Of a stretch of 64,000 bases of DNA, positions 1 through 64,000 are shown in pieces. The stretch is from Posidonia oceanica (Eukaryota > Streptophyta > Magnoliopsida > Alismatales > Posidoniaceae). A program made the position numbers and the translations under genes. The notes under the pieces are model-generated. The model was not told the DNA's origin, searched no databases, and saw only the letters and a program-made list of their open reading frames with translations. The stretch is from contig JAZBRS010000049.1 in assembly GCA_037176725.1 (NCBI GenBank), forward strand, positions 18,184,001 through 18,248,000. The letters are read 5' to 3'. Numbering within the stretch: the stretch's first letter is position 1; the number at the start of each line of letters is the position of its first letter.

Positions 1-302
1 GGCATGAGTCACATCATTTGCATCTCATTTCTTCTGCATTGCTTTGCTTTGCATTTCTTGCTTGGTTTTGCGTGTTAATTCAAGCATTTCCCCGGTTTTC
101 CTTGTCTCCCGATTTAATAGACTTGGTGGCGACTCCGATTTTGTCTTATCTTCTTCTTTTCTTCCCTTTTTTTCCTTTTTTAAAATGTTTTCGAGTTAGG
201 TTTTCCTTCTCGGACTTAGCCGCTAATAGTGAACCTGATTCTGATCGGTGCACACGAGCTTTGGCAATGTGCATAGACGATCTGAACACCGGGATTACTA
301 CA
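1..302 (+). mobile_element. 3' end of an Ogre-like LTR (plus orientation), cut by the window edge
   Basis: The stretch resembles, base block by base block, the reverse complement of the first ~240 bp of the LTRs at 28667 and 50889: TTGC-rich start, a GGTTTTCC block, GTGGCGACTC at 126-135 and a CCTGATTCTGATCGG tract. The terminus GGGATTACTACA at 302 corresponds to GGGATCGCTACA in the complete element, but about 40 bp of unrelated sequence (from ~250) precede it, so this is a related subfamily. From 303 the sequence becomes TR-GAG LTR, so the Ogre-like element or solo LTR was inserted into that LTR. Its left end and target duplication lie outside the window. The open frame at 18-311 is not considered a gene. 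Confidence 0.75.
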
Positions 303-490
303 CTTACGTGACATAAGGGAGCCGTTAGACGACATCCTGCCGTCGATCTAGTGATTCGAGTACCCACATTCTCATCATCTCCCCCAAGGTGTCTTGTCAG
401 TCCATCGACGAGTGCTGATCACATCAAGCTATCGACGTCGTGGAAGCGCCAGCATCTTCATTCAGACACCCCCCCAAATCCGCATCCACA
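303..490 (+). repeat. 5' LTR remnant of TR-GAG copy A1
   Basis: This is the last 188 bp of the LTR, equivalent to 8160-8347, ending in ATCCGCATCCACA. The rest of this LTR was displaced to the left by the insertion ending at 302. It contains the ACGTCGTGGAAGC and CATCTTCATTCAGACACC blocks seen in the 3' LTR. Confidence 0.85.
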
Positions 491-1872
491 GAACTAGCGA
501 TCACGGTGGGACCCGGCTTTAGCCAACCCTCTGTGCTACGTGTGTTTTTTCCTTCCTTCCTTCATTTACTTCTTTAGATCTAGTTGTTTCTTTCTTTTGT
601 TTTCGGTTTAGGAGGCCATGCGCCTAGGTTTTCACAACTCCTAAACCCTATAGTGTTTTCTGTCATTAGAACAGTTTTTCTAACCCAACCACCTTGATCT
701 TAAGGGAAGAGGTCTCGTTAGCACTTTGAGGCAATGACAACCTCCTGTCCAGGGTCGTAGAGGGTCGGGTTACTACTGCTCTGAAAAATAGAGAACTTCG
801 ATTTCCAACTGCCCAGTAATTCGACGCCTAAGTCAGTCGCAGTTCACTACGGCGACCTCTCAAGGCGCATCCACTACCGATGACGGGATCTGGGTGTTTA
901 TTTCACTGCAGATCGTTTATTATTTTCAGTAGCTTGCGTTGCTTTTCTTTTAGATCTGTAGTAGTTTAAAAACTGATTAACATGCTGTTCACTGTAATTT
1001 TAGTTTTTTATTCGGATTTTAGGTTTGTATGTGTCCACCCTTAAGGTGGAAACTATTTTATTGATATCAAAGTTAAAGTTCCTTGAGAAATCCTTTCCCT
1101 AACTAAAATAATCAAATAAAGCGAACCAGGCCAGTGCAAGTCGCTCACCCATACTTTGTTTGAATAGGATAGTTAGGTTAAGAACTCAAGGTGTCTTAGG
1201 ATTTTATTTTTGACTCCTCCTCTTCCTTAAGTCAAAAATAATCCTTAGTAGATACTTGATGCTTTGATATTCCTTGTTTATTTACTGTTTTGTAGTTTGA
1301 TAAGGGCCGATCTTAAGGACAGAATCCTAGGTGGTGGGCTCCTCTTTAGAGAGACAAACCCGCCACTTAGGCCCTCTTGGTAGACCTTGAACGAAGGTCA
1401 AAGAGTGGTACCCATAAGCCAAAAATCCCATTAATTGTGAATACGCAGGTTTAATTAACTGATTAAATATTCACTTCAACAAGTAAAACCTGCAATCTGT
1501 CTGAAACATTGCACTGTTTTATTTTCCTATTTATTGCGTGGTCTGTCCAGAACAGACCTTAGTTGCTGGAAGAACAAGGCTTAAGCCGCCTGTTCAGAAG
1601 GCACCTCGTTCAGCCGCCCTTTCAAACAGCGACTTGTTTGGTTGCCTGACTTATGGGCGACGGCAGGGTAGACGTTCCGTTCCAGTGTGCATTGTTTGCA
1701 GGGATTAAACTATCACCAGTAATAGGTTGCGAGAGCATTAGAACAGCAATCGTTTACTATTTACTGTTTTCTTTTTACTTTCATTTCATCAAGTCTATAT
1801 TAAGTAGTGTGTTTGAGTGTGTAATTTCCTTTTTTTTAAGTTTTCTGTAATAATTTAAAAGACAATCTCACA
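491..1872 (+). other. Leader of A1, no gene seen
   Basis: This 1.4-kb stretch lies between the 5' LTR and the first ATG of gag. It has stops in all frames and only short open frames, such as 1653-1850, which looks like chance. It ends in an AT-rich tract with a T8 run just before the gag ATG. Long 5' leaders are usual in Tat-type elements. I see no further repeat or site in it. Confidence 0.5.
495..511 (+). other. Degenerate primer binding site of A1
   Basis: Four bases after the LTR end lies a sequence resembling the Tat/Ogre primer site TGGCGACTCTGCTGGGGA of the 28-kb element (50870-50887). It keeps GCGA and GGGA around several changed bases. The identity is partial, so this is a tentative call resting mainly on position. 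Confidence 0.35.
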
Positions 1873-2559
1873 ATGGAGCTTTATCGGCCAAATCAAGAGA
1901 GCATCAATGCGATTTCTGCCTCAACCTCTACCTCTACAGCGCAACCAAGCTTGGGCCCAGATGGGTTCTTTTACAGAGCTTCAACTTCACAGGCACAAGA
2001 GCCAGAAACTCCCAACTTTGCACAAGGAGTTGAAGGAGAGAGAGGAGTAAGCCACTCCCAAACATGGAGTACCTCGTTTGCGCACACACTTCCTAAGGTA
2101 ACCTCCCCAGTAGTGCTGCCTACATCGACCGCTTCCTATTTGTCTAAGGAAGCGACTAATGAGATTTACCAACTGTTGGCACGGCACCACCATCCCTCAT
2201 TTAGGAGCCTACAAACATCATCTGTCCACCAAACTTCTTTTCTAAACCCTCACCAAAACAACTCATTCCCTACACCAACCTACACGCATGCCATACCAAA
2301 CCCTACCATAAACTTCCCTACTCAAAATTCATTAACGCAATGCCACGCAACGCCAACCTATCCTTCCATGCATCAAACCATGCCATCATACACAACCTAC
2401 CAACAACCACAGTATCTCGGAATAACACACTCACTACAACCTCCCGCTAACACACAATCATACTACACTCCACATCAAACCCAACCCTTCTCTCCACCAT
2501 ACGACCCTCTATCACCACCGTTCCACCAAACACATGGGCACCTAAACCAGGGACAATAA
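1873..2559 (+). pseudogene. gag: TR-GAG gag polyprotein, N-terminal segment (broken)
   Basis: A 228-residue open frame starts at the first ATG after the leader. It is low complexity: an S/T-rich start (residues ~15-25) and a long region rich in P, Q, H, T and Y (from ~95 on) resembling the disordered N-terminal part of plant Tat gag proteins. It stops at TAA 2557-2559, but the same frame continues directly into the gag core at 2560, so the stop is a single disruption of one longer ORF. The GAG core follows without spacing. Assignment rests on position and the in-frame continuation; the segment has no recognisable domain. Confidence 0.65.
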
Positions 2560-3351
2560 GCTGTGCCAGGACAGGACATCAAGAGAATGATCTCTGAGAC
2601 ACTCACAAAGGTAGGGGTTACACATAAAGCACCAATAGGATTTGACACTACTAAATTTTCTCATTTTGTTCTTCCACCTAGATTCAAAATGCCAAAGATG
2701 AGGAAATACAGTGGAACAGAGGATCTAAGGGGCCATCTAGCCACATTTACTATGGATGCTCTACCCTATCAGTATGATAACGGGCTCACTATCTACCTCT
2801 TCTTCAAAAGCTTGGAAGGAGAAGCACTAGGATGGTTCAACATGCTCACAGCATATGATCTCAGTAGCTTCAAGATGGTTCAGGAAAAATTCCTACTCCA
2901 ATATAGCCATCGCATCCAGCACGAGCCTACAATGAGTGACCTCCTCGCTGAAAGGATGAAACCTGATGAGGAGTTCGCAACTTTTGCAAGCAGGTGGAGA
3001 GACATTGCTGCAAGGTCTAAATGCTATATTCCTGAGAGCCAAGCAGTTGAGGTCATATCCCGAAACACTACAGGAGCACTCAGAACGGGGCTACTGATTA
3101 GTGACCTTCAAACGTACCCTCAACTGTACGAGCATGCTGTTAGAGTCCTCTGTCACAAAGAAGAGCTACCATTCTTGGAACCCGAAGAAAGTGGCAAGAA
3201 GAAGACCTCTAGCTATACACTTGAAGGCGTCACTGGTGACATAGCCCAAGTTTCAATTCAGCGAGGCAGAAGGGGCAAAGGAACCCCTAATATCAGTCCA
3301 GGCAATCGTTTCTGGTCCAAGGGCAATCGACATAGTACCAGGGGCAGTTAG
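2560..3351 (+). pseudogene. gag: TR-GAG gag core, retrotransposon gag family
   Basis: About 260 residues form the capsid-like core that packages element RNA. Visible signatures are LPPRFKMPKMRKYSGTEDLRGHL, shown here only in part by the PPRFKMPKMRKYSGTEDL stretch near residue 40, then FKSLEGEALGWFNML, KMVQEKFLLQYSHRI and EEFATFASRWRDIAARS. These line up with the gag of the 28-kb element (PPKFKIPDFEKYNG, FQKSLTGPALKWFTSL, GEYVGRWRALASQV). The frame has no own ATG; it follows the TAA at 2557 in frame and ends at 3351, after which homology continues only with stops and a frame change towards the zinc-knuckle part. The gene is therefore non-functional in this copy. The family is clear; the exact clade within Tat is not. 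Confidence 0.8.
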
Positions 3352-3611
3352 TGCAGCCAATACAGCATCAACAACAACCACCATCTGACTACCCAGTATA
3401 TGCCCAGCAAGGATGGACAAATATTGCATACTAGGGGCAACAGTAAGGGCAAGGGATCTACCATAGTGTTCCTCCACCACGGAACTACGAGGGCCCTTAG
3501 AGGCAAAGCTATCCTCCGCTTCCTGAATCGATCCCCGACACATTCAGGATGTTGGTTGAAAGTGGAGATCTGTGACTCCCTGAACCCAGGCCAAGTTTTC
3601 CAAATGCTAAT

Positions 3612-4508
3612 ATGACCAAGCATTGCCCTTATTATCAAAACCATGAGCACACCCTTGAAGACTGTTTCACTGTCAAAGATAAAATACATAATCTTAATGA
3701 CAAGGGTGAAATCATGTGGCCTAAGCTTAAAGCCAAACTGAAAGCAGCTAAAAGGGACCAGCAAGTAATGCAGATACATCAAGAGCCCTTGCTCAACCAT
3801 CGAGTGGCTCACGCAGATGTAGAGATCATCCTATCAGCTGCTCGATCTGAATTGGCATCCATCTAGTGCATACAAGCATATCCAGAACAGAGCCCATCAA
3901 GCAAAGAGGATCTTAATCTCAAGGCACCCTTAACACCTACTCTGAACTCTCGAGACATGATCCAAGAAGACTGGTCGCCCAATTATGATGAGTACATTGA
4001 CACTGATTGGTGCAATAAAAAGGCAGTGGACTCTCAGGACTTAATAGAAGAAAACCAGTCGGCCATCTACGATGAGTATGCTGATGTGGATTGGTACGAC
4101 ATGGAAGCCATGTTCAACTCGCCGCACCCAGCAGCACAAGCAAGAGTTGATCCTCCACCAAAGCTGCCTGATCCTACAAAAGGACACACTAGGGGCAGTC
4201 ATGAGCACTGTGTTCATGAAGGAGAGGTTAGTACAGAGCACATCAGCGGTCGCACTTCAAAAGGAGGAGGAAATCTGATAGCCTCACTCAAAGACAAAGC
4301 CACCAGGGGCACACTGCTTAGAACAGGTCAGAATGAGTCCGACTCTGACCCTTTGAAGGCAAGGACTAGGCGCAAACCAAAAAAAAGACAAGAATATGCA
4401 CCACAAGCACCTGACTACTACACGCCAAGGGCAGACTTCCGCAATCACCCTTCAGGTAAGCCCCCTCATCTGGGAAGGGAGGTGCGAGGTTCCACTGAAC
4501 CCGACTAA
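3612..4508 (+). pseudogene. gag: TR-GAG gag polyprotein, zinc-knuckle-like and C-terminal module (broken)
   Basis: One frame runs from 3612 to TAA 4506-4508, interrupted by TAG at 3864-3866. Residues near the start read CPYYQNHEHTLEDC, matching the plant Tat knuckle spacing but with Tyr where the giant element has His (CNFHRSVGHSTDNC). After the TAG comes an acidic segment (NYDEYIDTDW, IYDEYADVDW, a short internal duplication) and a basic tail, KARTRRKPKKRQ, then PQAPDYYTPRADF and HPSGKPPHLGREV. The tail is conserved in copies A2 (57692-57861) and C (63814-64000). It could bind RNA or nucleic acid through its basic tail, but that is only inferred. Upstream, the same frame has another TGA near 3572. 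Confidence 0.65.
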
Positions 4509-4975
4509 GGGCAGTGGTTAATTAAAATTTGTAAATAAGACATTTTCCTTTCCGCACTCTATTTTCCTTTATTTGTCTTTATTTATCTCTAATGCTAAGT
4601 TAGATTATAAGTAATAAATAATAAAAATGAATAATGAGTGTGGGTTACACCAGACAACTTAGAGCATAAAGCAGAGTTGCCAAAATATTACCTAAGGTTT
4701 CCTAAGCAGAGACCGTCACACCTAGGGAAGGTCCAACCATTGGTTGTAACAACCTAAAGGCATCTTTAGATCCGTGGGAGTTACATACATACACCCCTAA
4801 TTAGCATGCCAAAGTCAAGAAAGGATCCAAAGACCAAGTCCTAGCCAAGGAAAGAAGGTTGCATCCTAAATAGAAAAGGAACTGAACAACTAGGGTAACC
4901 TCAACCTTATCACATACACTTGCACGAGGAGGTAAGAGAAAGGCAAGCTCAGAGCAAAGACTTTTGGTACGAACC

Positions 4976-5160
4976 GCTTGCCAAAGAACTTAGAAAGCAT
5001 CCAGAAAAGATGGCAGCAAAAACTGCCCAAACAGAGAGGAAAGAAGGCAGCAAAGAAGCTGTCCAAGTGAGGAACAAATGAAAAGAGATAGTAAAAGAAA
5101 CTGTCCAACTGAAAGACGTCAGCAAAGAGCTGTCCAAAGAGTGAAAAAGGAACATGGCAA
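4976..5160 (+). repeat. Degenerate repeat with AGCTGTCC / GGCAGCAAAG motifs
   Basis: The motif GGCAGCAAAGAAGCTGTCC and shortened versions recur about four times at 35-60 bp spacing. The same motif, reversed, recurs at 63135-63310 in copy C. Copies differ in repeat number and spacing. Confidence 0.6.
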
Positions 5161-5479
5161 AAGCTGTCTATGAACCTAAGGCATAAATCCTAGAAAGACA
5201 CATTAAGGACCAAGGAAAGGCAAGTGGAATTCAAGACCTGAGCCAAAGTCGAGAGCTTACTGCACTTCAAACCTCCTCCACCTATCTCACTCACAGACAA
5301 GGGGCAAGGAATGATAGAAGTTCAAGGACTGAGTAAATAAAGTAAACAACAATCAAACTAAGCCTAGTATGAGGTTCTAAGTTCTCAAAAGACAAGGCAT
5401 GTTAGAAGGGAAAGTTCTCTTACCCTAGATAATATAAGGCAATACTGCAAGATCTTTAAGAAGAAGGCTATGACCACAC

Positions 5480-5620
5480 TCTTCAATCCAAAAACTACCA
5501 AAAAAATCAGAAAATCCAAAAACTACCAAAAAAAAATTCAGAATATCCAAAATACAAAAAAAAAAAACAGAAAATCCAAAATTCAAAAAAAAAAAGAAGA
5601 AAATCCAAGAAAACCAAGTA
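5480..5620 (+). repeat. A-rich variable repeat (AGAAAATCCAAAA units)
   Basis: Units of about 15-25 bp combine a CAGAAAATCCAAAA-like core with runs of A. Equivalent tracts of different length lie at 15018-15245 (D), 58985-59150 (A2) and, reversed, 62600-62815 (C). It is a length-variable tract typical of hypervariable 3' regions of plant elements. Confidence 0.7.
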
Positions 5621-6888
5621 AATAGAGGTACCATCCACCCTACATATAAGTGAAAACTTAGTAAGTAGGAAAACTGGAATTAATCTTGGCTGGTGATGCA
5701 ACAATCATTTCACCTTAGATTTGGAGATAACGTCCTACTCAAGTGTGTCTCACGGCTTGGGTGCGTCTTCTCAACAAAGGCATTGCTTCTGCAATAATCT
5801 TTAGAGCATCTACGGATGACTCACAATCAGCGTCTACTGGGCTCCGATTTTCCATCTCTTTGCTGAGGCCAAGACTAATTCCCTCCACCTAGTTCTCAAG
5901 CATGTTGATTAAGGGATTACTTTATCTCCTATACAAGTATAACTTAGTCAATCTCCATAGGAACTGGGAAAGGTTCACTTGTGATTACTAACATCTTTTG
6001 TTAGCTATGCAGGTACAAAGCTTACAACATAAAGAATGAGCTCACACCTAAGGGACTCATATAGTGTGCAAAGGCACACCTACTTTGACTAAAAGGCAAA
6101 CCCCGGTTTGACAAAGGAAGGGTTCACTCCCTCACGCGGTTCTTTAATCATAGAACTCCTTTATTTGCCAAATCGAGCTGTGGGACGACGGTCCTTCTCG
6201 GAGAGTGCTGGTCACACATGAGGACAGAAAACACTTGACCACAACAAATTGCATTCATTCATTTTGCATATGTCTATATGGTTTGGGACCAACCGTACCC
6301 CACCGGCCTAACCTAGCATATGGACCATTCATTGCATCGTATGTTGCATTTGCATTTGTCTACTTGAATCATGCATCCATGCATTTTCTCATATCATTGG
6401 AAGTGGAGCACGGACGGAGGCAAATGACCTTCAAGAGTGTTAGAAACCCTTAGGACATGTGATTCTCCTAGAGCCAACCTAGTTCCTACCAATCCTTCTA
6501 TCAATTCCAATCCGAGTAAAATCTCAAACAAGATGCAACAAAAGCACTCCTTTTCGATCATGTAAGGGTCACGCCCCATGATTTCCCCCTTAGCTTCTGC
6601 CCTGTTGAAGTATATCTCTACATGGTTGACTGATCTTGACATCGGCTACGACACACAGCACCGACTTGACCCCTCCATGCTTGAGTCTTCAATAAGATGG
6701 CAATTAATCGAACCACTTGGCCGTTCGGCAATCTCCCGACACCGAGTCAGTTCACCCCTTCTTCCTTTTTATTTATCTTTTTTCATCCCTAGTGGTGGAT
6801 TGTTTGAGACAGAGCTCCCCTTTTCAGGAAATGCTTAATAGGACATTTGTTCTTACCTTGGACCCGATCTTGTTCCAAGATCAACTCC

Positions 6889-6901
6889 AAGGAGGGGCAT
6901 C
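6889..6901 (+). other. Polypurine tract of A1
   Basis: AAGGAGGGGCATC directly precedes the LTR start TGTAGATATC. Polypurine tracts prime plus-strand synthesis. The same GGAGGGGCATC core precedes the LTR of the 28-kb element and of copy C. Confidence 0.85.
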
Positions 6902-7339
6902 TGTAGATATCTCATTTTCGCATTTCCTAGAGTTCATAGAGGATAGGAACTTCTGAGGCACCTAGATCACACAACTAAGGCTTAATAACATATTTTCTGG
7001 AGTTTTCATGATTTGCTTAAAAACAATGCTTGATTTTACATGACTTAAGCTTGTTGGCTGTGGCAGAGCTGACGCACTCAGACTCGTGGCAAGTCCGAGT
7101 ACCTTGAGCACACTTTATCCCACTCAAATCCATGGCAGATTTGAGTTAAAGAAGATGTTTTTATGATTTCATGAGATATCTGAAGTTTCTTGGTCTTTTA
7201 TCATGTTTTCTCTGGATAGAACCTAAGAGCTAGAGCTAGGAATGAACTGAGCTTGCTAGTTGCTAGCTGGGGAGGCAACATGGATAGACGCCCTTTGAAC
7301 AGGCGACTAACCTAGACATCATCGTAGTAGGCGACTAAA

Positions 7340-7620
7340 TGTCGTGGCTTCCTCTAACCGCCTCTTGCAGTTATGTTTGACGGTTGTTTCCCACGACCCC
7401 ACCAACTGTTAGACGCCAACATAATCGGCGACTAACGGTCGTGGAACTGCAACAGTTTTCCCACGATCCCCTCTTCCGATAGACGCCAATGTAACTGGCG
7501 ACTAATGGTCGTGGAACTGCAACAGTTTTTTCCCACGATCCCTTGATCGATAGATGCCAACATAAACAGCGACTAACGATCGTGGCCTCTATCAACTGAA
7601 TTTCTACGGTTTTCCCCACG
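7340..7620 (+). repeat. 70-bp tandem hairpin repeat in the U3 of A1 LTR
   Basis: Units start near 7411, 7481 and 7552. Each contains CGCCA...TGGCG-type arms around AATGTAAC-like loops, then GGTCGTGG...CCACGATC arms enclosing AACTG-CAA-CAGTT. A degenerate unit precedes the first. The array sits 110-390 bp upstream of the TATA box, where promoter elements would be. Confidence 0.75.
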
Positions 7621-7730
7621 TTTGATTGGACAGTTGCTGGTCTTAGTTGCCCACCAATGAGGCGACTGACCATAACTGCCACTTTTCTTCTAGAAACTTC
7701 TATGTGTCAACCACCCACACCCCTGGAGTC

Positions 7731-7738
7731 TATAAATA
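7731..7738 (+). promoter_or_regulatory. TATA box of A1 LTR
   Basis: TATAAATA in a GC-flanked context occurs at the same relative place in D (20682), G (27157) and C (minus strand, 60155-60162), which supports a real core promoter. Transcription would start about 30 bp downstream. Confidence 0.75.
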
Positions 7739-9205
7739 GACCCCGTGGGTCAGTGTTTGAACCCCCGGCCAATTGTGAGAAAAACACTCCCTATTAGTTC
7801 AAGAGAGAGAAATTCCTTTTAGATTTTTAGGATTTTGAGCTTTCACATTCAGAGAGCTAGAGTTTTCAATCTGGAAACTCTACCCCCACCATCTTCAAAA
7901 GAGGAATCCTAGCTTCCACTTTCAATCCAGAAACCCTAGGTCCCAGAGATCTTGAGCCAAGCCGGAGCTCCGATCGTGCCTCCACTTCTACTCCACTAAA
8001 CAGCACGTGGGTGAAGGGAGTATTCTTCCAATCTACTTTTTAATTCATATTGCATTCCTTAGCATAGGACCCATGGCATATGCTTGTGGGGAACAACCCC
8101 CGGTTAGTACACAAACTAATCCGGATCTATTTACTTTGTTTTGAAGGAAAGGAATAACGCTTATGTGACACGAGGGAGCCGCTAGACGACATCCTACTGT
8201 CGATCTAGTGATTCGAGTACCCACATCCTCATCATCTCCCCCAAGGCGTCTTGTCAGCCCATCGACGAGTGGCGATCACATTAAGTTGTCGACGTCGTGG
8301 AAGCATCGGCATCTTCATTCAGACACCCCCCCAAATCCACATCCACAAGTACATAAATTGAATGTGTCGTTATAGCATAAATCCAGAAGGTTGTGATGGG
8401 TGGGCACTCAAAACGGGAGTGAGAAAATGGCCGAGTAAGTGTACTTTCATAGCATAGCATAAACCTGGAAGGTAGTGATGGGCAGGCACTTATAGAAAAA
8501 CAACAAGAGAGAGGAACCCCAAAAGAAAAGGCAAAAGAAAAGAAAAAAGGAAAAGAAGAAAAAGAAGGCTGAAAGAAAAAAAAAAATCCTGGGAATGTTA
8601 AAGGCGCACTAGGACCAAACATTGGTGAGTGGGACCTAAACTAAGCCAACGTCGAAGGCTTAATGTACTTCAAACCTCCCCCATCCTCTTTTCACACACA
8701 GGCAAAGAGTAAGTAGCCCCAGGTAGTCAAGGACCAAATATGTTAGGGAATGGCAAGCCATTAAGGATTAGTGCATGGACCAAAGTCTCTAAAAGGTGCA
8801 GGCATGATACAAGAGACACGGCCACGATCGTAAGGCACACTCAGAATGGCTAAGGCAAACCCTAGGCTAAGGCTTAAAATAGGTGTAGCGATCCCGATCG
8901 GAACCAGGCTCGCTATTTAGCGGCGATTGAGATCCGAGGAAGAGGCTCAACTCGAGAAACACTTAAAATCGAGGAGAAAAGGGAAAAGATAAGACAAATC
9001 AGAGTCGCCACCACGTCTATTAACGGAAGACGAGGAAAACCGGGGTAGTGCGTGAATTAACGCGCAAAATCGAGCAATAAATGCAAAGCAAAGCAATGCA
9101 AAGGGAAACAAATGCAAACAAATGCAAATGAGATGACTCTAGCCTAGGATAAGGGCGGTACGGTCATTGCGGGCCAAAAGACAGGGTAAGGACTCCTGTT
9201 ACGTG

Positions 9206-9235
9206 CGGGGAAGGTATTAGGCACCCCCGACACGC
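9206..9235 (-). other. Conserved LTR stem-loop, copy in the 8.9-15.0 kb solo LTR
   Basis: CGGGG and CCCCG arms, extended by GTG and CAC across a bulged A, enclose the loop AAGGTATTAGGCAC as read on the plus strand. Equivalent structures occur in four other LTRs (17578, 23704, 29000, 51210). The flanks GGTAAGGACTCC and GGTCTTTCTAGG are also conserved. Confidence 0.65.
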
Positions 9236-9529
9236 CCGAAAATCGGTCTTTCTAGGCTTACGCTCGCATACGCAGAAAGATGCAGGATTGAATGCCTATG
9301 TGCCTATGAATGCCTAAATGAATGCTCAAGGAGTGCTCTAAGTGGGAAGAAATAATGCAAGGAAGTAAACGTGCTCTCTAAGTGCTCAGCTGCGCTGCCT
9401 GTGTTCCGAACTAGGCGAAACCTAGCTCGTGAGAACTCCAGGCAGTAAGCATCACAGCCCTATATGCAAATGCAAGCGAGAAAACAAAACAGCGAGAAAG
9501 TCATGCAATGTGATCGACATGCAAGGGAA

Positions 9530-9840
9530 AACGGCGTAAACACGCAAAACGAGGCGAGAAACGAGCAACGCACGCAAAACGATGCAAAAGAGCAAAAATG
9601 GTGCGCAAAACAAGCGAGAAAGCGAGGCGACACACAAAACGAGACAAGAAAACAGGAAACCACGCGAAACGAGACGAGAAAACAGAAAGGTACGCAAAAC
9701 GGGGCGAAAGAATAAAACCAGCACGCAAAACGAACGAGAAGGCAAGACAGTGCGCAAAACGAGACAAGAAAACAGATGGGCACGTAAAACGGAGCGAAAA
9801 CGAGGGCGGGCACGCGAAACGGTGCCAAAACAGCAAAGCA
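9530..9840 (-). repeat. 30-bp minisatellite inside Ogre LTR (solo copy)
   Basis: About ten units contain the core CACGCAAAACGA followed by a purine-rich stretch, with a period near 30 bp. Because the period is a multiple of three, long open frames appear on both strands; I treat these as a by-product. The tract recurs at 29320-29620 and 51525-51825. Confidence 0.8.
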
Positions 9841-12800
9841 AAAACCTCGAAAAAGCCATGCAAATGCAAGAATGCAGAAAGAGATTAAAAGGGGTCGAAG
9901 GGGAGGTAAGACAACGTGTGCAGAAGAACAAACGCTGTTTAGGACCACTCAGAGCAGGTGTGAAGACCTACTGAGGGGAGAAAGGGCAAATGGAGGGATT
10001 ACCACCTCTTTGCGGCTGTTTCCCACTAAACCGTTCCACGGTGTGTCTCGCATGCTGCCCAAAGCTCGCGATGCGATCGGATCGTGGAAAAGGAGGAAGA
10101 AAGTCACGTAAAGTGGCAAATCTAGGGAGAACGCAACACAAAACGCACAGGGGAACGCGAAACGAGGATTTGAATAGACAAGCGAAAAGGGGAAGTCCTA
10201 TTCTATATGCTCAAAGAGACAGAAAGCAAAAACGAGGAAAACTGTGCAAATGCCATGCAAATGAATGCAATGCAGGGGTTCAGGAGGACATACCAGGAAA
10301 TCCGGGAGCCTGATCTGAAATCTGTCTGGTCTATGCTGAAGAGCGCTTCACTGCGGTCGCTTGGGCAGCTCACTTGAGAAGATCCAACGGCCGGATTGGA
10401 AGATATCGCAGCTCCAAGGCAGAAGGGCCAGAACAGGGGAGAAGAACAGATCTAGGTGTTCAGGAGGTCCTAGGGATGTGCAAAAGGGTCCTCCCAAGTG
10501 AAAGGGAGCTAGGAGTGCTAAGTGTGTGCAAAAAGATGCTAAAATGCAAGACTAAATGAGTGCAGGATGCATGCAAAAGCAAGAAAAGTAAAGAGAAGAA
10601 GCTGGGAAAAAACTAGGATTTCAGAAAGTATTTTGAAAAAGAAGAGGGGCTAAAAAATGCAAATTTCCCAGAAAACAGGGTTCCACAGGAGAGGATTTTG
10701 AAAACAGGGGAAGACAAGGATCTATTTGGCAAAAAACTAGGCTCAGAAAGGTGTTTTGAAAAGAAGGTATGCTTTGAAAGAGATTTTGAAACCAAAAGGG
10801 GTCAGAGTGCAATTTTGAAAAAATCTAGGGTCTAAAATGCAAATTTTCCAGAAAACAAGGTCCTGGGGAGTCTGGGGGTACTAGTGGAAGGTCTGTATGA
10901 AATTTGGTAGGCATAGGGGCTAAAATGCAACCTAGGGGCAAAATGGTCTTTTCACATGATTTTTAAAGCATGCAGGGACCTAAGTGTGGTTTTGCAATCA
11001 TGCAGGGGTTGAAAATGCAATTTAGTATGGAAAATATGCTCTAAAAATTAAATGACAGGACCACAGTGCAATTTCTGGAAAATATGGGGTTAAAAATGCA
11101 ATGCAGTAAGTTAAAATACATGCAGCACAGTTACTGTCCATTTAAAATGGACCTAACTGCAAATATGATAAAGTAGAGGGGCAAATATGCAATGCATCAA
11201 CCAAAAATAAAAATCAGAACCTAAGTTTCTACAGTGCATGTACTTAAATGCAAAAACAGAAAAATGCAGGGACTTGGAATGCAATGCAGTATGCAAAAAT
11301 AAAAAATAATCCTAAGTTCTAACAGTGCATGGGACTTAAATGCAAAAATAAAAACATGCAAGGGGCCAGGATGCAATGCAGTATGGTAAAATATGAGAAA
11401 ATAAATGAACTGATTAAACGCAGGACCTAAGTGCAAAAACTGAAAACAGGGGGACTAAACTACAAAATATTAAAGCAGCACAACACAGTAAAAGGATCTA
11501 CTTGCAAATATTGAAAACTATAAACAGATCGTGCAATTTAGCAAAGTATTTAATTAAAAACCAAGCAGAATAAATGAAATAAGGACTGGAATGCAAAAAT
11601 GAGGAAACTTACGACAGACATGCAATATTTACTTAAAAACTATATAAACAGAAAAATAAGTAAACAGTAATCGGCCGACGGCCGTGAGCACTGTAGCAGC
11701 AAGCTGCCAGTGCTCGCGACCGCCGGCACAGGGCTGCTGGAGACGCGCTGTCCGGCGGAGGTGCTGCTCCTGGAGTCGACGGAAGCAGGGAGACGATCGG
11801 CGAGGGATGACGACGCCTGGAACGCGCCGGAATGCTCGCCGGAGGTCTGCAGGACTTCTGGGACTCGGTCCGGCCACTCGACGCAGCGGAGCTGCGTTCT
11901 GAGGACCGGAGGAGTCCCCTGTAGTCTGTGCAGAGCTCCGGGGATCACGGGGGTCGCGTTCCACTGGTCGAGTCGTCGCGAAGCCCGGAGAACGTCGCCG
12001 GAGAAGATGACCGGACCGGCGAGTCGAAACGGAACAGGGGGGCCAGAAAACCTATTCTAAAGGCTGGGGAAGCAAGAGAAGAAGGAGAGGAAGCTAGGAG
12101 AAGCAGTGATTACCTTTTCCCGCGCCTGAGTCGTTCCCCCGACGTCAGTGACTTCAGCTGTCGCCGGTGGAGGCCGTCTGGTTGCTGCAGGCGTTGCCGG
12201 CTGCTCGCGGAGGTTGGAATCACTTCAGAACGTCCCTCCGGTGCTTCCTGATCGACCGGACCGAAGTTCTGCAGCTCAGGTAACGTTTTGGCTTTTCTGG
12301 GTTTAGAGGATGCTGCCGGAGGTCGAGGGAGGTGTCCGCTGCTCGCCGGCTTGGATGGAGCGCTCCGGGGAGTTGCTGGAAGTCTGGGGAAGGCTTCTGG
12401 GTGGTTGAATTGTTTTTTGGGAGGCTGTAGGTGGAGATTGGAAGTCGGCTGGTTTTCTGATCAGTGAGTGGCGTAAGTGTTTGTGGTGGAGTTTGGAAGC
12501 TGTGGTGAGCGGTTGGGTTCGAGGCCGGGGGCTTTAGAAAGGTGGAGGCCTGGTGAGTGGCTGGGGGAAGTTTGGGGGGGAGTCGCGGGCTGGAGTGATG
12601 GGAATTGTGAGAGAATGGAGCTGGGTTGCAGGTCTGGTGATCAGGGTGTCTCCGGGTGGTTTTAGGTGGTTTCAGTGGGTGGAATGGCCGGGGAATAAGG
12701 CTGGGAAATGGCTAGGTTCTGGGTGAACTTGGGGGAGCAATGGGGAGAAGTGTGATGGCAGGAGGTGGGTCTGGTTTACTGGAAAGGGGAGAGGAGGTTT

Positions 12801-15017
12801 TGCTGAAGGTTTCGGCAGAGAAAGGGAAGGGAATTGGATGGAGGAGGCTAGGGGATTGGAGTCTCTCTCCGGGATGCAGAGGTGACTCCCAAACCACTCT
12901 CTCTGGCCACTCTCTCTTCTGGAAGTGGAGGAGACAGAGAAGAAAAGGGATGAGTTGCAGGTGGAAGAATTGCGAAGGAAATGGCTCTCTGGAATTGGAT
13001 TCAACTCTGGGTTCCTCTCTGGTCTGGCACTCACTCTCGGATGGCCAAAAAAAGGTGTTCGAAGGAGGTATCAAGCAAGGCTTTTATCAGAAGCCGGAAG
13101 CTGCTGGGCGCGAGCTGTGGAATTCGAATTCCACCGGCGCCGTTCACTGCAGCTGAGGGAGACGAGCGGCGATCTGACAGGCAGTAATTGCCTCACCGGA
13201 AGAGCCGCTGAGAGGCGAGAGAGAAGGAGTGACCTGTTGCTCGATTGGATGGAGAGGGAGAGCTTGAATTTTAAAAAAATGAGGGAGTCCTGTTAGCTTC
13301 GCGGGAGGAGACGATGGAAGCTGAGGAAGAAGAAGGAAGAAGAAGGAGGAAGGAGGCAGGCCGGGCTGCGCTGCGGGCCGAGAGGAAAAAAAAAGGAAGG
13401 GAAAAGAGAAATGGGCTGACGGGCCCGGCAGGGAAAGAAAGAAAGAAAGAAGAGAGAAAAGGAAGAAGGAAAGAAAGGGAAAGGAAGAGAAATAAAATAG
13501 GAAAAAAGTAAATTAAAAATAAGTAAAATATTAGGGTGCCTATGCTGTGAATTAGGATCTTGATCAGATTTTTTAATGACTTCTTTTGGTTAATTAGTGC
13601 GGTTTGAATGGGTTTTGGGCTTGATTAGGGTTTTAGGGTTTTAGTTTTGCTTTTAATTAGTTTTCACTTGTTTAAATGTTTGTTAATCCCTTTTTAAATT
13701 ATTTTAAAAATTTTATTTCTTTTGTTGGACACTTAGGGTATTGATTAGGGTTTTTTAGGATTTATTTCGTATTAATTTAGGGTTGGTTTTAGATTTTAAA
13801 GTTGTAGTCTTCTTAGGGTTTTTCTTTCTTAAGTCTTTTAAGTTAGGTCTTGATTTTTTATTTATGGATTTTTCTTGAAGTTTTTAGTTGGATTTTTCTG
13901 GTTTGATAGGGTGTTTTTAAGCTTTTCAGATGTGTTTTCTTTTCTCTTTTTTTTTAATTAAGTTTTTACTTGTTTTTCTTATGTTTATTAGGTTAAGTCT
14001 TTTGCCTTTCTTAATTACTTGTTCTAGTATTTGATTTTTTAATTCTTCTTTTTGGGTTTGTTTTTTAATTCCTCTGATGGGTTTTTACCTTTGGTGGGTT
14101 CTGATTTTATTTTAGCTTTTCCTTTGATTTTTCAGTGTTTTCTTTCGATTTGTTTTGCATTTTTTCGTTTGCATGCTTGGTTTTCTTTTTAGCTTGCTTA
14201 AGTTAAGTTTAAGTTGTTAATTGCTTATTTAACATTTTTTAATTGTTTTTCTTAGTGTACTGATTTGTTTGTTTTATGTTTTGAGATTTTACAGATTTTT
14301 ATGGGTTTTTGTGGATTTTTGCAAAAGGGAGAAAAGGAGAAGAGAAGGAGGGAAGAAGGGGAATAAAAGGGGAAAAGATAGGTTGGGGGAAAATGATTTT
14401 TAAAAATTCAGAAAGAGTGTTAAAAATAAAGTAAAAATCAGGATAAAATAGAGGAGGGATAGAAGCACAGAGGGGGCCCACAGCCAGACCCAAAAAAGGA
14501 TGAGAAGGGGGGAAAAAGGGAGATGATAATCAGGAGAGAGAGAGGAGAGAGAAAATGATAATCCCGGAGAGAGAAAAGGATAATTTGAGTGAAAGAGGGT
14601 CTTAATGGTCTCGGAATTGGGTGAAAATTGGTGGGTGGGTAGTCTAGGGTTTGAAGTCTTGGGTCTAAGGTTTTGGTTTGATTTTAAGGAGGTTTTGGAG
14701 GGGTTTCAAGGTGTAGAAAAAGGATAGTTTCACCTAAGTTTTCTAGGGTTTTTGGGAATGGGTCAGGCTTGGAAAATCCTAGGTTTTTGGGTAGGTTTGT
14801 TGAGTGGATAGTGGTGGGTTTTCCTATGAATTTTGGTTAGGTTTTGAGGTTGGGAAGGGGGGTAGAGGTTTAGGCCAAAATGGGCTGATTTTGAAGGGTT
14901 GAGAGGAGGGTTAGGGTTAGGGTTTGGTTGGGGTTTGATCCAGCAACCAACAAGAGGGCTCCAAAGGTCTAGGCCTGCCAAGATGGGGTGTCAACAATAG
15001 GTACTCATCCATCCCTA

Positions 15018-15245
15018 TGGAAAGTCAAAAAAAAAAAAAAAAAAAAACTCCAAAAAACCAAAAAAAATTAGAAAGTCTAAAAATCCAAAATAATAGAAAA
15101 TCCAAAAAACTAAAAAAATTAGAAAGTCCCAAAAAAACCAAAAAAAATAGAAAATCCAAAAAAACCAAAAAATTAGAAAGTCCAAAAACCAATTTTTTTT
15201 TATAGAAAATCCAAGAAAAAAGCCCAAAAGATTAGAAAATCTCAA
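15018..15245 (+). repeat. A-rich variable repeat of copy D
   Basis: AAAAAACCAAAAA / AGAAAGTCC / AGAAAATCC units follow a run of about twenty A. It occupies the same place in the element as 5480-5620 of A1 and is longer. Confidence 0.7.
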
Positions 15246-17577
15246 CCTAAGCAAGTGCCAACCACCCTACATGCAAGGAAAAACTTAGTAAGTAGGAAAA
15301 CTGGAATTGGTCTGGCCCATGATCCAACAACCGACTCACCTGGATTTGGAGTCAACGTCCTACTCAAGCGTGTCCCACGGCTTGGGTGCGTTTTCTTAAC
15401 AAAGACACTACCCCCGCAGTGATCTTTAGAGCATCCATGGATGACTCAAAATCGGCGTCTACTAGGCTTCGATTTTCCATCGTTTTAGCTGAGGCCAAGA
15501 CTAATTCCCTCTACCTAATTCCCAGACATATAAAAATGAATAATATTGATCAAATAACTGTTGTTCAGAAATGATTACTATGACATATTTCCTAGGCAAG
15601 AGTAACTTAGTCAATCTCTAAAGCTGGGATAGGTGCACTTGGGATTACTAACTAGTGTCAAGAAGGTGTGTAGGAGACGACAACATCGGCGACTAAAGTA
15701 GAGGTTCCACCGTGATTCTGCACACAACACATTCCAGGCCTTGCTGCAAAAGATGAAAGTTTTGGCCCCAAATCAGAGCAATATTGAAGAATGAGCTCAC
15801 ACCTTTGGAGCTCATATGGTGTATGTAGACACATCTCTTTGATTAAAAGGTAAACACCGGTTTGGCAAAGGAAGGGTTCACTCCCTTACCTGGTTCTTTA
15901 TTCATGAAACTCCTTTACTTGCCAAATCGAGTTGTGGGATGACGGTCCTTTCCTGAGAGTATTGGTTACACTCATGGATGGAAAACACTTGACCACAACG
16001 AATTGCATTCATTCATTTAACATATGTCTATATAATTTGGGACCAACCGTACCCCACCAGCCTAATCTACTATGGACCATTCATTGCATTGAGTGTTGAC
16101 CCTGCATCAATAACGCTTGCTTGAACCATGCATCCATGCATTATTTATCATGTCATTGGAAGTGGAGCGTGGACGGAGCAATGTTCTTCAAGAGTATTAG
16201 AAATCCTTAGAATGTATGATCCTCCCAAAACTTGTTCAACTTCTACCTACCTATCTTTTATTAATCCAATTTGAGTAAACTCTTAAATAGAATGGCACGT
16301 TTTTTCTTTTTCAATCGGCGATTGGGTAATTTTCCCATGATCATTCCATTTTGTTTCTGCCCCGTTGAAGTTATCTCCACATGGTTGACATGGTCTCGAC
16401 ACTAGCTGCGATACATAGCTCCGAAACCGGCTTGACCCCTCCATGTCCAAGTCTTCAATATGACGGCATTTTAATTGAACCCTTCGGTTGTGTGACAACG
16501 TCCCAAAACCGAATCTGTTTACCCTTTCTACCACCTGGCTGTGCGATAAATTCCCGAAACTAGGTAGGTTCCACCTTTTTGGCTGTGTGACAATCTACCG
16601 AAACCAAAAGGTGTTTTCCAATTTCTTTCATCCCTAGTGGCTGACTGTTTCAGAGTGAACTCTCATGTCAAGAAATGCTCAACAGGATATCATTCTTACC
16701 TTGGAGCTAATCTTGTTCTAAGATCAACTCCAACGTGGGACATCTGTAGATATCCCATTTTTGCATTTTCGAGAGTCAATTAAGGATAGGAAACTTTGAG
16801 GCACCCTAAGTCACATAACTAAGGATATTTGACATATTTTTCGTAATTTATTTAAAAACATTACTTGTTTTTTCCAATCTCAAGGTCGTTAGCTGTGTCA
16901 AAGCTAACACACTTAAACTAATGGCAAGTTTGAGTACCTTGAACATTTTTCTTGATGTGAGTGTGCTAGCTATGGCAGAGCTAATACTCTCATTCTACTT
17001 AAACTAGTGGCAGGTTTGAGTACCTTAAACATTATTTAATGCGAGTTTATTAGCTGTGGCAAAGTTAATACCCTCGTTGGACTCAAATTAGTGGCAGATT
17101 TGAGTATCTTAATGTTAAAGAACATGTTTTTATAATTTTATGGAATTTCTAAAGTTATTTCAGACTTCTAACACATCTCTTTGGATTAATATAAAAGACA
17201 GTGGGAAAATTGCAAAAAAACCCGCTTGTTGCTTGTATGAGAGGTGACAATGCTCATCGCCAGTATTATGGTGGTGGGTCTTGTCACCAACAGTAGAGGC
17301 GACGTGTATCCTGGAGTCCCCTCACGTGATATTTTGTCATCCTGGGCTTTGATATTGTGACCATGTGGCCGAACGGCTCGATTGCCGAATCGCTGGTCAC
17401 AACAAAAAGATGTAAAAAAACAGGCAAAAGCTATAGGAGAGAAAACAAGACATTGGAGTCGCCACCTAGTCTATTTTGAAAACTGGAAAGACGAGGAAAA
17501 CATGCACATTAAATACAATTGTAAAGGATATGACACAAGGTCATTGCTAGCCAGATATTGGGTAAGGACTCCTATTA

Positions 17578-17609
17578 CACATGGGGAAGGTGTTAGGCAC
17601 CCCCATGTG
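17578..17609 (-). other. Conserved LTR stem-loop, copy in LTR E
   Basis: CACATGGGG (17578-17586) and CCCCATGTG (17601-17609) form a perfect 9-bp stem around the 14-nt loop AAGGTGTTAGGCAC. The loop is nearly invariant in other LTR families while the stem sequence differs, which points to selection on the structure. Confidence 0.75.
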
Positions 17610-18000
17610 CCCGAGAGAGTCGGTCTTTCTAGGCCATTCCGCTCATTTGTGGCTAATGTAGGCAATAATGTCATTTACTGTACACCAAGGGTGATGAATG
17701 CTATGCCTTTGTAAAACATGCTAAATGCCTTTGAAAACATGCTAAAACGTATGTTTAATGCCATGATGTATAATGGAAAACAAAACGTGCACCCTATGTG
17801 CTTAGTGGCGCCGACCACATCTTGGAAAGATGAACCTCAATCCACAAGAACCTCGGGCAGTAAGCATCATTGCCCTAATGCAATGCAGGCGAGAAACAAA
17901 ACATCGGATAAAACCATGCGATGCAAGGACGCGGCATGCAAAGGAGAATCAACTCAGAGTTCAGTTTACTATTGAAAGTGTTAGACGTAGGATTCCATGT

Positions 18001-19688
18001 GTCTTACATAAGACGCAGGAACTCCAGTACCCAATGCAAGAATCCAGATTTCAAAATAAAAAGTCTCTTCTAGAAGATAACAAATCTCCTACTTAACTCA
18101 TAGAAATCAAAATGCAACTGAAAAGGGTTCGAAATCATGGTGTGCATTCTGGAATTAATTTGCAAATGATTTAAAATGATTTTTGAAAGTCAATCATGGG
18201 ACAATGACTGTCTAGGGTGTAAGACACACTAGATCCTGCGTCTTACGTAAGACACATATCGTTTTGCATCTTACACCCAAAAATGCAGATTTTGAATAAA
18301 GTAAATAAATCCCATGGAAATTAGTATAAAACCAAAACATGACATGAATAAGATTAAAACATATGCATGTAGCATATATCAAATCCTAGAGAATCAATAA
18401 AGTTCCTTTCGATGAGGAAAATAGGGGAAAACTGGACAAATGTGTAAGACGTTGTAGGTTCACGCATCTTACATAAGATGCATAGGTTCATGCGGCTTAC
18501 ACCTGAAAACTGTTTATTAGATTTAATCTCAAGAAACAAAACATGCTTTTTTTATCAAATGTTTCATGAAGCAAAACATAATGTGAATATATTAAAAACC
18601 TCTGAATGCATCATGAATCAAGTATCTGTATACATCCAAAACAATTCTAGAGGAGAAAAGATGAAAAATCATAACAGTTATGTAGGACTCTAGCCTTGCC
18701 GTGTCATACGTAAGACGCACCAGGCTCAGTGTCTTACACACTGACAAAGATTCTCAGAGAATTATGCATGCAAATCAACTCGAATCGAAGCATAAATCAT
18801 CCATTAAGCAAGAACACTCATCCACAATCATAACCATGCAATTATTATAAAAAATGAACATGTAAAATCACCTCCCCACCTCCACTTGCCTTTTGCAGGA
18901 ATCCGATGAGTTCTCCGGCCATTTAACAAATGGGGAGCCCATGGTGCATGGCCTTGACTCATGGTGGAGGCTGGGGAAGGTCATGAAGTATCCTAGGATG
19001 CAAACAATGGGGTGATTGGGTTCCCGACCATGCTCAGTGGCCGACGACCTCACATGGCCAGTGAACCCATCATCGGAAAAAGAAAATGACGGCAAGAAGA
19101 GATATAACGGGAGCAAAACTCATAAAACATGCATCAAAACAAGTATCCACGATGTAAAACTTAAGATTCTAAGCTAGGAGGAAAGGATACTTACTTGTGT
19201 TGATGGTTGGTGTTGCTTCATCAACGCCAACGGCTCTCTCAGATGTTGCAATGGCTCGGACGGTGACTGTGGTGGCTGAGAAGGGTCTGGTGCTTCTGGG
19301 AAAGGTCCAGTGGTCATTCAGGGTGGTTGGGTTTGTGAGAATTCAGGTCGAGTTGGACTAGTTGAGCTCTGGAAGCCAAAAGACGGAAATGTGTTGCCCA
19401 CCCTGGAAGAAGAGAAAAAAATGTTTATATGGGCCTACATGGCTTGGAAATGTAGGAAGCTGAAACGAGGGGTCTTGGACACTAGTGGAAATGAGTTCTG
19501 GATGGAGGGCAAGGTGGTCATTGCACTCTTGGACCAATTGGACACTCAAATTCGAAGTTTGATAGTCCCAGTGTGTAGGACACTATGCTGAACTGTGTCT
19601 TACATAAGACGCAATCTGATATAGGGTCCTATGCTGTAATCAGTCTGGCTGCGTAAGACGCATGTTTTCATGCGTCTTACGTAAGACG
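18001..19688. repeat. Dispersed palindromes GTCTTACRTAAGAC in LTR E
   Basis: Copies lie at 18001-18014, 18240-18253, 18465-18480 (CATCTTACATAAGATG), 18703-18716, 19597-19610 and 19672-19688. Additional half-sites GTAAGACGC occur, one of them forming a longer inverted pair with 19672-19682. Solo LTR G contains the same half-sites. They may be protein-binding sites or stem-loops; nothing in the sequence decides between these. Confidence 0.7.
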
Positions 19689-20681
19689 TAGACTGATACA
19701 ACGTCCAACGATCCTGAGTGGACTTTGGGTGTTTTGGGATTTTTCTGGTTGGGCTTGGGCTTGGATTTGGACAAGGCTTGGGTTTAGGCTAGGTTTGGGA
19801 TTAATGGGGACTTAGGTTTGGATTTGGTGAATAGGTAGGCCGCCATTACCGAGCACATCCTTGGGAGAAAACCGCCGACGAAGGACTACAAAATCAGGGT
19901 GTCTACAGATATATTATATGATATTTTTATAAAGTATTTTAATAAAAATTTCCCATAATTATTAATATTTCTATGATTTTTTCCTAGCAGTTAAATATAT
20001 GGTATATCATATATACTTTTGAAAATAGCAACTAAATAAGGAAAATTCTAGAACATTCTAGAAGGGTAGATGACGTTAATTTTAAAGTGATATATCTTTA
20101 TTATAGTCAAAAAACGAGATTTTAAGTTAGTTATCACATTTTTAAATGTTATAGCTATATTTAATTCAAAGTGATATTTAAAAAATAAAGATAAATCTAA
20201 AATATCCAAGTAGTTACGAACTTAGACTAACTCAAAAAAATCCTTAAAACTAATTAAATTCTCCCATGAAATTATAGAAGATATTAATTTTAAATATAAG
20301 TTACTTAATTAGTAAGTTGGTGCATAAATTTAAAATTTCCTATAAAAATCTTTTCGTTACTGAGAAAATTTTAAAAATAGAGACCAAGTCTTAGGCGGTT
20401 TCTAGATTTGTGACAAGTTAGTTTGGGATTTTAATTTTAAATATTTTGAAGTTTAAAGCTCGGTGCCTGTGAGAGCGGTGACTAGCTTTAACAGATTATT
20501 TTATTGCCTTTTATTGGATTTTTCTGTGCCAAGAAAGTAAAATATCTATGTTTGTCGCCATTACATGCAGCGACAAGTTAAAATATCTGATTTAAAATTT
20601 TAAAAATTTAAAGTTGTTTTTAAATTTAAGTCCAAAATAATATCTCCTCGTTTTCCAACGAAATCACATTGGAAAATATTC

Positions 20682-20689
20682 TATAAATA
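20682..20689 (+). promoter_or_regulatory. TATA box of copy D LTR
   Basis: TATAAATA is in the same relative place as in A1, G and C, followed by a purine-rich stretch with GAGAG motifs. Confidence 0.65.
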
Positions 20690-21352
20690 CCCCCTAGCTC
20701 TAGAGTTAGAGGGAGGCTTTTTAAAATCTAGGAGAGGCTTTTTTGAAGAGAGAAGGTGGCTTTTAGAAAATTTGAGAGAGACCTCTGAGTGCTAGAGGGA
20801 GACTTTGAGAGATCCATAGCCCCTTTACTCTGCCAAATTCCTGTGAGAAAACCTAGATCCAAAGAGATCGTGCCTAGTCTGAGCTAGACGTGCCTCTGGA
20901 GCTCTATCCGCGACTCTGCTTCTTTATCCCACACCACGTAGTACAAGAGTGAAGGGAGTATTCATTATTAATCTATTTTTTCTTACATCGTTGCATTCCT
21001 TAAATAGGCCAATTGCATATGCATGCTGGTAACGACCTCCCGGTTAGTATTATTTGCATTTATTTATGTTATTTATCGCCTTTCTGAGATTATTTACTAC
21101 ACGCCTGGACTAATCTAGAACTACTTGTTTGTTTTGAAGGAAGGAATACGCCACATAACACGAGGACGCTGTAGGACGACATCCTACCGTCAATCCAGTG
21201 AAACCGATGAGCCACACCTCAACCATATACGCATCTCCCAAAGGCACCTTGTTAGCCGGCACCGCTAATCGACAAGTGGCGATCACAACTGTCGTTGACG
21301 AACGTGGAAGCACCGACGTCATCATCCATCACACCCCAAATCCACATCCACA

Positions 21353-23287
21353 ATACCAAACCTGCAAGATCCTATTGCAGTCAAGCATAAAATCTTTTTT
21401 AAATATGCCTTTCAAAACTAATTTTCTCTTTTCATATCCAAAACACGTGCATTTTTGAAATCTCTTATGCACACTTTAAATGGCTACTCTATGCCAAATC
21501 AAGTCCAAAACTAGTACAAATCCAACAAAACCACACACACACACACACCCAATCCAAAAACCTATTGAGTCACTTGGGCCCAAGAGATCGACACTAGCCA
21601 CAAGCAGTCGCCAAGGCACACTACACTACCACAGACAAGCCACCCTATGCAGGGGCTCCCCCGTCCCTGGTTCATACTCTAAGAGCCTTAACCTGTCCAC
21701 ACAAGGACCACACGCACAGAGTTCACCCTCTCAACGGCCTTGGGATTGTTGCACCTGACCACTGAGAGGACAATTTCACCTCTTGATCTAGCCAGTACAA
21801 CTCCCTGAGACCTCATGCCTAGTCATCTAGCTCTCAACCCTCCAAAGGTATCACTCATCCTTAGTCCGTCGGCTAGACTGTTTAGCCCTCTCAGTCCTGT
21901 CCTCACCCTTGGTCTTTGAATCTGCAGACCCTCACCCAAGGTCTTTTGGTCCTCTAAAAACCACAGAACCTCAACTTCAGACTCGCACTTGACCCTCTAG
22001 AGGTTTCAACCGTCCCTAGTCTATCAGTACGATCCTACGACCCTCTTGGTTCTTTGAAAGCCACGACAAAACCACACGAACCTCATCTTAGGCAATTGGC
22101 TCTCGACCATCCAGGGGTATCAATCGTCTCTGGTCTGTCGGCAAGAAGCTTCAGCCTCTATGTCCCTCAAAACCTTAGAAAACTTTTTTCCAAAACTTTT
22201 GCAAAACTTATGCATTTCTTTCCAAATCCTTTTTGGAAAGTCATTTCAAAAACCAACTCAAAACATCGCCAAACATCTCAAAACCCAACCACAGCCTACT
22301 ACCAAGAAACCCAGGCATATCTCACCCGAAACCAACACTCAAACACTACGAAATCCTCATGCATCACAATAGGAACGTAAACCATGGCAAAACTCAAAAT
22401 AATTCATTGTAAAACCATATAAAACATACTATAAATAATATGGCAAACCGTAAAACACCAAATCCACATATAATGGTTTTCCCACTGAAAAACCCACACC
22501 ATATGTAGCCCTTGGCTACCACAAGCCAGATTCCCAACATGGAATCCCAAAAACACCAGATTCTCACCTCGAATCCCAAGGCACAACCACAACTATTATG
22601 CACAGAATTAAATAAATGAAGGGACTGTGGGGTAGGATGTGTACCTTTCATCAAAGCTTGATCCACACGCCTACACAACACAACAACTCCACCCTTACCA
22701 ACGATCACTCACGACGACAGCACTCGACGGTAGTAGCTCAGCAACGACGTTAGCTGCAACACATGGTTTACGATGGTTAGCAACTCACGCAACCACACGA
22801 CACCTCATTCTCTCTCTCCCTCTAGATCAATCTCAAACTCTCTCAAGCTCTCCCTCAATCTCTCGGCTGTGAATGCCGAATGCCACCCCTTTCTTCCCTT
22901 TTAATAAGAGTCTCATGTGTGGTGTAGTTCATGAACAGTGTCGTCACAGGGTGGTTGTCCAAACACAGTGCTGTCACAGGATGGTACTGTAGCACAACTG
23001 CTTTTGTCTACCTCATATTCCGTGCACTCAAAAGGCACAACATGCCAAAATAGGGAATCCAAAGAGGAAAGCATTCACAAAATTCGCTTTGATTATCCAA
23101 GAAGAATATTACATTTAGAGGTAACCAAACACCAATCCGCCCAAACGGGCTCACAACTCGATCACTAAAAATACAACAAGGTGGGCCAGAACCGAATCTC
23201 AAAACCAAAACTTACAACTACAATGCTCTAGGCTACCAAAACACACCCAGAACCTACACATCACCTATAGAGTCCTCAGGTATTACA
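21353..23287 (-). repeat. 3' LTR of Tekay-like element T
   Basis: On the minus strand the LTR starts TGTAATACCTGAGG right after the polypurine tract. That start, after a GGTAGGA tract, is typical of Tekay/Del-type elements. It runs at least to 21353, where TR-GAG copy D is joined, so its far end may be missing. A short (CA)n tract is at 21530-21550 and CT-rich sequence at 22800-22865. Open frames here look accidental. Confidence 0.75.
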
Positions 23288-23303
23288 TCCTACCCCTCTT
23301 AAA
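23288..23303 (-). other. Polypurine tract of T
   Basis: On the minus strand AAGAGGGGTAGGA precedes the LTR start TGTAATA. Just upstream, AATTTCAAGGACGAAATTC is the motif commonly found between the pol end and the 3' LTR in Tekay-type elements. Confidence 0.75.
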
Positions 23304-23355
23304 AGAATTTCGTCCTTGAAATTATATCTTCAGGCAAATAGGTAGGGGTACTATG

Positions 23356-25720
23356 TGTGACCATCCTCGGGGGTCCTGGTGACCATAAGTGGGTGGATCG
23401 CTGCCAAAGAGCTTGCGCACGCCCTGATCGTCGGTTCGAAGGGATCATGCAATGGGTGAATCCGAGGGTGGATGCTTGACTCGGGAAAACACCGGAATAA
23501 GGAAAAAAAGCGTAAAAATGAGGGAAAAAAGTAAAAGAAGGGAGTCGCCACCTAGTCTATTAAATGTGGGAAGATGAGGAAAACTGAATAAGGAAAACAG
23601 AAGGAAAACATGCAATGCAATGCAAAGAAACATGAAATCCGACTTGAAAGGATGCGACACGAGGTCACTGCGGTCCAGAGAGAAGGGTAAGGACTCTTGT
23701 TATGCATGGGGAAGGTATTAGGCACCCCCATGCGCCCGAGGAGCGGTCTTCCTGGGCCACTTCCACTTTTGCATAGTCAATGTAGGTGAATCATGCTAGT
23801 TAATGTATGCTTCAAGAAGCAAGATGCAAAGATGCAATGCTATGACATTTGAAAACATGCAGAATGCTGATAAATGAAGAAAATGCATTTTAAAATATGA
23901 AAACTAGGCTCAGCCACGCTACTAGTGTTCTGAGATTAAACTGGGCACTCGCACCACTAAAGCGCGCTGGGATCATCCGCTGGGGATGCCCGCTCAATCA
24001 TTGCACCGACAGTCCAAATGAACTCCAGGTAGTAATCATCATTGCTCTATGCATGCAATCGGAAATCAAAACATTGAAATCCACACATGGTGTTGTAAAT
24101 CATGATAAACAGGGATGCAGGAACCAACAGAGGATGATAACAGATGAGTAAATAGAGAAACAAGACTCTACATACGGTCAACTCTAGTTTAGGTTGCATG
24201 CTTGCAAGTTGCGCTGGATCTAGAAGCCTTATACACGCGCCCAGAGGTACGCGTATAATATACGTTAGATCCTGTCACTCACAGGATGCGTTTCTAGAGT
24301 TATAGAGAGACCACAGATCTCAAAGCATAAATTCTTGGCATACAAGGCATAAAACCAAGCAAACAGATATTGGATGAACCAAAATAGGATGCAAGACAAT
24401 CATAAAAGACTGCAAAAGACGGAAAGCAAATCGGTTGAGGAACTGTTCTAGTTCTAGGCTGTGCACCGACAAGTCGTGCTAGATATTGACACGTTATAGA
24501 CGTGCCCAAAGGTAACGCCGTATACTGACGCCAAATCAAGCCGCTTATCTTGTTCGCACTAGAAAACACAAAAGAGACTGCAGCCTCGTTGCACAATTAA
24601 ACGATATGCAAGATTGAAAGCTACGAAGCGATGATCGATGAAGCTAAAGAAGATGATATAGCATCACAGGAAGCAAAGAAACAACGAAATGCGTGCATGT
24701 AATGGCCTCCCCACCCGACGGCTGCTTGCGGGAAAGAAATGGGTCACCAACCATTGTCGCGGCCCGAGACCCAATCCAGCTCTATTGTGAGCCTAGGTCG
24801 GAGGTTGCGGAGGTCGAACGGGTCCTCTGGATGCAATGCGAGTGCAAAATAGGAAGGAAAACAAGCTGCTTGTCAGCGGCGGTGGAGTAAAAATTAGAAA
24901 ACGACGATGAATAGCAGTAATGCTAAAAGAAACCATAGAGCTTGTAACAGCTAAAGCTACGCTAAGGGACGAAGGTGCTCACCTGTGGAGAGTCGGCGTG
25001 TGTTCTCGATGGACGGCGACGGACTCCGGGAGGTTGGGTTGCAGAGGAATTCCGGTGGGATGCAAGGATTCCGGGTGGTCTCAAGGCAATCACAAGGCTG
25101 TCTCAAGGTAATCTCCAGGGGGTGGAAATGGAGGGATATGGATTTGTATTTATAGGGGCCAGAGGCTTGGATGTCATCGGTTGATTGACGTGGGAAATGC
25201 ATGGTTTTGATTCAAAACCACGTGGGATATGGTGGAGAATGGGTTTTGGATGGAGGTTTGGATTGTCCAGATGCAATGTGGTGCACCAGTAGATCCAGGA
25301 GGGCCAATGGGGTGAGTGGATCGAAGGTTCACCCAAGTGGAATGGCAAAAGAATCCTTCTGTCAGTTTTAACTGAAACAGAGCATCGCGCCAGCGATACG
25401 TGCCTAAATAGCGCATCGCTTGTCTACATTTGAGGTAGCGCTGGTTGATGCCATCTTCTATAGACGTCAGGATGTGACACCGTCTAGAGACGCTGAGGCT
25501 GTATCAGAAGTCAGTAGCTGGATTCAGAGCTCATTCCAGGGTATACCGGGCTGTTGGTGGGCTTGGGCTTTGTTGTGAATTGGGTTTTGATGGTTTTGAG
25601 GTGTGAGGTGGCTTTTGGGATGGTTTGTTGGGATCTAGAGTGGCGTTAGGTCCATTGCAACCGAGCCTGCTCCTCCGAAAGCATCCACCGATGAATACCT
25701 GTAAAAATGGGGTGTCTACA
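23356..25720 (-). mobile_element. Solo LTR F, same family as E
   Basis: A 2365-bp LTR runs from TGTGACCATCC to GGTGTCTACA with perfect CTATG duplications (23351-23355 and 25721-25725). It carries GGAGTCGCCACCTAGTCTATT at 23541 and the conserved stem-loop at 23704-23733. Its middle differs from E: instead of the GTCTTAC palindromes it has CGTATAATATACG near 24251 and other short inverted repeats. No gene is seen. Confidence 0.93.
23704..23733 (-). other. Conserved LTR stem-loop, copy in LTR F
   Basis: GCATGGGG (23704-23711) pairs with CCCCATGC (23726-23733) around the loop AAGGTATTAGGCAC. Compared with E, the outer base pairs differ on both arms in a compensating way. Confidence 0.75.
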
Positions 25721-26392
25721 CTATGAATGGATGTCCACCTCACTCTCCCAAGTGGCTTCCTTCGAGCCATGATGCCGCCACTGAACTAGGACGAGTGGAG
25801 CCACTTTGTTCCTCAGAGCTCGCTCCTTTCTGTCAAGAATCAGGAGGGCATCCTCCACCATAGACAAGTCTTCCTGCAGCTCCTCTGGTTGAACTGGTAT
25901 CACCTGAGATGTGTCAACCAATCACTTCCTCAACATTGAGACATGAAATACGCTATGCATGCCTAATAGACCCAGAGACAACTCCAACTTGTAAACAACT
26001 TCACCAACCCTCTTGGAGATTCTATAGGACCCAATGTAGTGGGGACTTAGTTTTCCCCACTTGCCAAATCTCATTACTCCCTTGGTTGGTGACACCTTTA
26101 GGAAGATGAAGTCTCCCACCTCGAACTCTAAAGGTCTCCACCTCCTATCTGCATAGCTCTTCTGCCTACTCTATGCAGCCACTAATCTGTTACGAAGTTG
26201 ATTCACTCTGTCTAAATACTACTATGTAATCTCTGGACCAAGGAGTTGGAGCTCACCCACCTTGCTCCAACAAGTGGGCGATCTACACGGTCTCCCATAC
26301 AGAGCTTCATATGGAGCCATCCCAATGCTAGAGTGATAGTTGTTGTTGTAGGCGAATTCAATCAGCGGCAATTGCTCCTCCCAGCTTTCCTT
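25721..26392 (-). pseudogene. pol: T integrase C-terminus and chromodomain (broken)
   Basis: On the minus strand, residues GDFIFLKVSPTKGVMRFGKWGKLSPHYIG begin the GPY/F-type C-terminal domain (only part quoted: GDFIFLKVSPTKGVMRFG), followed by GSYRISKRVGEVVYKLEL and HVSMLRK. A TGA at 25922-25924 interrupts the frame, which continues into ILDRKERALRNK and VQWRHHGSKEATWESE, a clear chromodomain of plant chromoviruses. The chromodomain directs integration to heterochromatin in this clade. Solo LTR F follows just beyond the chromodomain and solo LTR G splits the integrase upstream at 26393. The clade assignment (Tekay) rests on this chromodomain, the LTR start and the polypurine tract. Confidence 0.85.
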
Positions 26393-27855
26393 TGTAGATA
26401 TCCCGTTTTGGCACTCTCCTATTGTTATTAAGTCTCAGTACACCATAGCATGCTGCATTTAGCTCTGGAGGCCTTTTTCTTAGCCCAGGAACTCTCTTTG
26501 TGCCCATTTGCAAATCCAGGCTGTAAGACGCAGGCTCACTAGTGTCCAACGTTAGACGCTAAGAACCCTACGTTCTACGTTGATTGCTGGGGTCTTAGCG
26601 TTTTACATGTCTAGCTCATTTTCCTATCCAAATCAGCCCAACTTTCCTTTTTTGGACTCGAATTAATTTTCTATCCTTTTAAATGAGTCCATGTGCCTTA
26701 TTTAGAGGTCAATATCCCATTAAATGACCCATTTGACCACATTTGACATGGCACCCCAAATTTGGCAAGTTTTGATCTTGGGTGTGTAAGACGCTGGAAT
26801 CCATGCATCTTACGTTAGACGCGTGATTCACTGCGTCTTACATCTGACAGATGGCCACCCTTTGTTCCCTTATTTCCTTTTTTGGAATAATTTTAAATTT
26901 AAATTATTTCCATTTAAGGAAAATTCCTTTGATCGTGTGTGACATTAATCAGACTTTGACCATGCTTTATTGCCCCTTAATTGGAGGAATATTCCCTCAT
27001 TAATTGTGGTTGGGTGTCTGGGTGTGTAAGACACTGTTATCTTTGTGTCTTATGTTGAACATAGCCAGTGCTGCATCTTACACTCCTGAATTGGAAACTC
27101 TTTGCTGCAGCTTGCCAAGTTTGAATTTCCTACCATTTTTTACCCTCTTGTGCCTCTATAAATGCCTAGGTACCCCAGCCTTTGGGAAGGGATGAAAGGG
27201 ATAGACAGGGACACAAACAGAGGGAAAATTAGAGACACAAAGACAAGAATTTTGGGGGGGCTTCTATTTTGGGAATTGGAGAGAAGAGAAAGCTAAAATT
27301 GAGAGAGTGAAAGAGAGAAACGAGAAAGATTAAGTCTTCTTTCGTCTCTGACCACACTGCATCGACATTTTGCATTTCGGGCATACATCCATAATTTAAT
27401 AAGGGGGTTTTCTTTTTAATATTTTGCATATTGCATACTTTACATATTGTAGCTAGGCATTTACATTTAGTTGCAACTAGGGGGGATAAAACCCCTTGGG
27501 TAATATTTTCCCTTTTGTTTCATGTTAATTGTAACTTTTTGCGTTGAATTATTTACTACACTTTATTAATCAGAATATTTTAATCTTATTTTGCAAGGAA
27601 AAGAAGAGGAAGAAGAAGCTCACCGGTGCGGGCACCCTTAGGCAACGTTGGCGTTGTCGTAAGGTAGCTGAACCCACATCAACAACACATCTCCCTAGGT
27701 GTCTCGAGGGCCAGCGAAAGTGAACCGAGGGTGGTGATCACATTAACTTATCATTTGTGGAGTGGTAGAGTTGAATAAACCAAAGGGACACTAGCAAGGC
27801 GGCGATATAAGCGGTGAAATGCAAAAAAACGCCTCCCCAAAATCCTATATCCACA
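26393..27855 (+). mobile_element. Solo TR-GAG LTR, copy G
   Basis: A 1463-bp LTR runs from TGTAGATATCCC to CTATATCCACA, flanked by perfect TCCTT duplications (26388-26392 and 27856-27860). It sits in the integrase gene of T. It shows the true ends of the TR-GAG LTR. A TATA box is at 27157. The U3 holds GTAAGACGC/GCGTCTTAC half-sites (26522, 26787-26850, 27025-27080) that otherwise occur in solo LTR E. Confidence 0.92.
27157..27163 (+). promoter_or_regulatory. TATA box of LTR G
   Basis: TATAAAT occupies the position corresponding to the TATA boxes of A1, D and C, with AGAGAG-rich sequence downstream. Confidence 0.65.
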
Positions 27856-28666
27856 TCCTTCAGATCCAAAGTGTAGGCTCTCAACATGTCTTCCAATGTT
27901 TGAATAGTCCTCTTAGTCTGACCATCTGACTGAGGATGGAAAACAGTGCTAAAATTCATCATGGTACCAAATGCCTTTGCAAAGTTCTCCAGAACCTCAA
28001 TGTGAACCGAGTATCTCTGTCGAACACAATCGACACAAGAGCCCCATGCAGACGGACAATCTTAGACAAGTATAACTCTGCCAGCTGCAGCAAAAGGAGA
28101 TTCACCCTCATGGCCAAGAAATGAGCTGACTTCGTGAGCCAGTCCACAATTATCCACATTGTATCATTCTTCCTCCTGGTCTTGGATAATCCTGTCATGA
28201 AGTCCATGGTGACATGCTCCCACTTCCACACTGGAATATCTAGAGGTTGCAGAGTTCCTCCAGGCTTCTGATGCTTAGCCTTTACCATCTGGTAGGTCAC
28301 ACATCTAGCCACATGCTTAGCTACATCTTTCTTCATCCCAGGCCACTAGAAGTTCCTCTTTAGGTCTCTGTACATTTTGGTGCTCCTTGGATGAATGGTG
28401 TACTTAGATTAGTGAGCTTCCTCTAATAATTTCTACCTTACTTCCTCCTCTTGAGGCACATATAAGCACAGATCATACCTTAGCCCACCGTCAACACCAA
28501 CGGGAAAGTGGGGCGCCTCTCCCGCTTACATCTTTCCCCAAGTCTCCTATACAAATGGGTCCAATCATTGAGCATCAACAATTATCTCCACCAATTTGGA
28601 GCAGATAGACAAATTAGCCACCCTAGCACCAATAGTTTCTTGAGACTGCCTCCTAGGTCTACACTC
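27856..28666 (-). pseudogene. pol: T integrase, zinc-binding and catalytic core (broken)
   Basis: The minus strand encodes an HHCC-type zinc segment whose last part reads CVTYQ, so the second Cys is Tyr, then the core with VTMDFMTGL (first Asp), IVFDRDTRF (second Asp) and [20 protein letters not shown]. The residue in the last motif that is normally the catalytic Glu (DGQTERTIQ in this family) is Lys. A frameshift lies between LQ and AFGT near 27975, and the sequence ends at the LTR G insertion. Three independent defects make it inactive. It continues from the RNase H at 56830 across the 28-kb insertion. Confidence 0.88.
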
Positions 28667-28997
28667 TGTAGCGATCCCGATCGGAATCAGGCTCGCTATA
28701 TATAGCGGCGATTGAGATCCGAGGAAGAGGCTCAACTCGAAAAACACTTAAAATCGAGGAGAAAAAGGAAAGATAAGACAAATCAGAGTCGCCACCACGT
28801 CTATTAACGGAAGACGAGGAAAACCGGGGTAATGCGTGAATTAACGCGCAAAACCGAGCAATAAATGCAAAGCAAAGCAATGCAAAGGAAAACAAATGCA
28901 AACAAATGCAAATGAGATGACTCTAGCCTAGGATAAGGGCAGTACGGTCATTGCGGGCCAAAAGACAGTGTAAGGACTCCTGTTACGCGCGGGGAAG

Positions 28998-29025
28998 GTG
29001 TTAGGCACCCCCGACACGCCCGAAA
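28998..29025 (-). other. Conserved LTR stem-loop, 3' LTR of the giant element
   Basis: CGGGG and CCCCG arms surround AAGGTGTTAGGCAC (plus strand). It lies about 330 bp from the LTR's 3' end in element sense, probably in U5. The same sequence is present in the 5' LTR near 51210-51240. Confidence 0.65.
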
Positions 29026-29319
29026 ATCGGTCTTTCTAGGCTTACGCTCGCATACGCAGAAAAATGCAGGATTGAATGCCTATGTGCCTATAAATGCCTC
29101 AATGAATGCTCAAGGTGTGCACTAAGTGGGAAGAAACAAAGCAAGGAAGTAAACGTGCTCTCTAAGCGCTCAGCTACGCTGCTTGTGTTCTGAACTAGGC
29201 GAAACCTAGCTCGTGAGAACTCCAGGCAGTACGCATCACAGCCCTATATGCAAATGCAAGCGAGAAAACAAAACAGCGAGAAAACCATGCAATGCAATCG
29301 ACATGCAAGGGAGAACGGC

Positions 29320-29620
29320 GCAAAACACGCAAAACGAGGCAGGAAGCGAACAACGCACGCAAAACGATGCAAAAGAGCGAAACCGGCACGCAAAACGAGC
29401 AAAAAACAAGGCAGCGCGCAAAACGAGACAAGAGAGCAGGAAGGCACGCAAAACAGGACGAGAAAACAGAATGGTACGCAAAACGGGGCGAAAGAATAAA
29501 ATCGACACGCAAAACGAACGAGAAGGCAAGACAGTGCGCAAAACGAGACAAGAAAACATATGGGCACGCGAAACGGAGCGAAAACGAGGGCGGGCACGCG
29601 AAACGGTGCCGAAACAGCGA
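29320..29620 (-). repeat. 30-bp minisatellite, 3' LTR
   Basis: About ten units with CACGCAAAACGA cores at ~30-bp period; the equivalent tract is at 51525-51825 in the 5' LTR. Open frames on both strands reflect the period. Confidence 0.8.
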
Positions 29621-32600
29621 AGCAAAAACCTCGAGAAAGCCATGTAAATGCAAGAATGCAGAAAGAGATTAGAAGAGGCCAAAGGGGAGGCGAAACAACG
29701 TGTGTGTAAGAACAAACGTCGTTCAGGACTGCTCAAAATAGGTGTGAAGACCTACAGAGGGGAAAATGAGCAAACAGAGGGATTACCACCTCTTAGCGGC
29801 TGTTTTCCACTAAACCATTCCACGATGTGTCTCGCATGCTGCCCAGAGCTCGCGATGCGATCGGATCGTGGAAAAGGAGGAAGAAAGTCACACATAAAGT
29901 GGCAAATCCAGGGAGAACGCAACACGAAACACACAGGGAAAAGTGAAACGAGGATTTGAATAGACAAGCAAAAGGGGGAAGTCCTATTCTACATGCTCAA
30001 AGAGACAGAAAGCGAAAACAAGGAAAACTGTGCAAATGGCATGCAAATGAATGCAATGCAGGGGTTCAGGAGGACATACCTGGAGATTCGGGGGCCTGAT
30101 CTGAAATCTGCCTGGTCCATGCTGAAGAGCGCTTCGCTGCGGTCGCTTGGGCAGCTCACTTGAGAAAATCCAACGGCCGAATTGGAAGATATCGCAGCTT
30201 CAAGGTAGAAGGACCAGAACAGGGGAGAAGAACAGATCTAGGTGTTCAGGAGGTCCTAGGGATGTGCAAAAAGGTCTTCCCAAGTGAAAGGGAGCTAGAA
30301 GTGCTTAGTGTGTGCAAGGAGATGCTAAAATGCAAGACTAAATGAGTGCAGGATGCATGCAAAAGCAAGAAAAGCAAAGAGAAGTAATTTGGGAAAAACC
30401 AGGAGTTCAGAAAGCATTTTGAAAAAGAAGAGGGGCTAAAAGTGCAAATTTCCCAGAAAACAGAGTTCCATGGGAAAGGATTTTGAAAACAGAGGAAGAC
30501 AGAGGTTCTTTTGACCAAAAAACTAGGCTCAGGAAGGTGTTTTGAAAAGAGGATATGCTTTGAAAGGGGTTTTAAAAGCAGAAATGGACCAGAAAGTAAT
30601 TTCAAGAAAACTAGGGTCTAAAATGCAAATTTTCCAGAAAACAAGGTTCTGGGGAGTCTGGGAATACTAGTGGAGGGTCTGCACGAAATTTGGTAGGCAT
30701 AGGAGCTAAAATGCAACCTAGGGGCAAAATGGTCTTTTCACATGATTTTTTTAAAAAGATGCAAGGACCTATGTGTGATTTTGAAATCATGTAGGGGCTG
30801 AAAATGCAATTCAGTATGGAAAAACATGCTCTGGAATTTAAATGACAGGACCACAGTGCAATTTCTGGAAAATACAGGGTCAAAATGCAATGTAATAAGT
30901 TAAAATGCATGCAGCACAGTTACTGTCCATTTAAAATGGACCTAACTGCAAATATGATAAAGCAGAGGGGCAAATATGCAATGCATCAACCAAAAATAAA
31001 AATCAGAACCTAAGTTTCTACAGTGCATGGACTTAAATGCAAAAACAGAAAAATGCAGGGACTTGGAATGCAATGCAGTATGCAAAAATAAAAAATAATC
31101 CTAAGTTCTAACAGTGCATGGGACTTAAATGCAAAAATAAAAACACGCAAGGGGCCAGGATGCAATGCAGTATGGTAAAATATAAGTAAATAAATGAACT
31201 GACTGAGTGCAGGACCTAAGTGCGAAAATCGAGAATAGGAGGACTAAACTACAAAATATTATAACAGCACAGCACAGTAAATGGATCTACTTGCAAATAT
31301 TGAAAACCATAAACAGATTATGCAATTTAGCAAAGTATTTAATTAAAAACCAAGCAGAATAAATGAAATAAGGACTGGAATGTAAAATGACAGAAACTTA
31401 AACCAAATATGCAATATTTACTTAAAAACTTTAGCTAAAATAAAATAAGTGCACAGTGACTGGTCGACGGCGACGAGTACTGTAGCAGAGCGCCGGCAGT
31501 ACTCGTGGCCGCCGACAGGGGAGACTGAGGAGGCGCGGGAGGGCGGAGAGCGACGTCGGCGATCGTCCGGAGCTCTGGGAATGGTCCGGAGCTTGCTCTG
31601 TCGGTCGGAGTGTCCGGAGGAAGAGCGGCCGGCGCCGGAGAAGGAGACCTGTCCGGCGAGCTGCTGCGGCGTCTGAGAGGTTCGGAGCTTGGTTCTGGCC
31701 CAGGGAAAAGCAGCAGGAGGAGGAGAGGGATCTAGGGGAAAGAAAGTTTACCTCTGGTCGTGTCCGGAGCGTGCCCCCGACCTCAGTTGCACAGGAGCTG
31801 GCCGGAGCTCGTCGTCCGATTGCTGCGGAGGGTGCTGGCGGCTCGCGGTGGTCCGGGCGTCCTCAGGGTGATCTTCCGGTGCTTCCTGAACGATCAGGCG
31901 CGAGCTTCGGAGCTTGGGTGAGGAGTTGGCTTTTTTGGGTTGTCAGATTGCTGCCGGAGGCCGGGGAGGGGTGTTGCTGCTCGTCCGGTGGAGTGGAGCC
32001 CTCCGATGGGTTGCTGGGATGCTGGCGATGGAGTTTGGGTGCCTGGAGAGGGCTTCTGGAAGGCGTGGAGGGGAGTTTGAGGTCGGAGTCGATTTCTGGC
32101 CAGCGGGTGGAGTAACTGTTTGTAGTGGAGTTTACAGTCTGTGGGGGATGGCCGGGCTGGAAGTTAGGTGTTTTAGGAAGGTGGAGGTTCAGCGAATCTC
32201 TGGGTGGAGTTTGGAGGGAAGTAGCGGGCTGGAGTGGAGGGAATTGTGAAGTGGGCTGGTGTTGGGTTGCAGATGGAGGATCAGGGGATCAGAGGTGGTT
32301 TCAGTGGGTGGAATGGCCGGGAGATGGTGAAGGGAATTGGTTGTGTTTTGGGTGAACTTGGGGGAGTAATTGGGAGGGAGATGGAGGTCTGAAGTGGTGC
32401 TGGGGAATTGGAAAAGGAAGGAGGACGTTTACTGAATTTTTCAGAGGAGAGGAGAGGAAAATTGGGTGCGGGGATTGGTCTGAGATGAGGCTTCTCTCCG
32501 GGATGTCACAGGGACTCTCGAACTCTACCCTCACTGCTCTCTTTTCTCTCGAAATGGAGGATGAAGAGGAAGAGATCAGAAGCTGTTTCAGGTGGGGAAA

Positions 32601-34621
32601 AAAGGTGGAATTCTGGGATTGCTCTCGCACTGATTCCTCTCTGATCTGACGCTCACTCTCGGATGGCAAAAGGTGATTGAAGGAGGGGAAATCCGGACGC
32701 TTATATCAGGCCGAGGGCTGCCGGTGCGCGCGCTGGTGGTTTTTTGAATTCCTCCGGCGCGAGTACTGCAGCAGAAAAGAAGCGGATGCCGGCGAGACGA
32801 CAGGCAATTAAAGCCTCCCGGAATCGGTGCTGAGAGATGAGAGAGCGGCGGACGCTGTAGATGAAAGGATTGAAGGCTTCGAAATTTGAATGGGTGGAGG
32901 GAGAGCTGTTGCAGCTGGTCGCGGGAGAGAAAACTGAAGGAAAACGCTGAGAGCTGAGGAAGAAGAAAGGAGGAAGAAGAGGCATGGGCCGGACTGCTGC
33001 GGGCCGAGAAAAAGCATAGAAAAATAAAGAAAAAAAGAAACGGGCTGGATTGAGCCCAGTAAGGAAAAGTAAGAAAGAAAGAAGGGAAATAAGAAAGAAA
33101 GAGGGGGTAGGATGGGGAAATAAAATAGGTAAAAATAAACTAAAAATAAATAAAATATTAGAAGAGTTTTGCTGCAGATTAGGATTTTAATTAAGATTTT
33201 TAATGGTCATCTTGAGTAGATTAATGTGTTTTGGGCTTGATTAGGGTTTTAGGGCCTTGGTTTTTTTCTTAATTGATTTTCACTTGATTAAATGTTTGTT
33301 AAACCGTTTTTAAATTGTTTTAAAAAATTTTATTTCCCTTGTTGGACACTTAGGATATTGATTAGGATTTTTTAGGATTTATTTCGTATTAATTTAGGGT
33401 TGGTTTTAGATTTTAAAGTTGTAGTCTTCTTAGGGTTTTTCTTTCTTAAGTCTTTTAAGTTATGTCTTGATTTTTTATTTATGGATTTTTCTTGAAGTTT
33501 TTAGTTGGATTTTTCTGGTTTGATAGGGTGTTTTTAAGCTTTTCAGATGTGTTTTCTTTTCTTTTTTTAATTAAGTTTTTACTTGTTTTTCTTATGTTTA
33601 TTAGGTTAAGTCTTTTGCCTTTCTTAATTACTTGTTCTAGTATTTGATTTTTTAATTCTTCTTTTTGGGTTTTTTTTTTAATTCCTCTGATGGGTTTTTA
33701 CCTTTGGTGGGTTTTGATTTTATTTTAGCTTTTTCCTTGATTTTTCAGCGTTTTCTTTTGATTTGTTTTGCATTTTTTAGTTTGCATGCTTGGTTTTCTT
33801 TTTAGCTTGCTTAAGTTAAGTTTAAGTTGTTAATTGCTTGTTTAACATTTTTTAATTGTTTTTCTTAGTGTACTGATTTGTTTGTTTTATGTTTTGAGAT
33901 TTTACAGATTTTTATGGGTTTTTGTGGGTTTTTGCAGAAGGGAGAAAAGGAAAAGAGAAGGAGGAAAGAAATGGAGAAAGAGGGAGATAAAAGGAAAAAG
34001 GATAGGTTGGAGGAAAACGATTTTTTAAAAATTCAGAAAAAGTGTTAAAAATAAAGTAAAAATAGGGATAAGATAGAGGAAGGATAGAAACACAGAGGGG
34101 GCCCACAGCCAGACCAGAAATAGGATAAGAAGGGGATGAAAAGAGAGGTGATAATCAGGAGAGAGAGAGGAGAGAGAAAATGATAATCCCGGAGAGAGAA
34201 AAGGATAATTTGGGTGAATGGAGGTCTTAATGGTCTTGGAATGGGGTGAAAATTGGTGGGTGGGTAGTCTAGGGTTTGAAGTCTTGGGTCTGAAATTTTG
34301 GTTTGATTTTAAGGAGGTTTTGGAGGGGTTTCAAGGTGTAGAAGAAGGGTAGTTTCTCCTAGGTTTTCTAGGGTTTTTGGGAATGGGTCAGGCTTGGCAA
34401 TTCCTAGGTTTTTGGGTAGGTTTGTTGAGTGGATAGCGGTGGATTTTCCTATGGATTTTGGTTAGGTTTTGAGGTTGGGAAGGGGGGTAAAGGTTTAGGC
34501 CAAAATGGGCTGATTTTGAAGGGTAGAGAGGAGGGTTAGGGTTAGGGTTTGGTTGGGGTTTGATCCAGCAATCAACAAGAGGGCTCCAAGGGTCCAGGCC
34601 TGCCAAGATGGGGTGTCAACA

Positions 34622-34634
34622 GATGCCCCTCCCT
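34622..34634 (-). other. Polypurine tract of the giant element
   Basis: On the minus strand AGGGAGGGGCATC directly precedes the LTR start TGTTGACACC. The GGAGGGGCATC core equals that of the TR-GAG elements. Confidence 0.85.
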
Positions 34635-35168
34635 GAGCGAGGGCAAGCGGAGCGCGGCCGCTGCTCAGGATTGACAAGACACCTCATCTGACCGGCGGGA
34701 GCAGCGGGTTGCTATGGGCGTGAGCTACTTATTCGGCGGATGCACCGAAGATCGTAGCCCGTTGCCGCAATGCAAGATGCCAATGCAGATGGATGCTGTG
34801 CTGTGTGTATGCATGCTGATGCTGGTGCAATGCATGAGTTAGTATAAAAGTTAGTGCAGCTGTAAGAAAATGCTGATGCTGTGCAAGTGATACTGATGAT
34901 GCTAAAATGACATGCAGTGCTAGCTAAGAAAGTGCAGAGATGATGTGAGAAAATGGTAAAAAGGCGCGATGTGGTGCGAATGTCTGGCAGGGAGGCCAGA
35001 CTTGCACGACAAAGCGAAGGAAAACAGAGTGCAGCTGGTCCCCGCCCGGGGAGCAAGCTAGCAGGAAAGAAGGGCGCGAGGGGAGAGAGGCCAACTCTCC
35101 CATCGCAGAAAGGGGGTGCGTGATCTCGTCTTCCTGGGACAAGGTCACGCCGAAAAGGAGAAAAAAAA
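34635..35168 (-). other. 3' untranslated region next to the polypurine tract
   Basis: This 0.5-kb stretch has no convincing gene. It contains GATGCTG-rich sequence (34780-34920). It leads into the structured repeat array at 35169. Confidence 0.5.
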
Positions 35169-36200
35169 CGATAAGGTGACGGGCTTATCGTCCGGATAGT
35201 TTACGGTCCTATCAACCGGGAGTGACAGTTTACGGTCCTGTCAACCGGAGCAGTTGTGAGTGATAGTTACTGGATATCAGCCGTATAACATGGTTGTGGG
35301 TGATAGTTTAGGAGTATCAGCCTAGCGACAGTTTACGGTCCTGTCAACCGGTGGATAGTTTACAGACCTATCAACTGGAGCGACAGTTTACGGTCCTGTC
35401 AACCGGAACCCACAAACCATGAGTGATAGTTACTGGATATCAGCCGTATAACGCAATGCCGGATAGTTTACAGTCTATCATCTGGAACGACAGTTTACGG
35501 TCCTGTCAACCGGCGGATAGTTTACAGTCCTATCAACTGGTGGATAGTTTACAGTCCTATCAACTAGAAACGGCATTGCGAGGGACAGTTACTGGATGTC
35601 AGCCGTATAACATCATTGCGCGTGGTAGTTTACAGTCCTACCAACTGGTGGATAGTTTACAGACCTATCAACTGGAGCGACAGTTTACGGTCCTGTCAAC
35701 CGGCGGATAGTTTACAGACCTATCAACTGGAAACGCGCAATGATGAGGGATAGTTATTGGATATCAGCCATATAATGCAATTGCTGGTGATAGTTTAGGA
35801 ATATCAGCCTAACGATAGTTTACGGTCCTGTCAACCGGTGGATAGTTTACAGACCTATCAACTGGAGCGACAGTTTACGGTCCTATCAACCGGAAACCGC
35901 AATTGCAAGGGACAGTTACTGGATGTCAGCCGTATAACGTAATTGCACGCGGTAGTTTACAGTCCTACCAACTGGAGCGACAGTTTACGGTCCTGTCAAC
36001 CGGTGGATAGTTTACAGACCTATCAACTGGAAAAGTGCAATTACGAGGGACAGTTACTGGATGTCAGCCGTATAACACAACTGCGGGCCGACCATGGATC
36101 GACCAGAAGATAGTTTAGGATTATCAGCCTGAGATAGTTTCGGATATCAGCCTAGCACGAGTGATTGATAGATGATAGTTTCGGATATCAGCCTAGCACG
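35169..36200 (-). repeat. Structured repeat array with pseudoknot-type units and nested outer stems
   Basis: About thirty units of 20-28 bp. The commonest has arms GAYAG/CTRTC and CRGT/ACYG interleaved with a TTTA spacer, the topology of an H-type pseudoknot. Five groups of three or four units are enclosed by long arm pairs: 35289-35301/35408-35421, 35452-35461/35571-35580, 35611-35623/35733-35745, 35776-35787/35897-35907 and 35938-35948/36035-36045. Groups are separated by exact 30-nt linkers, each with its own small unit. GCAGTTGTG (35250-35258) and CACAACTGC (36076-36084) bracket the set. In element RNA the spacer becomes an A-rich loop (TAAA). The region is the 3' untranslated part, known to be hypervariable in Ogre-like elements; function is unknown. 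Confidence 0.85.
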
Positions 36201-36225
36201 AGTGATTGATTGATTGATAAGAGGG

Positions 36226-36978
36226 GGCAAGATCATGATGAGAATGATAAGATATCGGACTTATCGGCCGGCAAAGAGGGGATGAGGTAATGATGAGAAG
36301 TTGATCTAAAGAGGGGGATGAGATCATGATGAGAAATTAAGCTAAAGAAGGGGATGAGATCATGATGAGAAATTAAGCTAAAGAGGGGATGAGGTAATGA
36401 TGAGAAATTAAGCTAAAGAGGGGATGAGATCATGATGAGAAATTAAACTAAAGAGGGGGATGAGATCATGATGAGAAATTAATCTAAAGAGGGAGATGAG
36501 ATCATGATGAGAAATTAACCTAAAGAGGGAGATGAGATCATGATGAGAAATTAAGCTAAAGAGAGGTTGAGATCATGATGAGAAATTAAGCTAAAGAGGG
36601 GATGAGATCATGATGAGAAATTAAGCTAAAGAGGGGATGAGGTCATGATGAGAGATTAAGCTAAAGAGGGGATGAGGTGATGATGAGAAATTAAGCTAAA
36701 GAGGGGATGAGGTCATGATGAGAGATTAAGCTAAAGAGGGGATGAGGTCATGATGAGAGATTAAGCTAAAGAGGGGATGAGACCATGATGAGAAGTTAAG
36801 CTAAAGAGGGGATGAGATCATGATGAGAAATTAAGCTAAAGAGGGGGATGAGATCATGATGAGAAATTAAGCTAAAGAGGGGATGAGATCATGATGAGAA
36901 ATTAAGCTAAAGAGGGGATGAGGTCATGATGAGAGATTAAGCTAAAGAGGGGATGAGGTCATGATGAGAGATGTTGAT
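36226..36978 (-). repeat. ~36-bp tandem array, about twenty copies
   Basis: Units read roughly GATGAGATCATGATGAGAAA followed by TTAAGCTAAAGAGGG, with single-base variants (GGTCATG, AGATTAAG) spread so that neighbouring units often share them, as expected from unequal exchange. GATAAG...CTTATC units bound it at both ends (36246 and 36979). No spacers occur, so it is not CRISPR-like. Such arrays in 3' regions of Ogre-like elements are known seeds of satellite DNA. Confidence 0.9.
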
Positions 36979-37140
36979 CGATAAGATATCGGACTTATCG
37001 GCCGGCAAAGAAGAGGTAAGGGAATGATGAGAATGATAAGATATCGGACTTATCGGCCGGCAAAGAAGGGGTAAGGGAATGATGAGAATGATAAGATATC
37101 GGACTTATCGGCCGGCAAAGAAGGGGCAAGGGAATGATGA
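36979..37140 (-). repeat. ~55-bp tandem repeat with CGATAAG/CTTATCG hairpin
   Basis: Three units carry GATAAG, ATAT, CGG, CTTATC and CCG in that order, for example at 36980-37004, followed by GGCAAAGAAGGGGTAAGGG. The two arm pairs are interleaved as in the 35-kb units. Further single copies lie at 35169-35194 and 36246-36270. Confidence 0.8.
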
Positions 37141-37151
37141 GAAGAAACCAT

Positions 37152-37588
37152 CCCCATGACGCCAGGAACGTCATGGGGGAAAGAGGGAAGGAATGATACC
37201 AAGGGGCGATCAAAAGATGCCCCTGGTGTCGGGATGACACCAGGGGCTGGCCAGCGCGTCCTTGGCATCGAAAGCAGAGAGTGATGACAAGAGTGTCGTG
37301 CTTGTCAGACGAGTAGTTTGGGGTACCAGCCCGCAAGGGATTCAGCTGAGGGCGATCAGCTGGGGACTCAGCTGGGGTGACCAGCCGAGAAGAGTGTCAG
37401 GTTGACGGACCTTTCGCCGAGCAGTTTGGGGTGCCAGCCCGCGGGGATGATGGTCCAGCTGGGGCGACCAACTGGGGACTCAGTTGGGGATGACCAGCCG
37501 AGAAGAGGACTCAGCTGGGGATGATCAGCTGGGGATGATACCACCGGGCGACCAAATGATGCCCCTGGTATCAGGATGATACCAGGGG
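37152..37588 (-). other. Three perfect hairpins in the 3' untranslated region
   Basis: CCCCATGACG/CGTCATGGGG (37152-37161/37169-37178, loop 7), CCCCTGGTGTC/GACACCAGGGG (37220-37230/37236-37246, loop 5) and CCCCTGGTATC/GATACCAGGGG (37562-37572/37578-37588, loop 5). The last two differ by one base pair changed on both arms (G-C versus A-T). Between them lie a GACAAG/CTTGTC unit with TCGT/ACGA (37286-37312) and GYA...TRC units (37313, 37421). Confidence 0.8.
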
Positions 37589-38084
37589 ATGGCCGATGCG
37601 CCCCTGGCATCAGGATGCAGAGATAGATAAGCAAGTGGATGGAAGATAGGTTGACGGACCCATCGCCGAGCAGTTTGGGGTGCCAGCCCGCAAGGGACTC
37701 AGCTGAGGATGAACAGCTGAGGAGGATGACAGGTTGACGGACCTTTCGCCGGGCAGTTTGGGGTGCCAGCCCGCAAGGATAAGAGTCCAGCCGGGGATAA
37801 CCAGCTGGGGATGCCGGACGGCGGAGCTTGGTGTCGCGGGCCTGCAGATGCTCTGGGCTCCGGATTGGGTGTTGAGGACTTCGCCGCGCTGGGATGTCTG
37901 CAAGTCTGATTAGAGGGCCCAAGATAATGATGATGATGATATGCAATGCAGCAAAGAGTCTTGATGTGCAAGCAGAAAGCAGAAACAGTTTTCATTAATA
38001 TGATCTTGATAAGTACAATGCCTGAGGCAGGCCAGAAATGTACAGCACAAAAAAAAGAAGACCACATGATGATCGCACAAGGGC
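37589..38084 (-). other. End of the structured region, then plain 3' untranslated sequence
   Basis: Further TGACGGACC...CGCCG and GCAGTTTGGGG units occur to about 37800. From 37800 to the stop of the extra ORF I see no repeat or gene, apart from a short GATGATGAT run near 37930. Confidence 0.5.
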
Positions 38085-39287
38085 CTAGTCAACCCGGGCC
38101 TTCTTCGGCTGCCTAGAGTCGGGGAATAAGGGGCCGCCTGGCGGGACTTCAGTGATCGGCCAGAGCTGTCGGACTTCCGCTTCATAATCAGAAGTGCATC
38201 CATTACCTCTCACAGCTGCAACGTCTGTAGATTGGACCCCATGCTGCATCAGACTAGCAAGCTTCTTGGTTGGGGCAGTGGTGCTGAGAGAATAAGTCCG
38301 TAGAAGCTCAGGCGCTGTACTGTCGATGAAGGCGCCCTGCTGGAAGCCGAACTGGCGCATGACCCTGATTGGATGGTACTCTACGCCTGCTGTGAAGCCT
38401 GGAAGAATGATCAGCCGCGTGTCACGCGCGCTGAAGAAGACTGTGAAGGGCTCTGCTGCAGAGGGAATGATACGCCAGGTCACAGCGTCGTCAGTCAGTG
38501 CTGACAGCCTCTCGTACTCTTCTTTGACGCTCTTGTCTGCTCTGGTACGGGCGCTACTGCAGTAGGCTTCGAAAGCATGCATTTGAGGGCGCAGGAAGTC
38601 CATTTCTAAGTGCGCGATCAGCCAGACTTGTATAAGTGCTCCGCAACCGTGGAGGTGGCGGCAGCGATGAGAAATGCGGTCCAGCCCGCGATAAGTCTCT
38701 GCCAAGACAACTGGTGCCAGATCTATGTGCTGGGTCACCACAGCTAGTGCAATCTCTGCAATCTCGATGGCCACCGTCAGTCGGCCATGAGTGAAGATTA
38801 GTTCGCCTAGGAAGCGGATGACGAATCCTTGGAGCCACAGCTCATCTCCGAGGTCAGCACGCTTGTTCATGATATCCTCAAAGTGTGTAAGGCGAAGCAT
38901 AGGCTCTTGTCCACTGGTGCAGATTAGCTTCTGTTGGCAGGTTCGAGTGGATAGCCCAGTCAGCTGGCTTAGGACCTGGAGATATCCGTCGCGCCTCATG
39001 AAAACAGGCGGCCCCAAGATCTTTGAAAAGCCGCATATCCGACGCACCTCTTCCAGTGTAGGTGTCAGCTTAGTTTTGTTGAAGCGGAAGACATGATGCG
39101 CCGGCTTCCAGAATCTCGCGGCGGCACACAGAAGGTGGCGGCTGACCTCCACATCAGCAGCCTTCAGCAGTTTAGTTGGTATGCCCCACAGGCGCAGCTT
39201 TTCACAGTCTATCTGAGTGAGCTTGCCGATCCATTCTTGTAAGGTTTCCGAGCAACGTGCGAGAGTTAACAGAGTAGGAAAGCCCAT
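38085..39287 (-). CDS. Extra ORF of the giant element, DUF7745-like protein downstream of pol
   Basis: The 400-residue frame is intact. Residues ~31-60 (LRLWGIPTKLL, DVEVSRHLLCAAARFW) and 61-90 (KPAHHVFRFNKTKLTPTLEE) show the pattern of the plant domain known as DUF7745, seen in Ogre-type ORF1 proteins and related to the plant mobile domain: an FWxP step, an aromatic-rich strand, then LTPTLEEVRRICGF. Residues ~160-235 (GELIFTHGRLTVAI, APVVLAETYRGLDR, GCGALIQVWLIAHLEMDF) also fit. The C-terminus is basic (QPKKARVD). In Ogre elements the related ORF is usually between the 5' LTR and gag; here it is after integrase, same strand, separated by 1.5 kb. How it is translated is unclear. Assignment is from remembered motif patterns, not a search. 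Confidence 0.65.
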   Translation of the reverse strand: MGFPTLLTLARCSETLQEWIGKLTQIDCEKLRLWGIPTKLLKAADVEVSRHLLCAAARFWKPAHHVFRFNKTKLTPTLEEVRRICGFSKILGPPVFMRRDGYLQVLSQLTGLSTRTCQQKLICTSGQEPMLRLTHFEDIMNKRADLGDELWLQGFVIRFLGELIFTHGRLTVAIEIAEIALAVVTQHIDLAPVVLAETYRGLDRISHRCRHLHGCGALIQVWLIAHLEMDFLRPQMHAFEAYCSSARTRADKSVKEEYERLSALTDDAVTWRIIPSAAEPFTVFFSARDTRLIILPGFTAGVEYHPIRVMRQFGFQQGAFIDSTAPELLRTYSLSTTAPTKKLASLMQHGVQSTDVAAVRGNGCTSDYEAEVRQLWPITEVPPGGPLFPDSRQPKKARVD

Positions 39288-40795
39288 TACGCTGATTTGC
39301 AGAGGGACAGGCAGATAGCTGCAGAAACTTGGAAGTACCTGCTATCAATAAACAGTCGGATCTCGCAGGCATATAATCTTTGACAACAAGCAGAAGCTGA
39401 GACTGAAAATGTAGTTCCATATGCATTCAGCAGTTGATAACAGAACATAGCAATTAAGCACAAATAAACAAAGGTAATTGGCAGCAGTCCGGCGAATGCA
39501 GGGGCGAGGGCCAGCAGGTGATCTGGACCGGCGCAGCTTGAGTGTCGTCGATGTGCCTCTGCTGGGGAAGAGTACTGCCTCAGGGCCTGAGCGGGTCGCA
39601 GAGCGGAGAGATTGGCAGAAGGGGAAAGGAAAGAAAGAAGATGCATGAATGCAAGATGCTAGTGCTGTGCTTATGATGACAAGAATATTACTGGATGAAT
39701 AAGTATGCTTGAATGGATGGGTATGCTAGGGTGGATGGGTATGCTAGGGTGGATGGGTATGCTAGGGTGCCCTCAGCATACGGAGTGCTTTGGTGCCTGC
39801 TACAAAGGAAGGGAGTGGTCCTTGACTCACTGGGCCCTACTCAGACTCTTGGCTTATTGGTGGCGCTCCGGAACAGGTTGTTTGGCATTATACAAGTGGT
39901 GATGTGGTGATGACAGGGTACTGGCTGCACTCTCAGGACCTACACCTATTCTTTCAGCTCTCTTTTTTTTGAAAGGTTTCTCCCTCATAGGTATGCAGTC
40001 TTTCTCTGCCCCTAGCTAGGAGAAGGTATGTGTTTGCTCTTGGGAGGATGTGGTAGACCCCTTTTCCAGGCTTGACATGCTGGGGATCTCTAGTAAAGTA
40101 TGGGGGATAGCGGTGCCTGTGTTTTTCGGGCTACCTTTGCCTTTTCTTCTTTCTTCTTTTTTTGTTTTGCTTGCTTTTCTCCCTTTTTTTTTGTCTTTGT
40201 TTTTGTTGTATCTCTCTTTTTTTTCTCTTCTTTTTTTTTGCTTGATCTTTTTCCTCTTTTTTTCAGGCTTTTGCTATCCCCATTCTGGTGGCAAAAGAAG
40301 GGTGCTTGAAATGTGATGGATTCAGATTTTGGGTCTGCTGTGTGATGGGTAGAAGGAGCAGGGTTAGACTGCACACCCCTATCTCTAGGGCCGGCTTCTG
40401 TCTTCGTCTTCTGTTCCTTGGAGGTGCCCAAACCTAGATGTCTATTCTCAGTTTTTTTTCAAGCTCACATCCTAACATTTTTTCTCCCTCAGAGGTGTAT
40501 GTCCTTGCGAGATTAGGCAGTTCGCCTGTCCCTGTTGGTGGTGGCTCCCTTACTTGCTAAGACATCTAAGTAGTGCCTGGTGAGGCAGGGTGACTCTTTC
40601 CAGAGCAGGCAAGCACTTCCGGTTGTCATCATCGGGCGAAAGACGTGATGTTTGAGAGGATGACGATGATGATTTGAAAAGAAAGGGGGCGAGAGTTGGA
40701 AGGATGACGATGATGATTTGAGATAGGATTGAAGTAAGAGGGCGAGAATGTAGATGCAAGTGGGAGAAGGGCATCTGCAACGGGGCCGCTTTCGG
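39288..40795 (-). other. Spacer between integrase and the extra ORF
   Basis: This 1.5-kb spacer has no convincing gene. A small 18-bp tandem repeat lies at 39710-39768. A strongly strand-biased tract at 40137-40266 is pyrimidine-rich on the plus strand, hence purine-rich in element RNA. The open frame 40050-40316 simply follows that tract. Confidence 0.5.
39710..39768 (-). repeat. 18-bp tandem repeat, three copies
   Basis: GTATGCTAGGGTGGATGG repeats three times, with a diverged first partial unit (TTGAATGGATGG). Confidence 0.85.
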
Positions 40796-42733
40796 CTACT
40801 GATAGTACTTCTTTAGATAGCAGAGGTTGACGGGCTCCGATTGCTCGACTTGGTCCATATCTTCAAGGGTTACAGCGCCTCCCGAAAAGATCTGCTTGAC
40901 CACAAAGGGGCCACGCCAATTGGGTCGGAATTTCCCTCGACCGTCAGGCAAATGAATGGCACGCAAGACAAGGTCCCCTGGCTGGAAGCTTCTGGGCTGG
41001 ACCTTCTTCAAGAATGCTCTGGCCATCCGCTTCTGATAGCAGTGAGCGTTGTGCATGGCTTGCAATCTGCGCTCATCAATCAAGTTCAGTTGGATGCAGC
41101 GGTCTTCGACCCATTCTGCTTCTTCCAACCCAGCTTCCCGCAGGATCCGTAGAGAGGGGATCTCCACTTCAATAGGTAGCACCGCTTCCATGCCGTACAC
41201 CAGAGAGTACGGGGTGGCTCCTGTAGAGGTCCGGATTGATGTCCTGTACGCCCAGAGCGCGTACGGGAGCTTGTCGTGCCAATCCTTGTGGGTTTCTGCC
41301 ATTTTCTTCAGAATCTTGACAATGTTTTTGTTTGCAGACTCCACTGCTCCGTTCATCTGAGGCCGATAAGGCGAGGATCGATGGTGCTTGATCTTGAGAC
41401 TTTGCAGGTATTCTTCGATCCTTTTGGCAATGAAGTTTGAGCCGTTATCAGAGATGACAGAGTGCGGGACCCCATATCGGGCAACAATATTGTTTCTGAT
41501 AAACTTCTCTGTTGCCAAAGCGGTGACTGCCTTGTAAGAAGCCGCTTCCACCCACTTGGTAAAGTAATCGATCGCTACCAGAATGTAACGATGACCATTT
41601 GAAGCAGCGGGGTGGATGGCGCCGATGACATCGATCCCCCAGGTGGAGAAAGGCCATGGCGAAGACATATTGTGCAGCTGATGTGGAGGGGCCTTGATGA
41701 AGTTGCCATGAATCTGACAGTTGCGGCATCTACGCACGAACCGGCAGCAGTCGGCTTCCATGGTCTGCCAGAAATATCCTTGCAGCATAATCTTCTTGGC
41801 CAGGAGGACGCCGTTCATGTGCGGGCCACAGGTCCCCGCATGCACTTGAAGCATCAGCGTGTCAGCCTCCGATTTGTTTAGACAGCGCAGTAGCATTTGA
41901 TTGTATGACCTTCTGTACAGCTGTCCGGCCCCTAACACATACTTCGACGCCAGACGCGCCAAAGTTCTTTTGTCTGTTGCCGTGGTATCAGGAGGAAAGT
42001 TACCAGACTCCAGGAAGGATTTTATGTCCTGATACCAGGGCTGCCCCCTTACCGGATCCGCTTCTTCTATGCTCATGCAGTATGCAGGCTGTTCAATGCG
42101 AGTGACTGATACATCCACACTGCTGTCTTCAGAAATGGTGAGCCAGGATGCCAGAGTTGCTAGTGCGTCTGCATACGCGTTCTTTGCTCTGTTCAGGTAT
42201 GTGAAGCGGATGCTCTTGAATTTTTCCATCAGCCTCAGCAGGCGTTCGTGATACGGCACAAGCTTGGGATCTTTTGTCTTCCAATCGCCGTTCACTTGAG
42301 AAATCACCAGCATGGCATCGCCGTGCACATGCAGCTTCTGCGCCTCATGCTCGAGGGCGACCTTCAACCCCAGGATGCATGCTTCGTATTCTGCTTCGTT
42401 GTTTGTGCAGGTGAAAGTCAGCTTCCTCGCGAAAGGAGTCATCTGTCCTTGGGGCGTGGTCAGCACTGCGCCTACGCCTCGGCCCTTCTTGTTGACTGCA
42501 CCATCAAAGTAGAGCTGCCATTCCTCTGCTTCTTCAGGATCTTTTTGCTCAGAGTCCTCCATTGCAAAGAGAATGTCTTCATCAGGGAACTGCGTCTGGA
42601 GGGGTTGGTATTCAGGCAGAGGAAGGTCGGCAAGATGGTCTGCCATTGCTTGACCCTTCATGGATTTCTGCGTGACAAAGGTGATGTCGTACTGAGACAA
42701 TAACACCTGCCACTTAGCACATCTGCCCACCAT
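40796..42733 (-). CDS. pol: Pol, second part: archaeal-type RNase H and integrase of the giant element
   Basis: This 645-residue frame continues the RT frame after a single TAG. Residues 73-200 are a second RNase H with Asp77 (LYFDGA), Glu115 (NNEAEYEA), Asp139 (VHGDAML) and Asp189 (YADALA), the archaeal-type domain acquired by the Tat lineage. The integrase zinc domain has His298, His305, Cys336 and Cys339. The catalytic triad is Asp368 (WGIDVIG), Asp429 (VISDNGSNF) and Glu465 (NGAVESANK), a DD35E spacing, all present. A GPY/F-like end (GDLVLRAIHL, WRGPFVV, ~590-620) follows and no chromodomain. The first ATG is internal to pol, so it is not a natural start. Apart from the upstream TAG the domains look functional. 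Confidence 0.93.
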   Translation of the reverse strand: MVGRCAKWQVLLSQYDITFVTQKSMKGQAMADHLADLPLPEYQPLQTQFPDEDILFAMEDSEQKDPEEAEEWQLYFDGAVNKKGRGVGAVLTTPQGQMTPFARKLTFTCTNNEAEYEACILGLKVALEHEAQKLHVHGDAMLVISQVNGDWKTKDPKLVPYHERLLRLMEKFKSIRFTYLNRAKNAYADALATLASWLTISEDSSVDVSVTRIEQPAYCMSIEEADPVRGQPWYQDIKSFLESGNFPPDTTATDKRTLARLASKYVLGAGQLYRRSYNQMLLRCLNKSEADTLMLQVHAGTCGPHMNGVLLAKKIMLQGYFWQTMEADCCRFVRRCRNCQIHGNFIKAPPHQLHNMSSPWPFSTWGIDVIGAIHPAASNGHRYILVAIDYFTKWVEAASYKAVTALATEKFIRNNIVARYGVPHSVISDNGSNFIAKRIEEYLQSLKIKHHRSSPYRPQMNGAVESANKNIVKILKKMAETHKDWHDKLPYALWAYRTSIRTSTGATPYSLVYGMEAVLPIEVEIPSLRILREAGLEEAEWVEDRCIQLNLIDERRLQAMHNAHCYQKRMARAFLKKVQPRSFQPGDLVLRAIHLPDGRGKFRPNWRGPFVVKQIFSGGAVTLEDMDQVEQSEPVNLCYLKKYYQ

Positions 42734-42781
42734 GGCCAGCTTCTGGAAGAGGAATTTGATGGGATCGTGCCGGCATAAGAG

Positions 42782-44164
42782 CTACACTGGGTATGCCATC
42801 ATGTAGTGTCTCAGCTTCTGTGCAGCCCAGACAAGTGACAAGCAAGTCTTCTCTAGTGTTGTGTACCTGGCTTCACATTCATTAAATTTCTTGCTCAGGT
42901 AGTAGATGGCGCGCTCCTTTCTACCAGATTCGTCATGTTGGCCCAAGACGGCGCCCATGGAATGTTGCGTGGTAGAAAGGTAGAGAAGCAAAGGTCTCCC
43001 CGGCGTAGGCGGGACCAGGACAGGAGGCTTGATCAACAGCTGCTTGATCTTGGCAAATGCAGCCTGACACTCCTTGCTCCAGTGAATCTGCGCATTCTTC
43101 CTCAGGAGCTTGAATATGGGTTCACAGATGGGCGTAAGCTGTGCAATGAAGCGACTGATGTATTGTAAACGCCCAAGCAGACTTCTGACTTCTTTTTTAG
43201 TTCTAGGGGGTGGCATGTCCACGATGGCTTGTGCTTTCAACGGGTCCACCTCAATCCCCCTTTGGCTAACAATGTAGCCGAGCAATTTGCCAGAAGATAC
43301 CTCGAATACGCACTTCTTGGGATTCAGGCGCAGCTTGTACTTCCGTAGACGGTTAAAGAGCTTTCTGAGACAGGCAAGATGATCCTCGGGCTCTTTGGTT
43401 TTGGCAATCATATCGTCTACATAGACCTCCACTTCTTGGTGCATGAGGTCGTGGAATAGCGCAGTCATGGCCCTTTGATAGGTTGCACCAGCATTCTTCA
43501 GGCCGAACGGCATGACTTGGTAGCAGAAGACTCCCCAAGGGGTGATGAATGAAGTCTTTTCCATGTCCTCTTCTGCCATCTTGATCTGATTGTATCCGGA
43601 GAAGCCGTCCATGAAGGAGAGCATTTTGTGGCCCGCTGTATTGTCGACTAGGACGTCAATGTGAGGCAATGGAAAGTCGTCTTTGGGACTCGCCTTGTTC
43701 AGGTCCCTGTAGTCGATACAGATCCTGATTCGGCCATCTTTCTTGGGCACAGGTACAATGTTTGCCAGCCATTCAGGATAAAGAACGACCTTCAGAAAGT
43801 TGACTCGAAGCTGCTTCATTATCTCTTCTTTGATCATGAGCAGCCACTGCGGTCGCCATCTTCTCAGTTTCTGCTTTACAGGCTTGGCATCCGGATTTAA
43901 GGGCAGATTGTGCACCACTATCTCTATGTCAAGGCCGACCATATCTTCATAACTCCAGGCGAAGACATCCGCATATTCTTTCAGGAATGCGATGAATTCT
44001 GCTCGAACCTGGGTGGACAGCTGGGCACTGATGCAAACTTCTCTGACTTCCTCAGCTGTGCCGATGTTGACAACCTCCGTTTCTTCTTCGACATGGAGGT
44101 TGGGGCCTTCTGGGTCGTCGTCATAGGGCCGGAACTCGGGCAAAGGTTCGTCAATCTCATCCAT
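42782..44164 (-). CDS. pol: Pol, first part: reverse transcriptase and degenerate RNase H
   Basis: The 460-residue frame has the RT palm with Asp186 (SFMDGFSGYNQI), MPFGLKNAGATYQRAM and YVDD at 248-251, then the thumb and connection. The following RNase H-like part reads LYLSTTQHSMGAVL, where active gypsy enzymes have Asp at the start, so this domain is catalytically degenerate, as is usual in Tat elements that carry the second RNase H. The frame ends with TAG at 42782-42784; the next codons (LLCRHDPIKFLFQK) continue in frame into the integrase ORF, so a single stop splits pol. The frame is open for about 15 codons above the ATG and overlaps the end of gag-pro in the -1 frame. Confidence 0.93.
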   Translation of the reverse strand: MDEIDEPLPEFRPYDDDPEGPNLHVEEETEVVNIGTAEEVREVCISAQLSTQVRAEFIAFLKEYADVFAWSYEDMVGLDIEIVVHNLPLNPDAKPVKQKLRRWRPQWLLMIKEEIMKQLRVNFLKVVLYPEWLANIVPVPKKDGRIRICIDYRDLNKASPKDDFPLPHIDVLVDNTAGHKMLSFMDGFSGYNQIKMAEEDMEKTSFITPWGVFCYQVMPFGLKNAGATYQRAMTALFHDLMHQEVEVYVDDMIAKTKEPEDHLACLRKLFNRLRKYKLRLNPKKCVFEVSSGKLLGYIVSQRGIEVDPLKAQAIVDMPPPRTKKEVRSLLGRLQYISRFIAQLTPICEPIFKLLRKNAQIHWSKECQAAFAKIKQLLIKPPVLVPPTPGRPLLLYLSTTQHSMGAVLGQHDESGRKERAIYYLSKKFNECEARYTTLEKTCLSLVWAAQKLRHYMMAYPV

Positions 44165-47100
44165 GCCCGTATCATCCTCTTCTCCATAAGTTCTGAGAGG
44201 ATCTCTTTCTCAAAAGAAGTACTTGTGATTTTGAAAGAGTGTATGTGTTCCGCTGCTTGGCCCTGGTGACGCTTTAGGATGGTCACACTCACTCGAGTAT
44301 TCTTGTAGCCTCGGTGCGTGACCTCCATCCCAGCAACTCCTTCTACCGCTTGCTCTGGCCTGACTGATTCTGCTGAGTGCTCTGTTGATACTGCTGAGGG
44401 CTTAGCTGACTCTACTGCTGATACTGCTGACTGTTCTGCTGCTGAGGCTGCTGACTGCTCTGCTGCTGAGGCATTCTGCTCTGTTACTGCTGCTGCATGT
44501 ACTGCTGATGTTTCTCCCTCTGGGTCTTCTAGTGTGCTCGTGGAGGATATGCCGGACTGGCGGCTGATCTGGTCACTGCCGCTCGATGCCTTGCTCAAGT
44601 GAGGCATGGGTTGCACAAACCACCTAGACCCGCCTTCTGGTTGAAGAGTGATGAGCTCATCTGGTCTAGGGGAGTCCGGCGCTGCTGAGTCTTCTAGGAC
44701 CATGATAGAGGCATGGTCCTCTTGCAGAGGAGGATCCGTGACTACGGCTTTCCCTTTCCTTTCTGCAGCTTGGTGATCTGCCAGGTCATCTGCTATCGAC
44801 TTGAGTTGTTCTTGATAAAGCAACTCTAAGTCGGACATCCAGGAATCGACCTGGGCTTCTATCGCCACTCCTTCTTCTTCGTCCGAGGGGGAGTCGACGT
44901 AATAAGCGCCGGGGGCCTGCGGCACTAGCCCGGCTGCGAGACGGATCGTTGCCCTTGGAATCTGCATGATCTGGTTCACGGGTGCGTCCGCTGATGGCAG
45001 TTCAGATGTGGGAGGCCCAAATAGACAGGCCAGTGGTGCTGCTGATGGATAAGCTTCCAGGGTCACTGCGGAAGAGTAAACAGGGGTGCTCCTTGGAGGG
45101 CTCAAGGGCCCGGAGAGTGTAGTGCTCAGTTGGCCTTTTGCATCGGGCCGTAACTGAGAGAGCGCAGCCTCTGACGCCATAGGGTCTTGCCATGAGAGCT
45201 GCTGCAGGTTGTCAGGAGAATGCGAAGCGGACTGCGCCAGCTGCATTCCTGAAGATGATGCTGAAGGAGCGGGCTGGGCCACGCTGCTGACTGAGTTGAT
45301 AGACTGCCCCTCCAGAGATGGGGACAGTGGCACTGATGTGGTTGTGACCGCCGGTAGCATACTTGGTTCTGCCAGAAGGAGTGTCTCTAACTCCTGCACT
45401 GCTGCTGACTGTTCTTGAGGAGCTGATGTGGCTGCTGAAGGATGGGAACTTGCATTTGCCACAGGGCCTGCTGAACTGCCTGCTGTTTCTGCCAGAGGGA
45501 GAGCTGAATAAACTGACTGTGGGGCCTCTGCTCTAACCACTGTTTCTGCTGAACTGATTGGGACTGCCTCTGTTGCATCAGACTGCTCCTCATCCGAGTA
45601 GTAGTCCTCAACACACACCCAATCCCTTGTCGGCGCTGCGGCTTGGTAGTCGGTTGATCCCAGAATTCCTGCACTGGTAAAGTTAGTGAGGTCTCTGGGA
45701 ATGGCTGGTGCACGATCTCTGAGTTGAAAGCAGTGATCTTCGTCGAACTTTGGTTCGTAGCCGAGACCTTCAGACTTCCTTCGCTCCACTGCTATGATCG
45801 GCTCCGCGATCCCTTGGCCGTGACGCCCGAGCGGCGTACCCTTTGTGTAACCCCACCTGTGACATACATTCTCGACCATTCGAAAGGGGTTGCTGTGAAC
45901 GGTCAAGGAGTTGACACGTTCAAGATCAGGAACGAAGTTAACTGGCTCGCACCGGTTAACGCGATAGAAGGCTTCAGAAGTCTCGGGGTCAAATGGGATA
46001 GATTGCGAAGACACGGGAGAGACTGCTTCGATCCGCTCCTTCTCAAAGTTCTCCGCCATGACGACAATGACATCATCGCCACGACGGTACTTTATCATTC
46101 GATGGAGGGTCGAAGGAAGGACCTGATGCTTGTGGAGCCAAGGGCGCCCAAGCAGAAGATTGAAGTTAGGCTTCAAGTCGACGACATAGAATTCTACGTC
46201 GAAGACGACCGGACCGATAGCCAGAGGGATAATCAGAATCCCTAGAGCATCATGGTGAGTGTTGTCAAAAGCAGTCATTCCCTTCACGGCTGGCGTGATA
46301 TCCTCGGCTTTGAATCCGAGCTTGGTTGCTGTACGCAAGGGGCAGACGTTAAGGCCTGACCCGTTATCAACTAGTGTTAGGGGAATGCGGAAGTTTTTGA
46401 ACTGCACCGTGACGAATAGGGGCTGGTTGTGATTAATCCCCGCCGGAGGCAGTTCATCACTCGTAAAAGAGATGACCTGGGGCTCCGCGATTAACCCAAC
46501 CATGCTCTCCAAGGCAGAAGGCTCAATGGACTGGGACACACGAGCAGCCTGGAACACGCGAAGAAAAGCCTCGCGGTGCTCGGCAGAAGTGTGGATCAAA
46601 TCCCAGATGGAGATGTCGGCTTTGACCTTCTTAAGCTGAGAGGTTAAGTCTGCTTTAGGTTGGCTTCTCCTAGCAGCTGGAGGAGTGGTTCTAGCAGGTT
46701 CTAAGGGGATAGTGGAAGGAAGCTGGGTTACTACAGGCTGGGTAGGGATTTGGCTAACTACAGGCTGATCTGGGGTTGGATCTGCTATGGGTTGGCTTGA
46801 GGGTGGGGGCATAACAGGTCTAGGGTGAGTTGGCCTAGTTGCCGGCATTGGGGGCCTGTAAACCCTCCCCGATCGCGTTACTTCCGCACACATTTCCGTG
46901 GCGTAGCTGTAAGGGACGCGATGGGTGTCCATGGTCAAATCAATGACGACTAGAGCACGTGCTGCGAGCACAGGAGGGGTTACAGGGGGACCTATAGGAT
47001 ACTGAGGTCTGTCTAAGGGATATGGTTGTTGTGGTGGGAAGGCTGGGGCAGGTTGAGGTCTGCCTAGAAGGTGTGGCTGAGGTCGCCCTAAAAGGTGGAT

Positions 47101-49377
47101 AGGGGAACTAGGCTGGGCCCTAGCTAGAAGGTGCACAGGGGATTGAGCCTGAGGGAGCACGGTGGGAGGCGCGAGAGGGTGCTCCGGCCTGGCACGCGGT
47201 CGGATCAAATGGATTCCCGACTCAGAGCCGGCCACTGCCGCAAGATAGAGACTGACCGGGAAAGGCTCAGAGATGTCAGAGATAAGGTCGGAAGGGTCTA
47301 CTACAGAGGTAGCGGGCCCAGAAGGAAAGACAGAGTGGACGCCTGAGGTTCCCGCCCCTCCCGGATAAGAGTGCTCCGGTAAAGGTTGGCGGACGATGCC
47401 AGAATGCGGGGGAACAGCTGGAGATGCAGATGCATGAGCGCGTGCTTGAGTGGAAGCCTCGTGCGTGTCGATCACAATCGTTCCCGATTCGATCAGGTCC
47501 TGAATTGCGTTCCGCAGGGAGAAGCAATTGTCCGTCGAATGCCCGACGCTTCGATGGAAATTGCAGAAGAGGTCCGACCTAAACCAATGCGGCAGAGGGC
47601 TTGGCGGCGGACGAACTTCCGGGAACTTCAGGAGCGATGCCACCTTTGGCAAGATGACCGTGAGTGGTTCCACCAGTGGGGTGAAATTCCGCCTCTCAGT
47701 GGGTGGTCTTCTTTGCCTCGGGTACGGGCCTTGCTGAACCGGTGCGGCAGGATAGACCGGTCTAGCGGTGGTTGTGATGTGCGGTGTGTGCGGATTCCTA
47801 GGTGCAGGAGCGTACACCATCTGAGCTGGGGCAGGCCGTGACGGCAAGCGAACAGGCATAGCAGGAGAATCGACGAATGCAACAACGGGTTTCGGCGAAT
47901 CCTTCCTCTTCGGGCGGTTGTTGCTGCTGCCGCTGTTGTTGTTGTTGGAGGTGCTGCTGTTGGCACTGTTGCTGCTTATCACTGCCTGCTTAGCGAACGC
48001 AGAGAGAGCTGGGAAGTTGCCACTCCGTAAAGAACTCTCCACGCACGCTCCAGCTCTGATGAGTGCCGTAAAAGTAGTGACTGGTTGGATGCTAAGCAGA
48101 GCTCCAAGAGACGGCTGCGCCCCTTTGATAACGATCTCGATAGATTCCTCGTCAGAGGGTCTATCTCGAACCTGAGAGGCAAGGGCGCGCCAGCGGCCGA
48201 CGTACTCCCCGAACGGCTCGCCAGAGTTCTGCTTGATGGCGATCAAGTCCGCCCTCTTTGGGACAAGATCGAGGTTGAAGGAGTATTGCTCCAGGAACGC
48301 CTGACTGAGGTCGTTCCAAGTCTTGATGGCTGACATATCGAGTGATGTGAACCACTTGAGTGCCGGCCCGGTCAAACTCTTCTGGAACAAGCGGATCAGC
48401 AACCTCTCGTCAGCCTGAAGCTGAGCGAGATCACCGCAATACGCCTTCAGGTGTGCTACAGGGCAGCCCCTACCATTATACTTCTCGAAGTCCGGGATTT
48501 TGAACTTCGGAGGGAGTACCGCCTCTGGAAAGCAACAGAGGTCTCGGAATTGGTAGGTCTGGTGCTCAGTACCCTGCACTAGTCGTAGTGCCTTCTCCAA
48601 GACGTCCATCCGGTTGTTGATGGGGTCTGGAATTGCTGCTGTAGGAGAGGGATCAGCAGGGGTAGCGAGCACATACGCCGAATGGGTCGCACCTAAGTGC
48701 TCCTCCGGATCTACCATAGCGTCGCCTGGTGGAGCAACGGGATGGCCGGCATATCCGTGCTGGGGGATAGTGTATGCAGGAGCGTATGCAGGATGCTGGA
48801 TTTGAGGGAGAGGAGAAGAATAAATGCCATGCTGTGATGGGACAGGGGGAGGATGACGGAGCACCAGTTGCTGTACAGGCGGGGTGCCAGACAGCGAGCC
48901 AGTGAGGTACTGGGCTCCAGCCGGTCCAAAGGGTTGACCACCAGAAGGAAGTGGAGCATGCTGTGCTAAGTGTTGTGCAGGAGGCGGTAAACGAGCCCCC
49001 ATCGCCGGAACCGTGAGCAGTTGCGACGATGGTCGAGGCGGAGGTGCAGAGGTTGATGCAAGAAATGCAGGAACTGGCCTTGGAGGAACCTCAGGGACGA
49101 CAGAGACAGAAGAAGGACGAACTGATAGAGCCATGCCCTGCAGTCTCTGGGCAAGCTCCATCAGGTGCTGGTACTGCGCCTCGGGCGTCTCACCAGTGGG
49201 GACGCTGAAGTGCAGTGCCGGCGGAGGCTGGGAAACAAGTGGCACGGACACAGACTGTCCGGGAGGGAAGGATTCTACAGGAAAGGTCGCAGCAGCGGTG
49301 GATGGGATGTCGAAGGCGACGTATCCCTGGGACGGAGGGGGCAGTGGCGTCTCCGGAGCGCGAGTAACGGCCGTCAA
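43981..49377 (-). CDS. gag-pro: Gag-protease polyprotein of the giant element
   Basis: The 1798-residue frame is intact. Residues 1-250 are Pro/Ala/Gln-rich. The gag core (~285-450) has PPKFKIPDFEKYNG, LTGPALKWFTSLD and FGEYVGRWRALA. A knuckle of C-x2-H-x4-H-x4-C form is at 605-618, followed by AIQDLI. The aspartic protease is at ~985-1110 with LTLVDNGSGLNV (DNGS at ~1004-1007), GMTAFDNT and LLLGRPWLH; Asn for the usual Thr or Ser is typical of Ogre/Tat. A glycine-rich GYTKGTPLGRHGQGI motif follows at ~1175. The last 600 residues are Ser/Ala-rich and include QSA/ESA repeats. Its end overlaps the RT frame by ~230 bp, so pol must be reached by splicing or frameshifting; Ogre elements are known to splice between protease and RT. 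Confidence 0.93.
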   Translation of the reverse strand: MTAVTRAPETPLPPPSQGYVAFDIPSTAAATFPVESFPPGQSVSVPLVSQPPPALHFSVPTGETPEAQYQHLMELAQRLQGMALSVRPSSVSVVPEVPPRPVPAFLASTSAPPPRPSSQLLTVPAMGARLPPPAQHLAQHAPLPSGGQPFGPAGAQYLTGSLSGTPPVQQLVLRHPPPVPSQHGIYSSPLPQIQHPAYAPAYTIPQHGYAGHPVAPPGDAMVDPEEHLGATHSAYVLATPADPSPTAAIPDPINNRMDVLEKALRLVQGTEHQTYQFRDLCCFPEAVLPPKFKIPDFEKYNGRGCPVAHLKAYCGDLAQLQADERLLIRLFQKSLTGPALKWFTSLDMSAIKTWNDLSQAFLEQYSFNLDLVPKRADLIAIKQNSGEPFGEYVGRWRALASQVRDRPSDEESIEIVIKGAQPSLGALLSIQPVTTFTALIRAGACVESSLRSGNFPALSAFAKQAVISSNSANSSTSNNNNSGSSNNRPKRKDSPKPVVAFVDSPAMPVRLPSRPAPAQMVYAPAPRNPHTPHITTTARPVYPAAPVQQGPYPRQRRPPTERRNFTPLVEPLTVILPKVASLLKFPEVRPPPSPLPHWFRSDLFCNFHRSVGHSTDNCFSLRNAIQDLIESGTIVIDTHEASTQARAHASASPAVPPHSGIVRQPLPEHSYPGGAGTSGVHSVFPSGPATSVVDPSDLISDISEPFPVSLYLAAVAGSESGIHLIRPRARPEHPLAPPTVLPQAQSPVHLLARAQPSSPIHLLGRPQPHLLGRPQPAPAFPPQQPYPLDRPQYPIGPPVTPPVLAARALVVIDLTMDTHRVPYSYATEMCAEVTRSGRVYRPPMPATRPTHPRPVMPPPSSQPIADPTPDQPVVSQIPTQPVVTQLPSTIPLEPARTTPPAARRSQPKADLTSQLKKVKADISIWDLIHTSAEHREAFLRVFQAARVSQSIEPSALESMVGLIAEPQVISFTSDELPPAGINHNQPLFVTVQFKNFRIPLTLVDNGSGLNVCPLRTATKLGFKAEDITPAVKGMTAFDNTHHDALGILIIPLAIGPVVFDVEFYVVDLKPNFNLLLGRPWLHKHQVLPSTLHRMIKYRRGDDVIVVMAENFEKERIEAVSPVSSQSIPFDPETSEAFYRVNRCEPVNFVPDLERVNSLTVHSNPFRMVENVCHRWGYTKGTPLGRHGQGIAEPIIAVERRKSEGLGYEPKFDEDHCFQLRDRAPAIPRDLTNFTSAGILGSTDYQAAAPTRDWVCVEDYYSDEEQSDATEAVPISSAETVVRAEAPQSVYSALPLAETAGSSAGPVANASSHPSAATSAPQEQSAAVQELETLLLAEPSMLPAVTTTSVPLSPSLEGQSINSVSSVAQPAPSASSSGMQLAQSASHSPDNLQQLSWQDPMASEAALSQLRPDAKGQLSTTLSGPLSPPRSTPVYSSAVTLEAYPSAAPLACLFGPPTSELPSADAPVNQIMQIPRATIRLAAGLVPQAPGAYYVDSPSDEEEGVAIEAQVDSWMSDLELLYQEQLKSIADDLADHQAAERKGKAVVTDPPLQEDHASIMVLEDSAAPDSPRPDELITLQPEGGSRWFVQPMPHLSKASSGSDQISRQSGISSTSTLEDPEGETSAVHAAAVTEQNASAAEQSAASAAEQSAVSAVESAKPSAVSTEHSAESVRPEQAVEGVAGMEVTHRGYKNTRVSVTILKRHQGQAAEHIHSFKITSTSFEKEILSELMEKRMIRAWMRLTNLCPSSGPMTTTQKAPTSMSKKKRRLSTSAQLRKSEKFASVPSCPPRFEQNSSHS
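44287..44292 (-). other. Possible 5' splice site between protease and RT
   Basis: GTGAGT on the minus strand follows CTCGA, a good match to the plant donor consensus, 130 nt upstream of the RT ATG. I could not settle on an acceptor that restores the RT frame, so this is a candidate only. Confidence 0.3.
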
Positions 49378-50869
49378 GATAGACTCGGCGACCGGGTCCG
49401 GAGGAAGGGAGGCTTGCCACTGTCCCGGGGTGTACTGAGAACCTAGAGACGTCAGAGGAGGAAACCCTGGCGTTGGAGGGGGAACAAGGGGGACAGGAAC
49501 AACCGGACACCCTCCGTGACAGGGGTAAAAGAAGACTCACTAACGTACTGGGCCATTGCTGACCTTGAGCGTGTGAGAACTGGGCTGCGACGGGTGTTCA
49601 AGCGGTGCTTCCTAAGAGGAGCTATCGTCGCAAGTGCGGATAGCTCGGAAGGGGAATGGTCGCGAACTAAGTCGCAAAAGGGCGTCAACGGGGGTCGATA
49701 CTCGAGCTCTGGCAAAGGGAAACTCGCTTACCGATCACGCTGACACAACAGAAGGAAATTAGGGTTAGAAACTAGAAGATGAATGCAAATGAGTTAGTTA
49801 AGTGGCATGAATGATATGCATGCTTTCTAGTATGCCCCCCTTACCTAATTAGTGTTTCTTAGCAAGGTTGTCTACTCCGGGTATCCCTGGATGTACGGGT
49901 CACCGACTCAGGTCAGAAAAAGTAGGTCCCCTGTCTAACTCCCGGCCCAAAGCTCAGGTAATGACAGGGTGGTGCGTTAGTGGCCTCTACCCCGCCAAAG
50001 CGTGGGTGGTACCCTCTACTAACACCGACACGACCCCCGGACAAGGAGGGGACGGACCGACCAACTTATGCCATGCCCAAAGCAGTGGAACAAGAGGCCG
50101 GAATCGTCCTTCGCAGACTAGTAGGTGGACTCAGAGGAGAAGAATGCATGCCCTATATGATGCTTATGCAAATGCTTAGAGTTTTTTATCTTGCACATTT
50201 TATTAACCAAAGGGAGTGAAGGATTGTTTGTAGTCTCTAGTTACCCCTAGAAGTTTCTTTTACTTGCATTTTTTAGTTAACTATGGGGGAAGCAGACAAG
50301 TCTCTATTATCCTAAGCATGGCAAGTGCAAAAGGGAAGAAAATCAGTCAAAATGGCAAGCAACCATCATACAACACAACAAAAGGCATGTTCATAGCATG
50401 TGCAAGTGTTTATGGGCATGATGGTGAAAAAGAAACATTCATCAAGTCAAAAGGCATGTAAGCATAGTATGTGCGTGTGTAGTGACATAGCAAGAGTGTA
50501 AAAGAAGCATTCAACATCCAAAAAGCATGTATTTTAGCCAAACAAAGTATGTAGACATGTAATGTGCGAGAATTAAAGCAGTAATAAGCAAGTAAGGTAA
50601 AGTAAGGTAAAAGTAAGCAGACTGTAAAAGAAATAGGAGCATAAGCAAGACAATAAGTAAATAAACAAGCAAATAAGCGAAGCCAAGCAAAAGAAAGCGC
50701 AAACCGAGGCGAGAGAGGTGCAAAAACCTAAGCAAAGTAGCCACGAAGCGACTTGCCAGGAGTTTGCACAGAAAAGCGAGCAAAACAGGCGAAGAAGGCA
50801 CACAAGGCAGACAAAACTGCAAAACAGGCGAGCGAAAAAGCCGGGGACGAAAGCCGGAGTCTAGTCTAT
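49378..50869 (-). other. Leader between PBS and gag-pro
   Basis: This 1.5-kb leader has no gene of size or domain comparable to Ogre ORF1. Overlapping short frames at 49452-49715 and 50511-50969 lack recognisable motifs. It has A-rich sequence with AAGCAAG motifs at 50580-50830. Confidence 0.55.
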
Positions 50870-50887
50870 TCCCCAGCAGAGTCGCCA
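50870..50887 (-). other. Primer binding site of the giant element
   Basis: TGGCGACTCTGCTGGGGA on the minus strand begins one base inside the LTR end. It starts with TGG, complementary to a tRNA CCA end. Published Ogre elements have been assigned a tRNA-Arg primer; I could not align a tRNA here. GTGGCGACTCTG also occurs inside each LTR (28784-28795; 51007-51018). Confidence 0.88.
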
Positions 50888-50888
50888 C

Positions 50889-53800
50889 TGTAGCGATCCC
50901 GATCGGAATCAGGCTCGCTATATATAGCGGCGATTGAGATCCGAGGAAGAGGCTCAACTCGAAAAACACTTAAAATCGAGGAGAAAAAGGAAAGATAAGA
51001 CAAATCAGAGTCGCCACCACGTCTATTAACGGAAGACGAGGAAAACCAGGGTAATGCGTGAATTAACGCGCAAAACCGAGCAATAAATGCAAAGCAAAGC
51101 AATGCAAAGGAAAACAAATGCAAACAAATGCAAATGAGATGACTCTAGCCTAGGATAAGGGCAGTACGGTCATTGCGGGCCAAAAGACAGGGTAAGGACT
51201 CCTGTTACGCGCGGGGAAGGTGTTAGGCACCCCCGACACGCCCGAAAATCGGTCTTTCTAGGCTTACGCTCGCATACGCAGAAAAATGCAGGATTGAATG
51301 CCTATGTGCCTATAAATGCCTCAATGAATGCTCAAGGTGTGCACTAAGTGGGAAGAAACAAAGCAAGGAAGTAAACGTGCTCTCTAAGCGCTCAGCTACG
51401 CTGTCTGTGTTCCGAACTAGGCGAAACCTAGCTCGTGAGAACTCCAGGCAGTACGCATCACAGCCCTATATGCAAATGCAAGCGAGAAAACCATGCAATG
51501 CAATCGACATGCAAGGGAGAACGGCGCAAAACACGTAAAACGAGGCAGGAAGCGAACAACGCACGCAAAACGATGCAAAAGAGCGAAACCGGCACGCAAA
51601 ACGAGCAGAAAACAAGGCAGCGTGCAAAACGAGACAAGAGAGCAGGAAGGCACGCAAAACAGGACGAGAAAACAGAATGGTACGCAAAACGGGGCGAAAG
51701 AATAAAACCGGCACGCAAAACGAACGAGAAGGCAAGACAGTGCGTAAAACGAGACAAGAAAACAGATGGGCACGCGAAACGGAGCGAAAACGAGGGCGGG
51801 CACGCGAAACGGTGCCGAAACAGCGAAGCAAAAACCTCGAGAAAGCCATGTAAATGCAAGAATGCAGAAAGAGATTAGAAGAGGCCAAAGGGGAGGCGAA
51901 ACAACGTGTGTGTAAGAACAAACGTCGTTCAGGACCGCTCAAAATAGGTGTGAAGACCTACAGAGGGGAAAATGAGCAAACGGAGGGATTACCACCTCTT
52001 AACGGCTGTTTTCCACTAAACCATTCCACGATGTGTCTCGCATGCTGCCCAGAGCTCGCGATGCGATCGGATCGTGGAAAAGGAGGAAGAAAGTCACACA
52101 TAAAGTGGCAAATCCAGGGAGAACGCAACACGAAACACACAGGGAAAAGCGAAACGAGGATTTGAATAGACAAGCAAAAGGGGGAAGTCCTATTCTACAT
52201 GCTCAAAGAGACAGAAAGCGAAAACAAGGAAAACTGTGCAAATGGCATGCAAATGAATGCAATGCAGGGGTTCAGGAGGACATACCTGGAGATTCGGGGG
52301 CCTGATCTGAAATCTGCCTGGTCCATGCTGAAGAGCGCTTCGCTGCGGTCGCTTGGGCAGCTCACTTGAGAAGATCCAACGGCCGGATTGGAAGATATCG
52401 CAGCTTCAAGGTAGAAGGGCCAGAACAGGGGAGAAGAACAGATCTAGGTGTTCAGGAGGTCCTAGGGATGTGCAAAAAGGTCTTCCCAAGTGAAAGGGAG
52501 CTAGAAGTGCTTAGTGTGTGCAAGGAGATGCTAAAATGCAAGACTAAATGAGTGCAGGATGCATGCAAAAGCAAGAAAAGCAAAGAGAAGTAATTTAGGA
52601 AAAACCAGGAGTTCAGAAAGCATTTTGAAAAAGAAGAGGGGCTAAAAGTGCAAATTTCCCAGAAAACAGAGTTCCATGGGAAAGGATTTTGAAAACAGAG
52701 GAAGACAGAGGTTCTTTTGACCAAAAAACTAGGCTCAGGAAGGTGTTTTGAAAAGAGGATATGCTTTGAAAGGGGTTTTAAAAGCAGAAATGGACCAGAA
52801 AGTAATTTCAAGAAAACTAGGGTCTAAAATGCAAATTTTCCAGAAAACAAGGTTCTGGGGAGTCTGGGAATACTAGTGGAGGGTCTGCACGAAATTTGGT
52901 AGGCATAGGAGCTAAAATGCAACCTAGGGGCAAAATGGGCTTTTCACATGATTTTTTTTTAAAAGATGCAAGGACCTATGTGTGATTTTGAAATCATGTA
53001 GGGGCTGAAAATGCAATTCAGTATGGAAAAACATGCTCTGGAATTTAAATGACAGGACCACAGTGCAATTTCTGGAAAATACAGGGTCAAAATGCAATGT
53101 AATAAGTTAAAATGCATGCAGCACAGTTACTGTCCATTTAAAATGGACCTAACTGCAAATATGATAAAGCAGAAGGGCAAATATGCAATGCATCAACCAA
53201 AAATAAAAATCAGAACCTAAGTTTCTACAGTGCATGGACTTAAATACAAAAACAGAAAAATGCAGGGACTTGGAATGCAATGCAGTATGCAAAAATAAAA
53301 AATAATCCTAAGTTCTAACAGTGCATGGGACTTAAATGCAAAAATAAAAACATGCAAGGGGCCAGGATGCAATGCAGTATGGTAAAATATAAGTAAATAA
53401 ATGAACTGACTGAGTGCAGGACCTAAGTGCGAAAATCGAGAACAGGAGGACTAAACTACAAAATATTATAACAGCACAGCACAGTAAATGGATCTACTTG
53501 CAAATATTGAAAACCATAAACAGATTATGCAATTTAGCAAAGTATTTAATTAAAAACCAAGCAGAATAAATGAAATAAGGACTGGAATGTAAAATGACAG
53601 AAACTTAAACCGAATATGCAATATTTACTTAAAAACTTTAGCTAAAATAAAATAAGTGCACAGTGACTGGTCGACGGCGACGAGTACTGTAGCAGAGCGC
53701 CGGCAGTACTCGTGGCCGCCGACAGGGGAGACTGAGGAGGCGCGGGAGGGCGGAGAGCGACGTCGGCGATCGTCCGGAGCTCTGGGAATGGTCCAGAGCT

Positions 53801-56800
53801 TGCTCTGTCGGCCGGAGTGTCCGGAGGAAGAGCGGCCGGCGCCGGAGAAGGAGACCTGTCCGGCGAGCTGCTGAGGCGTCTGAGAGGTTCGGAGCTTGGT
53901 TCTGGCCCACGGAAAAGCAGCAGGAGGAGGAGAGGGATCTAGGGGAAAGAAAGTTTACCTCTGGTCGTGTCCGGAGCGTGCCCCCGACCTCAGTTGCACA
54001 GGAGCTGGCCGGAGCTCGTCGTCCGATTGCTGCGGAGGGTGCTGGCGGCTCGCGGTGGTCCGGGCGTCCTCAGGGTGATCTTCCGATGCTTCCTGAACGA
54101 TCAGGCGCGAGCTTCGGAGCTTGGGTGAGGAGTTGGCTTTTTTGGGTTGTCAGATTGTTGCCGGAGGCCAGGGAGGGGTGTTGCTGCTCGTCCGGTGGAG
54201 TGGAGCCCTCCGATGGGTTGCTGGGATGCTGGCGATGGAGTTTGGGTGCCTGGAGAGGGCTTCTGGAAGGCGTGGAGGGGAGTTTGAGGTCGGAGTCGAT
54301 TTCTGGCCAGCGGGTGGAGTAACTGTTTGTAGTGGAGTTTACAGTCTGTGGGGGATGGCCGGGCTGGAAGTTAGGTGTTTTAGGAAGGTGGAGGTTCAGC
54401 GAATCTCTGGGTGGAGTTTGGAGGGAAGTAGCGGGCTGGAGTGGAGGGAATTGTGAAGTGGGCTGGTGTTGGGTTGCAGATGGAGGATCAGGGGATCAGA
54501 GGTGGTTTCAGTGGGTGGAATGGCCGGGAGATGGTGAAGGGAATTGGTTGTGTTTTGGGTGAACTTGGGGGAGTAATTGGGAGGGAGATGGAGGTCTGAA
54601 GTGGTGCTGGGGAATTGGAAAAGGAAGGAGGACGTTTACTGAATTTTTCAGAGGAGAGGAGAGGAAAATTGGGTGTGGGGATTGGTCTGAGATGAGGCTT
54701 CTCTCCGGGATGTCACAGGGACTCTCGAACTCTACCCTCACTGCTCTCTTTTCTCTCGAAATGGAGGATGAAGAGGAAGAGATCAGAAGCTGTTTCAGGT
54801 GGGGAAAAAAGGTGGAATTCTGGGATTGCTCTCGCACTGATTCCTCTCTGATCTGACGCTCACTCTCGGATGGCAAAAGGTGATTGAAGGAGGGGAAATC
54901 CGGACGCTTATATCAGGCCGAGGGCTGCCGGTGCGCGCGCTGGTGGTTTTTTGAATTCCTCCGGCGCGAGTACTGCAGCAGAAAAGAAGCGGATGCCGGC
55001 GAGACGACAGGCAATTAAAGCCTCCCGGAATCGGTGCTGAGAGATGAGAGAGCGGCGGACGCTGTAGATGAAAGGATTGAAGGCTTCGAAATTTGAATGG
55101 GTGGAGGGAGAGCTGTTGCAGCCGGTCGCGGGAGAGAAAACTGAAGGAAAACGCTGAGAGCTGAGGAAGAAGAAAGGAGGAAGAAGAGGCATGGGCCGGA
55201 CTGCTGCGGGCCGAGAAAAAGCATAGAAAAATAAAGAAAAAAAGAAACGGGCTGGATTGAGCCCAGTAAGGAAAAGTAAGAAAGAAAGAAGGGAAATAAG
55301 AAAGAAAGAGGGGGTAGGATGGGGAAATAAAATAGGTAAAAATAAACTAAAAATAAATAAAAATATTAGAAGAGTTTTGCTGCAGATTAGGATTTTAATT
55401 AAGATTTTTAATGGTCATCTTGAGTAGATTAATGTGTTTTGGGCTTGATTAGGGTTTTAGGGCCTTGGTTTTTTTCTTAATTGATTTTCACTTGATTAAA
55501 TGTTTGTTAAACCGTTTTTAAATTGTTTTAAAAAATTTTATTTCCCTTGTTGGACACTTAGGATATTGATTAGGATTTTTTAGGATTTATTTCGTATTAA
55601 TTTAGGGTTGGTTTTAGATTTTAAAGTTGTAGTCTTCTTAGGGTTTTTCTTTCTTAAGTCTTTTAAGTTATGTCTTGATTTTTTATTTATGGATTTTTCT
55701 TGAAGTTTTTAGTTGGATTTTTATGGTTTGATAGGGTGTTTTTAAGCTTTTCAGATGTGTTTTCTTTTCTTTTTTTAATTAAGTTTTTACTTGTTTTTCT
55801 TATGTTTATTAGGTTAAGTCTTTTGCCTTTCTTAATTACTTGTTCTAGTATTTGATTTTTTAATTCTTCTTTTTGGGTTTTTTTTTTAATTCCTCTGATG
55901 GGTTTTTACCTTTGGTGGGTTTTGATTTTATTTTAGCTTTTTCCTTGATTTTTCAGCATTTTCTTTTGATTTGTTTTGCATTTTTTAGTTTGCATGCTTG
56001 GTTTTCTTTTTAGCTTGCTTAAGTTAAGTTTAAGTTGTTAATTGCTTGTTTAACATTTTTTAATTGTTTTTCTTAGTGTACTGATTTGTTTGTTTTATGT
56101 TTTGAGATTTTACAGATTTTTATGGGTTTTTGTGGGTTTTTGCAGAAGGGAGAAAAGGAAAAGAGAAGGAGGAAAGAAATGGAGAAAGAGGGAGATAAAA
56201 GGAAAAAGGATAGGTTGGAGGAAAACGATTTTTTAAAAATTCAGAAAAAGTGTTAAAAATAAAGTAAAAATAGGGATAAGATAGAGGAAGGATAGAAACA
56301 CAGAGGGGGCCCACAGCCAGACCAGAAATAGGATAAGAAGGGGATGAAAAGAGAGGTGATAATCAGGAGAGAGAGAGGAGAGAGAAAATGATAATCCCGG
56401 AGAGAGAAAAGGATAATTTGGGTGAATGGAGGTCTTAATGGTCTTGGAATGGGGTGAAAATTGGTGGGTGGGTAGTCTAGGGTTTGAAGTCTTGGGTCTG
56501 AAATTTTGGTTTGATTTTAAGGAGGTTTTGGAGGGGTTTCAAGGTGTAGAAGAAGGGTAGTTTCTCCTAGGTTTTCTAGGGTTTTTGGGAATGGGTCAGG
56601 CTTGGCAATTCCTAGGTTTTTGGGTAGGTTTGTTGAGTGGATAGCGGTGGGTTTTCCTATGGATTTTGGTTAGGTTTTGAGGTTGGGAAGGGGGGTAAAG
56701 GTTTAGGCCAAAATGGGCTGATTTTGAAGGGTAGAGAGGAGGGTTAGGGTTAGGGTTTGGTTGGGGTTTGATCCAGCAATCAACAAGAGGGCTCCAAGGG

Positions 56801-56829
56801 TCCAGGCCTGCCAAGATGGGGTGTCAACA
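50889..56829 (-). repeat. 5' LTR of the giant element
   Basis: The 5941-bp LTR is nearly identical to 28667-34621. Visible differences are a 16-bp deletion after 51487 between GCGAGAAAAC repeats, changed poly-T length near 52955, and scattered substitutions (for example 51052, 51190). It drives transcription leftwards. Same internal layout as the 3' LTR. Confidence 0.95.
51525..51825 (-). repeat. 30-bp minisatellite, 5' LTR
   Basis: Same tract as 29320-29620 with a few substitutions. Core CACGCAAAACGA. Confidence 0.8.
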
Positions 56830-57694
56830 CACTCTACCATGCTTTCCAACATATGCCATTCCTTGACCATCAGACTAGCCATGACATGGGTACACCTACT
56901 CAGCGCATCGGCAACCACGTTGGCTTTTCCTGGGTGGTAGGACAAACTAAAATCATAGTCCATGAGATATTCCACCCATCTCCTCTGTCTCAAGTTTAGA
57001 TCGTTCTGAGTGAAGTTGTACTTCAGGCTCTGGTGATCTGCAAACATCTCAAACTATTCACCATACAAGTAGTGTCACCAAATCTTCAATGCAAACACTA
57101 CAACATCCATCTCCAAGTCATGAGTTGAGTAGTTCGACTCATGATTTTTCAGCTGGCGACAAGCATATGCCACCACCTTGCCATGTTGCATAAGAACACA
57201 ACTCAACTTGGTACCACAAGCATCACTATATACAGTGAAACCACCACTCCTAGAAGGTAATGTTAACACAGGTGACGTGACCAGATGAGCCTTTAGCTCA
57301 TTGAAGCTTTCTTCACACTGCCAATCCCACTCAAACGGGACTTCCTTTCGTGTTAACCTTGTCAAGGGCGCAACAATCTTGGAGAAATTCTGAATAAATC
57401 TTCGATAATACCCTGCAAAGCCCAAGAAACTTCTGATCTCTAAGACGTTCTTGGGTCTAACACAGCTGTTCACAGCTTCCACCTTGGTGGGATCTACCTT
57501 GATACCCTCTCCCGTGATGATGTGGCCAAGGAACATAACTTGGCTTAACCAAAACTCACACTTGGAGAACTTAGTATATAGCTGATGCTGCCTCAACATC
57601 TCCAACACTATCCTCAAGTGTGTTTGGTGAGTTTCCGCGTCTGGAGAGTAAACCAACACATCATCCACAAATACCACCACAAATTGATCCAAGA
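56830..57694 (-). pseudogene. pol: T reverse transcriptase (C-terminal half) and RNase H (broken)
   Basis: The minus strand starts inside RT at LDQFVVVFVDDVLVYSP, containing the FVDD catalytic motif, then LGHIITGEGIKVDPTKVEAV, FLGFAGYYRRFI and the RNase H with VYSDACGTKL (catalytic Asp) and HDLEMDVVVFALKIW. Two stops follow, TGA at 57075-57077 and TAG at 57054-57056, before [20 protein letters not shown] and [15 protein letters not shown]. It is cut at 56830 by the giant element; the frame resumes at 28666. The RT fingers and half of the palm are missing, because TR-GAG copy A2 begins at 57689-57695. Confidence 0.9.
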
Positions 57695-57860
57695 AATGGG
57701 TCAAGATGAGTTTGACTCTAATCCTGATAAAGCAAGGACTGGGCACAAGCCAAAACAAAAACCAGAAGATGTGCCACAAGCACTCAACAACTTTACACTA
57801 GGGGCAGACCTCCACGATCGCCCATCAGGTAAGTCCTTTCATCTGGGAAGGGGGATATGA
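57692..57860 (+). pseudogene. gag: TR-GAG gag C-terminal tail, copy A2 (fragment)
   Basis: About 55 residues align with the tail of A1 (up to 4508) and C: GQD, DP-KARTGHKPK, PQALNNFTLGADL, RPSGKSFHLGRG. The N-terminal part is missing at the junction with T. The listed frame has an artificial upstream extension into antisense T sequence (57585-57688). Confidence 0.65.
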
Positions 57861-58984
57861 AATTCAATCAAGCCCGACTGTGGGCAATATCAATTCATTT
57901 CAAAATTTGTAAATAAGACATTTAGTTTCTTGTTTGTATTTTCCTTTATTTTCGTTTTGCTAAGCTAGATTGTAAAATAATAATAATGATTGATGAGTGT
58001 AAGTTACACCCAACAACTTAGGGCATCAAGCACACTTACTAAAATATTATCTAGGGTCTTTAAGTAGAGAATGTAACACCCAGGGAAGGTCCAACAACTG
58101 GTTGTGACAACCTGAAGATCTCTTCTAATCCGTGGAAGTTACACGTACTCTAAAAAAAGTACACCCTTAATCACCATACCAAAGTCTAGAGAGAGCCCAA
58201 AACCAGGCACTAGTTGAGGAAAGGGAATTGTCTCCTAAATAGAAAAGAAGCTGAGTAACTAGGGTAACCCCAACTTTGTCCTATTCTCACGTACACATTG
58301 CACAGGGTAAGAGAAAGGCAAGCTCGGAGCCTAGGCAAATCATAAAACCCACTCGCCCTGAATAGTGCTACATCATTGCGTAAATTAGAGTGGGTGGTGA
58401 TGGATGAGCACACCAAACCCAACCTAGTAAGTGCCCAAAAGAGGGGAGTGCACGAAAATGCGGGTACACCATCATAGCATAATTCCAAAAGGCAGTGATG
58501 GGTGGGTACTCGAAATGGGGTGAGAAAACAGATGAAGTAAGTGTGCCGTCATAGCATAAGTCCATAAGGCAGTGATGGGTGGGCACTTAGAGAAAAATAA
58601 CAAGAGAAGGGGACCCCAAAAGAAAAGAAAGCAAAAGAATGGAAAGAAAAGAAAAAAAGAAAGCCCAAAGAAAAGAAAAGGAACCTTGGGAATGTTAAAG
58701 GCGCATTAGGACCAAACACTGGCAAGTGGGACCTAATCCAAAGCCAACATCGAGAGCTTGCTTTATCTCGATCCTCCCATCACACATAGGCAAGGGGCAG
58801 GAAACCCTAGAAGTTCAAGGATTGAGTAAATAAAGGAGACAATAATCAACTAAGGCTAGTACGAAGTTCTTGGCTCTCAAAAGGCAAAGTATGATGAAAG
58901 GGAAGATTCTCTCACCATGGATAATACTAGGCAATAATGCTAGATCTCTAAGAAGAAGGGTTGTGGCCACACTTGTCAAACAAA

Positions 58985-59150
58985 AAATGATTAAAAAGAG
59001 AGAGAGAGAGAAGAAAATCCAAAAAGAAAAAAAAATAGAAAATTCAAAAAATCCAAAAATCAGAAATAAGAAAATCCAAAAAAATCAGAAAATCAAGAAC
59101 TCCAAAAAAAAAAATTAGAAAATCCAAAAATCTAAAAATTAGAAAGTCTA
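58985..59150 (+). repeat. A-rich variable repeat of copy A2
   Basis: GAGAGAGAGAG followed by AGAAAATCCAAAA units. Same position in the element as 5480-5620. Confidence 0.65.
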
Positions 59151-59507
59151 AGAGAAACCTATAAAAAGAAGTACCAACTACTGAGCTTCCACGAGTAAAT
59201 GGCATCATGCATTTTATAAGAACAACTTAGCCAAGTTTCAAGAGTCGAGAAAGGTACATCTTTGATTACTAATGAGTGAAAAAGTGTGTAGGCAAACAAA
59301 ATATTTCAATGTTTATACAAAATCATCTACAAGGGCATACCCCTGTGCTAAAAGAAGAAAAGAAAGACTCAATGACCCAACTCGCCACTACCCTCATGTC
59401 CACCCTCTAGAGGCCTCAGCGCAAGTTGTGCAACTAAAGATGTAGCCCGGCTTCGGCTTCGGTCCCGAGATCCTCTAAGAACAGCATGTAGCAGCCCAAG
59501 GTGAGGG

Positions 59508-61333
59508 TGTGGATGTGGATTTGGGGGTGTAGATGAAGATGACAGTGCTTCCACGACTTCGTCAACTTGTTGTGATCGCCACTCGTTGATTTGCAATGCT
59601 GGCTGACAAGACTCTTGGGGGAGATGTGGATGATGTGGGTCATCGACTCACTGGATCAACGGCAGGATGTCATCCAACGGCATCCTTGTGCTGCGTGAGA
59701 TATTCCGTTCCTTCGAAATCAAATAAGAGTAGATCTAGGTAAGTCCAGGTGTAGTAAGTAGATTAGATAAACAAGAAATAACATAGATAAATGAATCTAA
59801 TACTAACCGGGGGTGGTTCCTCGCATGCATATGCTATGGGTCCTAATTAAGGAATGCAAATGAAATAAAATAGATTGGAAGAAATACTCCATTCACCCTC
59901 GTGCTCTATGGCGTGAAGTGAGGAAGTGGAGGCACAATCGGAGCTTCGGCTAGGCTCAGAATCTCTGGGATCTAGGCTTGATGATTTCTAGGATCTGGGA
60001 TTGATAATCTCTAGATATGGGCAGAGTAGGGACTATGGATCTCTCAGAATCTCTCTCTCACTTTCTCTAGGAGCTCTCTCTAGATCTATGGATCTCTCAG
60101 AAGATAACTCTGACTTTTTGATCTGCCTCCTCTTGAGCACTGGCTCTTGGGGCCTATTTATAGATGTGTGGGGGCATGAGTTGATCAGATCTAGGAAGTT
60201 TCTAGAAAAATTAGATATTTATAGCAAGTCGCCTATATGACCGGCGACAAGCACAAATATCTCATATTAATGACATGGAAATGACGTGGAGGCACGCTGA
60301 CCTAGTCAAATAAATGTCCACGTCAGCAAGTCGCCACTGTAAGAGGTGCCTAGGACTTAGATATTCTCGTTTGACTGAGTCAAAGAAGGTCCACATCAGC
60401 AAGTCGCCCTTGGCGCAGGCGCCTAGCTGGTGTGCGGACGAGATGAAAGTTTAGATTTAAAGGGGCCAGATGAATCCATGTCATTCAATTGCCGGTGACA
60501 CAAGTGACCAGGACTCAAATATCTTATTTAACTAGGTCAAGAATATCCACATCAGCTAGTCGCTGCTCAGACTAGCGCCTAGCTGCTGGAATATTCTAGA
60601 CCGAAATTAAATGTGTTTTTGATTTTAAGAGATATTTAGCATATTTAACACATTGAAAACGTGTCAAAACGAGATAAAATTCTGTTGTCGTCCAAATCTC
60701 TAGGATTTTCTAGAATCTTCTTTAATTAATTATTTTATATGATATATAGATTATACCATATATTAAATGCTTAGAAAATCGTAGAAATGTCAATAATTAC
60801 GGGAAAAATGTTATAATACTTTATAAAAGTCCCATATATTATATTAATGCCTAGGATGACAAAATGTTGTGAGAGAGAGAGAGGCAGGATATTCGTCACT
60901 TGTGTTTGTGGTGACAACACATGCTAGTCGCCACTTTGAATGGCGACTAGATATGTCGCCGCATAGAGAGGCAATGAGCTAGTCTTTTTTCATTTTTAGC
61001 CCTGTCCTTTATGTTGATCTAGAGAAACATGTTAAAAGCCTAGAAAACTTCAGAAATTCCATGAAATCATGAAAACATCTTCTTTAACTCAAATCTGCCA
61101 CTAATTTGAGTAGAAACAAAGGGTATTCAAGGTACTCAGACTTGTCACTAGTTTGAGTGAGTTAGCTTTGCCACAGCTAATGACCTTGATGAAAGTAAAG
61201 AACGGTAATGTTTTTAAGCAAATCATAGAAAATCTGGAAAATGTGTTATTAGGCCTTAGTCATGTGATTTGGGGCGCCTCAGAGGTTCCTATCATTAGAG
61301 AACTCTCGGAAATGCAAAAATGAGATATCTACA
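59508..61333 (-). repeat. 3' LTR of TR-GAG copy C
   Basis: An 1826-bp LTR from TGTAGATATC (61333) to ATCCACATCCACA (59508) on the minus strand. It has a TATA box at 60155-60162 and perfect hairpins such as CTAGTCGCCA/TGGCGACTAG (60924-60933/60941-60950) and GTCGCC/GGCGAC (60228-60233/60243-60248). It is closest to the LTR of copy D. The left flank GAGGG is the expected target duplication. Confidence 0.9.
60155..60162 (-). promoter_or_regulatory. TATA box of copy C LTR
   Basis: TATAAATA on the minus strand, at the conserved position relative to the other TR-GAG LTRs; CT-rich sequence on the plus strand follows downstream. Confidence 0.7.
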
Positions 61334-61346
61334 GATGCCCCTCCTT
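61334..61346 (-). other. Polypurine tract of copy C
   Basis: AAGGAGGGGCATC on the minus strand, identical to A1, directly before TGTAGATATC. Confidence 0.85.
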
Positions 61347-62599
61347 GGAGTTGAACTTGGCACAAGATCGGCTCCAAGGTAAGAACAATGTCCCATTAAG
61401 CATTTCTTGAAAATGGGAGCTCTGTCTCAAACAATCTGCCACTAGGGATAACTAAAGAAAGATAAAAGGAAGGGGTGAACTGACTCGATTTTGGGAGATT
61501 GTCACACAGCCGAGTGGTTCGATTAAATGCCGTCATATTGAAGACTCAGGCATGGAAGGGTCAAGCCGGTTTTGGAGCTGTTTGTCGCAACCGGTATCAT
61601 GACCATGTCAACCATGTAGAGATAAACTTCAATGGGGTAGAAACTAAGGAGGAGATCGTAGGGATTTTACCTTGTCGCTATTGAAAGGAAGTGCTCTTGT
61701 GGCATCATGTTTGAGATTTTACTCAGATTGGAATTGATAAAAGGATAGGTAGGAATGATTGGCTCTGGGAGGATCACATATTCGAAGGGTTTCTAACACT
61801 CTTGAAGAACAATGCTCTGTTCGTGCTCCACTTCCAATGATATGAGAAATAATGCATGGATGCATGATTTAAGCAAACACTGATAATACAAGGTCAACAC
61901 ATAATGCAATGAATGGTCCATATGCTAGGTTAGGCCGGCGGGGTACGGTTGGTCCCAAACCATATGGACATATGCAAAATGAATGAATTCAATTCATTGT
62001 GGTCAAGTGTTTTCCATCCTCAAGTATGACCAGCACTCTTAGGAAAGGACTGTCGTCCCACAACTCGATTTGGCAAATAAAGGAGTTGTATGATTAAAGA
62101 ACCGGGTGAGGGAGTGAACCCTTCCTTTGCCAAACCGGGGTTTGCCTTTTAGTCAAAGTACATGTGCCTTTGTGCATTATATGAGGCCCTAAGGCGTGGG
62201 CTCATTCTTGAAATTGTGAGATTTATACCTGCACACTTAACAAAAGATGTTAGTAATCACAGGTGAACCTTTCCCAGTTCCTAGGGAGATTGACTAAGTT
62301 ATACCTATATAGGAGATAAAGTAATCCCTTAATCAACATGCTTGGGAACTAGGTGGAGGGAATTAGTCTTGGCCTTAGCTGAGAGATGGAAAATTGGAGC
62401 CTAGTGGACGCCAATTATGAGTCATTCGTAGATGCTCTAAAGATTATTGCATAAGCAACGTCTTTTTTGAGAAGATGCACCCAAGCCGTGAGACACGCTT
62501 GAGTAAGACACTATCCCTAAATCCAAGTGAATCGATTGTTGCATCACCGACCAGACTAGCTCTAGTTTTCCCTACTTACTAAGTTCTCACTTGCATGTA

Positions 62600-62815
62600 A
62601 GGTGGATGGTACTTCCTTTTGGGTTTTCTTTGGATTTTCTAATTTTTTGGATTTTTCAGATTTTTCTGATTTTTTGGCTCTTTTTTTATTTTCTATATTT
62701 TTTTTGATTTTTTGGACTTTCTATTTTTTGTCTTTTTGGGTTTTCTATTTTTTGTCTTTTTGGATTTTCTATTTTTTGTCTTTTTGGATTTTCTATGGAT
62801 ATATATATTTTTTGT
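62600..62815 (-). repeat. Variable T-rich repeat of copy C
   Basis: Units GGATTTTCTATTTTTTGTCTTTT of about 25 bp (core GGATTTTCTATTTTTTG) occur at least four times; reversed equivalent of the A-rich tracts in A1, D and A2. Confidence 0.75.
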
Positions 62816-63134
62816 TTGATGAGTGTGGTCACAACCCTTTTCTTCTTAGAGGTTTGGCATCATTACCTCACATTATCCAGGGTGAGAGGGCCTTCCCTTC
62901 TAACATGCTTAGTCTTTTGAGAACTTAGGACCTCATACTAGCCTTAGTTTGATTATTGTCTCCTTCATTTACTCAGTCCTTGAACTTTTAGGGTTCCCTG
63001 CCCTTGCCTGTGAGTGAGATAGGTGGAGGAGGTTTGAAGTACAGCAAGCTCTCGGCATTGGCTTGAGTTTGAGTTCCGCTCGCCAGGGTCCTAATGCGCC
63101 TTTTAATTTTCTAGAATGTTCTTTTTTTCTTGAT

Positions 63135-63310
63135 TTATGGACAGCTTTCTTTGCTGCCTTCTTTTCACTCTTTGGACAGCTCTTTGCTGGCCTCTTTTAT
63201 TCTATTTTGGACAGTCTCTTTATTTCATTTTTTTTTTTCACTTGGACAGCTTCTTTGCTGCCTTCTTTCCTCTCTATTTGGATAGCTTCTTTGCTGTCTT
63301 CTTTTCTGGG
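63135..63310 (-). repeat. Degenerate GGACAGCTTCTTTGCTG repeat of copy C
   Basis: Five to six units at 30-60 bp spacing; reversed equivalent of 4976-5160. Confidence 0.65.
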
Positions 63311-63813
63311 CGCTTTATTTGGCGAATAGCTCATACCACTAGCCTCTGCTTCGAGCCAGCCTTTTCCTTACCTTCCCATGCTAGTATATGTGCAGACAGG
63401 ACAAGGTTGAGGTTACCTTAGTTGTTCAGCTTCTTTTCTACTTGGGATACAACTTTCTTTCCTTGGCTAGGGTTCAGTCTCTGGTTCCTTTCTGGATTTT
63501 GGCATGCTAATTAAGGCTGTACTGTGTGTAACTTCCACGAATCTGAAGATATCTTCAGGTTGTCACAACCAGTGGTTGGACCTTCCCTGGGTGTCACGGT
63601 CTTTGCTTAAGAACCTTAGGTAGTACTTTGGCAATTCTGCTCAGTGCTCTAAGTTGTTGGGTGTAGTCCACACTCATCAATTTATTTATTTTAGGATTTT
63701 TCTAGCATTCAAGCAAAGTTTAAGGGAAGGAAAAAACAAAAGTGCAAAAGGAATGTCCTATTTACATGCTCGAACTAATTTAACCACTACCCTCAGTCGA
63801 GTTCAGTGGAACT

Positions 63814-64000
63814 TCACACCTCCCTCCCCAGATGAGGGGGCTTACCTGAGGGGTGACTGTGGAAGTCGGCCCCTGGCGTTGAGCGGTCAGGTGCTTGTGG
63901 CACATCTTTCTGTCTTTCCTTTGGTTTGCGCCCAGTCCTTGCTTTGTTGGGGTCAGTGTTGGACTTATCTTGACCCGTTTCTTGTGCTATGTCCCGGGTG
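63814..64000 (-). CDS. gag: TR-GAG gag C-terminal tail, copy C (partial at window end)
   Basis: The minus strand is open from the window edge to TGA 63814-63816, 61 residues. It has GQDKSNTDPNKARTGRKPK, then PQAPDRSTPGADF and HPSGKPPHLGREV. Compared with A1 (GQNESDSDP, KARTRRKPKKRQ, PQAPDYYTPRADF, HPSGKPPHLGREV) most changes keep amino-acid type, and A1 has a further ten residues after REV. The conserved peptide shows this was a translated part of the family's polyprotein. The rest of the gene is beyond 64000. Confidence 0.7.
   Translation of the reverse strand, partial: TRDIAQETGQDKSNTDPNKARTGRKPKERQKDVPQAPDRSTPGADFHSHPSGKPPHLGREV

Follow-up and report, generated by a model that had tools for sequence, protein, structure and literature searches.

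The locus and its host element

Five successive stem-enclosed blocks whose arms differ from one block to the next, yet pair within each block, raise the question of what keeps those arms paired and in which molecule. The blocks occupy positions 35250-36084 of a 64,000-nt stretch of Posidonia oceanica DNA (hereafter, the window: contig JAZBRS010000049.1, positions 18,184,001 to 18,248,000, from a genome assembly of 2.96 Gb in 80 contigs). A sequence-only reading of the window had proposed that these blocks, bracketed by a sixth pair of arms, form either a large multibranch wheel in 3′ untranslated RNA or a cruciform in DNA. Coordinates given here are those of the window and features are on its minus strand unless stated otherwise.

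Judging from sequence, the host is likely an Ogre-type Ty3/gypsy LTR retrotransposon, coded on the minus strand. Its 3′ LTR (28666-34621; sense start TGTTGACACC, sense end GCTACA) and 5′ LTR (50888-56829, placed by alignment to the 3′ LTR) measure 5.95 kb each, share 99.04% identity across 5958 columns and run in sense from TGTTG to TACA, with a 5-bp GAGTG target duplication on both flanks. A likely polypurine tract, assigned from its letters, adjoins the 3′ LTR at 34622-34634 (in sense, AGGGAGGGGCATC running into TGTTGAC). ORF calls and profile matches locate gag, protease-like, RT, RNase H, RVT_3 and integrase ORFs within 40796-49536, the protease match being weak (under its Pfam cut-off) and a G-patch accompanying the gag/protease region. 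RVT_3, which we take to be the extra RNase H (aRH), is placed between RT/RH and integrase, as the order gag-prot-RT-RH-aRH-INT requires. That order, with the extra RNase H between RH and INT, is given for Ogre and Retand alike in PMC6317226, which also reports a plant mobile domain (PMD) eORF in 57% of Ogres; the element studied here carries this domain (PF10536, E = 9.6e-21) in its 3′ ORF, in sense orientation (38085-39341, 418 codons).

The 3′ UTR extends for 3.46 kb from the stop of the PMD ORF to the 3′ LTR (34622-38084) and contains the 835 bases of the six-stem feature. Since the feature lies between the sense PMD ORF and the 3′ LTR on the minus strand, the plus strand on which it had first been read is the antisense. 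A coding role for the arrays of this region was ruled out, as they are located past the last long ORF. A 35-nt unit repeated in tandem about 20 times (36273-36969, strand unassigned) separates the wheel from a second structured module, termed D below. Elsewhere in the window, a solo LTR at 8884-14996 shows 80-91% identity to both LTRs in two stretches, with an ATAGG duplication on either side, and a 3-kb inverted repeat pair of 79% identity (4322-7246 and 60989-63979) perhaps represents LTRs of another family.

Six stems and a predicted closed wheel

All six arm pairs and all six linkers of exactly 30 nt, including those before the first and after the last block, were found as written when the window was read again. 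The sequence-only reading had not noticed the predicted pseudoknots described below, the element that hosts them or the pseudoknot module on the flank. The blocks, or spokes, are as follows: spoke a (35938-36045, arms CGTAATTGCAC/GTGCAATTACG) encloses three predicted pseudoknots of a type designated A; spokes c (35611-35745, arms CATCATTGCGCGT/ACGCGCAATGATG) and d (35452-35580, arms CGCAATGCCG/CGGCATTGCG) enclose four A pseudoknots each; spokes b (35776-35907, arms TGCAATTGCGG/CCAGCAATTGCA) and e (35289-35421, arms CATGGTTTGTGGGT/ACCCACAACCATG in sense) enclose three A and one B2 pseudoknot each. The linkers, each with a predicted B-type pseudoknot, are at 35259-35288, 35422-35451, 35581-35610, 35746-35775, 35908-35937 and 36046-36075. 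Pairing of 35250 with 36076, said to close the whole set, was confirmed: the two strands of this outer stem with its extension (5′ strand in sense 36076-36092, 3′ strand 35240-35258) were delimited by arm permutation and masked folding, the extension comprising 7 bp (36086-36092 with 35240-35246, two of them G.U).

Among all 720 possible assignments of arms to partners the true one ranks first (sum 161, mean 88, next 145.5), and it does so again with arms re-extracted by a fixed rule (161, mean 85, next 142.5). Arms of different blocks are diverged homologues, that is, duplicates, so letters common to arms are expected and the evidence resides in pairs altered on both sides. Of the 12 arm pairs aligned between blocks 3 and 5, eight are identical, three are double-changed with Watson-Crick pairing kept and one end pair is changed on one side; block 2 against block 4, and against block 5, gives one double change with pairing kept among six pairs compared. 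The compensating change that had been suggested for the arms is supported by these two-sided differences and by the pairing found in a second family (see below).

For the fold of the whole feature, minus-strand positions 35240-36094 were folded with the pseudoknot cores forced unpaired, and the free letters were shuffled 100 times. The masked fold contains all six stems, the outer-stem extension and three extra pairs topping block 4, at an energy of -93.1 against -36.3 ± 5.3 for the shuffles (best shuffle -52.8; z = -10.8). Tested pairs of all six stems are also present in the unconstrained minimum-energy fold. With its location in the 3′ UTR of the element, this modelling supports the multibranch wheel in untranslated RNA. 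Unmasked totals are no lower on the sense strand (minus -267.8, plus -278.2), hence nested energies do not choose the strand, and the minus-strand assignment comes from gene orientation and loop geometry: read on the minus strand, the pseudoknots have fitting loops (1-2 nt for the first; 3-5 nt, A-rich, for the last), whereas a plus-strand reading would leave an A unit with a last loop of about 1 nt.

Predicted pseudoknot units in spokes and linkers

The spokes are filled by a 27-nt A unit, in sense CGGU-U-GACAG-G-ACCG-UAAA-CUGUC, a predicted H-type pseudoknot in which helix 1 is CGGU/ACCG, helix 2 is GACAG/CUGUC and the loops are of 1, 1 and 4 nt. There are 19 A units within 35193-36032, 17 of them inside the 835-base feature. 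The 30-nt linker unit, B, reads ACGG-CU-GAUA-U-CC(a)GU-AAC-UAUC and is a predicted H-type pseudoknot with a bulge; in the B2 units at 35302 and 35789 helix 1 is UAGG/CCUA. Predicted pseudoknots in the wheel thus come to 17 + 6 + 2 = 25. Scanning and unit reading place two A-type and one C-type pseudoknot directly 3′ of the wheel in sense (35169-35250), and by unit reading three more B2-like units, with helix 1 short or interrupted, are at 36109-36195. The C type, CGG-CC-GAUAAG-U-CCG-AUAU-CUUAUC, occurs at 36246-36270 and further at 36979-37004, 37035-37059 and 37090-37114.

A pseudoknot scan of 35170-36230, which disallows the linker bulge and includes some matches that are neither A nor B units, returned 24 non-overlapping matches at score 18 (7.4 ± 1.6 in 20 dinucleotide shuffles) and 15 at the stricter score 22 (2.2 ± 1.1 in 20 dinucleotide shuffles). 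Across the 64 kb, the sense strand has 122 matches (about 1.9/kb), with 20 in the 35-36 kb bin and eight in the 37-38 kb bin; the other strand has 108, with seven and six in the same bins.

Both helices of the A and B pseudoknots covary between units. Pairing holds in 96.5% of cells of the A set (19 rows, 16 distinct; the alignment of unit 35460 includes a gap), whose covariation score is 0.281 against 0.160 ± 0.024 shuffled, with slid versions at 0.072 or less; two-sided changes occur at three pairs, A-U/G-C in helix 1 and both A-U/G-C and U-A/C-G in helix 2. Permuting whole 3′ strands among the 18 gap-free A units, 156 of 162 pairs were observed and the maximum in 5000 trials was 153. B units (11 rows, 8 distinct) score 0.335 against 0.160 ± 0.038 shuffled. 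Independent events are few, with eight distinct cores among the 18 gap-free A units and three covarying pairs, and a U.U ends helix 1 in five of the 18 cores. Counts of pairs with two-sided changes and of pair types did not exceed shuffles for A units (132 and 500 of 500) or for B units (50 and 198 of 500). Some stem letters differ between units, but the loops hardly do, A units keeping UAAA and B units CU and AAC.

Stacking sums, computed with an assumed pseudoknot penalty of 7.5-9.6 kcal/mol and with coaxial stacking left out, give the strongest A type (CGGU/GACAG) a slight edge over its own hairpin (-6.6 to -8.7 vs. -6.4), and put weaker types at or above theirs (CAG/GAUAG, -1.5 to -3.6 vs. 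-3.8). Since the sums are mixed across types, energy alone leaves the pseudoknots unsettled and the argument for them is covariation; we regard the units as pseudoknots specifically with good confidence.

Near-identical copies and a second wheel-bearing family

Forty full-length copies of the feature were scored among 4346 candidates in the genome, all at 99-100% identity, the window included. Of 855 columns, 63 vary among 28 of these copies (8 + 20, from the 40 scored). C>T or G>A accounts for 83 of 116 changes and 62 of 116 are at paired positions, slightly below the 65% expected; given this excess, and changes not being concentrated at paired positions, most copy differences look like neutral decay after insertion. 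Double changes at predicted partners were seen in two copies against 0.25 expected (P = 0.027, weak evidence): the window itself (35757 with 35770, in a linker pseudoknot) and L005 (35246 with 36086). The 35-nt repeat region varies far more than the wheel among copies; as the copies compared had been ranked by the wheel core, the lower variability of that core is not taken as evidence.

Relatives in the same genome were probed with PMD homologues from public data (16 proteins). The nearer group, P0001, gave 106 scored matches and the 3′ sides of eight (L077-L084) were read. Two of the 18 sister loci read in total, L081 and L082, have the wheel architecture, with A/B units. In L081 the outer stem is identical to that of the window (GCAGUUGUG/CACAACUGC), with six linkers and five spokes whose arms are CGUAAUUGCC/GGCAAUUACG (a), UGCAAUUGC/GCAAUUGCA (b), CGCAAAC/GUUUGCG followed by CCC/GGG (c), CAUAAUUGCA/UGCAAUUAUG (d) and CAUGGUUUGC/GCAACCAUG (e). 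Spoke b is the same as in the window, a and e have common outer pairs and different inner ones, c and d are clearly different, and every spoke pairs. Of the 720 assignments, the true one again comes out on top (130, mean 80, next 117.5) and the masked fold contains all six stems (-57.5 vs. -18.2 ± 4.4, z = -8.9). The L081 family had 40 copies scored of 5462 candidates, at 96-100% identity and including L081; in six further copies pairing of the arms persists, no arm having more than two non-Watson-Crick positions.

L082 is weaker: it has three spokes and lacks the outer stem, its true assignment is first of 24 (70.5 vs. 64, one of the four scored pairs being no real stem), its masked z is -2.8 (-38.8, best shuffle -38.1) and one stem is missing from the free fold. 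Family copies with non-pairing arms, which the sequence-only reading had named as counter-evidence, did not appear in the two other families found to have such blocks: pairing holds in six of six stems in L081 and three of three in L082. At the sequence level, then, the analysis demonstrates the arms, linkers, pseudoknot complementarities and two-sided changes, along with a wheel in a second family with partly different arms that pair. Repeats in the other six loci of L077-L084 were read as GCUUG..CAAGC hairpins. L082 also holds, at 524-857, about 11 copies of a pseudoknot-like unit, CGG-C-UGAUG-G-CCG-UUAAA-CAUCA.

Sister families and the flanking D module

The D module (37150-37335) consists of predicted D1 and D2 pseudoknots and a hairpin, CCCCUGGUGUC/GACACCAGGGG; the stretch 37399-37772 adds more D1/D2 sets and another hairpin. 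A double change sets the hairpin CCCCUGGUGUC/GACACCAGGGG at 37246 apart from CCCCUGGUAUC/GAUACCAGGGG at 37588. D1 is of the type GGG-CU-GGCA-C-CCC-AAAC-UGCC and D2 of the type CGG..AGGU-CCG-UCA-ACCU. Sister families of the P0004 group gave 121 scored matches, of which 10 had their 3′ sides read (L067-L076): nine of these, all except L072, contain a module homologous to window 37186-37333, usually twice and flanking a tandem array, and the arrays between the flanking modules differ among loci.

The D1 set comprises 31 units from the window and nine loci, 22 of them distinct, including one that resembles a chance match and was kept. Because the search pattern fixed some end letters, the free evidence is in the middle pairs: in helix 2 one pair is G-C 12 times, A-U nine and U-A once, and another is U-A 13 times, C-G five and U-G twice. 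The D1 covariation score is 0.440 against 0.301 ± 0.022 shuffled (slid, at most 0.124); counts of covarying pairs and pair types were not above shuffles (127 and 169 of 500). A D1 wobble count of 25 vs. 2 was discarded as largely imposed by the fixed pattern letters. For helix 2 of D2, with 16 units that probably include two chance matches, 51 of 80 cells are Watson-Crick against 38.0 ± 3.3, none of 3000 permutations being as high.

In the P0004 group, L071 and L073 have pseudoknot units CGG-UC-GAUAAG-U-CCG-AAA-CUUAUC, resembling the C type of the window, some with a mismatch in helix 1, and L067, L069, L070, L074, L075 and L076 have units of 47-60 nt with two hairpins each. The UUCG hairpin of sister loci covaries, CCU/AGG being exchanged for CUU/AAG and CAUG/CAUG for CGUG/CACG: across 117 units, of which 51 are distinct and a few are off-target, 289 of 408 cells are Watson-Crick against 244.5 ± 6.1, none of 2000 permutations being as high. 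For the GCUUG hairpin (99 units, 53 distinct) the Watson-Crick permutation was not significant (987 of 3000); its sense-strand G.U outnumber A.C, 71 to 20. Hairpin units of 41-42 nt, UUGAUAAG/CUUAUCAA, also form arrays in L073 at 1401-2435 in sense, and L071 has hairpin units UCGAUAAG/CUUAUCGA at 1202-1627 in sense, with a paired change relative to L073.

In a further group, P0014, the PMD ORF is inverted relative to the integrase in the loci read (L011, L020 and L026). No pseudoknot array was detected in 30 loci of this group (L009-L038) or in eight longer ones (L059-L066), where match counts are near background and, for the longer loci, no 500-nt bin exceeds five; L063 lacks the array, yet a stretch of its integrase is 80.7% like that of the window. 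When five P0014-group loci were folded in 250-nt segments with 20 shuffles, z went down to -6.8 in L066 and to -5.6 in one segment of L059, the rest being at least -3.8. The 3′ side of L066 (2900-5050) has many GUUGGACGC/GCGUCCAAC hairpins with varied tips. In database searches, no match was found for the A unit in IMG/VR or in GTDB genomes, for the 3′ UTR in phage records or for the array in plasmid records; for the integrase, one IMG/VR stretch fitted a pattern and none was confirmed.

Proposed role and alternatives

We propose that the 835-base sense (minus-strand) RNA would fold into a closed six-stem wheel whose five spokes and six linkers would carry about 25 H-type pseudoknots as a rigid scaffold, likely to shield the 3′ region of the genomic RNA and aid translation in the manner of tobamovirus tandem pseudoknots. 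Folding in the cell as described is a prediction of the modelling. It is very likely that selection acts on RNA structure here, and the explanation as a whole, a wheel of pseudoknots in an Ogre-type 3′ UTR serving as scaffold for genomic RNA, seems to us probable. The role in stability and translation, argued from analogy, is put forward tentatively. Known packaging and translation signals of retroelements are mostly at the 5′ end, which counts against a 3′ role. We prefer the scaffold role because poly(A) can substitute for the 3′-UTR pseudoknot domain of TMV, to which eEF1A binds, according to PMC4683447 and PMC5382211, and its nearest rival is Gag binding.

In that rival, the same fold would do a different job, as a multivalent platform for Gag (or the PMD protein) that marks and compacts full-length RNA for packaging. 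Many near-identical modules with nearly invariant loops and varying stem letters are what repeated binding sites would be expected to look like, and Ty1 packaging papers appear to discuss pseudoknots; however, where the window has its pseudoknot array, sister families carry hairpin arrays, which leaves the D module as the only site kept throughout, and we consider the platform possible but doubtful. A mutational origin without selection appears unlikely: strand-switching during reverse transcription or replication would copy one arm onto the other. Quasi-palindrome correction of this sort is known and could also give double changes, the arms measure 9-13 bp around loops of about 80-110 nt, and switching would be favoured by the tandem repeats and by co-packaged templates, but such copying does not readily explain interleaved helices that covary separately, bulged arms and kept loop lengths, nor does it predict the G.U over A.C excess of the sister-locus GCUUG hairpins.

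The integrated DNA itself might be thought to carry the feature, as a cruciform or as protein-binding inverted repeats, since the arms are perfect or near-perfect on both strands and unmasked fold energies are similar on both. The cruciform of the sequence-only reading is rejected on topology, because interleaved helices are impossible in duplex DNA; with loop geometry suiting the minus strand only and the site being a sense 3′ UTR, any DNA-level function looks very improbable. Hypervariable tandem repeats are common in Ogre 3′ UTRs (PMC7004042), and complementarity could in principle arise by chance in a repeat of that type, a reading contradicted by the permutation ranks, the masked folds and the cross-family arms and hardly credible in view of them.

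Under the scaffold explanation, the lineage would keep a structured 3′ UTR in which D1/D2 are conserved and array modules can change while pairing holds; in the wheel subgroup those modules would be pseudoknots inside arm-closed spokes. We lean towards the broader view that the hypervariable repeats of Ogre 3′ UTRs may be a fast-evolving, selected RNA architecture, with modules duplicated, swapped and re-lettered and pairing restored, and that the wheel may be its most elaborate form, perhaps larger than any other assembly of tandem pseudoknots in RNA. Should the fold be real, one RNA domain would contain about 25 pseudoknots, maintained through compensatory changes in two or more amplified families; a repeat oddity noted as a source of satellite DNA would then offer a way to test selection on RNA architecture and to see how RNA structure survives rapid sequence turnover. 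The array offers a natural tandem-pseudoknot substrate for tests of translation, decay, silencing and packaging.

Comparison with known systems

Identity with a known Rfam RNA or tRNA was rejected: the 64 kb gave no match above gathering threshold against 4227 Rfam families, and ARAGORN found no tRNA or tmRNA, although a diverged tRNA-like fold could escape detection. H-type frameshift pseudoknots such as that of BWYV have the same topology as the wheel units, and an A-rich last loop is common to both; the position of the wheel pseudoknots past the last ORF makes a frameshift role unlikely. Ty1 and Ty3 genomic RNAs are reported to provide pseudoknots in LTR-retrotransposon RNA, as predicted in the wheel; they are not known to form tandem arrays or a wheel.

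The sequence-only reading knew of no description of such a structure, and likewise titles and abstract beginnings among the matches listed in open-licence literature describe no array of pseudoknots in the 3′ UTR of a retrotransposon. No described counterpart of the predicted arm-closed wheel was found there; its pieces, tandem H-type pseudoknots and Ogre 3′-UTR repeats, are known. Hypervariable tandem repeats of Tat/Ogre 3′ UTRs have been described as a source of satellite DNA (Macas et al. 2009, as cited in PMC7004042) and resemble the window array in lineage type, place and difference from family to family; the main text of PMC7004042 contains neither 'pseudoknot' nor 'secondary structure', whereas the repeats of the window are covarying structured modules.

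Among plant RNA viruses, caution comes from satellite tobacco mosaic virus, whose predicted tandem pseudoknots were mostly inconsistent with SHAPE according to PMC3551766. The upstream pseudoknot domain of TMV and other tobamoviruses resembles the predicted wheel in that short pseudoknots follow one another in a sense-strand 3′ UTR, there too that of an RNA replicon of plants. TMV has three pseudoknots followed by a tRNA-like structure; the wheel would instead have about 25, in five arm-closed spokes and pseudoknot linkers, and belongs to an LTR retrotransposon.
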